Origin: Tethya wilhelma | Lineage: Eukaryota; Porifera; Demospongiae; Tethyida; Tethyidae | NCBI GenBank assembly: GCA_964030475.1 | Contig: CAXIPT010000002.1 | Coordinates: 19,935,010 to 19,999,009 of the forward strand | Reading direction: 5' to 3' | DNA length: 64,000 nucleotides | Shown: positions 1-64,000 of the stretch, one piece after another | Position numbering within the stretch: the first letter of the stretch is position 1 | How the letters are laid out: each line of letters starts with the position of its first letter | Made by a program: the position numbers and the translations under genes | The notes under the pieces: generated by a model | Databases searched by the model: none | The model's input: only the letters and a program-made list of their open reading frames with translations | What the model was told of the DNA's origin: nothing

Positions 1-2037
1 CAGTCATACAGGAATGTGTTGTATTGCAGGAACGACTAGAGTGTTGCATGTCGGCTGTGTGCCACATCACTGCATGCTAGCTAGCCTTCAGTGTGAATTC
101 CATCTTAATCAGAGCATGTAAACAAGAGTATGAAATTACTAATGTAATTTCTCCATTTTTAGAAGTACACTAGTTGCCATGGTAACTGTGTACATGTGTA
201 TGATACATGTTTTGGTACAAGAAGTTTACTGAAGCATTTGAGATCCTCCAATAGCATACACACACACAATTGCTAGGCAATTCCCTTGTCCTTCCCCTTC
301 AGTGACATGCAGGCAAATCCTCAAGGTTATTTTGTAAAACTTGCAGAAACAGGCACAATAACTCCAAACAGGAAGTGGCATCTTGGAATGAGTGTTGCAA
401 CACTGCTGAGCTTCTAATCTGATTATGCTCTGTTGATTGTTTCATTGAGAAGCTGAGTAGGCTCGTACACTACCCACTCTGGGTGGTGAACACCATGGAG
501 TACTCTATAAATTGCCACCACACTCTGTTCTCTCTCCCTACTCTCTCTCTCTCTGCTCTCTCTCTCTCTCCCCTAGCTACCTATCACATGTACACAACCT
601 CTTATGGTTTCTTCACAGCCACAATTGGTGCACATGCACTTAACTTGATGGTCACCACTGGCAGGTTAACCTGCGACACAAGGACTGGTGGCTTAGCTGT
701 TCTAATGCCTTAAGTGAACAATCCAATAGTAGCTGACCACACAGAAGTCATGTGAATACATGGAGTACATGCAGTGACACTCATTAACAAGTAACACATG
801 TTTGTATATTATATGCACGTATGTTTGCATGTATGTACGTGATAACACTGTCGTTTTTCCGATTTGTATACACGTTTTGTGGAATCCAAAATTTGAGTGA
901 TTCATTTCAAATTGACCTGCATGTATTTAACATTACACTGTGCAGTTAGAAGAACAACTACGTAGGTACACATAATTATGCCCCCATATCCTTATGACTT
1001 GTATAGACTTCTCCTGTAAGGTTTTATGTCCATCTATTGACCTGTAATTTTAGCCAGTAAACTTTAAGATTCCTGTAGGCGAGGAAGCCTTTGGAGCAGA
1101 CAAAAGGTCACAAAGTCAGCGATGCATGTGCACATGTTTGCATGTGACAACATGAGGAGCATCCGTGTCAATGTGCCATGGCATTAAGTGATTTAGAGGG
1201 CACGCACAGGTAAGATGATGAATCTCATTAAGTACATAACTAAACATAGTATGTGTCTGACTGTTCTAATCCATTACATTAAGAGTATCCAATAATTTCC
1301 GTGTCATTAATACAAGTGAAACAATCAGTGCTACAAAATGTATTTTTTGAAGATTTTCTGACACTTTGCTGCTCTACACATTCCATTGTTCCCAGGTATG
1401 TGTGCGCCAACAAGCTCCAGACAAGAGGAATGCTAACATTAGGTCATGCATTAATTATAACCAATCTGTTCAATTACAAGTCAAACTTTTGTTCCTTTGT
1501 TGTCTTTAAATCATGTATACATGATGGCATGGGATACAAAACAGCTGAAAGACACACATAACACACACATGCAATTGCAGTGGCACAAAAAGCACATTTC
1601 AACAGGATTTACAAAACTCGTGATCAATATAAACTTAAATTAAATGGCTATTCAAGTAAAATATCTCATAATATAATATAATATAATATAATATAATAAT
1701 TCAATAAAATCTCTGCCACAAGTTGCCAATTGACAAATAATTAGTACTGCTAATATTTATAATAAAATGATGCACATAAAATGTATACATGTATATACAG
1801 TTGTTGAAGGGGATTGGGGGAGAGGGTGTATGTACAAAACAAGAAAACAAAGCAAATTAATAATTGACTTGGAGCCTGAATGTTGATATATATACCAGCA
1901 TAATTTAAATTTAAGTGAAAACGTTTTAGATTTTTTTGGCTATTTAATGTAAGTGTCCCGCTTTGCCAAACAGAGTGGGTCTGAGAATTAAGGCTTTTTG
2001 ACTATAAAACAAAGGAAATGAAATGACATGGACAAAC
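1..2037. other. No recognisable gene
   Basis: Only short open frames without domain signatures are present. The stretch has a TC-rich run near 540-570 and a short ATATA-type repeat near 1670-1695. It lies downstream of the 3' end of the TGF-beta gene, so part of it may be that gene's 3' UTR. I see no RNA gene or mobile element. Confidence 0.6.
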
Positions 2038-3666
2038 CTACAAACACCCACAAGAGTTTGCAATCATGTCACTCCACTTTCTGACGACCACATTGTCCTG
2101 AGAGTGTTGTAGTACTACAGTCAATGTGCCCAGTTTCTCAGGCAGCGGCACACAGCAAGGTGGTGGTATGAGCTCGGGGTGATTGAGGTTGCCAATTCCT
2201 TGGATGTACGAGTGCTTTGTTGTGTTGTCAGCTTCTCTTAGAGGCCAGTTGCACCTTCCAGCACAGAAGTTGGCTTCGTAGGCAAGAGGTTCAATGATGT
2301 ACTCATCCCATCCAAGGTCAACAAAAGAGATCTGCACAAGAGGAGGAGGAGAAACAAGAATCACTCACTAGGTCTGCCTCATACATTATTCATGTTTTTA
2401 GCTACAATTTACAAACATGCACTGGCCCTTAGGACAAATGGAACAAAACCACACACACACTAATGAGCCAATTAATTAGCAGTACAGATAGTATGGTACT
2501 TACATTGTGCTTGTAGAGTCTGCATCTGGCATCTTGGAATTCCTCGATAGTTTGAGGTGATCTGAAAGTTGGTGCAGCGCCTGTTGGAGATGGAAGATCA
2601 CCCGATGAAACTTCTTCAGCAGTTTGTCTTCTCTTTCTGCGAGCCTCGCTGTGTGCTATCGTGGACATGATCTTGCTCCCCAATAGACTGTCTTGGATGT
2701 CGTTTCTGGCAAAGCCAATGAGTTGAGGCTCGTACCCAGTGACACTTTTAAATCCGAGCATTGCTGGTGTGAGTAGATTGGAACACGGTCCACCGATGGC
2801 AAATCGAAGTGAGAAGGTGTGGTAGTTGGCCGATTTGGTCTTGTCAGAGAGAGCAGTGTATTCTGTGGAGTAGACGTCAGTGAGATTGTGAAAGGTGAAC
2901 CAGCTTCCTCGAAGGAGAGTGTTTGGGTGGAAATTGACCGATTCTTTGAGAGTGACTACTTCTTCCTCTTGTCCACTGGTTTTCAGTGTGGTGTAGAGTT
3001 GCAACTTGATGCTGGCAATGTCACATTTCGATTCAATATCACTTTTCTCTGCTTCTGTGAGTGCCAGCTTGTGAATACGAAACATTGCTGTTCGGATGGC
3101 CTCTTGCTGCATCAACGTGAAGCTCATGTTGAATCCAATGGACATGCTGTTTCTCAGCTCAGTGTCTTGGTCATTGCTTAGAACAGCTTTAGCAGGGTTG
3201 GGATGAACTGCACAATATAAAATGAAAGTAGTACTCAATTTTAGTTATGCTTTCATATTCACATATATAGCTATAGAAGGATTCATTACAATGCCTCCTC
3301 CTCTATAGGCTGCTGTGGACTGTAAACCCTCTAGGCTGCCATGCACAACTTGCAAATGATTTAGCTCATACACTTACCAGTGCCAATGATACTCCGGACG
3401 ACATTGACATCAGAGGCTTCTGTTGGCATGCAGTTTTCACGCTCATCGTTCCAACATTCGTAGACGTTTTGAAGGAAAGCTGGAATACTGTTTCGTTTTG
3501 GTCCCACGTCCACATCTACAGGTACTCCTAGCATTAAACCGAGGTTCTCGAGGTCAGAGACTGTGGAGGCAGCTTCTGAGCAGGTGGGTGCCAGACTGGC
3601 ACTGAGCATCAGAAGGACAGTTGCAATTGTGGAGAATAAACACGAATGCAAGGTTGCTGATTCCAT
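2038..3666 (-). CDS. TGF-beta superfamily ligand precursor
   Basis: Three exons join in frame: 3378-3666, 2504-3207 and 2038-2331, with GT/AG introns and phases 1 then 0, giving about 428 aa. The N-terminus is a hydrophobic signal peptide (LFSTIATVLLMLSASLAPTC). A prodomain of about 300 residues ends in a basic furin-type site (RRKRRQ). The C-terminal part is the cystine-knot domain, with seven cysteines in family order: CRLY, FCAGRC, PCCVP and a terminal CGCL, plus the hallmark VDLGWDEYI. The secreted dimer would be expected to bind type I/II serine-threonine kinase receptors and signal through Smads. The prodomain is too divergent for me to place the protein as BMP-like or activin/TGF-beta-like. 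The start is the first Met before the signal peptide, about 120 bp below a TATA box. No lesion is visible. Confidence 0.93.
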
Positions 3667-3783
3667 GTTTTTGCAGATGATATGAAGAGTAGTGAATTGA
3701 CAATCTGAATTGTGACTTTTTTTCCAACTAGTTATAGTTTGAATTCCGCTGTTGTTGCTTGACTAACTCGGTCTTGAAGCGTT

Positions 3784-3793
3784 GCTTTTATAC
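3784..3793 (-). promoter_or_regulatory. TATA box of the TGF-beta ligand gene
   Basis: The minus strand reads GGTATAAAAGC here, about 120 bp upstream of the ligand start codon, a spacing that allows a short 5' UTR. Inferred from the motif and position only. Confidence 0.55.
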
Positions 3794-3799
3794 CGCAGC

Positions 3800-6700
3800 T
3801 GCCGGCGAAATATCGGAAATGATGCTCCACTAATTAATAATTCATTGTTGTTATATCAAATGTCATAACTGCTCGAATGTCATAAATTCATATCATGTAT
3901 GCAATTCACAGTCTTAAATGATACATAAAATTAGAGAAAAGTAGTGTCTAGTGTTACTATTGCAATTCACCCATGTACACTGTCTTGTCACTTGAGCATG
4001 ATAAAACTTGAAGAAAAAAGTGTGTGCATGTAAAAGAGAGCAGATTATCTTGAGTGACAACAAACATCACTAGCTAACATCTTGTATTATGTGTGTGTAC
4101 AAATGCAATGTCTAATAACACATGCAGCCCACCCCTCCCACAGCTAATTAGCAAGCTAGTTTATCAAAAATGAGACAAGACTGTCAAAATAATCACTAAT
4201 ATTAATATAATATTAAATATTGTCCAATGTTCAACAAAAAAGAGTTTTAATCGAACTCATGAGTTGGTTTACACAAACCTAAAGAGGAGTGAGTAGAAAT
4301 GAAGCTGGCACAAAAACTTTGCAGCTGTAATGTAATTCCCACATCATTGCCTCAACAGTACAGCTCAAGAGAGCAGCCTCAGTGGCTGCCATCATAGCTA
4401 CAAACCCACCCACTGGCACTAACACACAGCCACTGTGAGAGCAGTGGGAGGACTACAAGTGGGGGCAGCATCATCACTAATGCCTTGGTGTCTCTCTGAC
4501 GCCAGCAATATCCGATAATTAATGCACAAACAGCAGCATTTCTCCCAACTATATATACATAATATACTTATACACACACTCTCTCTCTCTCTCTGACCAT
4601 CATAATATAATATCGCTGTCTGTTTAAGAGATGTTAGTGATAATAAATTATATCTATTGGCGATTATACTCCTCTACAAATAGTTCAGATACCATATAAA
4701 ATTATACTTAATGTAGAAGACTATCAGTCCAATGAGTAAAATTATAGACTTGCACAAAAACAATGACTGTAAAAGAATTTGCACTCGTACGAGCTGAGCT
4801 GAATGGAAAACTCACATAATTGGAAGAGCTAAGCGGTCTATAATAATTTTAGATGAACTGTATAACAATGCAATGCATGACATTGTAGATTTTCTAGGTG
4901 GAACGGTGCTCCAATCAATGCATTTTGGGCTTGCATTCTTTCTGGTAAACGACACTGGGTAGTACCAAGTGTATTGGTCTCATGACAGGAACCACCCTCA
5001 TGAGAAATTAGCAACACTTGTCAATCAAAAGCCCTAGGCAAACACACAACATCAAACAGAACACATTGAAATATAAAACACTCAATCACTGTCACCTCAG
5101 TGTCAGGCAATTTGCGAGCACGCTTCCAATTATCAATGTTTGCACATATACAAAATAGAAGTGTGTATATGTTTGCTCAATGACTTCCGTTTGCTTGTTG
5201 ACTTCCATCAACTGATTAATTTTTCCTTACACTCGGACATACCTGAGCTAGAGAGGTAAACATGAGCTATCAAGGTGTGGTTAGCTAGGTGGACAGAAAT
5301 AGATAAGTGGCACTATGAGCCAGTAAACCAAACTCAAATGCCAAGCAGTTCACCACTTCCTAAACCATCATGGAAGCCTGCAAAATTGCGATGATAATTC
5401 CAAAGTTTATTTTATTTTCCCCTCATTAGTCATTTCCTGGCACCTTGCACTCCACCACATAGCTTCCAAGGTGCGTTACGTGGTCTAACGCACTCCCCTT
5501 TACCCCAAAAAATTGCTCCCCAGTTGTCATCAAGACAATTTCATACGAAATGGAACAAGTCTTTAAATGACGTGGCCAGTTGGTACGTACCCTTCCCAAA
5601 GAGACAGAGCAGTTGTCTACAAGAATGATCTTGGTTTTTGGTTTAGACAAATTCAATAGGCAAGCATGACCCCAGAGAGCCCCTAGTTACTTGCTACCCC
5701 TTCCCAAGAGGGAGCACACAACAATGCAACAGGTATGGCCAACTTCAGCCCACCGTCCACCACCCACTCATCTCAGGGTTTGGGAGAAGACCACAAAGTT
5801 TATATTCTACTCACTAAGCTTACTTAGTGCCTCGTGCTTATTGATAACAAGATCCAATTACTGCCATTAGCTGATTGCTGTCAAAGCTGTGGCTTAGCAA
5901 CAAGGCTCTGCGTGAAGACCAGCAACAGCAAACACTTGCAGCACATACAGGTTACCATACCATAGGGACATACGTAGTAGCTGCTGCCTGGTAGCCACGT
6001 TATGATGCGCAGCCTATCACTGCACTAGTATATCGTGAGGCTCTCCCTTTCCCCTATGACTGGCTTGTGTTGAAGTGGGGAAAAGGGGCCACTAGAATGA
6101 GTTTTTTGTTTGCAGAAACCACCACATACTTCAGATGCATGAGTCAGTGTATGAGTGAGTAGAGTGTGTAAGAAAGATCCGTGCTCATGTTCTAATTATG
6201 TAGTTTGATGAGAGGAGAACAAAGACCGTAATTGATGTATCAATATCCACGGGAACAATGGTACATGGTATCCATTCACAGGGTGCACGTGTGGTTGTGA
6301 CATGCAGATGGAATGCATACTCTGAACGTGACACACGAATGCACACATAAAAATAAGATATCAGATTTTCCAAACTTATCTCTGTTTTTCCCCAAGCTAG
6401 TTCGGAAGCCTGACTAAAGCCCAGAGGGCTTCCACAGGACATTCCACACCAGACTGACAAACTCCACTAGCAAGCTAAACTGGTTTCCTCAAATTTAATG
6501 CACCACACACAAAAACATGCACACTATGTACTTCTTTCAATGAAAAGGCTTTACAAAACCATTGTTAACAGCATAAGGGGCATTCTTCAGGTGCTTCCAT
6601 TCTCAAACCTGCTCACTAGTGGCATGTATTAAGGACGAAACTAAAGTCCCTCATATAATAATCTTGTATGTGTTGCTATAGAGAGAGAAAGAGAGAGAGA

Positions 6701-8649
6701 GAGAAGTCCTCAATGTAACGGCAGTATAGAGTAGGAAACAGAGCATATTTCACATCAATTTTCAACCCCTCAGCAGTGCTTGTACAATGGATTACAGGTT
6801 TCAGTGATGACACTGTCTGAGAAAAGAGATAGCATTCTAAGAAATTCAGGGCTAGCAAGATTTGAAACAAACAAACAAACAGTGTCCCACCAAATGCCAT
6901 GAAAACTGCTACAGAAATATTAGTAATAGGGATACTATTGTACTACGTCACAGAGCACACACAGCCAGTGGTTGCTAGCGCATGCTCAGGGTTTCCAGGT
7001 GAGCAGACTCTCTCTCTCCAGCCATTCTAGTGCATACTTGAAATTGTCAGATGAATCCAGGCACCACTGTGCAATGGTCAGGAGCTGGTTTGTGCATTTC
7101 ATAGACAAGGGTATCATGTTATCAGACCTCAATTAGCTTACACCTTCAAACCACCTGTACACTAGCAACTGTATCTGAGTATGTGCACCCAGAGAGTTGC
7201 ATGTCTAAGACTGGAGGAGGAAAAGGTGCAAATACGTAGAGAAGACCTCAAACTTTTTAATGCATCTTGTTAGCTGAGAGGTTAACTGACATTTGTATTG
7301 CTTTAGCCTCTCATTTCAACTGTAGCATTCATTTATGTACTGGCCTCTAGATCGATGGATGGTAGAGAGGGGTGGTTGTGCAAAAACTAATCTGGAAGGC
7401 TAATTTAACCTGGACAGGATGCAGGTGGACCCATCTCACATCAACATACAGTTTTGCCCACAGTCTAAATAAGGTATGCTAGAGTATCAAATGGCCTGTG
7501 GCTTTTTATTGCATCTCAATGCCACCATGTTAGAAGGCTTGTCTTACCCACACCCTCCAAATGAGGCAAAGACATCCACCCATCCCTGCACTCGTTTTAT
7601 AATTCCACCTAAAACACCAGCTACTCAGTTTTCCCCTCCTCATCGCATTTCCCACAGACCCCCTGCCAAGAATCGCTTACATAACAGAATATCAGATGAA
7701 AGAAAGGTCAGGATTAAGTGGTACAATAATGAGAACTCTTGCTGCTCTCTACCGCATCTTTTCTTTTGAGCTTCTTGTCAAACTCAACTCAGAGAGGAAA
7801 CATCCAAGCATCCAAGCGGGGAAAGCAGATGGTCACAGACACAAACACCTTCTTGTCTCAAGCCTCTCATTTTAACCTGATAAAACGCATTGTTGACATT
7901 CTCTGACCATTTGTTTGAGTATTGTTTGCACTGGGGATGACAAATTATCTGGTGCGAACCTTAAAACGTCCATTTTACAAGACACTCCTAACGAAATTGA
8001 AATGATTCGATAAGCTCTTGAACTTGAAATTTTGATATCACAACAAGATGCTTCTCACACTAATAGAATTCTTGCAAATGTGAAAGTAAAAAATAAAACA
8101 GCACTCACGTGTGTATGATCAAGATCCAAGCCACAACTTGGGTCTGAGAGGTGGGGGTTAAATGAAAAGTCAAAAAAAAAAAAAATACAAAGACAAGCTA
8201 AACGTTCCGGATGTATAATTGTTTCTTCTAGAGCAACCTGATAGGTTTCTCGATATCCTGGTGTTGGATATCGGATGGGTTACGTGTTCACGGAGTATGT
8301 TACAAGGAGGTCTTTGTTAGCAAGAATAAAGATGGGAGAAATGTTTTCATGGTCGAGTGTCAGCCTTGGGCAATCAAGACAAGCTGATACCCAACAGCTG
8401 AGCTAATTAGTACAGATCAGGTTAATTCATGACGAAAAGAAAGAAAAGTAATTTAGACAACGATAGGGAGATATACGAGACTAAAAAAAAAAAGAAAAAA
8501 AAAAAAAGGGAGGGGGGGGGGGTATTAGTAGATGGTGGGGCTTACATAATGCATCATGGAGGGAAAGTAACGAATCATAAGGTTTGTTTGTGCATGTGAA
8601 TGTGTCTGTTTTGGGAGTGTGCATGGGAAGACACAAAGAGGAAGCTTAC
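3800..8649. other. Long region without recognisable gene
   Basis: This lies between the TGF-beta promoter and the last exon I can place for SNRNP40. It holds AT-rich sequence, short CT and GA runs (near 4578, 6685 and 7009) and poly-A/poly-G tracts near 8483-8522. The short terminal exon of SNRNP40 (about 20 codons) should be here, but I could not find it on the minus strand. No other coding signature was seen. Confidence 0.5.
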
Positions 8650-11600
8650 TGATAGGTTCTTCAGGATGAAAGTGGACATCATTCACACTGCCGAGATGAC
8701 CCGGTAGCTTGTATTCTAACCTCTGAGTGACTGAGTCCCAAACGTACACAAACCTACTCAAAGAGAGAGAGAGCACATGTAAAGACAGGATTGAAGCAAC
8801 TGAAAAACACACCACACACTCAAAGAGATTCAGAGGAAAAAATGCCTCCTCAAAACAGATACCACTTGCAATCATCCTCTTCTCATGCCAAGCACACACA
8901 ACATCCCGTCAATAAATCGAGGTGAGGTAATAATAGGGCCCCTCCATTGTAAGGACAGACCACAATCTCATCATGCACAATGTCGCCCCTGCCTACCTGT
9001 CAGCAGAGCCAGCTGCTATTCTTCTTCCATCCGGTGACCAGCTGCACTTCAACAGGTTCTGTAGAGAGGGAGAGAATCTGAGTGAGGAAATGCCACTCTT
9101 AATGACATGCACCGTACTGTGGTGTGTGTTGGTACGTGTAGAATGGGAAAACGGGTTCTTAATGGATCAACAATCACACGCTGATGGAAACCACAGTACC
9201 ACACGTAATTGCTAATAAAGATTTTGAGTTTTTAAGGACCGGGCGGCAGTTCCATTTGATGTAGCAGGATTCCCCCAGTGCTCCTGCAAGCAGAAGCCCC
9301 GACAGACAACTCACTTTCTATTAAGATTGGAAATTCAATCTCGAAGCCCCAAACTGGCCACAAGAAGATCACCACTACTATGTTTTGTATTTGGGCAAGA
9401 ATATAATTTGAAATAATTGCACGTACACAGAAATTTATTTATTATCAGAGCACTTATTTCCGTGGATGGCTCACGCATCTAGGTATGGATAATTGTAGTG
9501 ATCAAAGAGTTAAACATTAAATAGCAATAAAGCCAGTCACACACAGAAAATATTTCAAGAAGCATACCACAGCCGAGAGTAACAGTTCTTGTAAATGAGT
9601 GCTGTGCAATGGAGTAGAGAAGGCACCTTGAGAAATTCCCAAGTTGGACGGTTTTTTTATTGTTTTTTTTTGCAAAGGGGTATTGTATTTCACAAGTAAT
9701 TTTCTTGTTTGGGATTTTGCCATTTACTGGCTGATACACAAGAAACACAAGCCAATGGTCACACACCAGTGTCCAAATGTCCGTGCACTGTGTAGGCCAC
9801 ACATCACACAAGTGTTGCTTCAAGAAGTAAACATGGTCTCACTTAAGCACACACAAACCAATTGCCACCTTTCGTCTGCACAGTATGCTAACAATAATTG
9901 TCCTGAAATAATCAAAGACACGTCTACATTCTCAGCTGCCACATCAAACGCCATGCGATTTCATACTCTCAGCATAGTTTCTCAAGAGAGACTATCGTCA
10001 CTTTCAAGTCATCACAAGACTCCTAAGAATCAAGAGGAGAGAAGCAGCCTACACTGCACTGACCACTAAGTGGCTTGGATCGTAAACATGAGAAGAGCCA
10101 AAGGACACACGACCCACACCATGCAAACAGAACACTGAGAATGCAGGCATACAGCACGCCACGTGTGCAACACAATGCTTCAAAAGCCAAGACCTGAAGT
10201 CCATGTGAAAACAAAATGTTGACAAGGTAGGTAAGTGGCTTGGATTGTAAACATGAGAAGAGCCAAAGGACACACGACCCACACCATGCAAACAGGACAC
10301 TGAGAATGCAGGCATACAGCACGCCGCGTGTGTAACATAATGCTTCAAAAGCCAAGGCTGGAAGTCCATGTGAAAACAGAATACCAACAAGGTAGCTAGC
10401 TAACTGGAAGCATTATGCCGGCTTAGCATTACTTACATTATATAATTATGCTTGCTACTATGAATATAAGCAAACTGCCAGGTATACGCAGCAATACAAG
10501 CAATCTTCACATTATCATACACCAGTTGATACTACCTGGCTATTGACAAAAGGTGCATAGTTGACACCTTGTTGGGAGAGACAACAAACATGTTAGCTCT
10601 CACCTCCTGCACAACACAGGAACAAGGGAAGGTTATAGAGCAGCATTGCTCCATAATAGCAGGTGTGTCTGTGCCAATAATTCACACAGGTGATGTCACC
10701 AAGTGATAGCATGAGTGTAATAAAAGACTATGTGCAGTGCAGGTACATAGTGCTTACAATAATAGCATGATGCCATGTGGATCAATTACATGACATTGTG
10801 CAGGTGTCCCATTATGAATGCATGTATAATATTATCAGGAAATTCAAATGGAAAGCTGTGGAGTGCATGGTAGAATGAGGGGAAATCTATAGTGGTGTTT
10901 TTTTACCTTTTCAAAGTTGTGCTGGCTTCCGTGGAACACTTTAAGTTGTCTCTCAGCTGGTGCAAAAGGTCTTACATCCCACACTCGCACTGATAGTGTG
11001 TGTGTGTGTGTCAGTAAATGCACAAAGAGATCGAAAGTTACATACAATCAGAACCTGCACAGCTGTGCAGCCCCTCCCACCCCTGATACAATTGACCTTC
11101 GACCTCACTCCCACCCACCACCTGCCTCATCAACCATTCCACCAGCAGCAGCAGCTGGGTTGTGTGGCAAACCAACACACCAACATGCAAACTGAGAATG
11201 TGTGGGGAATCCTTTTAATGAGCATGCTCAGTACATAACCAAGCAATGTGGGTGGTGAGGGGTTAGAAAAACAATGACCTATGAAAATGCTAACACAAAT
11301 AACCAGCATGGCGACAAAACTGATGCAATGCCATTACTACAGCTGGCTAACAATGGTCACCAAACAAGAACTGTAGCCTCTCACATATCAGATTTAAATC
11401 TATACACTTCAACAACAGTTCATCATCACTCTCCAGCACACAGCAATGTTTGTCTTACTGCAATAACGTTCAAGTCAAACCACAACACCTTCTCTCAATA
11501 GGAGGAAGGACAAGGAGAAGGGGTGTTGGCTGACAGGTACCCGTTTATAATTCCACACCGACCATATTAGCGTGACACAGAAGAAGAGGAACAAGCACCA

Positions 11601-14379
11601 ACCTACTGCATGCCTCGTCCTACTCATTTCCCACGGAGCACAGCCGCAGTCCGTCCCACCCTGCCTCTTGATAGCACACCAACAATGACTCACTGACCCG
11701 CCCCGCAACAAAGGTTGCCTCTTTTGGCAAACACCCCACAAACAAGATGTCACAAGTTGAAAGAAGATCACTTTCACATTTCTCTCGAAACCCAACCGCC
11801 ATCACCATCGCGATTGCGACCAGGGTGTGTTCTTCCTCCTCACCCTCCCTATTCATGAGCTGTTTTCCTTTGAACAAAACATTGCGCAAACGAATTCTCA
11901 GATTTACTTTTCCCACAACAAAAATGACATCCACAGATTACAGCTTGACCAACTTAGGTCACGTACGAAAATAGCAACAGGTCACTCATTTATTTATCTG
12001 TTTATTTATTTACAAACACAAACAGCTCCACACCTCCCTTTTCTCGATGGGATGGAAACTTTAGTAAAAGCTGAAGCATCTCAGTCACATCCTAGTTCGG
12101 CTGGGTCCACTCGGAACATCCTCTCTTCCCTTCACACAGGTCCAAGACCATCCCTTAATCAAACCATCAAAAGGACAACATTTGCAAACACACGTACACA
12201 CAGCCACCCCCCACCATCGATGCTGCTGCTAGACATGACAGCTGATCCCCCCGACACTGAAACCCGAGCACCCTAGGGATAGGATGCATCGAACTATGTC
12301 AGCCGACGAATCAAGACCGGAAAGCAGCTGCGTGATAGTGAGGATCGGGTGTCTAAACAAAGGAGAGAGAATCGTTGGGGAAAAAATGTACAAAGAAGGA
12401 GATTGGGTGTGAATGAAAGGAGAAGATAGTATTTCAGTCGGGCGCCGTTCACCCGATAGCTATTGTATTTCACGACCCAATTATTAACTGATTGGCACTT
12501 CACTTTAACTCGGTAGCAGCCCACATTTCAGTCGCATGCCCAGTCCATGACACACTGGGCCCGAAGAATGCTCAACATGTACGCACTTTGGAATGGGATG
12601 GGAGGTGAAGAGCAGGGTGACAAAAATGCACAAGGTTCAAGAGCCTTGATGTGGGCAAAGAGGGATTGGGTTACAGCAAACGAGCCCCATCCCAATAGGT
12701 CAATTACGGAACGGAATAATGAATTAAATTATTGAATTACCCTAATCAGTAATGAGTCGGACAAGGGAGTGAAAGGTGGCACCGCCTCAGAGTTGAGGTC
12801 AACGATTAAAACGACATTAAACCGTTAAGCTCCTTAATGGTTTATTTTATGTCAACGTATTTAGCATAATGTGCCATAATTGGCTCTTTTGACGATCCCG
12901 TTATGTTTTCAGATGAGCAAAGGTGCGTGCAGAAACACAAACAAACAAACAAACACACCTGCTTTGCACGCGCAAACCTGCTAGTTAATGATCTCATAAT
13001 CTAATCATGCGATAATTGCATTAGAGTGTTACTAAGCGTTACACAATAGCTCGTAATGAATGCATCTCTGTCCACAAAGCACTCTGGAGGGGTGGAAAAT
13101 CAAATCAATGGAAACCAGAAAAAACTCACAACTCAATGAGAAGAGCCAGCAAGACCTGGACACAAAACCATCGACACATCTGTTTAGTTAGCAGCTTCAT
13201 TCAGGCTACTGTCTCTCCAACACACTTGCTAGATACAGTGCACTCTTAGAAATACAAAACTTGACTCTAGCAACACTTGTTCTCTTTCTTTGAAAATTAA
13301 ATTTCCTGCAAAAGGGAAAAGCCTGCAATTGAGAGGCTGCACGCGATGCTTTATAGATACACACACACACACAGAGCCACCTGTGCATGTACGGAGGGAG
13401 GGAGTGGAAAGTCAATATGGGGGAATACACCAGTCTTCATTACCTCACAACCCGAAAACCTTATACAAGAAACTTAATAAACATTCTTGGTTGGAAAGGA
13501 AATGCTTGGGACTACATACTAGTTGGTCTCTTGCTAGGCCCATAAACATGCTAACAGAACTGAAAGCGAGAATCAGAACACCAACTAACTGCAAGAGGAT
13601 GCCACAGTATTAAGAGTGTGTGTTTGTTTGTATGTGAAACTACCTCCTTGAGTGGGAGCAACAGCAACTGCTTTATCCCTTCAACAATAACCCCCCTTCC
13701 CCTCTTCCCCCCTATTCACACGGAAGATAATAATAGGCAGAGCATGTAAACAATGTCATATAAGGTACATACATACACAAAACATGGACACAATTCTGAA
13801 AGTTATTTGGGCAGTTGTGGCTTCTCGTTGAATGGCTAGCACTACCCTCTAAGTGGGCCCAAATGAAAACAGTGGCAGCTGTGATGAGACCTAGTAGGAC
13901 TTCAATGGGGGAAACCCCCTGCACAAGATGGTGATGTAACTGGAAATTGTCCTTCCACCCGAAAATAATCACACCACACTGGGTAGATGAGAGCTAGTGA
14001 TAGTGAAGATGTCCTGACCACAGTGCTTCCTGTCTGGTGAGACCACAATGCTGAATCACTCATTCCTTGGGCATTGCTGGCATTACAATGGAGTGAAACA
14101 CAATCGAGAACCAATCTCTCAATCTACACACAGAGAGGCTGTGGTGACAGACACACATGCTGTGACAGCTGCCTGCTCTCATTGCACAACACAACCAGTC
14201 ACGTAAACACACACACACACGAGAACAATTGACACTTCCTTGCCCAACAAGTGTATACAACAAACCCACTTAGTGCGACTGCCTGCCCTAGATGAACAGC
14301 TCAAACACATCTGGGGAGCAATTTCAGCCGAAGGGAATGACATTCTCACACATTGGATAACACAACCGTCGGACTAATC

Positions 14380-14435
<56 letters not shown>

Positions 14436-17400
14436 ACACACACACACAACGCTCGATGCCACTCGATCACACACAGAGCACGATTAATGGTTTTAATCGA
14501 TCAATTGATTTGAAGATCTCACGATACCTGTATCATCCATGGAGTTGGAGAGGAGATAGTTGCCATTGGGACTGAGGCTGAGCCCTGTAATGGTGTCATT
14601 GTGACCACTCATGATGTACGCCACCTCGGCACTACGAAGGTCCCATACCTAGAACAGATTCCAGATACAATAGAGAGTGATTGGTAACAATAATAATAAT
14701 AATTATCATTTAAAGAATTGTGTATTAATTCAGTGCAAGGACTAATGTAACAGAGCTCCAATTACAGCAGTATGGGTGTTCTAATTATAGACATTAGTAT
14801 GTGTGGAATTTGCACAACCTCTTAACCTCCCAACAGACCATACCATGCCAGTTGGACGGCTGGCTGGGTCTGGCTGCTCTTGTATCAACTCTCAGAGGGG
14901 GCCTATCTCAACAGGAGTGGATGCCACACAGTTTTGGGATTCTTAAAATCTCGGCTAACCAAACTGAATGAATAGTATTGTCTCCAAGCACAATCTATCA
15001 AAATCATCAAGCCTAGAGTCTGACCTCTAGCTAATGGAGCGAGGCTATCACAAAGAACAGAAAACTAAGTCAGAAAACTACAATAATCACACACATTGGT
15101 ATGGTGTGTGCGTGGGTGTGTGTGCAAGTGTGTGTGTGTGTGTGTGTGTGTGCGTGTGTGTGCACATGTGTGTGAGTGCCTTGTAGCATGTTGTCTGGTG
15201 CATTCAAAAGCATCTCCATGACAAGACAAGACAACTTGACTACATACCAGCCTTGTTTCCCCTGCCTACAACACACTTGTACTTTGCACTCCACTCTTGT
15301 TAGCTTATGTGTGGTGAAAATAGTTCAGCAAAAACAAAACCCCAGAGTCTAAAGGGGAAATAGTTTAAGTTTCTAGAAATATTTGTACAGACACGCTCCA
15401 GACACACTTTGACTCTTGGTAACCATGTTGAGATTGTAAGCATGAGAAGGCATGGACCCCAAAGCATGTAGTGCAGAGAATACATGTGAGCAATGTTCTT
15501 GAACTACACCACTTTCTTGTTTCTGGGTGGCAGAGGTGAGCCCCTGAAACAACAGTGACAAGTGAGGGCGATGAAGCGTGAGTTAGGTGACTCAGGTGAA
15601 CTGCATACCACACCACAGTGGCACACACACAGTGACACAGGTGGTGTGTTACGATGCAAGGTATGTGTGTGTGTATGTACCTTGAGATCGTTGTCTAGAC
15701 CTCCAGAGATAATTTGCTTTCCTGTATCATCGAAGCAGACTGCAGTCACCTGGGTGGCCCAATGGGAGAAGAATGCGTTTGTGTGCACATGCATGGGTGA
15801 AGATGAGGAGCTTGCAGTTGTACAAAGACAACTAAAATCAAGAAGTCCAATTCTTTACCTGGTAAGTGCTGTTGAGAGTGTGTACAGCACCTCTCTTTCT
15901 AGTGTCCCACACCTATAAACACACAACAACACGGTCAGGTTAAGTCATCGATACAGTCCCTAAAATACTCAAAAACCTTTATTGTCCCATCGTCTGACCC
16001 AGTGGCTAACACAGGTTGGCCCCTTCTAGTTGGGCAGCAGCTGTTGACAAACGATGTGTGTCCTTTTAGTTTCTTTATTCTCTCTCCTACCTCACAGTCC
16101 CATACAGCTGCTGTCTTGTCCACAGAACAAGAGAACAACATACTGTGTGTGTTTGTGTAGTGCACATGTGTGAGTGAGTGAGAGTGAGAGTGGGATTTAA
16201 AGCAACAAAACAACAAAATGGTTCAAATGAGATTTTGTCAGCAGCAGCAGTTCAATGTCTTCACAATGCCATACAAAGCTGCACGATCATTTTCAATCTT
16301 GTTTCTCTCTCTCTTTCTCTTCTTACCTTCCGTCAGTGGAGTAATGGATCTCCAAGATGGCCCCCGAGTGCCCCTTCATTACAGCATAGTTATCACAGTC
16401 TCCAAAAACACTCCACAAAACTACAACAGTTCAGAGGGGGGGAATGAAAGCAGCAGCTGCTTCAATAATCAACTACATCTTTACTTTACATTTTCTACTC
16501 AAAAATTCTATAAAAGGTAAAAACCATTCAGAATCAAGGCGGTGCTACAACACTTACATATGTGTCTATCTGTAGAGGCAGATGCCAGAGTTGCGCCACT
16601 TGGACTGAACTTGGCTGATAGCACTTCTCCCTATAAACCNAAGAAGTCTGTATATATAATTATATGGACATACTATTGACACATTTTAGGTCAAAGCATA
16701 AATGATATAATATCATCTATGATCAAAGCAAACAATATTTACAAACAAAATCCTCACTGTTTCTAAACACTTCCTTTGGAATATTTTCACATTTCTCATG
16801 GAACCACTCATTACAACGATCACAACAGACCATTTGGATTCCAAAATGTGTCGTCGTTTCAGGGTATCGACAACTACAGTAGATTGGAACATCTACAGTT
16901 TCAACGATTCTTTTCTGGATTGGTCGTCGGTCACCATCAGATGGAAATTTAGACAGATTCTTTGCTCTAAAGCATTTTTCCAAATGGGACCGCATGTGAG
17001 CCTCATTATACGAGATAAAACATGGGTCTTTTCCATTACACAAGTCATATGCCATGGCAATTGCGTAAAGCCCACAAGAGTCAGTTGACTTCTGCAACTG
17101 TACGTTCATTACCTGTACTGTAATGACAGGTTGATCGGACTTTAGAATTGTACATACTTGTTCTACAATACTTTCACCCGGTGAAGTCATTAGACTGTTA
17201 TAGAGCTGCACAGTGTTAGTTTTCAAAGAAAACTTGTTGCTTAAGCACGCCCAGTGACAGCCATTAACATGAATAATCTGGACAAAATTGCCAACATTTG
17301 ACTTCCATACCAATTTTTGTTCCAAGTAACCTGTATCCTGCAAACCATTTTGATTTGGAAATTTCCACCGTAAAATAAGTTGAGCTGCGGATATGTGATT

Positions 17401-18840
17401 AGCAGAAAGCCACGAATAGTTTTGAAGTGATTTCTTGTCATACTCTGAGAGGTTTAATGAGGGAATCCAAGTTCTCAAACAATCTTCTTCTTCCAACAAA
17501 TCTGCAGTAGACATGAGAATTCACTGTTTGATATTTGACTAATAATATATGTAATGTTATCTGATAATATAATAATACCATAGTTAAAAGTTTTAATTTC
17601 TGTCGTTGACGACTATAGCAACGAAATTTCCTTATACCAAATAAAATCATGGCAACTTTTTTTCATTTAAATTTGTATAACCAAGAATACATGTAGAAAG
17701 GAGTGTCAAACCACATCTATTAGAGCAGAGCATGCGTAATCGACAAACATGAATAAACGGCCACCTATTCTGCTAGATAGATTAGAGCAGGTTCTTTGGA
17801 CATTAAATTAATTTACAATTAAGCAATTCTATTAGTGCGATTGAGCTATGATCTATTACCGTATAGCGGGAAATTTTCGTTGCTGCAAAATTTCGTATAA
17901 ACGCGCCAGAAAATTTTTTCGTAGTTTTAAATTTCGTATACGCGGCGCGCGCCCGTATAAAGTAAATGCGGATTTTAAATTTTCGCAGTTTTAATTTTCG
18001 TACATTCGAACAGCATACGAAAAATACGAAAAATACGAAAATTTCCACCATACGAAAATTTCCCGCTATATGGTATTATACATGTGTATGTACACTTATA
18101 TATAACCAATTAAAGCTGAAAGGAATTGTTAAAGGGGCAGTACACCATGAAAGATGCATGTGCCAAATTTAGAAGATATATCATAGTACAAGGGATATAA
18201 AAATTCATTTTTATCACATGGTATATATAAGTAATTATTTCTATACCTGTATTTAGAGAATGGTCAGGTTTTGAAACTTCAACTACACTGTTGGTCACTT
18301 TAGTGCTCACAAGTCCTGCCTTCGACCGTCCTCTCGTTGTAGAAGGAATCGGAGATGGCGTGGACTCAGTGACCTCACTTTTACTCTTGGTCACTCTAGT
18401 GCTCACAAGTCCTGCCTTCGATCGTCCTCTCGTTGTAGAAGGAATCGGAGATGGCGTGGACTCAGTGACCTCACTCCTGGTCACTCTAGTGCTCACAAGT
18501 CCTGCCTTCGATTGTCCTCTCGTAGAAGGAATCGGAGATGGCGTGGACTCAGTGACCTCACTCTTACTCTTGGTCACTCTAGTGCTCACAAGTCCTGCCT
18601 TCGATCGTCCTCTCGTTGTAGAAGGAATCAGAGATGGCGTGGACTCAGTGACCTCATTCTTACTCTTGGTCACTCTAGTGCTCACAAGTCCTGCCTTTGA
18701 TCGTCCTCTCGTTGTAGAAGGAATCGGAGATGGCGTGGACTCAGTGACCTCACTTTTACTCTTGGTCCTGCCTTCGATCGTCCTCTCGTTGTAGAAGGAA
18801 TCGGAGATGGCGTGGACTCAGTGACCTCACTNTTTACTAC

Positions 18841-18895
<55 letters not shown>

Positions 18896-19631
18896 ACACA
18901 CACACACAACGCTCGATGCCACTCGATCACACACAGAGCACGATTAATGGTTTTAATCGATCAATTGATTTGAAGATCTCACGATACCTGTATCATCCAT
19001 GGAGTTGGAGAGGAGATAGTTGCCATTGGGACTGAGGCTGAGCCCTGTAATGGTGTCATTGTGACCACTCATGATGTACGCCACCTCGGCACTACGAAGG
19101 TCCCATACCTAGAACAGATTCCAGATACAATAGAGAGTGATTGGTAACAATAATAATAATAATTATCATTTAAAGAATTGTGTATTATTTCAGTGCAAGG
19201 ACTAATGTAACAGAGCTCCAATTACAGCAGTATGGGTGTTCTAATTATAGACATTAGTATGTGTGGAATTTGCACAACCTCTTAACCTCCCAACAGACCA
19301 TACCATGCCAGTTGGACGGCTGGCTGGGTCTGGCTGCTCTTGTATCAACTCTCAGAGGGGGCCTATCTCAACAGGAGTGGATGCCACACAGTTTTGGGAT
19401 TCTTAAAATCTCGGCTAACCAAACTGAATGAATAGTATTGTCTCCAAGCACAATCTATCAAAATCATCAAGCCTAGAGTCTGACCTCTAGCTAATGGAGC
19501 GAGGCAATCACAAAGAACAGAAAACTAAGTCACAAAACTACAATAATCACACACATTGGTATGGTGTACACACACACACATTGGTATGTATGGTGTGTGC
19601 GTGGGTGGGTGTGCAAGTGTGTGTGTGTGTG

Positions 19632-19668
<37 letters not shown>

Positions 19669-21844
19669 GTGTGAGTGCCTTGTAGCATGTTGTCTGGTAC
19701 ATTCAAAAGCATCTCCATGACAAGACAAGACAACTTGACTACATACCAGCCTTGTTTCCCCTGCCTACAACACACTTGTACTTTGCACTCCACTCTTGTT
19801 AGCTTATGTGTGGTGAAAATAGTACAGCAAAAACAAAACCCCAAAGTGTAAAGGGGAAATAGTTTAACTTTCTAGAAATATTTGCACAGACACGCTCCAG
19901 ACACACTTTGACTCTTGCTAACCATGTTGAGATTGTAAGCATGAGAAGGCATGGACCCCAAAGCATGTAGTGCACAGAATACATGTGAGCAATGTTCTTG
20001 AACTACACCACTTTCTTGTTTCTGGGTGGCAGAGGTGAGCCCCTGAAACAACAGTGACAAGTGAGGGCGATGAAGCGTGGGTTAGGTGGCTCAGGTGAAC
20101 TGCATACCACACCACAGTGGCACACACACAGTGACACAGGTGGTGTGTTACGATGTAAGGTATGTGTGTGTGTGTGTATGTACCTTGAGATCGTTGTCTA
20201 GACCTCCAGAGATAATTTGCTTTCCTGTATCATCGAAGCAGACTGCAGTCACCTGGGTGGCCCAATGGGAGAACAATGTGCATGCATGGGTGAAGATGAG
20301 GAGTTTGCAGATGTACAAAGCCAACTAAAAATTTTTTTCAAGAAGTCGATTCTTTACCTGGTAAGTGCTGTTGAGAGTGTGTACAGCACCTCTCTTTCTA
20401 GTGTCCCACACCTATAAACACACAACAACAAGGTCAGGTTAAGTCATCGATATATAGTCTCTAAAAATACTCATACCTTTATTGTCCCATCATCTGACCC
20501 AGTGGCTAACACTGGTTGGCCCCTTCTAGTTGGGCAGCAGCTGTTGACAAACGATGTGTGTCCTTTTAGTTTCTTTATTCTCTCCCCTACCTCGCAGTCC
20601 CATACAGCTGCCGTCTTGTCCACAGAACAAGAGAACAACATACTGCGTGTGTTTGTGTAGTGCACATGTGTGAGCGAGAGTGAGTGAGAGTGAGTGTGAG
20701 TGGGATTTAAAGCAACAAAATAACAAAATGGTTCAAATGAGGTTTTGCCAGCAGCAGCAGTTCAATGTCTTCACAATGCCATACAAAGCTGCATGATCAT
20801 TTTCAATCTTGTTTCTCTCTCTCTCTCTTTCTCTTCTTACCTTCCGTCAGTGGAGTAATGGATCTCCAAGATGGCCCCCGAGTGCCCCTTCATTACAGCA
20901 TAGTTATCACAGTCTCCAAAAACATTCCACAAAACTACAACAGCACAGAGGGGGGGAATGAGAGCAGCAGCTGCTTCAATAATCAACTACATCTTTACTT
21001 TACATTTTCTACTCAAAAATTCTATAAAAGGTAAAAACCATTCAGAATCAAGGCGGTGCTACAATACTTACATATGTGTCTATCTGTAGAGGCAGATGCC
21101 AGAGTTGCGCCACTTGGACTGAACTTGGCTGATAGAACTTCTCCCTATAAACCAGAATGAGAAATTTCACTTGTGATAGCAAACACACCACACACAACCG
21201 ACCAGCACTGAAAGTGCCGAGAGGGAACTAATGTACTGCTGTTGACGTTTAGTGGGAAAAAATCTTACATTCCAGACATTCCTGCCAAACAAGTTTAAAA
21301 GGACTTTGCAAAACAGAGGTGCATAAATTGAGAGACTCCAGTTAAAACTGGGATTATGTTTGAACAACCTTTACCAAAAATGCTTTGTTGGGCATGCACT
21401 GATGTAATCAGATTTAAATGAGGTAAGATACGAGTGATCCTAACTAGCCTATTGATTACACTTTGGTTATGTGGCAGCAATACACTGTAATGGTACCCCT
21501 GTGCTGAGTCAGCAAAGGTGTTATGTATGTGTGATACCTCAGTGACTGATCAGTGAGCATTGAAGCTTAAAACGCCATACACTCAAAACTAATGTATACC
21601 TCATGTCCAAACAATTGCATTATTGGTGCTTGTAATGACGAAGTTCGTGGAGGGCCCTGCAAATTGAGAAGAGTGCATTCTGTGGTGGGCGTTAATTAGA
21701 AATTTTAAAGTAACATACGCTCTGTATAAGTTGTTTGTTCCTTGCATCTCCGCTGACTGGTACCAGGTCTTGTCTAGGACGTTTGACTTGCACCACGGCG
21801 CCAGTTGGAACGCCTCCAGGCCTTTTCTGACCAGCAAAAGACAT
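8650..21844 (-). CDS. SNRNP40: U5 small nuclear ribonucleoprotein 40 kDa protein (WD40 splicing factor)
   Basis: Splice-consistent exons in transcript order: 21719-21844, 21600-21656, 21072-21144, 20841-20934, the 166-bp exon (15977-16142 in copy 1), 20358-20411, 20184-20252, 18988-19108, 10907-10989, 8997-9058 and 8650-8753. They give 336 aa, against about 357 in vertebrates. WD repeats are plain: LKGHTSFVNSC, ISGGLDNDLK, VWDLRSAEVAYIMSGH, LLSNSMDDT, VRVWDVRPFAP, FVYVWDS and YKLPGHLGSVNDV. The protein is a spliceosomal U5/Prp8-associated propeller. The six middle exons occur twice (14528-16630 and 18988-21144); translating both would give an implausible double propeller, so I treat this as an assembly duplication. 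The last coding exon, after PEEPI, was not located. Confidence 0.92.
10068..10394. repeat. Tandem duplication, two units of about 165 bp
   Basis: Two adjacent copies begin at TAAGTGGCTTGGAT (10067 and 10232). They differ by about ten substitutions. They sit in an SNRNP40 intron and carry no coding signal. Confidence 0.9.
10990..14527. other. Large SNRNP40 intron with no embedded gene seen
   Basis: A 3.5-kb intron between the exon encoding LLSNSMDDT and the one encoding VRVWDVRPF. Short open frames lack domain signatures. It ends near a CA microsatellite at 14382-14448, where the duplicated block begins. Confidence 0.6.
14377..16639 (-). repeat. Duplicated SNRNP40 block, copy 1 (six exons)
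   Basis: From the CA microsatellite to the N at 16640, this matches 18838-21151 almost base for base. Exons are 14528-14648, 15681-15749, 15859-15912, 15977-16142, 16327-16420 and 16558-16630, each the same length as its partner in copy 2. Differences are scattered substitutions and microsatellite length changes. After the 166-bp exon this copy has donor GTTTTTGAG where copy 2 has GTATGAG. Most likely an allelic contig end that was not merged. Confidence 0.85.
16640..16640. other. Single-N assembly join
   Basis: One N ends copy 1 of the SNRNP40 block. The next base begins a contig with unrelated content, and similarity to copy 2 stops here. Confidence 0.9.
16723..18831 (-). CDS. ULP1-like cysteine protease with PHD finger, 5' partial
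   Basis: Two exons join in phase 1: a 5' exon from the contig edge to 18247 and a 3' exon at 17501-16723. The 5' exon encodes five or more Ser/Thr/Pro-rich repeats of about 32 aa (TESTPSPIPSTTRGRSKAG). The 3' exon (about 260 aa) has a C48/ULP1-type protease fold: the catalytic His in NGCHWACLSN and the Cys in STDSCGLYAIAMA. A C-terminal C4HC3 PHD finger follows (CSCRYPE, MVCCDRCNEWFHEKC, FVCKYC). This domain pairing is common in invertebrate transposon-derived or expanded gene families, so a mobile-element origin is possible but no transposase is visible. Start and N-terminus are lost at the N at 18832. The contig may not belong inside SNRNP40 at all. Confidence 0.75.
17859..18073. mobile_element. 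MITE with CCGTATAGCGGGAAA termini, TA target duplication
   Basis: A 215-bp element with terminal inverted repeats of about 21 bp (CCGTATAGCGGGAAATTTTC and its complement ending GCTATATGG), flanked by TA on both sides. The interior is rich in AAATTTCG-type repeats and non-coding. It lies in the intron of the ULP1-PHD gene. Related copies are at 24052, 52409 and 53468. Confidence 0.85.
18270..18831 (-). repeat. Coding tandem repeat, units of about 90-96 bp
   Basis: About six units encode Ser/Thr/Pro-rich blocks with RGRSKAGLVSTRVTKSK and SEVTESTPSPIPS. Unit length varies by multiples of three, which keeps the frame open. The array runs to the N at 18832, so the true copy number is unknown. Confidence 0.9.
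18832..18832. other. Single-N assembly join
   Basis: One N separates the repeat-bearing contig from a contig that starts in a CA microsatellite and re-enters SNRNP40. Confidence 0.9.
18838..21151 (-). repeat. Duplicated SNRNP40 block, copy 2 (six exons)
   Basis: Second copy of 14377-16639, with exons 18988-19108, 20184-20252, 20358-20411, a 166-bp exon near 20477-20642, 20841-20934 and 21072-21144. This copy is contiguous with the two N-terminal exons (21600-21844). Copy 1 is contiguous with the C-terminal exons. That is the pattern expected of two overlapping contigs left unmerged. Confidence 0.85.
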
Positions 21845-21996
21845 CACAGTTCAAGTGGGAAAAGTCTAGCACACGTTTTAGAGCTTCTAAATATGACGAC
21901 CACTGGCACTGATCTAGTTTAGACCTAACACAAACTAACGACCATTTCCAGATGAAATTTAACAACAACAACAAAAAAAAGGCTGTGCAATGAAGT

Positions 21997-24802
21997 TCAA
22001 TGATTGTGCTCCTCCTCTCTGTGCTGAGCCCAGCCATGGGCATCGTGCTGGGGAGGGGGGGCCTGGGTCCACGGGCTACCTTTCAGAGGGGGCGGAGTTG
22101 GTAGCTGAATTTCACTCTCCTATGGATATGAAAGACATAAAGTGGTAATAATATTATACTGAGTGTGATAATTACTAGGGAGCTACTCACCACGTCACTG
22201 ATGACAGCCTGTTGACGAGGCTGGGGAGCAAGGCCACCCCATGTGTCATGTGACTGCAATGTGACGTCAGAACCAGAGTCACGTGATCTACTAATCTGAG
22301 CAGACGACATCTGGGAATCTACAGCAACAATGAATAGTGGCCCTCAATTATTCACAAACCCAAACAAGAGTGCAACTATAGTTTTGATACAACATTTAAC
22401 ATCTATTCTCACCAACTGCTGATCCTGTCTCCCACTGAGGGAAAGTGGCGTGGCTTCCGATCTGAGATGCACTCTCAAAGTCACCAGTGCGTAGCGAGGA
22501 ACTAGTGAGCTCAGACCGTGTGACCTCTGTACCTTGATCTTCTCTGGTCAACACCCGAGCACACTGAGCACAGATGAGCACCTTTAGATCCACCTTAGGG
22601 GCACCATGGGAGGAAGGAGGCTGGGGGAGAGAAGAGGATTTATGTGTCTAAAGACCTTGCAAAAATTTCATCTATGAGCTGCATGCAAGTTGCTGGGATC
22701 GGAGACATAATTATGTTTAAAGATACTCCTTCAAACCTAGTTAGAAGCCACTTCATTTATTTCCACAAGTTAAGTACGCCTGTTGACAATGTAACCTATA
22801 GTATGTGTGTGTGTGCTACCTCTCTGATGGTGTATTTCCCTCTGGTGATTCCAGTGACCCCCTCGTCTTCCAGAGCGGAATAGTCCTCCACCATTTCCAG
22901 CCCATCACTCTCATCTTCACTCTCATCACTGTTGCTATAGTAACCAATAGAGGGTGTGGTCTCATCGAGAGAAGGTGGAGCCAGGAGCGAGTGAACCAGT
23001 TTGCGATTTTGATCCCTCTTGGCATGCTTACAGCTGTAGAAAGGGGCAAAACAAATCAAAACTCTCTTCGCATGATGTCTGGTGCACTACCTTCTGTTGT
23101 GTTTCAAAATAAGCTCCTCTAGATTCAGACTCTTGTCTTCTTCGTGTCCACTGTCACCACTGTCACCCCTCCCCACCCTCACACCATCACTACCATCGGA
23201 GTCTGAATCTTCATCCTCTGAGTCCACTCGCAGCTGAGAGGGACTGGACTTCCTCGGCTCACCAAAGAACTCATCAATCTCTTCAGAAGATGTGTCCTTC
23301 TTTGCTACTCTTGGAGGAGGTGCTGTCTTAGATGGAGACACTTTCTTTGAAGATGGCGGCTTGCTTTTTGCTACATAATAATTATATGTACAATACAGAG
23401 ATGGAGATAAACAGTATATAAATCTACTACTGTATATAATACTTTACACACTTGTATCTCCTGGTGCTGTTTTCTTCAATGCTGTTGTTTTGGTAATCGG
23501 TGAAAGTTTTGTTTTACTTGAAGTAGTTGGAGGTTTGAGTTTAGAGCTCTTAGCAGTACTGGGTGCTGGTGCAGTGGTAGGTCGTTTAGTAACTGGAACA
23601 CACACACACACACACTCAAAAAGTCAAACCATTTACAAGCTAGGAGCATTACTTGGTACACTACCTGGGCTTGGTCTAGTAGGAGTTCCACTGCTCCTTG
23701 CTACTGAGCTGGAGGTCTTGCTGGCTGTTGTTGGTCTGGCAGGTGACCTCACTGGGAGACGACTCTTGGTGGGTGTGGTCTTAGACAGAGAGGGAGAGCT
23801 CGATGAAACAAGTTCTGATCTTGGTTTGACTGGACGAGTACTGCCAGTTGATTTACTTAAGTGATCTAATTCAGTAGTAGATGCAAACAGAAAAAAAAAG
23901 AGGGTGAAAAAGAAAAAAAAACTTATTCATAGCCCCTGGAGAGATTTGAACTCTCGACCCCTGGTTTACAAGACCAGTGCTCTAACCACTGAGCTACAGA
24001 GGCTTTGTTGAGGGTAGAATGGTACAATAACTGTCTCATGTGTGAGTAATACCATCTAGCGGGAAAGTTTTGCGGTATCAAACTTTCGCGGATGTCTCTA
24101 CTCAAATGAGCTGTGCGAGCTCATATGTATAATACATTACGGAAAATTTTGCGGATAAAAAACTTTCACAGATCGATCGTGATCCGTGAAAACCGCAAAA
24201 GCTAAACCCCACAAAACTTTCCCGCTATACAGTAACTGTCTGTGTGAGTTATAACTGCATCTTGTGTGAGTTATAACTGCATTTTATGTGAGTTATAACT
24301 GTGTCTTTGTGTGAAGAATTGTAGTGCTACATATAGTGTACCTTTGGCAGTTGCACTTGATTTGGGAGTGACAGCTGTACCAGTGACTTGGATCTTACCG
24401 CGAACTCTTGAAGTGGATGTGCTGGTTGAAGTTGCTCGAGGTGAGACACCCTGTGGAGTGTGTGAGTGTGAACAGATGATACGTAGCAACTCAAGTGTAG
24501 GTGTATGTGTGAACCATGCGTTAATTGCTAGGAATTAGATTTTTTAAATTTTACCTGTTTCTTCTGACGTTGCAGAGCTTGGATTTTTCCAACAAGATAT
24601 TCCAGAGGGTCTGCTGGGAGGTCTTTAACAACCTTTGACATCAGTTCCTACAGACACAAAATATAGAAATTTTAGTACAAACTGTAAGACGACATCTTAT
24701 AACTACATATTGGTGTGTCAAGTTGCTGTTGTTTACCTCAAACAAAGAGGATATCTTGTGCTTTTCCAGGTAGGCCTGCACTTGAGTAGCTCCTGCTGCC
24801 AT
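21997..24802 (-). CDS. C8orf34: C8orf34 (VEST1) homologue, RIIa-like domain protein
   Basis: Ten exons join in frame: 24737-24802, 24555-24647, 24342-24450, 23665-23865, 23452-23592, 23091-23370, 22820-23033, 22413-22620, 22191-22318 and 21997-22119, giving 520 aa. The N-terminal 53 residues (QAYLEKHKISSLFEELMSKV) form a dimerisation/docking-like RIIa fold as in vertebrate C8orf34. A Ser/Thr/Pro-rich linker and an acidic stretch follow. Two later blocks also recall C8orf34: an acidic patch then LEDEGVTGITRGKYTI, and VDLKVLICAQCARVLTRED. The molecular role is unknown; RIIa domains typically dock A-kinase-anchor-like partners. The identification rests on remembered family sequence. The gene starts head-to-head with DLAT, 89 bp apart. 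Its intron 3 carries a tRNA gene and a MITE. Confidence 0.78.
23931..24003 (-). tRNA. tRNA-Thr (anticodon TGT)
   Basis: On the minus strand the sequence folds as a cloverleaf of about 73 nt. The acceptor stem is GCCTCTG with CAGGGGC, the D-arm/A-box is TAGCTCAGTGG, the anticodon arm is CTGGT-CTTGTAA-ACCAG, and the T-arm/B-box is GTTCAAATC. The anticodon TGT reads Thr ACA. There is no intron. It sits in intron 3 of the C8orf34 homologue, same orientation, and is probably transcribed by Pol III on its own. Confidence 0.93.
24052..24232. mobile_element. MITE of the CC..TAGCGGGAAA family, TA target duplication
   Basis: A 181-bp element starts CCATCTAGCGGGAAAG and ends CTTTCCCGCTATACAG, with TA on each side. 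Inside are AAACTTTCGCGGAT-type motifs as in the copy at 52409. It lies 48 bp upstream of the tRNA-Thr gene, in the same intron. Confidence 0.82.
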
Positions 24803-24891
24803 CTTCCAGCTTCCTCACAGTATTGCAGTCACGTGACCAGCAGCTGGGTTAATTTGTCTGTTTATTTAGGGTACAGTGGAGTCCAGGAGCT
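24803..24891. promoter_or_regulatory. Bidirectional promoter between C8orf34 homologue and DLAT
   Basis: Only 89 bp separate the two opposite start codons, so both 5' UTRs and core promoters must lie here or overlap the first exons. No TATA box is seen. Shared control is inferred from geometry only. Confidence 0.6.
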
Positions 24892-26392
24892 ATGTTTAGG
24901 ACAACAAGACTGTTCCAGTTGAGCCGAGCCGGCTGCAATCTAGCCAGAAGAAGAGCTCTCTCCTTGAGTGCGACAGCTAGACCTGTGTCAGCTTGTAGAC
25001 CACTCAAAAGGAGTGGTGTGTCACCATGGTTGGTTGGGACAGCAGACAGGAGGCTACCAAGTACCTCTCCCTCTGGTTCTTCTTTGCTCTACTTGTCCAG
25101 AGGGTATGCAGGTGTGTTGAGGAGTGAACTGTGTAGATTTTTGTGGTGAATGACCATTTAGTTTGCTTTGTGTATAAATGCCCAGACCTTCCTAAACACA
25201 GAGAAGTGAAGCTTCCTGCCCTTTCTCCTACTATGGAGACAGGTGAGGTTACTATGGAGACATGCATGTACATATACATCATGTTTGTTCCATACAAATG
25301 TCAACACAGGCACGTTAGTTGCCTGGGAGAAAGAAGAAGGAGATGAGCTGTCAGATGGTGATGTCCTGGCTCAGGTTGAAACAGACAAGGCTACAATGGA
25401 CATGGAGACCCCTAGAGAGGGCTACCTGGCAAAGATAGTCATTGCAGCAGGCACAAAGGACATTCCTCTAGGAAAAGTTAGTACTGCCTCTTGAGTCTTC
25501 AACTTCCCTTGTTCACCATCCTATAATAGTCAACACGATTGGGTTACTTGTCTATGGCTGTAATAGTTTGCAATATTTGTTTGTGTGATTGTATTACATT
25601 GTTTGTTTGTCTGCTGTAGATTGTCTGTATCATTGTTGACAAGGAAGAAGATGTGGCTGCTTTCAAGGACTACCAACCCCCAGCCGAAGATGTTTCAGCT
25701 CCACCACCACCACCAGCAGCAGCTGCTGCAGCACCGTCACCAGCTCCACAGCCATCACAGCCTCCACCCCCCACCCCTCCACCACCCTCACAACCACCAC
25801 CAGTAGCGCAGCCCACAATGACGGGACCGGCTGGAAGAGTGTTTGCTAGTCCATTCGCTAAAACATTAGCTGCTGAACAGGGAATTGATCTGCAGGTACC
25901 ATCACACAGCATTTTTTTTCTAGAGGGTTTTCTGGTCCTAAATATCCAGCATTATAATTGAATATACCATGCATTGAAACTTCCCTTGACTGTAAAGATT
26001 GTGGTCATTTTTATCACTTATAGCTTGTGCCATTTTGTGTTCCACTCTCCACTGCAGGGTGTCCAAGGCAGTGGTCCTGGAGGAAGAATTGTGTCTGGTG
26101 ATCTCTCTCAGGCTCAGGCCTCTGCTGCTGTGTCCTCTCCCTCCTTCACTGACATCCAGCTGACCAACATGAGAAAGGTACAGGTCCTACTTCAGTGTCA
26201 TTCTCTTATCACTGACTGTGGCATTAGTTGCTCTGGGATTTTTTTTTGTGTCATTTTAGACAATTGCCAAGCGACTCCTGGAGGCCAAACAGACCATCCC
26301 CCACTACTACCTCACCATTGACGTTGTAATGGAAGACACGCTGAGGTAGTGCATGCCCATGAGCATAGTTTACACACACCCTCACACACATG

Positions 26393-26466
<74 letters not shown>

Positions 26467-26658
26467 NTGCAACATATAATATATTATTTTCATGTTGCAT
26501 GTTGCATGTTGCATGTTGGTAGGTATTTGGTAGCCAATAAGCATAATAGGCAACTTGAGAAGCATAATAGGCAGATTTTGGGACATAATTGGGCCATTTT
26601 TTGAGCATAAAAGAAAAGAAAAATAGGCAGAGTCTAGAGCATAATCTATCAAGGCCTA

Positions 26659-26689
<31 letters not shown>

Positions 26690-29600
26690 CATAGTCTTCG
26701 CAAGCAGCTCAATGATGATAGCAATGGAGAGTACAAGCTCTCGGTAAACGATTTTCTCATCAAGGCCTCGGCTCTTGCCATGAAGAAGGTCCCTGAGGTG
26801 AACTCCTCTTGGTTCGACACCTACATCAGACAGTACAACAATGTGGATGTCAGTGTGGCAGTCAGCACTGAGGGGGGGCTTATCACACCTATAGTATTTG
26901 GTGCCGAAGTCAAGGTATGTGTGCTTCGTCATGAAGATCACCTGGATAGAGCGTAATGATGTCATGATGACTTCATCCATATAGGGATTGAGGGCTATTA
27001 GTGCCGATGTAGCTGAGTTAGCAGAGAAGGCAAGGAGTGGCAAACTGCAACCTCAGGAGTACCAGGGAGGTACCTTCACCATCTCCAACCTAGGGATGTT
27101 TGGAATCAAACAGTTTACAGCTGTCATCAACCCTCCCCAGGTACACACACACACACACACACACATCGCAATCCATCTTGTTTGCTTTCTTTATACGATT
27201 TGGCCATAGCATTTCCTATCACTTCTTTTTCCTTTTCATAATTCTAAACTAAAATCTGCATTAAAAAAAACATTGAAAAAATGTAATAGCTAGAAAATAG
27301 GCATGGCCATATTGTAAAAGATAAACAAACAAGAAAGGAATTAATGATTGACTGAGGGGCTCATTTCATTTCTGTGGGCCATATGTTCATATTCCTGGCT
27401 TTCCTAGCTCAATAACACTGTAAACACTGGAATGAGCTATTATTATTATTATTATTATTATTACCTCTACTTACAATAATTATGGGGTGGAATCAGAGCT
27501 GGGCACACAATGGTCTGATGCCACCATCATGTCGGACACAGTACTGCATGTACCTTATCCCACCCTGGTACACTCCACTGGCATTGCACGTGATCTATCC
27601 AGCTTGGATGAGACAGGTGGAGTTGGATATCCCATTGTGCCCAGCCTAGGTCACAAAACAAGAACTAGCTTTCTGCTAATTTTGCTTGAACAAAATTCTA
27701 ACAGAACCAGGGCCTAGGGAAGGTGAGATAATAAAACACCACTCAAACCACAGGTATTTTATGCCATCAACAAGGTACGTACACTGAATTGAGGCCAATG
27801 TGCATGCACAGTGCAGGCCAATCAATTTTAGCCCACGTATTTGGGGCAAGCTTGAGCAAGCCCCACAAAAACGTTGCAACTGAAGGTAGTGCTGTTGTTG
27901 ACCAGCTACATCTCATTGTCTGCACCTAGAAAGTTGTCTTTCTCTCTTATCAGGTGTTTCTCTATCTCTGTACACTCTGTGTATCTTTCTCTTAGCCATT
28001 CAAGGCTTCTACATGCACTCTGAATAATTATTATTATTTTTAATAGATTATCTAATTTGAATATGTGGAATGTTGACCATGTATATGTACATACAAGTCC
28101 AGAAATTTATTATTAGAGAGACCACTCCTGAGAGAGATGCTTGGTGTTCATACGATTTTACTCTTGACACATCTCTCTCACTCTCTCTCTGCTTGCTTGA
28201 ACTCCGTCTCTTAGATCAGCAAGACCATGTAATGACTCAAATTGAGCATTCTTCTCCACTCTTTTATGCACTACACTAAAGTCTATTCGCGTTCACTTGA
28301 GCCTTCAAAATTTCTTCATAACTTGGCCATATATCTATGAATTGCGCTATTTTAGATACCATTCAATTGCAAATTTCACGTAGATTTGTTTGATGCTTTT
28401 TAAAAAGCGCTACCCCTTACCATTCAAAAGTTACACGTATGCCCCATACATAAAGTGCAGACATTCCATTAACCACAAATGCAGAAAAGTAGTAAAACCA
28501 CACTACTTCCTGGGCTCAAGTGCACATGAATAGGCTTTAGCCTCATTCCCAGGCCAAGAACAAGTATAATATTATATGTATTGCCATGCGTGGGTGCCAT
28601 TCTGGTAACCAGCACTTCAGAGTGTAGGGATTCTGGTCACGTTTGATATAGAACTTTCCCTCTAGTATGCAATACAGTTGATTGTTTACACAGAAAGTGC
28701 ATGTGACTGTGATTACATTACAAATGGTCAAAAGTGCTAAAGCTGTGCACCTGTCTGCACGTATATGTACACATTTTTTTATACCTGTATAATATCTACT
28801 TGTGTTAGTATGTTGATACACTCCTGGTTGATTCCTCTTGATAGTCTTGTATGGAGAAGTTTGAATGATCTCCCTCATTGTACTGCCATGGGTTGATAAT
28901 TCGGTCTGGAAGAGAGTTGTCAAGATCCTCTTCCAACTCCCACCAACTGTAGCCTTGTCTCCAAGCTCTGAGCCTCTGAATGAACTCCTTACCCCACTTT
29001 CTGTGGGAGACGATCCAGTGTATAGTGATACAAGTGATGTATAGTAGAGGAATAGTTGTACTAACTGTCACAAAGATAACTAGAGGTAGGTACATTTCTG
29101 GTTCCTTTATAGATGCAGTATTCATTCCAGCTATTGAACCGTAGAGTAAAGTGAGACATATCAGAAATGATCCATTAATCTTTGTGTACTGAGCCAGTTC
29201 TCGCTTGAAAGGTTGAACATTGAATAGCAGTAGTAGAAATGTCAACAAAACAAGAATTGAAATTTCAAAATACAGTGATCCGAGTGTTCCCATGTAAACA
29301 AAGAATATTATTATTCTGTAAATAAAGAATACTGCAGCAAACCATCGACAGTCACGTGTCCCTGGCTCAGTTCCATCTTTGTAGCATCCCTGGAAGGAGT
29401 CAACAAACGTGTGTAAGATGTGCCACCTGATGGGGAAGCAGTTGAGAAACTTCTGGAACCAACAAAAAGGGTACAACAACAGAACAGCTGTTGGAATGAT
29501 GATGAATATCAGGAGAACTGTGAGGGCCAGGATTGCATAAGGCAAGTGCTCCTTTCCAAAGTACTTGATAGTTCCATCATAGTAGAGAACATAAGAGCTC

Positions 29601-32600
29601 TTGTTAGAATTTAACTCATAAAGACGAGTTGGAATTAGAAGATCAAACGACACACTAATAAACTTCATATATGCTAGTAGGAAGAATGTAGCATAAGCAT
29701 CGATGACTGATGTGCGACTGTCCCAGTTCCTTCGAAAGAATGTAAAAATGAAACGAAATGGCTTCCAAATGAGTACCACTACTCTGAAGTTGTGGTCGTG
29801 CAGTTCGATCATGATATAAGATATGATGATAAGGACCAGAGGGTACACTGCTATACCATAGTTCAGAGCCAGAGTCTGGAGGGTGGTTGTCTGGAGACAA
29901 ATATTTTCGGATAAAAATGTACGAAAAAAGTCAAGATTCCAAATGCCATACAAAGCAAGTACTACTTTTATTAGTATTATTTTAATTGGCTTTTCCCCAG
30001 CAGCTTTCAATGCAACTCGACAGAATGCTGGAATCGACACTATTTGACTGTATAGCACGAATCCATGTAAATGAGAAGTGTTGGCGTTGATTTTAAAGAA
30101 GAGAACTAGGAAGTAGAAAATGGTGAGGGGGCCATATGCTATAAGTAAGTACTTCCAAACGTTCCCTACAAGTTCTCCATCAGGACATGGTACACATTTG
30201 AGGTCAAAAGAGTAAGCTGGTAGATAGTGGCTGTCGTTGCACTGTCCACAGAGTACTCCAACTCTGTTGAGTCCATCACACATGTACGTGTTTAGATTAC
30301 TACTATTTGGAGGTAATTGGTTGTAGACATGATTCGAGACTACTCTTTCACAGTTGTAAAAGCAAGCACCAAGATATGTTCTGTTTTGTTGTTCATCGGT
30401 AGTCACACAGAAACAGTCCAACACTGATGAGGATATATTTTGATTGTTGCATCTGATTTTATTGCCATGTGTCTTTCCACACTTGCAAGAGTTAGTATCA
30501 GGACTGCAATAGAACCATGGTGGACAATCTCTATCGTTTGTACAATTCTGTGATCTTGGAAGATGTTTGTCTTTCGATACCAATTCATGAAACCTCTCAT
30601 CATTCTCCTTGTAATTTAACTCTTCATTTCTAGTAGCTATGAGTTTCTTATCGAAATGAACATCAGCTGCCAAATCGTATTTGATAGAGTTTTCTGGCGA
30701 TCCCTCGCTGTGGGAGGCTACAGCAATGGAATACAGTGTGAAGTAAATCTGAACTAACTGAATACTCTTCCTGTTGGTACACATTTTGGTAGGTATGCAG
30801 ATCAGTTCACTGAGTCTGAGTCTCTGTAGTAAACTGTTGAAATTCTGGAAGTCAGACCAGGCTAGCTAGAAACTTATAGACCTTATGCAATTACGTCACA
30901 ATTTTCATAGCAACACCGGATGCGTTGCTAACTGCCGCCATTTTGAAGGGCAAAAAAAATAATGGCTGACATACGGAGAGCAGACGAATCGTTGCTTTAC
31001 AAGTTCACTGATAGTGCTCTTTGTATGATTAGGCATCTTTTGTGGTTCACAGCTACCGAGACAGAATATAGCTAGCTCAGAGCGTGGAAGCAGCAGTACC
31101 AACCACGCGACGAAGATTATGATACAGAGCAAAGAACTACAATTTTTGTCACCGTCTGCTAGCTGTTTTAGCTGCCGCTGCTCAAAGATCACTTTGCAAG
31201 TCTATAGGCCTCTCTGAGTGAAGGCAATCGAGCGTATGTTAGTTGACTGTCTCCAGGGTTTTACTGCAAAAATTCTTCGAAGAAGCTGTCACTTTCCTGC
31301 ATTGCTGCTGTACTTCCACGCTAAATTTGCCCTTCAAAATGGCGGCGTTAGCAACGCATGCGCGGTTTCTAAGTTGTGACGTCAATTGCATAAGGTCTAT
31401 AGCCCGAGGGATATGTATTTTAGCCTCCGCGTATACATATACCGCGCGCGCCCCGCCCGCGCGCGCGCAGTGTCATCCTATCACGTGCCTCATGTAGAGC
31501 GCGCGCATGCAGCGTATACGTACGCGTAAGCTTGAAGCAGATCGATGCATAAATAAATACGTCACGTAGTCATATTATCTATGATCGATGCAAATGAATT
31601 TATTACAATTAATGCTGCCCATTCCTACAATAACAATTTACTACTTGGATAATAATTATTGCTGCTTATCCCCTACAGTCCTGTATCCTAGCTGTGGGTG
31701 CAACTGAGAAGAGAGTCATTGAAGATAAGACCACCAACAGAGGGTATGGGATTGAAGATTATGGCTAGAGAGAGAATTTAGTAGCTATGGTTTTGTTTTT
31801 GTGTGTCTCTAGGAGTCGTTTGTCTGATGTGATGACGGTGACTCTCAGTTGTGATCACAGAGTGGTGGATGGAGCGGTAGGAGCCCAGTGGTTGAAGGCC
31901 TTCAAATCTCTCCTAGAGAAACCACATACCANAAGCATCGATGACTGATGTGCGACTGTCCCAGTTCCTTCGAAAGAATGTAAAAATGAAACGAAATGGC
32001 TTCCAAATGAGTACCACTACTCTGAAGTTGTGGTCGTGCAGTTCGATCATGATATAAGATATGATGATAAGGACCAGAGGGTACACTGCTATACCATAGT
32101 CCAGAGCCAGAGTCTGGAGGGTGGTTGTCTGGAGACAAATATTTTCGGATAAAAATGTACGAAAAAAGTCAAGATTCCAAATGCCATACAAGGCAAGTAC
32201 TACTTTTATCAGTATTATTTTAATTGGCTTTTCCCCAGCAGCTTTCAATGCAACTCGACAGAATGCTGGAATTGACACTATTTGACTGTATAGCACGAAT
32301 CCATGTAAATGAGAAGTGTTGGCATTGATTTTAAAGAAGAGAACTAGGAAGTAGAAAATGGTGAGGGGGCCATACGCTATAAGTAAGTACTTCCAAACGT
32401 TCCCTGCAAGTGCTCCATCAGGACATGGTACACATTTGAGGTTAAAAGAGTAAGCTGGTAGATAGTGGCTGTCGTTGCACTGTCCACAGAGTACTCCAAC
32501 TCTGTTGAGTCCATCACACATGTACGTGTTTAGATTACTAATATTTGGGGGTAATTGGTTGTAGACATGATTCGAGACTACTCTTTCACAGTTGTAAAAG

Positions 32601-33611
32601 CAAGCACCAAGATATGTTCTGTTTTGTTGTTCATCGGTAGTCACACAGAAACAGTCTAACACTGATGAGGATATATTTTGATTGTTGCATCTGATTTTAT
32701 TGCCATGTGTCTTTCCACACTTGCAAGAGTTAGTATCAGGACTGCAGTAGAACCATGGTGGACAATCTCTATCGTTTGTACAATTCCGTGATCTTGGAAG
32801 ATGTTTGTCTTTCGATACCAATTCATGAAACCTCTCATCATTCTCCTTGTAATTTAACTCTTCATTTCTAGTAGCTATGAGTTTCTTATCGAAATGAACA
32901 TCAGCTGCCAAATTGTATTTGATAGAGTTTTCTGGCGATCCCTCGCTGTGGGAGGCTACAGCAATGGAATACAATGTGAAGTAAATCTGAACTAACTGAA
33001 TACTCTTCCTGTTGGTACACATTTTGGTACACATGCAGATCAGTTCACTGAGTCTGAGTCTCTGTAGTAAACTGTTGAAATTCTGGAAGTCAGACCAGGC
33101 TACCTAGAAGCTTATAGCCCGAGGGATATCCACGTATTAGCCTCCGCGTATATACGTATACGCGCGTACCGCGCCCCGCGCGCGCGCAGTGTCATCCTAT
33201 CACGTGCCTCATGTAGAGCGCGCGCGCATGCAGCGCAGCGTACGCATATCCGCATGAAGCAGATCGTTAATGCTGCCCATTCCTACAGTAACACCTAATT
33301 ATTACTACTTGGATAATAATTATTGCTGCTTATCCCCTACAGTCCTGTATCCTAGCTGTGGGTGCAACTGAGAAGAGAGTCATTGAAGATAAGACCACCA
33401 ACAGAGGGTATGGGATTGAAGATAATACAGTAGCTAGAGAGAGAATTTAGTAGCTATGGTTTTGTTTTTGTGTGTCTCTAGGAGTCGTTTGTCTGATGTG
33501 ATGACAGTGACTCTCAGTTGTGATCACAGAGTGGTGGATGGAGCGGTAGGAGCCCAGTGGTTGAAGGCCTTCAAATCCCTCCTAGAGAAACCACATACCA
33601 TGCTACTTTAG
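24892..33611 (+). CDS. DLAT: Dihydrolipoyllysine acetyltransferase, pyruvate dehydrogenase E2
   Basis: Exons 24892-25111, 25186-25242, 25310-25476, 25620-25895, 26058-26177, 26260-26345, 26695-26914, 26985-27140, 33343-33407 and 33482-33611 join in frame to 498 aa. The N-terminus is an Arg/Ser-rich mitochondrial presequence. One lipoyl domain is present, with the lipoylated Lys in ETDKATM (human DLAT has two). A Pro/Ala-rich linker and the E1/E3-binding domain ([23 protein letters not shown]) follow. The catalytic domain ends with the active-site block [10 protein letters not shown] and TMLL. The enzyme transfers acetyl from lipoyl to CoA in the mitochondrial PDH complex. The last two exons are also assembled at 31679-31743 and 31813-31931, where the copy is cut by an N. 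The 4.5-6.2 kb last-but-two intron contains an antisense gene. Confidence 0.95.
26396..26694. repeat. CA microsatellites around a single-N join in a DLAT intron
   Basis: A CA run ends at the N at 26467. Three direct CATGTTG units follow near 26491-26517, and a second CA run sits at 26660-26686 next to the acceptor. The join does not touch exons and the flanking DLAT exons are in frame with each other, so this gap is probably local. Confidence 0.85.
27141..28804. other. DLAT intron segment without recognisable gene
   Basis: Holds an ATT microsatellite near 27438-27463 and AT-rich sequence. Short open frames show no domain signature. It leads into the 3' end of the nested antisense gene. Confidence 0.6.
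28805..30784 (-). CDS. Multi-pass membrane protein with Cys-rich ectodomain, nested in DLAT intron
   Basis: A single uninterrupted frame of 659 aa. A hydrophobic N-terminal segment ([12 protein letters not shown]) acts as a likely signal peptide. About 190 extracellular residues follow with many Cys and N-glycosylation sites, including [17 protein letters not shown] and the motif [19 protein letters not shown] then LKCVPCP. Nine to ten hydrophobic segments follow from about residue 205, for example [19 protein letters not shown] and [19 protein letters not shown]. The cytoplasmic tail is short, acidic and Ser-rich. The LCGQC-then-CVPCP block before a multi-pass domain recalls a large intronless protein family of sponges with no known function; that is recollection, not a search. 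It could be a receptor or channel. It lies antisense inside a DLAT intron, and its 5' half is assembled a second time at 31933-33034. Confidence 0.85.
   Translation of the reverse strand: MCTNRKSIQLVQIYFTLYSIAVASHSEGSPENSIKYDLAADVHFDKKLIATRNEELNYKENDERFHELVSKDKHLPRSQNCTNDRDCPPWFYCSPDTNSCKCGKTHGNKIRCNNQNISSSVLDCFCVTTDEQQNRTYLGACFYNCERVVSNHVYNQLPPNSSNLNTYMCDGLNRVGVLCGQCNDSHYLPAYSFDLKCVPCPDGELVGNVWKYLLIAYGPLTIFYFLVLFFKINANTSHLHGFVLYSQIVSIPAFCRVALKAAGEKPIKIILIKVVLALYGIWNLDFFRTFLSENICLQTTTLQTLALNYGIAVYPLVLIIISYIMIELHDHNFRVVVLIWKPFRFIFTFFRRNWDSRTSVIDAYATFFLLAYMKFISVSFDLLIPTRLYELNSNKSSYVLYYDGTIKYFGKEHLPYAILALTVLLIFIIIPTAVLLLYPFCWFQKFLNCFPIRWHILHTFVDSFQGCYKDGTEPGTRDCRWFAAVFFIYRIIIFFVYMGTLGSLYFEISILVLLTFLLLLFNVQPFKRELAQYTKINGSFLICLTLLYGSIAGMNTASIKEPEMYLPLVIFVTVSTTIPLLYITCITIHWIVSHRKWGKEFIQRLRAWRQGYSWWELEEDLDNSLPDRIINPWQYNEGDHSNFSIQDYQEESTRSVSTY
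29694..31931. repeat. Duplicated block, copy 1 (nested gene 5' half plus DLAT 3' exons)
   Basis: Matches 31933-33599 at about 98-99% apart from one 519-bp insertion (30879-31397) and small indels. It includes the 5' part of the membrane-protein gene, its GC-rich upstream region (31441-31510) and DLAT exons 31679-31743 and 31813-31931. It stops at the N inside the final DLAT exon, ten bases short of the stop. Confidence 0.9.
30879..31397. mobile_element. 519-bp inverted-repeat (MITE-like) element, absent from the other copy
   Basis: Begins GACCTTATGCAATTACGTCA and ends with the near-complement. The arms stay similar for about 80 bp, through GTTGCTAAC and CCGCCATTTTGAAGGGCAAA. It is flanked by TATA on both sides. 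The second copy of the region (near 33110-33116) has a single TATA with no element, which is the empty site. No coding capacity. Confidence 0.88.
31932..31932. other. Single-N assembly join
   Basis: Left of the N is the last DLAT exon; right of it is the middle of the nested antisense gene. The two flanks are not adjacent in either duplicate copy, so the join is artificial. Confidence 0.9.
31933..33034 (-). other. Second assembled copy of the nested membrane-protein gene, 5' half
   Basis: Encodes the first 365 or so residues of the 28805-30784 protein, with a few substitutions (for example LPRSRNC for LPRSQNC, and PDGALAG for PDGELVG) and an alternative upstream Met ([10 protein letters not shown]). 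It breaks at the N and has no 3' half. Best read as the other haplotype of the same gene, not a second gene. Confidence 0.85.
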
Positions 33612-33883
33612 TTCATGTTCTTACAAAGATGGTATATTGTCTCCAAGATGTCTATTGTTATTGTCTTACATGTATACATTATTATATAGACACTGGTATA
33701 GAATTACTAGTCTCTCACATAGCATTTTGCATCCACTGTACGTATAGAGTCATGACATTCTATTTGTTGGATATTGTTGATAGTCTCACAATCCTCTCCA
33801 TATTCGTTCACTTTTTGTACATTGATAACAACATTAGGTTGATATATATACAGACGTTAGTTCGCCTTCTGCACCACAATATT

Positions 33884-35377
33884 TCAATCACCACTAACAT
33901 AACTGTCGTAGTAATCCACTATAGTCATCCATGGCTTTCGGCGTTTTAATTCTCTTAACTTCTCGTCGTCAATCAAGGGGCACTGAACCAGTCCCAGGTA
34001 CCTCAGTCGTGGTAGGGTTGTTGCCTCGATGATACAGGCTATTCCATTGCTTTGGATGACCCTTAGCCCACTGAGTGTGAGAGAGGTCAAGTCACGACAG
34101 TGGAGGGCCACTGCTTCCAACCCTATGTCTGTGATCTCCCAGCACCAAGAGAGATCGAGGGAAGAGAGATGTGGAAAGGTCTCAGCTAGTTTTATCACAG
34201 CATTGTCCTTCAGGTCTATGCACTGGATTATGGCCAGGTCTTTCATGTGGGGTGCATCAATTGGAGAGCATTGCTTGAAGCTATTAAATAGTCTTTCAAA
34301 TCCTTCGCAAGTGAACCCTCCGCCCTGTTTCAATTTCAGTGTATGTAGTTGCTTCAGTTCTGCAAAACACTCGAGTGAATAATCTGTCAACAGAGAGCAG
34401 AATGAAATGCTGAGCATTTGCAAATTAGGAACGAGCTCCTTGATAATCTTTGATGTTTTGTCTGTCAGGATCTCTCCATCCAGCGACAGAGACACAAGAG
34501 AAGGACAAGCATCAAGAATCCCTATCACACCATCATCACCAAGGTCATCAACACCAGTGCCATCCAAATTGAGCACACGTAGTGATTTCAAACATTCACG
34601 AAAGTTGGGATTTCTTCGGCACTCGAACACAGCTAGGTTGTCTATTGTTGGACAGTAGAAAAGACTTAGCTCTGTGTAGTGCATCAGGCGGTTGGTGAAC
34701 AAATATTGAAATTGCTTGTTACGAAAACTAGGGGTATCTCCACAGTGGAAAGATTTCAGTGTTTTGTAGCAACCATTGATAATATGAGGTATACATTCGA
34801 GATAGTCCTCAGGGCAGTTCAACAATGATACTTGATTGAGGTGCTGGAATTGTGTCCATGTTTTCACACCAAGAAACTCACTTAAGTTTTCGTAACTCAA
34901 TTTTGTATCTTCGAGTCTGCGCCCCATCAGAACAAGAGACTTGATGTGTGGATGGAGATGAACTATAGTGGGCAGAATGAGAGGTGAATGGGTGTTGATC
35001 ATGGCTCTGCTCAGCTCAGGGATTTCAACCACAAACTCTTCCCAAAGGTTAGAATCATTGCTCAGTCTATTCCACCTCTTACAGACAAGCATACATGTGC
35101 ATAGCTCACACTGCTCCAGGTAGCCAAAGATTTCGAGCAGCAGCTCATCTGGTAGCCACTCCATCATTCTAGTCTGGACACCAGACCCTTTCTTGCTAGG
35201 TTTTAGGGGGGTGGGGAATAGGCTCTGCAGACTACCATTCTGTGTTGACTGGCTAGCCACGCCTACTTTTGTGCGCATGCTCAGTAGGCATATGAGAGAT
35301 TGCATAGCACGTGGTCTTTCTTGTGCAATTTTCTCATTCGTGTGTTTGTACCTTTTGGTGGAACAGTGTTTGTTCAT
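33884..35377 (-). CDS. F-box and leucine-rich-repeat protein
   Basis: An intronless frame of 497 aa. An F-box lies at about residues 73-115 (WLPDELLLEIFGYLEQCELC, then LVCKRWNRLSNDSNLWEEF). About ten irregular leucine-rich repeats follow, including the Cys-containing type (LSSLDLSWCWEITDIGLEAV and RLRYLGLVQCPLIDDEKL). This is the architecture of FBXL substrate receptors of SCF ubiquitin ligases: the F-box binds Skp1 and the LRRs select the target. I cannot assign a specific FBXL subfamily. The first 70 residues are basic and low in pattern; the real start could be a later Met such as MMEWLPDEL. The gene is head-to-head with RPLP1. Confidence 0.85.
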   Translation of the reverse strand: MNKHCSTKRYKHTNEKIAQERPRAMQSLICLLSMRTKVGVASQSTQNGSLQSLFPTPLKPSKKGSGVQTRMMEWLPDELLLEIFGYLEQCELCTCMLVCKRWNRLSNDSNLWEEFVVEIPELSRAMINTHSPLILPTIVHLHPHIKSLVLMGRRLEDTKLSYENLSEFLGVKTWTQFQHLNQVSLLNCPEDYLECIPHIINGCYKTLKSFHCGDTPSFRNKQFQYLFTNRLMHYTELSLFYCPTIDNLAVFECRRNPNFRECLKSLRVLNLDGTGVDDLGDDGVIGILDACPSLVSLSLDGEILTDKTSKIIKELVPNLQMLSISFCSLLTDYSLECFAELKQLHTLKLKQGGGFTCEGFERLFNSFKQCSPIDAPHMKDLAIIQCIDLKDNAVIKLAETFPHLSSLDLSWCWEITDIGLEAVALHCRDLTSLTLSGLRVIQSNGIACIIEATTLPRLRYLGLVQCPLIDDEKLRELKRRKPWMTIVDYYDSYVSGD

Positions 35378-35439
35378 ATTCGCTAAGGCCTGTTGGGCGA
35401 CTTACACTTTTCCTCCGCTTCATTTGAAGAACAACTGAA
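35378..35439. promoter_or_regulatory. Bidirectional promoter with pyrimidine-rich start for RPLP1
   Basis: Sixty-two bases separate the F-box start codon (minus) from the RPLP1 start codon (plus). The tract CTTACACTTTTCCTCCGCTT resembles a TOP-type initiation site of ribosomal protein genes. If the F-box gene really starts at a later Met, its promoter could overlap its own annotated 5' codons. Confidence 0.6.
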
Positions 35440-36069
35440 ATGTCTGACAACGAACTAGCCTGTGTCTACAGCGCCCTCATCCTCCACGATGCCGGGGTCA
35501 ACATCACCGTGAGTTCCTTCATTTCTCTCTCTCACTAACTTTAAAGAAGTTGTTTAAACTTTCCTATGTAAATAAACACTTTCATTACAGGCAGAGAAGA
35601 TCACAGCTCTGATCAAAGCTGCTGGAGTTCAAGTAGAACCAATCTGGCCCAGTCTCTTTGCTCGAGCCCTTGATGGTGAGTAGATCTTTATTATAATATC
35701 ACAGAATAATGGTTTTCTCTATATACTCTTCATATGTATGTCACATCCTTATAGTGAAGGTACCTGGTGATCCTGTATGTTGTCACAAAATAATTTTATG
35801 TATGTTGTTACCTGTAGGTAAGGATATTGGTGCTCTAATCACTAATGTTGGGTCTGGTGTGGCAGCTGCTCCAGCCGCTGGTGGTGGTGGCGGAGGCCAG
35901 GCAGAGGAGACCAAAGAGGAAGAGAAGAAAGAGGAGAAGAAGGAAGAGAGTGAGGAGGAATCAGATGACGATATGGGATTTGGTGAGTCCATGGTGAATT
36001 GGTCTGCATTTAGTGGATGTGTCGTCATCATGTGTTTTTCATTCTGTACATGTAGGTCTCTTTGACTAG
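35440..36069 (+). CDS. RPLP1: 60S acidic ribosomal protein P1
   Basis: Four exons (35440-35508, 35591-35675, 35818-35982 and 36056-36069) join in frame to 110 aa, close to the usual 110-115. The N-terminal helical domain carries [16 protein letters not shown] and [20 protein letters not shown]. An Ala/Gly hinge follows, then an acidic Lys/Glu tail ending in the conserved DDDMGFGLFD. The protein is part of the ribosomal stalk that recruits translation factors. The final exon encodes only the last codons. Confidence 0.97.
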
Positions 36070-36279
36070 ATTCATGTGCAAAAGGAGTGACTCTCGTTTT
36101 GTATTCACTAAGTGCTGTATTGTATTTTATGATGTTACCATTTGGTCGTTAATGTTGAAAGCTAGATATTAGCAATAAGTGAGTGGTGGTGTACTTGACG
36201 ACCTTTACTAGAAACTTGAAAAAAGGCGACGCTGAGTGCAAGTCTCTTCGCTTGCTGTCTTATTCTCAAGTGTCGTACA

Positions 36280-37184
36280 ATGGCTGAATATCTCTTACCT
36301 TCTCATCCTGACAGTTTGGTGGAGGACAGGTTCTCCGTGTGTGAAGAATATGCCGACTGCCTAGAAATACCTCGGTGGGCGTTAATTAGAACGCTCCTTC
36401 AGCAACCAGTTCAAGATGTTGCAGCTTTGGTGGACATTATCAGTACCCTCCAATATGACCAGGAGTTCAATACCCTGATCTCTGTCTTGCAGCTCTCAGC
36501 ATTTCAAGATTTCTTCTCAAAAACTTTCCCAGCAATGATTCAAGTTGCATTACGTATGCCTGAACTCTTTCCTTCAGGCTCACTCAGTCTCCTTCAACAA
36601 GGTACCGAGTGCTCAGTTTCACTCACAAGAGAACAAGTAGCGTGTCTTCTAGTGCACATGTTCCTTTGCACCCTCCAGCGTCCTGTGTGGAACAAGCACT
36701 GGGTCGATTTCAAGATATGGTACAACTCGACCTCATCTCCTACCCTTGCCTATCTCCATTGTCTCCTCACCTATTTCTCCCAGCTTGATGCAACAGGAAG
36801 ACCACCCAACCCAGACCAGGTAGTGGAGTTCAAACGATGCGTACTCACAACACCACCAGATTGGAGTAAATCTAAAGCCACATTTGAGAAGGACTGTGTC
36901 ACTCCATCTTACAGTCTCCAGCCAGTGTCAGGCTGCAATGTAGAAGTGAGCTTTGCCAACAAAGATGTCGGATTTGGTGTCTCTGGAACTCAAGAAGAGG
37001 TCAAGATGGCGATGAGTCCTGAAGCCTGTGTGGTCGTGTTGCTAGCACCCACTCTCCTTGACAACGAGACTTTGCTGATACAGGGAGCACGTCAAGTCGG
37101 GGTGTGTGAGGGAATTGGACGAAATGTGAAGTTTACCGGTCCATTCACTGAACACAAAGACTGGAGTATGCGTTGCATTGTTGC
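36280..37184 (+). CDS. PARG: Poly(ADP-ribose) glycohydrolase, 3' truncated at assembly gap
   Basis: An open frame of about 300 aa starts at ATG 36280 and runs into the N at 37185. It contains the helical accessory region and the first part of the PARG catalytic domain: VEVSFANKDVGFGVSGTQEE, then MSPEACVVVLLAP, NETLLIQGARQ and HKDWSMRC. QEE carries the catalytic glutamates. PARG cleaves poly(ADP-ribose) chains made by PARP. The family signature is GGG-x(6-8)-QEE; here it reads GFG-x4-QEE, so the middle glycine is replaced and the loop is shorter. The remaining macrodomain-like half is missing because the contig ends, not because of a stop. It starts 210 bp after the RPLP1 stop codon. Confidence 0.82.
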
Positions 37185-37185
37185 N
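37185..37185. other. Single-N assembly join cutting PARG
   Basis: The PARG frame ends here and the sequence switches at once to foldback repeat. The missing PARG 3' part is not found elsewhere in the window. Confidence 0.85.
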
Positions 37186-38505
37186 ATACTTTTTGCAGCA
37201 CTGCCCATTCCTACACTACTTATTTTTTTGAAATTTTTACTACTTGTTCATTCACTTTTTTCAACACTACAGTGTGGGAAATATTAGAGACTGGTTAGTC
37301 TTTACAAAAAGCTTGAGTAGCAGCACTATATACTAGTGAAGGAGGCTAATGCGCATGCGCATAATAATGCCACGTGGATAATGACCTTTGAACTCTATAG
37401 GAAGATGGCTACTTTGAAGTACATGAATTTATACTCTCAGTTTCAAAGCTTTCTAGTTTTTGTTTAGGCTTATTTGTGATGAAAACGAGTATCAAGGAAT
37501 GTAGTACCTATGAAAAGAACTTACTTTGTGCTGTCAAAGTTGACTCAACACATTCTGGTTCTCTGGAAATGCTTTTCAAGTAAGTCAGTTAGAAAGTACG
37601 TACGTACGTACGTACGTACGTAAGTACGTAAGTAAGTTAGATGAACAAAAATGGCACTATGGTGGCTTCCCCCTAGCGCTCTCTACGAGTGTTGAGGAAA
37701 CTTGTTGCAAGTTTCAAGACTTGTAAGCAGTTGGTAATCTGTTAGTGAGAGCCTCTGAGCAACTCTGAAAATTTGATTTTGTTTGACTAGATTTTTATGG
37801 TGACCAACATTTTGTATTGTGTTTATGGGACAGCCGGCCCATTCCTACTATACGTACTACCGTACGTATGATACGTACGGTAGTACGTATAGTAGGAATG
37901 GGCCGACTGTCCCATTGACACAATACAAAATGTTCATGCTTATAAACTTTCAGGGAAAGAAAGCTAAGCCTTCAAATGCATTTAATAGCCTCCCACAGAC
38001 AGTTAGCTTACTGTATTAACCAAGAAGACTGGTAGAAAGTTTCTAGAGCACTCTGGAGAGAGCGCTCGCAAGAAGCCATAAGAATACAATTTTGTTCTCC
38101 TTCCTTCCTAACTGACTTACTTGAACGCGATTTCCAAACAAACAAAAGGCATTGAGCGAACTTTGGCCATATAGTGGGACTTCATTTCATCTGTAGTACG
38201 TCCTTTTTGACTCGTTTTCTGGCGAAAACGCAGCAAACAAAATTTAGGCAACTTTGAAACTCTGGATGTAAAATACTGTACATTTTATTTAGCCATTTTG
38301 ATGTAGGTAAAGATCGTCAATAGACCACGTGGTTTGCATGCATATAATGCGCATGCGCATCAAATGTACACTTCTGCTTTTGTAGAGGCTGACTAGTCTC
38401 TGCTGTGTGTTTGTCTTCATGCAATTGATCACCTAGGTGATTAAAAAAGTGAATGAACAAGTAGTAAAACTTTTACAAAAATGAGAATTGTAGGAATGAG
38501 CAGTG
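37186..38505. mobile_element. Giant foldback element, arms of about 650 bp
   Basis: A near-perfect palindromic centre lies at 37870 (CCGTACGTAT-G-ATACGTACGG). From it the two arms read away as inverted repeats: about 70 bp almost identical (through GTAGGAATGGGCC), then diverged but collinear to GTGAATGAACAAGTAGTAAAA. Each arm carries an E-box palindrome CCACGTGG and a GCGCATGCGC site, plus a variable TACG or CTTC microsatellite. No transposase frame is seen. It is a non-autonomous repeat present several times in 37-63 kb. Confidence 0.8.
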
Positions 38506-38820
38506 CGGTAAAAAGCAATGAAACAAGGCAAGTCTCTGAATTTCGGCACATGACTGCTTCATTTTTTGTGCCCTACTCTTTGTGCATCTACTTTCTAAAT
38601 GATTTTTACTTCATTCAAATTAGTAAAGTGTAAAATTGTCGTCGCATTGACTCATGAGCCAAACCACCGACATTTATAATGATGGAATTCAAATTTGCAA
38701 TTCACTTGTGAAAATGAAGTCGTCATGAGCCGAAATTCAGAGATTTGCCTTGTTTCATTGCTTTTACTGCACTGCCCATTCCTACAATTCTCATTTTTTA
38801 TAAAATTTTTACTACTTGTT
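38500..38820. mobile_element. Second inverted-repeat pair joined to the foldback element
   Basis: GCAATGAAACAAGGCAAG with TTTCGGCACATGACTGCTTC (38512-38562) is repeated in reverse complement at about 38700-38775. The right arm continues through CACTGCCCATTCCTACA and ends in TTTTTACTACTTGTT. A similar pair occurs at 42400-42716. Confidence 0.7.
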
Positions 38821-39661
38821 ATTCTTGACATGAGTTTTAGCGCAAGTGGTACTTTAAAGAAGTGGATATTTTCAGGGACACTAAATATGCAAAATTTAGC
38901 AAGAATAGAAGTTGTTGAATTCCAGATTTGGAGATGGAACCAAAGTAGTAAATACTCTTATCTTGTGAGTTGAACTAGCTCTGACCCACAACCAACTGGA
39001 TACTTGAATGTGTATGAGATAGAACTACCAAGGAGTCCCCTAGTGTATGTGGAGGAAAGTGATGTGTTTGGGATTTATTTTCCAAAAGAAAGTGACACTC
39101 ATTTCACACTGGCTTATGTGGTGGACAGTGGAGGGTATCAGTTCAGAGAGGTTGATAAAGTAACAAGAACTTCCCAGAATGTACCCTGGAAGACCACAAC
39201 TGTCAAGAAATACCTTTGGTGATCGCTGAGGTGTTAGGTATGTATTTTCGAATGCCATGGTTTTATACACTGAAGAATTTTTCCAGATTTTTTGTGAAAT
39301 TTAGATAATTTACTGAACAAATGTGTTCTTTACAGATGCTGATGGTAGCAATTAAGACAGGTGATTGAGAAACAACACAAAGCAGTACATGTTATAAAAA
39401 AGTGATAACACATATCTCTATTTCATCACAGTCCACTGCAGTAACCTCTACAGACAGTGATGTTGGAGCAATGGGAGGTGTTGGGTCACAGACAGCCACT
39501 GTAGCAGCTGTTGTGTCTCTTGTTGTACTACTGGTTGTGGGCATTCCAGTTGTCATGGTGATCATTATTGTGATCTACTGGAAGAGAAGGACCGAGGCTA
39601 TCATCAATGCTTGCTTGGATACAACGGAAAAAAACTCAGCATATGAATTACAAGGTGATTT
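38821..39661 (+). pseudogene. Degenerate single-pass receptor fragment
   Basis: Open stretches encode an extracellular module (TLKKWIFSGTLNMQNLARIE, EFQIWRWNQSSKYSYLV, then NVYEIELPRSPLVYVEESDV). A Ser/Thr-rich stalk and one membrane segment follow (VVSLVVLLVVGIPVVMVIII, then IYWKRR). The reading is broken by an in-frame TGA after KYSYLVS, an apparent one-base frameshift at KKYLW near 39220, and a TAA near 39352. I know the EFQIWR...VYE pattern as a recurrent ectodomain of invertebrate receptors but cannot name it. It is wedged between foldback elements. It is probably a relic; the stops would need sequencing errors to be otherwise. Confidence 0.65.
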
Positions 39662-39740
39662 ATCAACCTAAACAATAATATTATCACTGTTGTATAAACA
39701 ATGATGTTTTGAAGCTTTTACCTAAATGCTTATAAATAAT

Positions 39741-41025
39741 ATCATACGTACGGTAGTATCATACGTACGGTAGTACGTATAGTAGGAATGGGCCGACTGT
39801 CCCATAGACACAATACAAAATGTTTATGCTTATAAGCTTTCAGAGAATGACAGCTAAGCCTTCAGACATGGATTAAAGCCTCCCTTGGATAGTTTTCTAA
39901 GTGCATGCATCAACAAAACTCATAGAAACTTTCTACAGCACTCTGGAGAGAGCGCTGGCGGGAAGCCAGAACAGTGCAATTTTGTTTTCTTCTTCCTTCC
40001 TTCCTTCCTTCCTTCCTAACTGACAAACTTGAACGCGATTTTCAGACAAACAAAAGGCATTCAGCCAGCTTTAACTGTACAGTGCAACTTGACTTCATCC
40101 GAACTACATCCTTTTATACTCGTTTGATGCCTAAAAGCTATCTAACAAACAAAATCTAGGCATTTTAAAAACTCTAATATAAAATACTGTACTTGCATGT
40201 AGCCATCTTGATGTAGGTAAAGGTCGTCAACAGACCACGTGGTTGCATGCATATAATGCGCATGCGCATCCAGTGTACTTGAAAGCAGTAGCTCAAGCTT
40301 TTTGTAGAGACTGACCAGTCTCTGATAGCTTATACTCCATTGCAGTTGAGCACCTTAGTGTTGGAAAAAGTGAACAAACAAGTAATTAAAAATTTCATCA
40401 TACGTACAGTAGTACGTATAGTAGGAATGGGCCGACTGTCCCATAGACACATTACAAAATGTTGGTCACTGTAAAAATCTAGTCAAACAAAATTAAACCT
40501 TCAAAGTTGCTCAGAAGCTCTCAATGACAGATTACCAATCGCATGCACAGTCTAAAACTCACAAAAACTTTCCTCAGCACTCGTAGAGAGAGCAGGTGGG
40601 AAGCCACCATAGTGCCATTTTTGTTCTCCTAACGTACGTACTTACTTACTTACTTCCTAACTGACTTACTTGAAAAGGATTTCAAGAGAACCAGAATGTG
40701 TTGAGCCAATTTTGACAGCACAAAGTAACTTCTTTTCATAGGTATACATTCCTTGATACTCGTTTTAATCACAAATAAGCCTAAACAAAAACTAGAAAGC
40801 TTTGAAACTGAGAGTATAAATTCATGTACTTCAATGTAGCCATTTTCCTGTAGAGTTCAAAGGTCATTAATTATCCACGTGGCATTTTAATGCGCATGCG
40901 CATTAGCTGCTTTAGCAGACAATGTAGCTTCTACTCAGATAACTCAAGCTTTTTGTAGGGACTAACCAGTCTCTGATAGTCTCCTCACTGTAGTGTTGAA
41001 AAAAGTGAATGAACAAGTAGTAAAA
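39741..41025 (+). mobile_element. Two direct foldback-arm units, second cut by the N run
   Basis: Two same-orientation copies of the roughly 650-bp arm begin with CATACGTACGGTAGTACG-type sequence (about 39759 and 40399). The first is of the subtype with CTTCCTTCC repeats; the second is of the subtype with ACTTACTT repeats. Both carry CCACGTGG and GCGCATGCGC. The second ends in AACAAGTAGTAAAA at the gap. Confidence 0.75.
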
Positions 41026-41488
41026 NNNNNNNNNNNNNNNNNNNNNNNNNNNNNNNNNNNNNNNNNNNNNNNNNNNNNNNNNNNNNNNNNNNNNNNNNNN
41101 NNNNNNNNNNNNNNNNNNNNNNNNNNNNNNNNNNNNNNNNNNNNNNNNNNNNNNNNNNNNNNNNNNNNNNNNNNNNNNNNNNNNNNNNNNNNNNNNNNNN
41201 NNNNNNNNNNNNNNNNNNNNNNNNNNNNNNNNNNNNNNNNNNNNNNNNNNNNNNNNNNNNNNNNNNNNNNNNNNNNNNNNNNNNNNNNNNNNNNNNNNNN
41301 NNNNNNNNNNNNNNNNNNNNNNNNNNNNNNNNNNNNNNNNNNNNNNNNNNNNNNNNNNNNNNNNNNNNNNNNNNNNNNNNNNNNNNNNNNNNNNNNNNNN
41401 NNNNNNNNNNNNNNNNNNNNNNNNNNNNNNNNNNNNNNNNNNNNNNNNNNNNNNNNNNNNNNNNNNNNNNNNNNNNNNNNNNNNNNNN
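41026..41488. other. Assembly gap, 463 N
   Basis: The gap separates foldback repeat from the CCP exon of receptor A, so the five or six 5' exons of that gene are missing from the scaffold at this point. Confidence 0.98.
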
Positions 41489-44231
41489 GGTGGTGGAGGT
41501 GCTGTAGTGAGTCCTCCCTCTGATGAAAGGTGTGTGGCCATCAATGCTGTTGGGAGTGTTTCCATAGAGAATGGTGTCATCTGCTACAATGGCACATCCA
41601 CTGGCTCCCTTGCTACCTATCACTGCAACAGTGGCTATCAGTTGAAGGATGGAGATGGTCTACAAAGGTGTCAGAGTAACAGCCGCTGGGATGGACAAAT
41701 ACCCACTTGCAGACAAGGTACTGACTCTATACAGTCAGTTACCTCTCAGCTTATCATACGTACGGTAGTACGTGTTAGTTGGAATGGGTCGACTGTCCCA
41801 TAGACACAGTACAAATGTTTATGCTCATAAACTTTCAGAGAATGACAGCTAAGCCTTCAAACACAGATTAAAGCCTCCCTTGTATAGTTTTCTAACTGTA
41901 TGCATCAGTAAAACCGTCACAGAAACTTTCTAGAGCACTCTGGAGAGAACGCTGGCAGGAAGCCAGAACAGTGCAATTTTGTTTTCTCCTTCCTTCCTTC
42001 CTAACTGACAAATTGAATACGATTTCCAGACAAACAAAAGGCATTCAGCCAGCTTTGACTGCAGTGCAACTTGACTTCATCCAAACTATGTCCTTTTTTA
42101 CTTGTTTGGTGCCTAAAAGCTATATAAAATCTAGGTATTTTTAAAACTCTGGTATAAAATACTGTACTTGCATGTAGCCATATCTTGATGTAAGTAAAGG
42201 TTGTCAATAGACCACGTGGTTTGCATGCATGCATATAATGCGCATGCGCATCGAAAGCAGTAGCTCATGCTTTTTATATATTTAGAGACTGCAGTCTCTG
42301 ATAGCTAGTGCTCCATTGCGATTGAGCACCTTAATTAATGTTGGAAAAAGTGAACCAAGAAGTAAAAATTTCATAAAAATTAGCAGTGTAGGATTGGACA
42401 GTGCTGTAAAAAGGAAGGAAACAAGGCTGGGACTTTAAATTTAGGCACATGACTACTTCATCTTTAACTATTCCAAAATTTTCCAAGCTCACATAGTTTG
42501 CCTGTATACCTTCTAATTCATTCTAATAAGCTATGACTTGACAGAATTTTAATTCACGATCATGATTATAATTATGTGATAGAGACCACAGAAATGTGAA
42601 GTAGTCATGTGCCGAAATTTAAAGTCCCAGCCTTGTTTCCTTCCTTTTTTCAGCACTGCCCATTCCTACATTGCTAATTAATTTTTATGAAATTTTACTA
42701 ATTGTAAAGTTATGATGCAGTAGCAGTAACAAACTTACATACTTCTATCATGTACATGCAGAGCCCTGTTTGAATGCTGGCCGAGCATTTTTTGCTATTG
42801 CTCTACTGGTCATCATCATCACCATTGTGTTTGGTTCCTGTGTGATCTTCTATTCACGCTCAAATCCTTCTCAGAAGGTATCAGTGTACACAGCTGTCAT
42901 CTCTCTGGTCCTCTCATTGGTGTGTCTACTCCTGGTGATAATATTCTTTGCCTCAATGGAAGGACTCCAACAGAGCCAACCACTTTGTGCCATCAGCAAC
43001 CTTGTCTCAATCCTCTCAATAGTTTGTTGTATAGTGATCTGTTTGATTCTGACTGGAATCATTATCAATTTTAACCGTAAGTTGATGCTGGATTACCATT
43101 CAAAGCTAGTGGTTCCATAAAGTGAATTGCTAACCTTGTGTGCATTTTATACATAATTTTATCTTCAGAAAACTCTAAGGGCATTTTTAGACTACAATTC
43201 ACAAGTAATCAAGATATTATGATTCAATGTGTGTAACAGTAAGTCATTTAACCTTCAACTCATATGTATACCAATCAGGTAAATTTGAAACTAACCTTTC
43301 CGAACCTGCTGGTGCAAAGTTTGATAAACCAATTCATACTGACAACATTGGTAAACAGCCATCAATTGCCATGAACAACCAGTCAGTGATAGTGGAGGTA
43401 TACATGCATGAAGAAGGGTGGTGGAGAAAGACACCATTACTAAAGTATAGAGTCGGTTTTCTTGAGAACAATGAAATAACATGGAAACATAATGAACCCC
43501 CGTGTAACAACAATATTGGACAAAGACCTCGAGTTGCCATAAACAGTAGTAATATTGTGGTTGTTGTTTATGAATATGGCTGTTGCTTCTGTTGTGTTGG
43601 TTCTATCAATGAAGAAACTGGTATTATTGACTGGGGAGAAAAGGCTGAATTTGCAAATGGATATCTTCCTGATGTGGCCATCACAGATGCCAATAGAGTA
43701 ATCCTAACTTCAGTTAGTAATGGTTGCACATACTATTTTACTGGAAGCATCAACACTGAATCAAAAGCTGTTTTAAATATCAAGAAGAATAGTTTCCTGG
43801 CTGCATCTCATTTTTCTATTGCAGCCAATGGTGCTGGTAGAGTGGTTGCTGTTGTTACTGATAGCAATGAATGTGTACGTTGTGTTGCAGGTACTCTGAA
43901 AGAGGAAGGTGAAATAGAGTGGAAATCTGAAGACGCTCAAACACTCGTACAATCTACAGCAAATGTCCCTCCAGTTGTGAGCATGAACTCTCAAGGTTAT
44001 GTTGTGGTGGTCATCTCTCTTAAAAAATCACTACATGTGTTTGTAGGATGTACGTTCCTCAATGGTAATAGTGTTAAATTGGCTAAGACTCATGATCATC
44101 CTTCAAAGCGGTATAATGATGGTGATTATCCTGCTGTTTGTATCGATAGAAATATTATTGTTAAGATTTATGAGGCAAAGAAGAAGCGATACTACCACAT
44201 TGGATATTTGATTTTTGAATCAAGTGTTTAG
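41489..44231 (+). CDS. Receptor A: CCP, three membrane segments and propeller-like domain, 5' partial
   Basis: Exons 41489-41717 (CCP/sushi domain, CNSGYQLKDGDG and RWDGQIPTC), 42762-43076 (three membrane segments, starting FFAIALLVIIITIVFGS), 43169-43204 and 43279-44231 join, all in phase 1. The last exon encodes about 317 residues of repeats with GQRPRVAIN-SSNIVVVVYE, YLPDVAIT and YPAVCID motifs, ending IFESSV. By comparison with C and D, the missing N-terminal part should hold signal peptide, Ig and FN3-like domains. The fourth-from-last intron contains a foldback element (41755-42716). The 43169-43204 exon uses donor GTAATC, upstream of the site used in D. Ligand and function are unknown; it is likely a type I-like surface receptor with an intracellular propeller. 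Confidence 0.75.
41755..42716 (+). mobile_element. Foldback arm plus inverted-repeat pair in receptor A intron
   Basis: Begins ATCATACGTACGGTAGTACG and runs collinear with the 37870-38470 arm, including CCACGTGG near 42212 and GCGCATGCGC near 42241. The second part (42400-42480 against 42595-42716) is an inverted pair as at 38500-38820. Confidence 0.75.
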
Positions 44232-44529
44232 AGTTGTGATTATAAGAATGTACAGTCATTGTAAAATTAATTTTATCGTACATTTCTGAAATATACATAT
44301 ATCTATAGGATTTAGTTTTTAATGTTAATATCTTTATATGTTTGATTGTGTTTATAGTTTTGTTTTATGTGTCCATCCCTGATCTATCTATTGATTTATG
44401 CATACATTAAATTCAGTAGAAGAGAGTTTGTTATTTAATTTAGAAAAGTTTATTTTGTTTGTTTTGTTCAATTGTGTATTATGTAAACCAAAATGAAAAT
44501 AAAAATTTTGTGTCCAGTTCTATTGGCTG

Positions 44530-46031
44530 TAATTTGCTCTTGTTCAGAGTATAACTGCCACCAGGCTCACCCAACTCATCATCAATCTCTTCATGCATAA
44601 ATTATATATTCACATCTGGGTTTTACCTCCAATTTCGGTATGTTATCTTTACCCATAGTAGGCACTGTTGTATGTGGTGGTGGGGTTGGTTTACTGCCAG
44701 GTTTGACACTCTTGCCTTTATACTTCAATATGAAGACACCTGTCAAACTTGCAGTTACAACTCCAGCAGCAAAAGAGAGTATTGAAGTCTATTACTATAT
44801 TTGAATCGGTTTTTATCTCTACAAAATTTAATTAAACATTATGTAAAATGACATGCTGAAATCAAAACAGATAAATTAAAAAAACTTTTGTACAATACCT
44901 GATTTTAAGCACCCTCAGGCCTGCAAGTATTACATCACCATCCCAGTGTCCATCTGCCTGGCACACACGTTGAGTCTTGACTGATGGTACTTTGAAACCA
45001 TCATCACAAATGTAGCTTGCTGTTGATCCCAAGGTAGTACCACTGTAACACACCACTCCATTGGGAATTGAGAGACTGGCCACAGAGTCTGAGCCACATC
45101 TGAGGTCTATGCCATTTGTATTTGCTAACTCTGCTGTACAAAGGCTCGTGTAATTTCGGAACCTTAAGTTGGATGATAAATGAGATCCATTCCATTGCAC
45201 ACTGTAAGTACATGGAATAAGGTTAGAAATGGCTGGAAATAAACAAAGTCTAAAGACATACATGTGCTGAAACTTCCTTGCACTTTGCCCAGTACTTCTT
45301 CAATGCCATTCCTGTCAACAACCGCAGCTGCTGTGTAACAGTACTTTAAGTTGTTTTCCAAGTGTGGTAAAACAACTGTAGCTTTCCCGTATCCATTAGT
45401 GGGTACTGGAGGAAGACATGTCAGGTTATAGCAGTTTGGAATGACACCATAGCATATTTCACAGCTGGTTGGTAGCTGCCTGGCCAGAAAGAGGCACTCA
45501 ATTGTTGCATGTTCTGGTGTACTTGTGTTTGCAGTCACCTTCATAATTGCAACAGAGAGTGTGTAGTGGCCCGGCCGGCCCCGGAGCCAAAGAAACTGGT
45601 GGAAAGGGATGAACTTCAAATGTGACCTTGAAGCTTACAAGTGCGACTGTCCAGATGTTTTGTACAGAAATGAGTCTGTGTGTAGACTGGTCATATACTG
45701 GAACACTCAAACACATAGTAGGTTGCCCAGGAACTATATAATTAATGTAAACATTAACAAGTGAAGATCACCATTCAGATACAAAATTCAATGAATTATT
45801 CGGTATTTGTGATCATTATATACCCTCTGAGTTTAAGATGGATGTGGTGGTGGTTCCAAGTTGGTTGCCACAGTTCTTTGCATACACGACAAACCCATAT
45901 TGGTTCTCTGCTACAAGTCCACTGCATTTATAGTCGGTGTCGGGAGTGAGACATGTTGTTGCTGATGGACACACACTCCCAGCTGGTGCTATCACACAGT
46001 ACTCATCAACTGAGTGAGTTTCAGTGAAGGC
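44530..46031 (-). pseudogene. Receptor F: decayed copy of receptor E
   Basis: Homologous exon by exon to E: FN3 (45824-46031, cut at its 5' side), a 95-bp exon (45639-45733), a fused FN3/second module (45262 to about 45632), CCP (to 44908) and tail (44560-44790). Lesions are clear. The FN3 exon is fused by deletion to the next exon near 45545. A 5-bp insertion near 44930 shifts the CCP frame and loses its last Cys. The membrane segment is frameshifted near 44780. An insertion of about 13 bp at the YEEI position gives a stop after CEYIIYA. The 5' side ends inside an exon at 46031, where pseudogene B begins in the opposite direction. Confidence 0.8.
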
Positions 46032-46693
46032 ACTGTTAATGGTGAACTACTGGAGGACATTCAATCAAATATACTTTCAGGATACAGCTTCTCATATACT
46101 GATTTTGATCCAGCTGTTGTTAGTGAAGGAGGACGTCGGATAGCTAACTTCACAGCTATCTTAAGAGTAGAACTATCAGCAATTGAGAGTGGTGGACAGA
46201 TAGAGTGTTCTCAAGGCTCCAATCCGAGGCAAGCTATCAATGTCACTTATAAAACAAGAGGTATGCGTACTCGTGCATATATATCATAATGATATTAAAC
46301 AGTAGTTAATGTGGTCTTAGATAACATTGTCACAATGTGATAGTATGAGTCAAATAATAAAATTAATTTGTATACACAGTATACATAACTGATTTTGTAC
46401 ACTGAGATGCTCCCCCAGCTCCGCTCTTTGCTACTAGAGAGTTGGACTCCTCTTTCAGTTTGACCTTGTACTGGGATGAGAGCTTCTCAAGAGCTCATGC
46501 TGTTGAAATGTACTGCATTAGTAGTGATGGTGTGGAGTGTAACACATGTGTCTCTCCCAACACAACGGTTGTGTTTGTCTGTCCCCAACTAATGCAAGGA
46601 GAAGCCACTTCATTCTCTGTAAGAGCTGTCAACTGTGGAGGCCAACAAGGAGAGATTATAACTTTCACTGTCAACCCACAAGGTGAATAATAT

Positions 46694-46889
46694 ACCATAA
46701 ATTAAATTTGGTGAATTGACGAATTGTTTTTCAAAATGCCAAATTAAAAATTGCCAAAGAATTTTTACACACATGCACATATAAACAATGCAATGTGTGG
46801 AATTAAATAGCCAAATTTAAAATCACCAATCACGCTAAAACAGGAATTTGCCAAATTTTAAGCCCCCCAAATTCGCCTGCTATAAGGTA
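46694..46889. mobile_element. Possible MITE, distantly like the CCGTATAGC family
   Basis: Left end TACCATAAATTAAATTTGG and right end CCAAATTCGCCTGCTATAAG with flanking TA suggest imperfect inverted termini. The interior repeats GCCAAAT-type motifs. Weak match; it lies in an intron of pseudogene B. Confidence 0.4.
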
Positions 46890-47192
46890 TATACCCTTAT
46901 TAGTAATAATGCATGTGTTTGGGCGATTTGAAGATTTGAAAATTAAGCATGACTCAGCAAAATGTATGCCAATATTCATATTATGGAAATATCTGGGAAT
47001 AAAAACAGTTAAGTACAATGTAAACTTGTGCTCATGAATTTTTGTATTGTAAGTGGGGTCATTAATTTAGACATTACCTTTCAATGTGTAGTTCCTGGAA
47101 GGTCAAACTCTTGTTCTAGTGTTCCCATCTATAGCAGTGAAGCAGCTGGTGAACTCATTGGAATAGTGAACACATATGGAGTTTAGTGACTG

Positions 47193-47193
47193 T

Positions 47194-47278
<85 letters not shown>

Positions 47279-47282
47279 TGTG
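47193..47282. repeat. GT microsatellite
   Basis: About 90 bp of near-pure GT in an intron of pseudogene B. A similar GT run lies at 48762-48842 between its exons. Confidence 0.95.
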
Positions 47283-48770
47283 GCCACAAGCTTATTTTCT
47301 CAACTTGACCAGGATCCCCTGGTCTTCAACCCAGCTGTATTGAATTACATATTGTCCATTAATAATGAGACTACAGTCCCTCAAGAGGAGGTGTGTCTTC
47401 CTGCTACCAACCAATGTGAGTATGTGACACCGTATCTTTCAGAGACCAGAGAAGATCAACTCCAGACGATTGCTGTCTCTGTGACTGCTGAGAATGTAGT
47501 AGGGAGAGGAGAACCACAACCTTGCTCACCAACTATCTGTAGGTGGAGTCTTTGGTATTTCAGTATTACAGACTCAAAATTAATGCTGATATTAATTCAT
47601 TCACTGTATACTTGAACAGGTCCTACAAACAAAATTCTTGCCACATCTGTGGTTAGAAATGGTAGTGAAACTGTTGTCCAATGTCAGTTCACCACCACTC
47701 CACCTCAGTCAATAAAAGAGTGTATGTTCTGTTATGGAGACATCACTCAGAGCTGTGACCAACAGACCTTGGTGTGTCAACCTTCAATAGTGATTGAATT
47801 GCAGAACAATCAAACTGGAAAGGATAGCTTTGAGCTTCCAGATGAGTTTTGCTACCAAATCACAGCCACTGTGAATGGCAGCACTATAGCAGTGGTGTCA
47901 GGAAGAGTGCCGGGAGGCAGGTATGTACATGTATGGTGCTATTCTGTGACCATGGAAACTATCAGCAAAAGTATGAATATTCTCAATCCACCCACAGCCT
48001 GCCCTGTGTCTGCTCTTGGTGGTGGAGGTGCTGTAGTGAGTCCTCCCTCTGATGAAAGGTGTGTGGCCATCAATGCTGTTGGGAGTGTTTCCATAGAGAT
48101 TGGTGTCATCTGCTACAATGGGACATCCACTGGCTCCCTCGCTACCTATCACTGCAACAGTGGCTATCAGTTGAAGGATGGAGATGGTCTACAAAGGTGT
48201 CAGAGTAACAGCAGCTGGGATGGACAGATACCCACTTGCAGACAAGGTACTGGTCTTACTCTAAATCAGATTAGCTATCTAATTTAGTGCAGTCACATAC
48301 TTGAACACTTTTATTATCTACAGAGCCCTGTTTGAATGCTGGCAGAGCATTTTTTGCTATTGCTCTTCTGGTCATCATCATAGCCATTGTGTTTGGTTGC
48401 TGTGTGATCTTCAAGGCACACTGGAATCCTTCTCAGAAGTTATCAGTATTCACAGCAGCTGTCATCTCTGTGGTCATCTCATTGGTGTGTCTACTCCTGG
48501 TGATAATATTCTTTGGCTCAATGGAAGCACTCCAACAGAACCAACCACTTTGTGTCATCAGCAACCTTGTCTCAGTCCTCTCAATAGTGGCTTGTTTGAT
48601 TCTGATTGGAATCATCATAGGCTAGCTATTCGTAAGTTAATGCTGAATTGATAACATACAATGCTAAAACCTTCATAATTACTATCTTCAGGCAAAGGAA
48701 TTATAAAACTTCAATTTGCAAGTTTGAGCAATGAAAAAGGTAATGCATATAATTATTATGATTGTGTGTG

Positions 48771-48805
<35 letters not shown>

Positions 48806-48809
48806 GTGC

Positions 48810-48845
<36 letters not shown>

Positions 48846-49903
48846 CATTGCCTAGCAACCAAAGTTTTTTATAGGCTAACTGCTTGTTACTGGCTTGGTG
48901 GAGGTGACAGTAGAGTAGCTAGGGGTCAATGGCAAACAAACTAGTTGCACGTCCTTAACTCAACCATGCATCGAGTGCCCCCCCACTTGTGTCATGTAAC
49001 TATAATTAATGTGTGTGTGTGTGTATTAATTATTAGACCATAAACTTGTAACAATCAGGTAAAAATGAGTTTCCTAAACCTATTGGTGCAAAATTTGAGA
49101 AATCATTTTCTGATTCTAACATTGGCAAACAACCATCAATTGCTATTAATAGCCATTCATTGGTAGTGGAGATACACATGCATGAGGAACGTTCTGCAAT
49201 TTATAAGGTATGGGAGGACAAAAAATACTACTTAAGTATAGAGTTGGTAACTTTGACAACAATGAAATAAAATGGCGAAGTGATGGAGTACTATCTAGCA
49301 AAAATATCGGACAAAGACCTCGTATCGCAATAAACAATAATAATATTGTGGTTGTTGTTCATGAGAATCCAGCCAGAGACTGGTGCTTCTGTTGTGTCGG
49401 TTCTATCAATGAAGAAAATGGTACTATCGTATGGGGAGGAGAGACTGCATATGCTAATGGCTGTCTTCCTGATGTGGCCATCACAGAAAATAGAGTGATC
49501 CTGACTTCAATTGGTTCCAGTGGTGCTTATTGTTCGATTGGAAGCATCAACACTGAATCAAAAGCTGTTTCAAATACTAAAAAATTTAGTTTCCTCAATA
49601 ACGTGAATGCATCTCATCTGTCTATCACGGCCAATGGTGCTGGTCAAGTGGTTACAGCTTATCGTCTTACTAATGACAGTAATAACTACATCTGTTGTGT
49701 TGCTGGAACTCTGAAAGAAGAAGGTGAAATAAAGTGGCAATCTGAAGAGCCTGCAACACTTGTACAATCTACAACAAATGTTCCTCCAATTGTTGGCATA
49801 AACTCTAAAGGCTATGTTGTGGCAGTTGTCGCTCTTAAGGAATCACTACATTTTTATGTGGGTTACACATTTTATAGCAGTGTTGAAGTGAGTGTAAAAT
49901 TTA

Positions 49904-50630
49904 TGGAGCAGCAGAAAACAAAAGTGTGTGGCACTATCGACTGCAGAAGCGGAGTACATTGCACTATCGGCAGCTGTCCAAGAATGTATTTGGCTAAACC
50001 AACTCAGCAAAGAAATGGGAAAAACATCTGATACAGTCACCATCTATGAAGACAACCAAGCAACCATTGGCATGGCAAAGAACCCACAGTATCATGGTCG
50101 TGCCAAACACATAGACATTCGTCATCATTTTGTTCGAGAACAAGTCTCTCTTGGAACCATCAAACTTAATTTTTGTCCTACAACAGAGATGATAGCAGAT
50201 ATATTGACCAAAGGACTGCACCGTGATCAATACTGTAAACTACGAGAAAGGGCTGGAATGTGTGAGTTACATCAAGTCAAGTGAGGAGGAGTATTAGAAG
50301 ATGTCCTTTTTGTTTACACTTGGACTTAATGTATACATGACTTTGATTATGTCATTGTTGCTAGTAGTTGTATGTAAGAATGTTAATTAGTCATTAGTTG
50401 TACATTGTTTTCCTGTAACTGTCTTCTTTGTGTACTGGTGTTGTCTCTTTGTCTCTGAACAATAGCTCTTTGTTTGTAAAGAGGCCCTGCGCGTCTCTAT
50501 TGCATTACTTATCTTGTAACACACTCTTCTTGGTTATTATTGCTAAAAACTTTGTCACAGTTAAAACTGAGTGTGGGTTGTCTGCAGAATTTAGTGAAGC
50601 CTTTAGATATTCTCGTAACTCTTGCTAACA
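49904..50630 (+). mobile_element. Copia-type LTR retrotransposon, 3' fragment
   Basis: Starts abruptly inside the RNase H domain (WSSRKQKCVALSTAEAEY, then VTIYEDNQATIGMAKNP, KHIDIRHHFVREQV and ADILTKGL), which is typical Ty1/copia. It continues to a stop at 50284, a purine-rich tract GTGAGGAGGAG, and a complete 339-bp LTR at 50292-50630 (TATTAG to CTAACA). CCATA follows directly. Everything upstream of RNase H is missing, and the left flank is the propeller exon of pseudogene B. Confidence 0.93.
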
Positions 50631-51120
50631 CCATAGACACAATACAAACTATTTATCGCCATAAAAATCTAACAACACAAAGTAGAGGCTTCAAACTTGC
50701 TCAGAGGCTCTCCTTTACAGAAAACCAACTGCATGGAAGGCTAAACTTTGCCGAAACGTTTCTGATCACTCGTAGAGAGAGCGCTTGCGAGAAGCCACAC
50801 TAGTACAATTTTGTTCTCCTAACTTACTTACTTCCTTCTAACTGACTTACTTGAGAACGATTTCCAGAGAACCAGAAAGTGTTGAGCCAACTTTGACGCC
50901 ACAAAGTAAGTTCTTTTCTTGGGTAGTACGTTCCTTTATACTCGTTTTCATCGTAAATAGGCCTGAACAAAAACTAGAAAGCTTTGAAACTTAGTGTATA
51001 AATTCATGTGCTACAAATGAAGTAGTCATGTGCCGAAACTGAGACCCTACCTTGTTCCAATACTTTTTACCGCACTGCCCATTCCTACACTACTTATTTT
51101 TTCAAAATTTTTACTACTTG
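50631..51120 (+). mobile_element. Foldback arm, right part, interrupted by copia
   Basis: Resumes at CCATAGACACAATACAAA, the same internal point where the foldback copy at 62738-62788 is interrupted. It continues with the TCGTAGAGAGAG and ACTTACTTAC subtype and ends through CACTGCCCATTCCTACA and TTTTTACTACTTG. Confidence 0.8.
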
Positions 51121-51154
51121 TAGATATTATACACTACGTAGTGTATAATATCTA
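51121..51154. repeat. Perfect 34-bp palindrome upstream of receptor C
   Basis: The arms TAGATATTATACACTAC and GTAGTGTATAATATCTA are exact reverse complements with no spacer. The palindrome lies between the end of the foldback repeat and the receptor C promoter, 62 bp before the start codon. Confidence 0.95.
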
Positions 51155-51215
51155 TGGCTCTATTTATAGATTCACGCATGCGCAGTCTCTCGCTTGATTC
51201 AGCCGAGTCAGCACC
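51155..51215 (+). promoter_or_regulatory. Receptor C promoter region with CGCATGCGCAGTC block
   Basis: CTCTATTTATAG (TATA-like) is followed by ATTCACGCATGCGCAGTC and GAGTCAGC before the start codon. The block ATTCACGCATGCGCAGTC with GAGTCAGC recurs upstream of receptor D at 56148-56193. GCATGCGCA resembles an NRF1-type site. Inferred from conservation between the paralogues. Confidence 0.55.
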
Positions 51216-54013
51216 ATGCAGCAGTACGTTTCTGTGTGCGGCAGAATGAGAATGGATACGTTTAGTTTCTTCACCACAGTAATTTACATGGCTGTGTTTT
51301 TATCTGGTAAGTGTCACCATAGTTGCAGTATTGCAGCATATATACAAGGATGCATAATACTTCACACAGGGTCAGATACCCAGATCATTAGTCTATCATC
51401 AAGTGTCCCATTTGGTGATGATACTAAACTGTGTCCTGACACGGTGGTGGAATTTAGGTGTGTTGGAATCAAGTTAGAGACACTTCAATGGCGTTCTGAT
51501 CAAGTGGTGGTTATCTATGGCATTGATAGTGAGGAATATCGTATAGACATTCAACCAGGCACACCTCCAGGGTACAACTTATCCCTAGCAAGTTTTAAGC
51601 CATTTCTTAATGGAACACATCAGGTTGCCAACTTCACTGCAATCTTAAGAGTAGCACTGTCAGCACTTCCAAGTGGTGAACATATTGATTGCTATCAAGG
51701 ACCAACCCTGAATGAAACAATCAATGTTGTTTACTCTGTCAGGGGTAAGCTGTGAAGCATGTATCTAAATTAATCATAACTGGTCCATAGCCTATGTATT
51801 GCCACAGATGCTCCCCCAGTCCCAATCTTTTCTACAAACTTCACTAGAGGGTTGGACTCTTCTTTCAGTTTGACCTTCTACTGGAATGAGAGCTTCTCAA
51901 GAGCTCATGCTGTTGAGATGTACTGCATTAGTAGTGATGGTGTGGAGTGTAACACATGTGTCTCTCCCAACACAACGTTTGTCTGTCCCCAACTAATGCA
52001 AGGAGAAGCCACTTCATTCTCTGTAAGAGCTGTCAACTGTGGAGACCAACAAGGAGAGAATATGACCTTCACTGTCAACCTACAAGGTGCATGATTGTTC
52101 AATTGCCATTTATATGGACAACATGTGGGCCCTGGTTGTAGGGTAATACCTAAGGACTTGTAATAGTCATCATGCATGAGTATGCACTAATAATAGTATA
52201 AGGAATTTGGTTTAGATAGTAAGGCCATCAATAATAATTGTCATTGTCTGACTCATTGCTTATACGTAGATGCAATTCTTTTTGAAAAGTTGTAATGCAC
52301 TATGTGAATATCATACAGTGGAGTTTCGCGGAGTTTAACTGGTTTGGTTTAGATAGTGTAAGGTCATCAATAATAATTGTCATTGTCTGACTCATTACTC
52401 ACTATGTACCGTATAGCGAGAAAGTTTTGCAGTATCAAACTTTCGCGTATGTCTCTAGTCAAACATTTTTGCTTTTTAACTTTCGTGGATGAGCTGTGTG
52501 AGCCCATACGTATAATACATTGTGGAGAATTTCGCAGCTAAAAACTTTTATGGATGGATCGTGATCCGCAAAAGCCGTGAAAGTTAACTCCCACGAAACT
52601 TTCCTGCTATAATGGTATGCACAATCCTTTTGAAAAGTTGAAATATTCTTTCTTAGTTCCTGGACGGTCAAACTCTTGTTCCAGTGTTCCCACCTACAGC
52701 AGTGAAGGAGATGGTGAGCTCATTGGAATAATGAACACATGGAGTTTAGTGACTGTAAGTAACTTTTCCATAATAAGTTGCTATGCTTTAAGCTAGGTTG
52801 TGGTATAATTATAGTGATATAATACATTGTTCCATTTCTCACAGGACACCTTGGTCTTCAACCCAGCTGTATTGAATTACATATTGTCCATTAATAATGA
52901 GACCACAGTCCCTCAAGAGGAGGTGTGTCTTCCTGCTACCAACCAATGTGAGTATGTGACACCGTATCTTTCAGAGACCAGAGAAGATCAACTCCAGACG
53001 ATTGCTGTCTCTCTGACTGCTGAGAATGTAGTAGGGAGAGGAGAACCACAACCTTGCTCACCAACTATCAGTAGGTGGAGTCTTTTTTACACTCAATAAT
53101 TATTTCATATAATGTATTATGTACTCAAACAGATCAGACAAACAAAATTCTTGCCACATCTGTTGTTAGAAATGGTAGTGAAACTGTTGTCCAATGTCAA
53201 TTTACCACTCCACCTCAGTCAATGGAGGAGTGTATGTTCTGTTATGGAGACATCACTCAGAGCTGTGACCAGCAGAGCTTGGTATGCCAGCCTTCAATAG
53301 TGGTCCAGGACAATCGAACAGGAATGGCTAGCTTTGATCTTCCAGATGAGTTTTGCTACCAAATCACAGCCACTGTGAATGGCAGCACTATAGCAGTGGT
53401 GTCAGGAAGAGTGGAGGCAGGTATGTCTTTCTATTACTGTGGAAACCATTAGTCAAAGAACGTATTACCGTATAGCAGGAAAATTTTGCAGGGTTTAACT
53501 TTCACGAATTTCACGGATCATGCTTCATCTGTGAAAGCGTTTATGGACGAAATTTTGCGCAATGTGTATATGTATGGGCTCGCACAGCTCATCCGCGAAA
53601 GTTAAACCACAAAAATGTTTGACTCTGTCAAAGTTTGATATCGCAAAACTTTCCTGCTATACGGTAATTCCCCCAGCCTGCCCTGTGTCTGCTCTTGGTG
53701 GTAGAGGTGCTGTAGTGAGTCCTCCCTCTGATGAAAGGTGTGTGGCCATCAATGCTGTTGGGAGTGTTTCCACAGAGAATGGTGTCATCTGCTACAATGG
53801 GACATCCACTGGCTCCCTTGCTACCTATCACTGCAACAGTGGCTATCAGTTGAAGGATGGAGATGGTATACAAAGGTGTCAGAGTAACAGCACCTGGGAT
53901 GGACAAATACCCACTTGCAGACAAGGTACAGAGGTGACCCTGCATGCAGTTAGTTCCTAACCCTATTGTCACATGTACACATGCACCCACACACCCACAC
54001 ACCCACACCCACA

Positions 54014-54075
<62 letters not shown>

Positions 54076-54076
54076 N

Positions 54077-54125
<49 letters not shown>

Positions 54126-54127
54126 GT

Positions 54128-54172
<45 letters not shown>

Positions 54173-55707
54173 ACACACACACAATCTACTGACAGAGCCC
54201 TGTTTGAATGCTGGCCGAGCATTTTTCACCATTGCTCTTCTGGTCATCATCATAACTGTTGTGTTTGGTTTCTGTATGATCTTCAAGGCATACTCAAATT
54301 CTGCTCAGAACCCCTCAGTGATCACACTAGCTGTCATCTCTGTGGTCCTCTCATTGGTGTGTCTACTCCTGGTGATAATATTTTTTGCCTCAATGGAAGC
54401 ACTCCAACAAAGTCAACCACTTTGTGTCATCAGCAACCTTGTCTCAGTCTTCTCAATAGTTGGTTGCATAGTGATTTGTTTGATTCTGACCAGAATCATT
54501 CAACTCAGTTATTGTAAGTTATTAAATTCCCCATAATAATAGATTGTATAAACATGCTCTTTTTGGTTATGCTTTGTTTACTATTTTCCTTCGTGTAGGT
54601 GAAAGTAGTGTACTCATTCAATATCGGAATGATGAATGTACGTACACTGCATGTTGTTTTATGACTTACTACAGTATATTGCATTAATCACATTGAGAAT
54701 ATAAATTATTCCTTTTCATAATAGCAAATGGTGATATTCTTACTAGTGCAATTCTTGGCAAGTCATTTCATGATTCCAAAGCCTATGGTAAACGCCCATC
54801 AATTGCTGTGAACAACAGTTCACTGATTGTGGAAGTGCATGAGGAATGGTGGTTTAGGGAGAGTTCAAGAAAAGGTCTGCAGTATAGAGTTGGCCGACTT
54901 GAGGGAGATCGAATAAATTGGTTAAGTGATGGTGGACAACAAAACTACAATGACGGTAAAAATCCTCGTGTTGCAATTAACAGTAACAATATAGTGGTTG
55001 TTGTACATGAGACTCTATCCACTGACTGGTGCAACTATCGTGTTGGTTCCATCAATAAAAGCACTGGTACTATTGACTGGGGGAATGATACTTTATTTGC
55101 TAAAGGATGTCTTCCTGATGTGGCCATCACTAGCAGTAATAAAGTGATCCTGACTACAATTGGTTCCAGTGGCGTATACTACTCAGTTGGAAACATCAAC
55201 CCTGATGCAAATGCCATTTCAAACCTGAAGAAATTACCCACAAATCTAGATGCTTCTCAGTTATCTATTGCAGTCAGCCATGTCAATGGGGAAGATAGAG
55301 TGGTCGCAGCTTGTGTTAGTGGTGACTCCATTTGTGTCAAGGCTGGGAAGTTATCTCAAGATGGTGAAATAGAATGGCAATCTGATGAATCTCAAACACT
55401 CGTACGATCTCCTATTACTGTCCCTCCAGTTGTGAGTATCAACTCTCAAGGCTATGTTGTGGTGGTTGTCTCTCTTAAGAAAAGACTCTACTGCTATGTC
55501 GGACACACTTGTCATGCCATCACTGATGCAGGAGTTAAATTGACCATGTTACAACCATCAAATCCATATGATGTTGGTGATTATCCTGCTGTTTCTGTTA
55601 ATGACAAAAACAAAATTGTGGAGATTCATGAAACTAATTATTATCCAGGGACAAGACTCTACTATCACACTGGAGAGTTAATTTTTGCCTGTCACAATAG
55701 AGACTAG
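51216..55707 (+). CDS. Receptor C: Ig/FN3/CCP ectodomain, three membrane segments, propeller-like C-terminus
   Basis: Ten exons join in frame to 981 aa: 51216-51306, 51370-51744, 51808-52086, 52657-52754, 52845-53070, 53133-53420, 53677-53925, 54196-54513, 54599-54637 and 54725-55707. In order: signal peptide (FFTTVIYMAVFLSG); Ig-like domain (CPDTVVEFRCVGIKLETLQW to HIDCYQG); FN3 domain (SFSLTFYWNESFSRAHAVEM); FN3-like domain split over two exons; a Cys-containing module (VVQCQFTTPPQSMEECMFCY); CCP domain; three membrane segments (VISVVLSLVCLLLVIIFFAS is the second). The last 327 residues hold six repeats of GxxPxVAIN-xxxVVVVHE...YxVGxI type, probably a six-bladed propeller on the cytoplasmic side. 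Nearly all introns are phase 1, typical of shuffled extracellular domains. I infer a recognition receptor; ligand and signalling are unknown. Confidence 0.85.
52409..52615. mobile_element. MITE of the CCGTATAGC family in receptor C intron 3
   Basis: A 207-bp element starting CCGTATAGCGAGAAAG and ending CTTTCCTGCTATAATGG, with TA on each side. Internal motifs (AAACTTTCGC and CGTGATCCGC) match the copy at 24052. Confidence 0.85.
53468..53664. mobile_element. MITE of the CCGTATAGC family beside the CCP-exon acceptor of receptor C
   Basis: A 197-bp element from CCGTATAGCAGGAAAA to TTTCCTGCTATACGG with TA on both sides. Only 12 bp separate its right end from the first base of the CCP exon (53677), so the branch point probably lies inside the MITE. 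The paralogous intron in D has no insertion and is only 77 bp. Confidence 0.88.
53988..54183. repeat. CA microsatellite with single-N join at 54076
   Basis: About 190 bp of CA/CCCACA repeats between the CCP and membrane exons of receptor C, interrupted by one N. True length is unknown. Both flanking exons stay in phase with each other. Confidence 0.95.
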
Positions 55708-56235
55708 GAGAATACTAAGTCACTTATAGTCTCTTTGGGTCTGGCCATGAGAATATATATGGCTCTACTACTAAATAGCTGTCTTCTTTGTTTTTTTAAT
55801 AATTATTATAAGGTTATCATTGTTGTGTATATTGATTGAATTTTTAATGTTCTTAGATATGCAATTGTCATTATCTTAATAATTCTATCCATCAATCCCA
55901 TTTTGTATCAATTTTATGTATGCCAATTTTTAATAAAAACTTTTGGCAGTTCTATGTTGTAAAATTAGATTACCGAATGTAAAACATTGGGGAGAAATTT
56001 AATTTGCTAGTTTAGCTAGTGAGTCACATGCACCCAAAAAAATTGGTAATTATTTCCCTATACCTCATCTCATGACAGTCAAAGAGGAGAGCCTGCATGA
56101 GAGCAAGGGTATGCAGAATGTATTTCACTCGAGCCATGGTGTAGTTGGATTCACGCATGCGCAGTCTTCAGCAGCTAAGCTGAGTCAGCGCCCAGTTTTA
56201 TCACCAAGAAAACTGAAATTGTGGAAAGAGAATCA
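55708..56235. promoter_or_regulatory. Intergenic C-D region with shared promoter block at 56148-56193
   Basis: AT-rich 3' flank of C (AATAAAAAC near 55931 may serve as poly-A signal), then the block GGATTCACGCATGCGCAGTC with GAGTCAGCGCCC, the same as upstream of C. No other gene was seen. Confidence 0.55.
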
Positions 56236-59200
56236 ATGGATATCTGCATCACAGCGATTTGCATGGTTATGCATGTTGTTTGTAAGTGTCACTGCCACTG
56301 TCAAACTTCATTAACAGTCCAGTCAGTTACTTCAAGTTTGTATTATTGATACAGGGTCAGCTGCCCAGACCATTAGTCTATCATCAAGTGTCACATTTGG
56401 TGATGATACTGTACTATGTCCTGACACGGTGGTGGAATTTAGGTGTGTTGGAATCAAGTTAGAGACACTTCAATGGCGTTCTGATCAAGTGGTGGTTATC
56501 TATGGTATTGATAGTGAGGAATATCGTATAGACATTCAACCAGGCACACCTCCAGGATACAACATCTCCCTTGTAAGTTTTAACCCTTTTCAGAGTCTTA
56601 ATGGAACACATCAGGTTGCCAACTTCACTGCAATCTTAAGAGTAGAACTGTCAGCACTTCCGAGTGGTGAACGTATTGATTGTTATCAAGGACCGACCCT
56701 GAATGAAACAATCAATGTTGTTTACTCCATTGGAGGTATTTATTTTGAAGCATAAAATAATACCTGGTGTGTAGTTAAATATGATACTTCTATTGTCAAA
56801 CATAGATGCTCCACTCTTTGCTACTAACTTCACTAGAGGGTTGGACTCCTCTTTCAGTTTGACCTTCTACTGGAATGAGAGCTTCTCAAGAGCTCATGCT
56901 GTTGAAATGTACTGCATTAGTAGTGATGGTGTGGAGTGTAACACATGTGTCTCTCCCAACACAACGTTTGTCTGTCCCCAACTAATGCAAGGAGAAGACA
57001 CTTCATTCTCTGTAAGAGCTGTCAACTGTGGAGGCCAACAAGGAGAAAATATGACCTTCATTGTCAACCCACAAGGTGAATTGCATTCATGGCCAACACC
57101 CTACTTGTGATGTTAGTGGTCCTCTATGTGTGTGTATAGTAGACCACAAATAGAGTGGATTATAATAGGGTACTACAGCACCAAAACAATGTTTTGATGT
57201 ACACTACACAATTAGTACAACACCTTATTTGTTTCAAGTGTCAGTGTGAGTGTGGGCTCATTTGTTTTACAGTTCCTGGACAGACCAACTCTTGTGTAAG
57301 TGTTCCCACCTATGGCAGTGAAGGAGATGGTGAACTCATTGGGATAATGAACACATGGAGTTTAGTGACTGTGAGTGACTCTTCCATTAGTTGCTATGCT
57401 ACAGGAGCTGGTTATGAATATTTTATGTTCCAATTCTCACAGGACCCCTTGGTCTTCAACCCAGCTGTATTGAATTACATATTGTCCATTAATAATGAGA
57501 CTACAGTCCCTCAAGAGGAGGTGTGTCTTCCTGCTACCAACCAATGTGAGTATGTGACACCGTATCTTTCAGAGACCAGAGAAGATCAACTCCAGACGAT
57601 TGCTGTCTCTGTGACTGCTGAGAATGTAGTAGGGAGAGGAGAACCACAACCTTGCTCACCAACTATCAGTAGGTGGAGTCTTAAATCTGCATTTTGCACT
57701 CAGTATAATTAATATTTTCTGTAATGTATCACTATGCGTACTCAAACAGGTCTGACAAACCAAATTCTTGCCACAGCTGTGGTTAGAAATGGCAGTAGAA
57801 CAGTTGTCCAATGTCAATTCACCACTCCACCTCAGTCAATGGAGGAGTGTATATTCTGTTATGGAGATATCACTCAGAGCTGTGACCAGCAGCGCTTGGT
57901 GTGTCAACCTTCAATAGTGGTTCAAGACAATCAAACTGGTATGGCTAGCTTTGAGCTTCCAGATGAGTTTTGCTACCAGATCACAGCCACTGTGAATGGC
58001 AGCACTATAGCAGTGGTGTCAGGAAGAGTGGAGGCAGGTATGTACATGTATGGTGCTATTCTGTAACCATGGAAACTATCAGCAGAAGTATGAATATTCT
58101 TAATCCACCCACAGCCTGCCCTGTGTCTGCTCTTGGTGGTGGAGGTGCTGTAGTGAGTCCTCCCTCTGATGAAAGGTGTGTGGCCATCAATGCTGTTGGG
58201 AGTGTTTCCATAGAGAATGGTGTCATCTGCTACAATGGGACATCCACTGGCTCCCTTGCTACCTATCACTGCAACAGTGGCTATCAGTTGAAGAATGGAG
58301 ATGGTCTACAAAGGTGTCAGAGTAACAGCAGCTGGGATGGACAAATACCCACTTGTAGACAAGGTACATGTACTGGTCTTACTCTCCACCAGATTAGCTA
58401 TCTAATTCAGTGCAGTCATATACTTGCACGCTTTTATCATCTACAGAGCCCTGTTTGAATGCTGGCCGAGCATTTTTTGCCATTGCTCTTCTAGTCATCA
58501 TAGTCACCATTGTGTTTGGTTGCTGTGTGATCTTCAAGGCACATTGGAATTCTTCTCAGAAGCTATCAGTATTCACAGCAGCTGTCATCTCTGTGGTCCT
58601 CTCATTGGTGTGTCTACTCCTGGTGATAATATTCTTTGTCTCAATGGAAGCACTCCAACAGAGCCAACCACTTTGTGTCATCAGCAACCTTGTCTCAGTC
58701 CTCTCAATATTGGCTTGTGTAGCAATTTGTTTGATTCTGGCTGGAATCACCATTACTAATCGTAAGTTAATGCCAGATTGGTACCATACAGTGTATTGCT
58801 AACCTTGTGTGCACTTTATATCTTCAGGAAAAGAACCAGAAATCAGAACTGATCAAGGTAAATTATGATTGAATTATGTGTAATGATAAATTATTTAAAC
58901 TTCAACTTTAATGTACCAATCAGGTAAATTTGAAAGTAACCTCCCTGAACCTGTTGGTGCAAATTTTGATAAACCACTTCCTGATTCTAACCTTGGTAAA
59001 CAACCATCAATTGCCGTAAACAGCCAGTCAGTGATAGTGGAGGTACACATGCATGAGAAAGGGTGGTGGAGAAAGACACTATTACTAAAGTATAGAGTCG
59101 GTTTTCTTGACAACAATGGAATAACATGGCGACATAATGGAGTACTGAATAACAAGAATATCGGACAAAGACCTCGAGTTGCAATAAACAACAGCAATAT

Positions 59201-59891
59201 TGTGGTTATTGTTTATGAGAATCAAGCCAGAGACTGGTGTTTCTGTTGTGTTGGTCTTGTCAATAAAAAAACTGGTACTATTGTATGGGGAGAAGAGGCT
59301 AGTTATGCTAAAGGATGTCTTCCTGATGTGGCCATCACAGACACTAATAGAGTAATCCTAACATCAGTTGGTTCCAGTGGTGCGTATTATTCTACTGGAA
59401 GTATCAACACTGGACCAAAAGTTGTTTCAAATACCAAGAAATTTAGTTTCCTCAATAACGTCAATGCATCTCATCTCTCTATTGCAGCCAATGGTGCTGG
59501 TCGAGTTGTTGCAGTTGTCACTGGTAACATCAATGAATGTGTATGTTGTGTTGCTGGTACTTTGAAAGAGGATGGTGAAATAGAGTGGCAATCTAAAGAC
59601 CCTCAATCACTCATACAATCTACTGCAAATGTCCCTCCAGTTGTGAGCATCAGCTCTCGAGGTTATGTTGTGGTGGTTGTCTCTCATAACAAATCACTAC
59701 ATGTGTTTGTAGGACATACGTTCCACAATAGCAATATGAGTGTTCAACTGGCTGAGACTCACCCTTCAAAGCAGTATGATGACAGTGACTATCCTGCTGT
59801 TTGTATGGATAAAAATATTATTGTTAAGATTTATGAGGCAAAGAAGTGTTACTACCACATCGGACATTTGATTTTTGAATCAAGTGTTTAG
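56236..59891 (+). CDS. Receptor D: intact paralogue of receptor C
   Basis: Ten exons join in frame to 956 aa: 56236-56281, 56355-56735, 56806-57075, 57273-57370, 57443-57668, 57750-58037, 58115-58363, 58447-58761, 58828-58857 and 58924-59891. Exons 4 to 7 have the same lengths as in C. The start is chosen because the frame MDICITAICMVMHVV ends in phase 1 at GTAAGTG, as in C; an upstream open frame from 56072 does not splice in phase. Domain order is as in C. The ectodomain is almost the same as that of C (for example PTNQCEYV-type and CCP exons nearly identical), whereas the propeller-like domain is much closer to A (about three quarters identical by eye) than to C. The 3' end converges with receptor E, 288 bp away. 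Confidence 0.85.
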
Positions 59892-60179
59892 AGTTCTGAT
59901 TATATGTACACGTACAGTCATACTGAAGCTTATATTGTTCATTTTCTTAAGTGTATACATATATCTACAGGGTTTATAGCTTTAACCTTAGCTTTATGTG
60001 TTTGGTTGTGTGTATAGTTTTGTTATGCAGGTCCACCCCTGTTCTATCTGCTGAATCATACGTGTATACATCGAATTTAGTAGAAGAGAATTTGTTATTA
60101 ATTTTTACTTTAGAAAGTTTGTTTTGTTTGATGTGTGCAATGTGTAGCAAAGTGAAAATGAAAATTTTGTGTCCAATTT

Positions 60180-62714
60180 CTACAGTTCTATGGGCTGATA
60201 TGATTTGTTCTTGTCCAGAGTATAACTGCCACCAGGCTCACCCAACTCATCATCAATCTCTTCGTATTCACGTCCTGGTTTTACCTCCAATGTTAGTGTG
60301 TTATCTTTACCCATAGTGGGTACTGCTGTTTGTAATGGTGGGGTTGGTTTACTGCCAGGTTTGACACTTTTGCCTTTATACTTCAATATGAAGACACCTG
60401 TCAAACTTGCAGTTGCTCCAGCAAAAAAACCAAGAATTAAAGTGCAAAGGCTTGATATTGATGTCAATGTCACAGTTGAATCACTTTTTGTCTCTATAAA
60501 TATTTATTATGAAATGAGTTAAAGGACATGTTGATTAAAACTAGAATGCATTAAATTCTAATCACTGACTACCTGATTTTAAGCACCCTGCAAGTATTAC
60601 ATCACCATCCCAGTGTCCATCTGCCTGGCACACACGTTGGGTCTTATCTGATGGTATTTTGAAACCATCATCACAAATGTAGCTTGCTGTTGATCCCAAG
60701 GTAGTACCACTGTAACACACCACCCCATTGGGAATTGAGAGGCTGGCCACAGAGTCTGAGCCACATCTGAGGTCTAGAACACTATTCATATTCATGGTGG
60801 TGCTTTCATAGCCCACCAGATCTCTCTCATTGCATTCTGTGTTGTGCAAAGTGAATGTTTTTGGAAAGTTAAGTTTACTCACAGAGAATAATTATTATTG
60901 ATAATAAATAATCATTGAACACAAATCTCTACTCATTAGTGCATGTGTTTACCTGAGCTGAAAGTTCCCTGCACCACAAGGACTTCAACGCTATTGACAA
61001 CAGCAGTGGCTGTGTAGCAATAGTGTACTGTCCTTTCCAGCTGTGGTAGAGAGACAATAGCTCTACCATTGTTATTAGTGTCCACTGGTGGTAAACAGGA
61101 CAATATCTTAGGGCATGTTTCCATTACACTTGCTGCATAGCACACTCTGCATCTAGCTGAATTAGTTTGAAACTGGCACCTGATAGTAGCATGTTCTGGA
61201 AAACTTGTATTGGCAGTCACTTGTAACATGGTGTTGGATGTACCTGTACATGTACATGTATGCAAAATGCTATGTTAGAAATCATTAATGTAAACTCTTA
61301 CTTATGTGGTCTGGTGTACAAGTCAGGTGTCCTCCCAACCCAACTATGTTTTCAGATGCAACAGAGAGTGTGTAGTGGGAGCCAAAGAAACTGGTGAAAA
61401 GGGTTGATTTGCATCTTAGTGAAGTACATGAATCAGCAACAGAGACTGTTGTGCTTCCTTTTGAAATACCATCTCTCTCAAAAGTGATGTTGTACCAGAG
61501 GACATTTTGATTGACTCCTTCAGTTATTTCCACAGGGTTCTTATGAAGTGTAATGAGGTTTTCTTATTTCTGACTCTTAGTTGTAGTAATGTAAGTAACT
61601 TACAAGAGCAGGTGTCCAAAAGTTGTTCACAGCAACAAGTCTCCCAGTCTTTTGGTCGTATACAGGTACACTTACACATGAGCTAAGCAAATGAGGCTCT
61701 GTATTACAAGAACACAAAGTTAACTCGATTTAATTGCAAAATACTATAAAATTAATATTAATTTTACTTTGAGGGTTTATGATGGATGTGGTGGTGGTTC
61801 CAAGTTGGTTCACACAGTTCTTTGCATACACAACAAACCCATATTGGTTCCCTGCTACAAGTCCACTGCATTCATAGTCAGTGTCTGGAGTGAGACATGT
61901 TGTTTCTGATGGACACACACTCCCAGCTGGTGCTATCACACAGTACTCATCAACTGAGTGAGTTTCAGTGAAGGCATTGTCCCACTGTAGAGTGAGCTTC
62001 ACAGAGCCAGACTCTTTAGTGATATTAGGGATAAGTGGTACTACTGGTGGAGGAGCTGTATTGGAAGAATAAGATCTATATATAGTATTGAGCAATTTAT
62101 CATACCGAAAAATCGATATAATTATATTCATAATTATGTGTGAAGATTAAAAGTGGTGTAAAGATGACATCATGTTTTGTCAATAATACAATACAGTCCT
62201 ACCATGTTTTCTATAGATGAGCTGTGCTTCATTTCCAGTACTACTGACACAGGATATCTGATCTCCGAATCTCAATGCAAATGGCTCTACAACAAGCCTT
62301 GAAGTCAGATTAGCTCTGTCTGTTCCTTCAGATCTAGCTGTGTGGACAAGCTGAACTTGAATTCCATTGAGACTTGTTGCTGCAAGTTGATCACTTGGTT
62401 GAGCACTGCTAGTTAGAATTCGAATAGTTATGTTGTCTAGTTTCCATATAAGTGTTGAGGTATCTGTTGCAGTACATGTAAACTCTACAGGAGCTCTCAG
62501 CGGACACACTCCTCTTGGATCAGACAGAGTTACATTTGCAGTCAGAGTTGCATCCCTAAGACTTCTAATTACGGTTGGAACTGCAGCAATAAAACATATT
62601 AAATATGATCACCCAGTATTTCTACCTGTTTATCTACTAGATCTACATACGTTGCAACATTAACAACAGTGCCAGCCTTGAGAGAAACTTAATAGTTGCT
62701 TGTTCAGTAACCAT
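60180..62714 (-). CDS. Receptor E: Ig/FN3/CCP ectodomain, one membrane segment, tyrosine-motif tail
   Basis: Eight exons join in frame to 643 aa: 62651-62714 (signal peptide, FLSRLALLLMLQ), 62203-62580 (Ig-like, CPLRAPVEFTCTATDTSTLI to QISCVSS), 61768-62055 (FN3, VKLTLQWDNAFTETHSVDEY), 61604-61698, 61302-61539 (FN3), 60953-61243 (Cys-containing module), 60573-60836 (CCP) and 60180-60493. The last exon gives one membrane segment (LCTLILGFFAGATASLTGVF then ILKYKGK) and a tail of about 70 residues with three tyrosines in YEEI, YTLD and YQPI, ending PIEL. Ectodomain plan and intron phases match receptors A to D, but the three membrane segments and propeller are replaced. YEEI is a classic Src-type SH2 ligand, so kinase-coupled signalling is an inference. 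The start could also be an in-frame Met at about 62735. Confidence 0.83.
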
Positions 62715-62737
62715 CCTTGGGAGATCCTCGGGCTCTA

Positions 62738-62788
62738 TCATCATACGTACGGTAGTACGTATAGTAGGAATGGGCCGACTGTCCCATA
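62738..62788 (+). mobile_element. Foldback terminus left of the copia insertion
   Basis: ATCATACGTACGGTAGTACG through GGAATGGGCCGACTGTCCCA, identical in layout to the other foldback copies, then broken by the LTR. CCATA at 62784-62788 is the target duplication. Confidence 0.85.
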
Positions 62789-63127
62789 TATTAGAAGATG
62801 TCCTTTTTGTTTACACTTGGACTTAATGTATACATGACTTTGATTATGTCATTGTTGCTAGTAGTTGTATGTAAGAATGTTAATTAGTCATTAGTTGTAC
62901 ATTGTTTTCCTGTAACTGTCTTCTTTGTGTACTGGTGTTGTCTCTTTGTCTCTGAACAATAGCTCTTTGTTTGTAAAGAGGCCCTGCGCGTCTCTATTGC
63001 ATTACTTATCTTGTAACACACTCTTCTTGGTTATTATTGCTAAAAACTTTGTCACAGTTAAAACTGAGTGTGGGTTGTCTGCAGAATTTAGTGAAGCCTT
63101 TAGATATTCTCGTAACTCTTGCTAACA
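62789..63127 (+). mobile_element. Copia 5' LTR
   Basis: 339 bp from TATTAG to CTAACA, apparently identical to the LTR at 50292-50630. GGTTATGGGCCCAG follows at 63128-63141; it is complementary to the anticodon arm of initiator tRNA-Met, the half-tRNA primer site typical of copia elements. Confidence 0.93.
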
Positions 63128-63236
63128 GGTTATGGGCCCAGGGCCGCACTAGTCTTGAGTTCAGTCAGGGAATAAGTGAACTATTCTAGCGAATAGATCT
63201 AACAGTTTGTTGCCGACGAAGGTCGAAGGTTGAATC

Positions 63237-64000
63237 ATGGCAGACATTAAGACTGCAATCATTCCCTTGAACGGGAAGAACTATCCCACATGGAAAGTTC
63301 AGTGTCGGATGGCACTGGTTAAGGACAGTCTGTGGAGCATTGTAAATGGGACGGAAGCAGCTCCGTCCGCGAGCCAAGCAGATGCCCGAAAGAAATTCAT
63401 GGCCCGGAGAGATCGTGCACTGGCAATTATCGTGCTAGCGGTAGATCCATCCTTACTCTACCTGCTAGGAGACCCAGAAGACCCTAAAGCTGTCTGGACT
63501 AAGCTCGAGGAACAGTTCCAGAGGAAAACATGGTCAAATAAGCTGAGATTAAGAAGAAAGCTTTTTGCACTGAAGCTGAAGGAAGGCGCCTCTGTTAACG
63601 ATCACATCAAGAACATGACGGAGATCTTCGAGGCACTCGCCGTCATTGGTGATGCAATAACTGAGGAAGACAAAGTTGTCTATTTGCTCGCCAGCTTGCC
63701 CGACTCCTACAACATTCTGGTGACTGCACTGGAAGCCCAGTCAGAGAGCGTGCCTCAATGGAATATCGTGACAGAGAAACTGTTGCACGAGGAGTTGAAA
63801 CACAAGGAAAAGTCAGCCACGCCCTCCACTACTGCAGAGCACAGTCGAACGGCTCTAGTCACACAACAGAAGAAAGGCTCTGGCCTAAAAAAGGCATTCA
63901 CCTGTCACTATTGTCACAAGCCAGGTCACTTCAAGAGAGACTGCAGGAAATATCTTGCAAGCCTGAAGAAGGAGTCAACCAATGTAGCTCAGGAGAGTGA
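63237..64000 (+). CDS. Copia Gag (3' beyond window)
   Basis: An open frame from ATG 63237 to the window end, about 254 codons without a stop. It shows the copia-type Gag core (IIPLNGKNYPTWKVQCRMAL, LYLLGDPEDPKAVWTKLEEQ, and LRRKLFALKLKEGASVNDHI) and a CCHC zinc knuckle CHYCHKPGHFKRDC near the C-terminal side. Gag packages the element RNA. The frame is intact and the LTRs match, so the insertion is young and may be full length beyond the window. Confidence 0.9.
   Translation, partial: MADIKTAIIPLNGKNYPTWKVQCRMALVKDSLWSIVNGTEAAPSASQADARKKFMARRDRALAIIVLAVDPSLLYLLGDPEDPKAVWTKLEEQFQRKTWSNKLRLRRKLFALKLKEGASVNDHIKNMTEIFEALAVIGDAITEEDKVVYLLASLPDSYNILVTALEAQSESVPQWNIVTEKLLHEELKHKEKSATPSTTAEHSRTALVTQQKKGSGLKKAFTCHYCHKPGHFKRDCRKYLASLKKESTNVAQES

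Follow-up and report, generated by a model that had tools for sequence, protein, structure and literature searches.

What might a sponge recognise with a cluster of receptor genes in which two structural classes are interleaved on one chromosome? To our knowledge the receptors of sponge graft rejection are not settled, and this cluster supplies concrete candidate genes for them. The P-type genes are A to D and P5 to P8 (P7 and P8 lie outside the window, the whole 64-kb stretch of DNA that was analysed). The Y-type genes are E, F, H, I, J, K and M, together with fragments; E and F are the minus-strand members within 41489..62714, with further Y-type relatives beyond. In C, D, P7 and P8 the plan is a V-type Ig domain, an FN3-like unit, a split FN3-like unit, a Cys module, a CCP (Sushi) domain, three membrane helices and a six-bladed propeller, which is the domain order of the original prediction. 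The Y-type genes have the identical ectodomain order (Ig, FN3, FN3-like, Cys, CCP), followed by a single membrane helix and a tyrosine-bearing tail. This one-helix sister class was absent from that prediction, as were the mosaic structure of the propeller genes and the parallel with tunicate fester. The host sponge is silicatein-bearing, and a tunicate origin of the genome was rejected, since AGR codons stand at arginine positions.

Gene C (plus strand) begins with a hydrophobic, signal-type exon 1 (51216..51306), followed by the V-type Ig exon (51370..51744), an FN3-like exon (51808..52086), a second FN3-like unit (52657..53070; exons 52657-52754 and 52845-53070), the Cys module exon (53133..53420), the CCP exon (53677..53925), the exon with three transmembrane (TM) helices (54196..54513) and a linker and propeller part (54599..55707; short linker exon 54599-54637, propeller exon 54725-55707). 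Gene D, on the same strand, has a hydrophobic, signal-type exon 1 (56236..56281), the V-type Ig exon (56355..56735), an FN3-like exon (56806..57075), the second FN3-like unit (57273..57668; exons 57273-57370 and 57443-57668), the Cys module exon (57750..58037), the CCP exon (58115..58363), the three-helix exon (58447..58761), a short linker exon (58828..58857) and the propeller exon (58924..59891). The gene plan predicted as shared by A to D is complete in C and D, while A is partial and B broken. Gene A (41489..44231, plus strand) is preceded by a run of N and retains CCP (41489-41716), the TM exon (42761-43069) and the propeller (43278-44231). Gene B (46056..49923, plus strand) has half an Ig exon, all remaining ectodomain exons, the TM exon and a frame-shifted, shortened propeller. 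The broken Y-type gene E (44515..46037, minus strand) comprises parts of FN3, FN3-like and CCP, the Cys module, and one TM plus tail in two pieces; an Ig exon was looked for in gene E and none was found. Gene F (60183..62581, minus strand) has Ig (62201-62581), FN3 (61769-62056), FN3-like (61604-61699 and 61300-61542), Cys (60954-61244), CCP (60574-60837) and one TM with a tyrosine tail (60183-60494), its boundaries being match coordinates. Intact and broken copies stand side by side, as had been predicted: the reading frame is open throughout in C, D and P8, and no stop occurs in any matched exon of P7, F, H, I or J; the damaged or partial copies are A, B, E, Y5, P5, P6 (which carries a stop) and one near 109-111 kb. 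Copia-like remnants lie inside the cluster and adjoin it.

A genome search with the Y-type tail gave 7 matches, all within the cluster (9/9 candidates scored). At least one YxxI/L/V motif is present in each of the six unbroken F-like tails, and YEE[IV] and YQP[IV] are conserved in four of the six. A canonical ITAM or hemITAM was found in none of these six tails. Genes J and K encode one helix and a different acidic tail with an LEY motif; the two tails are similar to each other, and zero YxxI/L/V motifs were counted in them. Four head-to-head placements of a P-type and a Y-type gene are present: E/B, Y5/P5, H/P6 and J/P7. Breaks are absent on both sides only at J/P7; the other places involve the truncated genes E, B, Y5 and P5 and the stop-bearing P6. 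No head-to-head Y-type gene was found beside the intact P-type genes C, D and P8. Partner-specific likeness of the Ig domains was considered and rejected, since partners show 25.4% and non-partners 25.2% (3 and 6 pairs).

Paired three-TM and one-TM receptors are a design otherwise known to us from tunicates. In Botryllus, members of the fester family of the fuhc locus (FF1, fester; FF3, uncle fester) have a signal sequence, Ig, Sushi and three TM, and their genes adjoin one-TM co-receptors with tyrosine motifs, the two being expressed together as pairs (PMC12065747). The sponge P-type proteins likewise have an N-terminal V-type Ig, CCP and three TM in that order, and are encoded beside one-TM genes at the four places given above. 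Uncle fester has 3' exons near-identical to those of fester and an unrelated 5' end (PMC12065747, PMC3549757); the sponge P genes similarly combine a shared stalk with differing tips. Fester, a protein of about 350 aa, ends in a short tail and has no known signalling domain, whereas the sponge P-type tail is a 320-aa propeller. The sponge proteins also add two FN3-like units and a Cys module, and all three TM helices are encoded in one exon (C and D), unlike fester, in which each TM has its own exon (exons 8-10; PMC3549757). The fester co-receptors (FcoR) are type I proteins with one TM, a V-type Ig, Sushi and then two C2-type Ig domains; they adjoin their three-TM partner and carry YxxI/L/V motifs in the tail, with an ITIM or hemITAM in many members (PMC12065747). 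The sponge Y-type proteins share the single TM and, in the F-like tails, the YxxI/L/V motif; they differ from FcoR in that CCP is preceded by a Cys module and FN3-like units, and the ITIM pattern occurs in one of six F-like tails. The prediction that this is not a described family needs qualifying, because fester already combines Ig and Sushi with three TM and has one-TM neighbours that carry tyrosine motifs; the sponge genes differ from it in tail, modules and exons. The cluster may be a paired recognition system of the fester kind, probably a convergent one; descent or convergence of this resemblance bears on the origin of animal self-recognition. Among the titles and abstracts covered no such sponge family was recognised, and most subscription journals and preprints lie outside that coverage, so unpublished status does not follow.

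The P-type genes are, by their exon divergence, mosaics. Their exons from FN3 to the membrane are alike (median dS 0.035-0.27), whereas the Ig tip (median dS 1.67) and the propeller (1.20) are old. The Ig-tip and propeller trees conflict (AU p 4e-8 and 7e-47), so old tips and old propellers have been re-combined. Exon medians of dN/dS are all below 1 in both P and Y genes, so that positive selection was rejected as the main signal; in the P genes they range from 0.27 to 0.60, indicating constraint. The recent Y-type Ig pairs I-J and K-M have dN slightly above dS. Fast evolution, which the original prediction had proposed, is not borne out by dN/dS; the signature of the cluster is mosaic re-combination.

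We give somewhat less than an even chance to the reading, taken as a whole, in which the two classes act jointly in the recognition of microbes or of other cells, whether self or non-self. The P receptor would display its V-type Ig tip on the stalk of FN3, FN3-like, Cys and CCP modules, and its propeller would serve as a cytosolic docking domain. One promoter region probably drives each head-to-head pair. The P chain might then provide ligand binding and assembly and the Y chain phosphotyrosine signalling, as its tail tyrosines resemble kinase and SH2 sites; the propeller would add another output in the cytosol. Old Ig tips could be re-paired with old propellers when the near-identical stalk undergoes gene conversion or unequal crossing-over, giving new input-output combinations, and the genes may be polymorphic. 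Such a receptor plan would have diversified parts on both sides of the membrane, shuffled against each other. A narrower version is doubtful: a sponge fester-like allorecognition locus of head-to-head P/Y heterodimers, in which two V-type Ig tips form the binding site and the shuffled, diversified propeller sets the output. If it were true, recognition pairs of three-TM and tyrosine-tail chains would be as old as animals, or would have arisen twice.

Rather unlikely, in our estimate, is an ordinary family of adhesion or matrix receptors grown by tandem duplication, with a middle kept alike by concerted evolution alone and a propeller that ties to the cytoskeleton or to protein turnover; these receptors would recognise neither self nor microbes. 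Adhesion proteins often contain FN3 and CCP modules, the dN/dS medians below 1 would suit such a family, and the best structure matches of the gene D propeller include NHL domains of TRIM proteins. A protein of Geodia cydonium, termed multiadhesive in its title, shares FN3 and CCP modules with the cluster but also has SRCR; that title, as given in the references of PMC10855680, mentions neither Ig, three-TM nor propeller. However, recognition clusters are the better match for old, diverged tips and propellers that have been re-combined over a homogenised stalk, for a tyrosine-tail sister class in the same cluster and for many broken copies.

The joint-recognition reading places the propeller in the cytosol, and the predicted topology supports the inner side originally proposed. 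In P7 an uninterrupted common frame spans TM and propeller, and the eight matches to the TM exon, those that begin at query residue 376 or beyond, are all inside the cluster (88 of 350 genome candidates scored). As predicted, the C-terminal repeats resemble a propeller: by VIA-align the gene D domain is like the six-bladed sialidase and NHL folds, at 8-12% identity among the rows listed (15% in one). Photorhabdus lectins (PLL/PHL) head the Foldseek list and are absent among the 50 VIA-align rows listed. We know of no receptor in which three TM are followed by a tail with a propeller of this fold. The D propeller had no match among PDB sequences and nothing in NCBIfam, the repeat strings were not found as text in papers, and an Ig profile search gave no matches; the propeller profile, and a diverged paralogue against PDB, gave chance-level matches only. 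Full-length D had no protein-database match at E <= 0.001 (7998 candidates scored), the propeller alone found one relative (33%), and a search with a diverged paralogue gave nine, of which one carries Pfam PI-PLC domains. Similar propellers elsewhere have an aerolysin-like fusion partner or, in microbes, a phospholipase; a cytosolic position therefore does not always go with this fold.

These likenesses bear on a further alternative, which we consider unlikely, namely sensing of microbes or symbionts in place of allorecognition, with a tip that binds microbial surfaces and a propeller that reads glycans or recruits cytosolic death-fold and ZU5 partners. The fold is near lectins and sialidases, and ZU5 lies directly downstream of two propeller paralogues on C1. 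However, the sialidase hallmarks, Asp boxes and the [YF]RIP-type motif, occur in none of the eight propellers, which sets them apart from sialidases and led us to reject sialidase activity; ligand binding is putative; and a Death-like exon seen by eye beside the C1 propeller genes had no Pfam match at E <= 1 and a chance match only among PDB sequences, and is missing among the genome-scan matches listed (150 of 591 candidates scored). Very improbable is a decaying cluster, mostly of pseudogenes and with no present function, to which the broken copies and copia-like remnants might point, but against which stand the open or stop-free genes and the constraint in dN/dS.

The CGCATGCGCA palindrome has cores 5' of gene C (51175..51184) and 5' of gene D (56154..56163), neither assigned a strand. 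It was considered as a mark of the locus and rejected: with 2581 sites genome-wide against 3 for a control, the palindrome in these gaps is a genome-wide element and thus no special mark of this cluster.

Ten exons are open in both C and D, two of the P-type receptor genes on the plus strand of the window, and of their nine introns eight are in phase 1 and one, inside the second FN3-like unit, is in phase 0. P6, P7 and P8, which lie outside the window, have this exon series as well. P8 gives one open frame from Ig through the stop once its exons are joined, P6 has a single stop, and P7 has no stop across its matched exons, although a simple splice rule leaves its TM-propeller junction unassigned. 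Since the TM and propeller parts of P7 share an uninterrupted frame of 537 amino acids, their linkage is independent of splice guesses. Sushi is the sole clear Pfam match in the genes scanned; FN3 in gene F scores slightly under the cut-off. The predicted Ig identity of the tip rests on cysteines conserved across an alignment of 14 tips and on a structure model. Confidence in that model is middling (70.6 for the best of five and 43.8 for the worst, from an alignment of 4 sequences); its listed PDB matches, judged from titles, are nearly all V domains.

A signal-type start would place the ectodomain outside the cell, as would its 14-15 N-glycosylation sequons and 25-26 cysteines; the three helices that follow would then bring the C-terminus inside. 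Lysine or arginine occurs in the loop following helix 1 in all seven copies, and the loop following helix 2 is free of both in six of seven. Four sequons occur in the propeller, whose Lys+Arg count is 30 against 19-25 for the ectodomain, although the latter is longer. These sequence features are consistent with, but do not prove, a propeller on the inner membrane side. Similar propellers occur elsewhere. In L027, L028 and L029 (C2:3.82 Mb, C1:19.16 Mb) long open frames join one to an aerolysin-like part (Pfam 1.8e-4, under cut-off, in the one frame scanned), and at L040:5588-8402 and L020:1264-3221 (C1:19.36 Mb) a ZU5 domain lies downstream of the propeller exons; the Death-like exon there is judged by eye only. 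In the metagenomic protein P0008, propeller-type repeats accompany Pfam PI-PLC domains; the module thus occurs in microbial enzymes as well.

Among the six P genes with complete exon sets (15 pairs), median dS reaches 1.67 in the Ig exon and 1.20 in the propeller. In the exons between them the medians are 0.075 (FN3), 0.27 and 0.040 (the two parts of the split FN3-like unit), 0.18 (Cys), 0.035 (CCP) and 0.21 (TM). Ratios of dN to dS taken from the medians lie between 0.27 and 0.60. Strong nucleotide similarity of D to B, P6, P7 and P8 begins at the FN3 exon and drops past the TM exon; C and D are similar in Ig too. Nearest neighbours by Ig are C and D, B and P6, and P7 and P8, and by propeller P6 and P8. 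Ig and propeller disagree in 10 of 15 quartets, and each tree is rejected by the data of the other. The simplest account of the sequences is recombination via the homogenised stalk, which would have re-paired tips with propellers. This evidence, like that on the Y genes below, comes from one assembly, and assembly errors in near-identical repeats may have contributed, but the divergent Ig and propeller ends argue against this. By eye, a copia-like RNase H stretch lies at the end of gene B (window 49898-50284).

Genes E and F, on the opposite strand, share the ectodomain order of the P-type, but after it come a single helix and a tail. Eight units of each type, P and Y, are counted in the 132 kb read; several are partial, and there are fragments besides. 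YEE[IV] and YQP[IV] are retained in four of six unbroken F-like tails and at least one YxxI/L/V in all six, the M tail being a weak match (26.6%). All seven genome-wide matches to the F-like tail lie within this cluster (9/9 candidates scored). J and K have one helix and then a different tail with LEY, similar between them. Median identity among Y genes is 77% for FN3 and 54% for Cys, less homogenised than in P genes, and dN marginally exceeds dS in two recent Ig pairs (I-J, 0.13/0.11; K-M, 0.07/0.05).

P and Y genes stand head to head at four places. In E/B, 18 bp separate the remnants of two truncated genes. Between the Ig exons there are 444 bp in Y5/P5 (both truncated), 460 bp in H/P6 (H open, P6 with a stop) and 747 bp in J/P7 (no break in either gene), each with one CGCATGCG core. 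No Y gene was found head to head with C, D or P8 in the 132 kb. Several receptor genes have the 12-base palindrome TGCGCATGCGCA upstream. With 2581 genome sites against 3 for the reversed control, it probably serves as a common, NRF1-like promoter element.

Two Botryllus reports (PMC12065747, PMC3549757) describe fester genes with Ig, Sushi, three TM and a short tail, adjoining and co-expressed with one-TM co-receptors that carry YxxI/L/V, ITIM or hemITAM motifs; the fester genes function in fusion and rejection. By analogy, we infer that sponge P and Y chains may cooperate. Ig tips of partners are no more alike than those of non-partners (25.4% vs 25.2% identity), which counts against a simple shared-ligand model. 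Unlike the sponge P genes, fester has a separate exon per TM and lacks a cytosolic domain; we therefore do not class the sponge genes as fester, and their working would be fester-like at most.

First FN3-like domain matches (32-48% identity) at C6:5.70-5.76 Mb, C6:4.75, C5:0.13 and C4:6.60 Mb may mark further clusters of related ectodomains; with 88 of 350 candidates scored, ectodomain counts are lower bounds, and no P-type TM-exon match was seen at these places among those scored. Just outside the cluster, window 38974-39671 (plus strand) holds another receptor-like open-frame pair, which includes a TM helix and a short tail whose end is a YELQ stretch. By eye, the near-identical long open frames at 28808-30865 and 31916-33103 (minus strand), each with several hydrophobic segments, are a recent duplication, and a gag-like open frame lies at the window's end (63234-63998).

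The window covers C2:19935010-19999009 of a genome that comprises 124.6 Mb in 204 contigs. In its COX1, TGA occurs in frame 8 times and AGR occupies 11 positions that read well as Arg. Exons reading CGASYAFSAMGALEGANAL, a mark of silicatein, resemble that demosponge enzyme; the sponge label of the genome stands.
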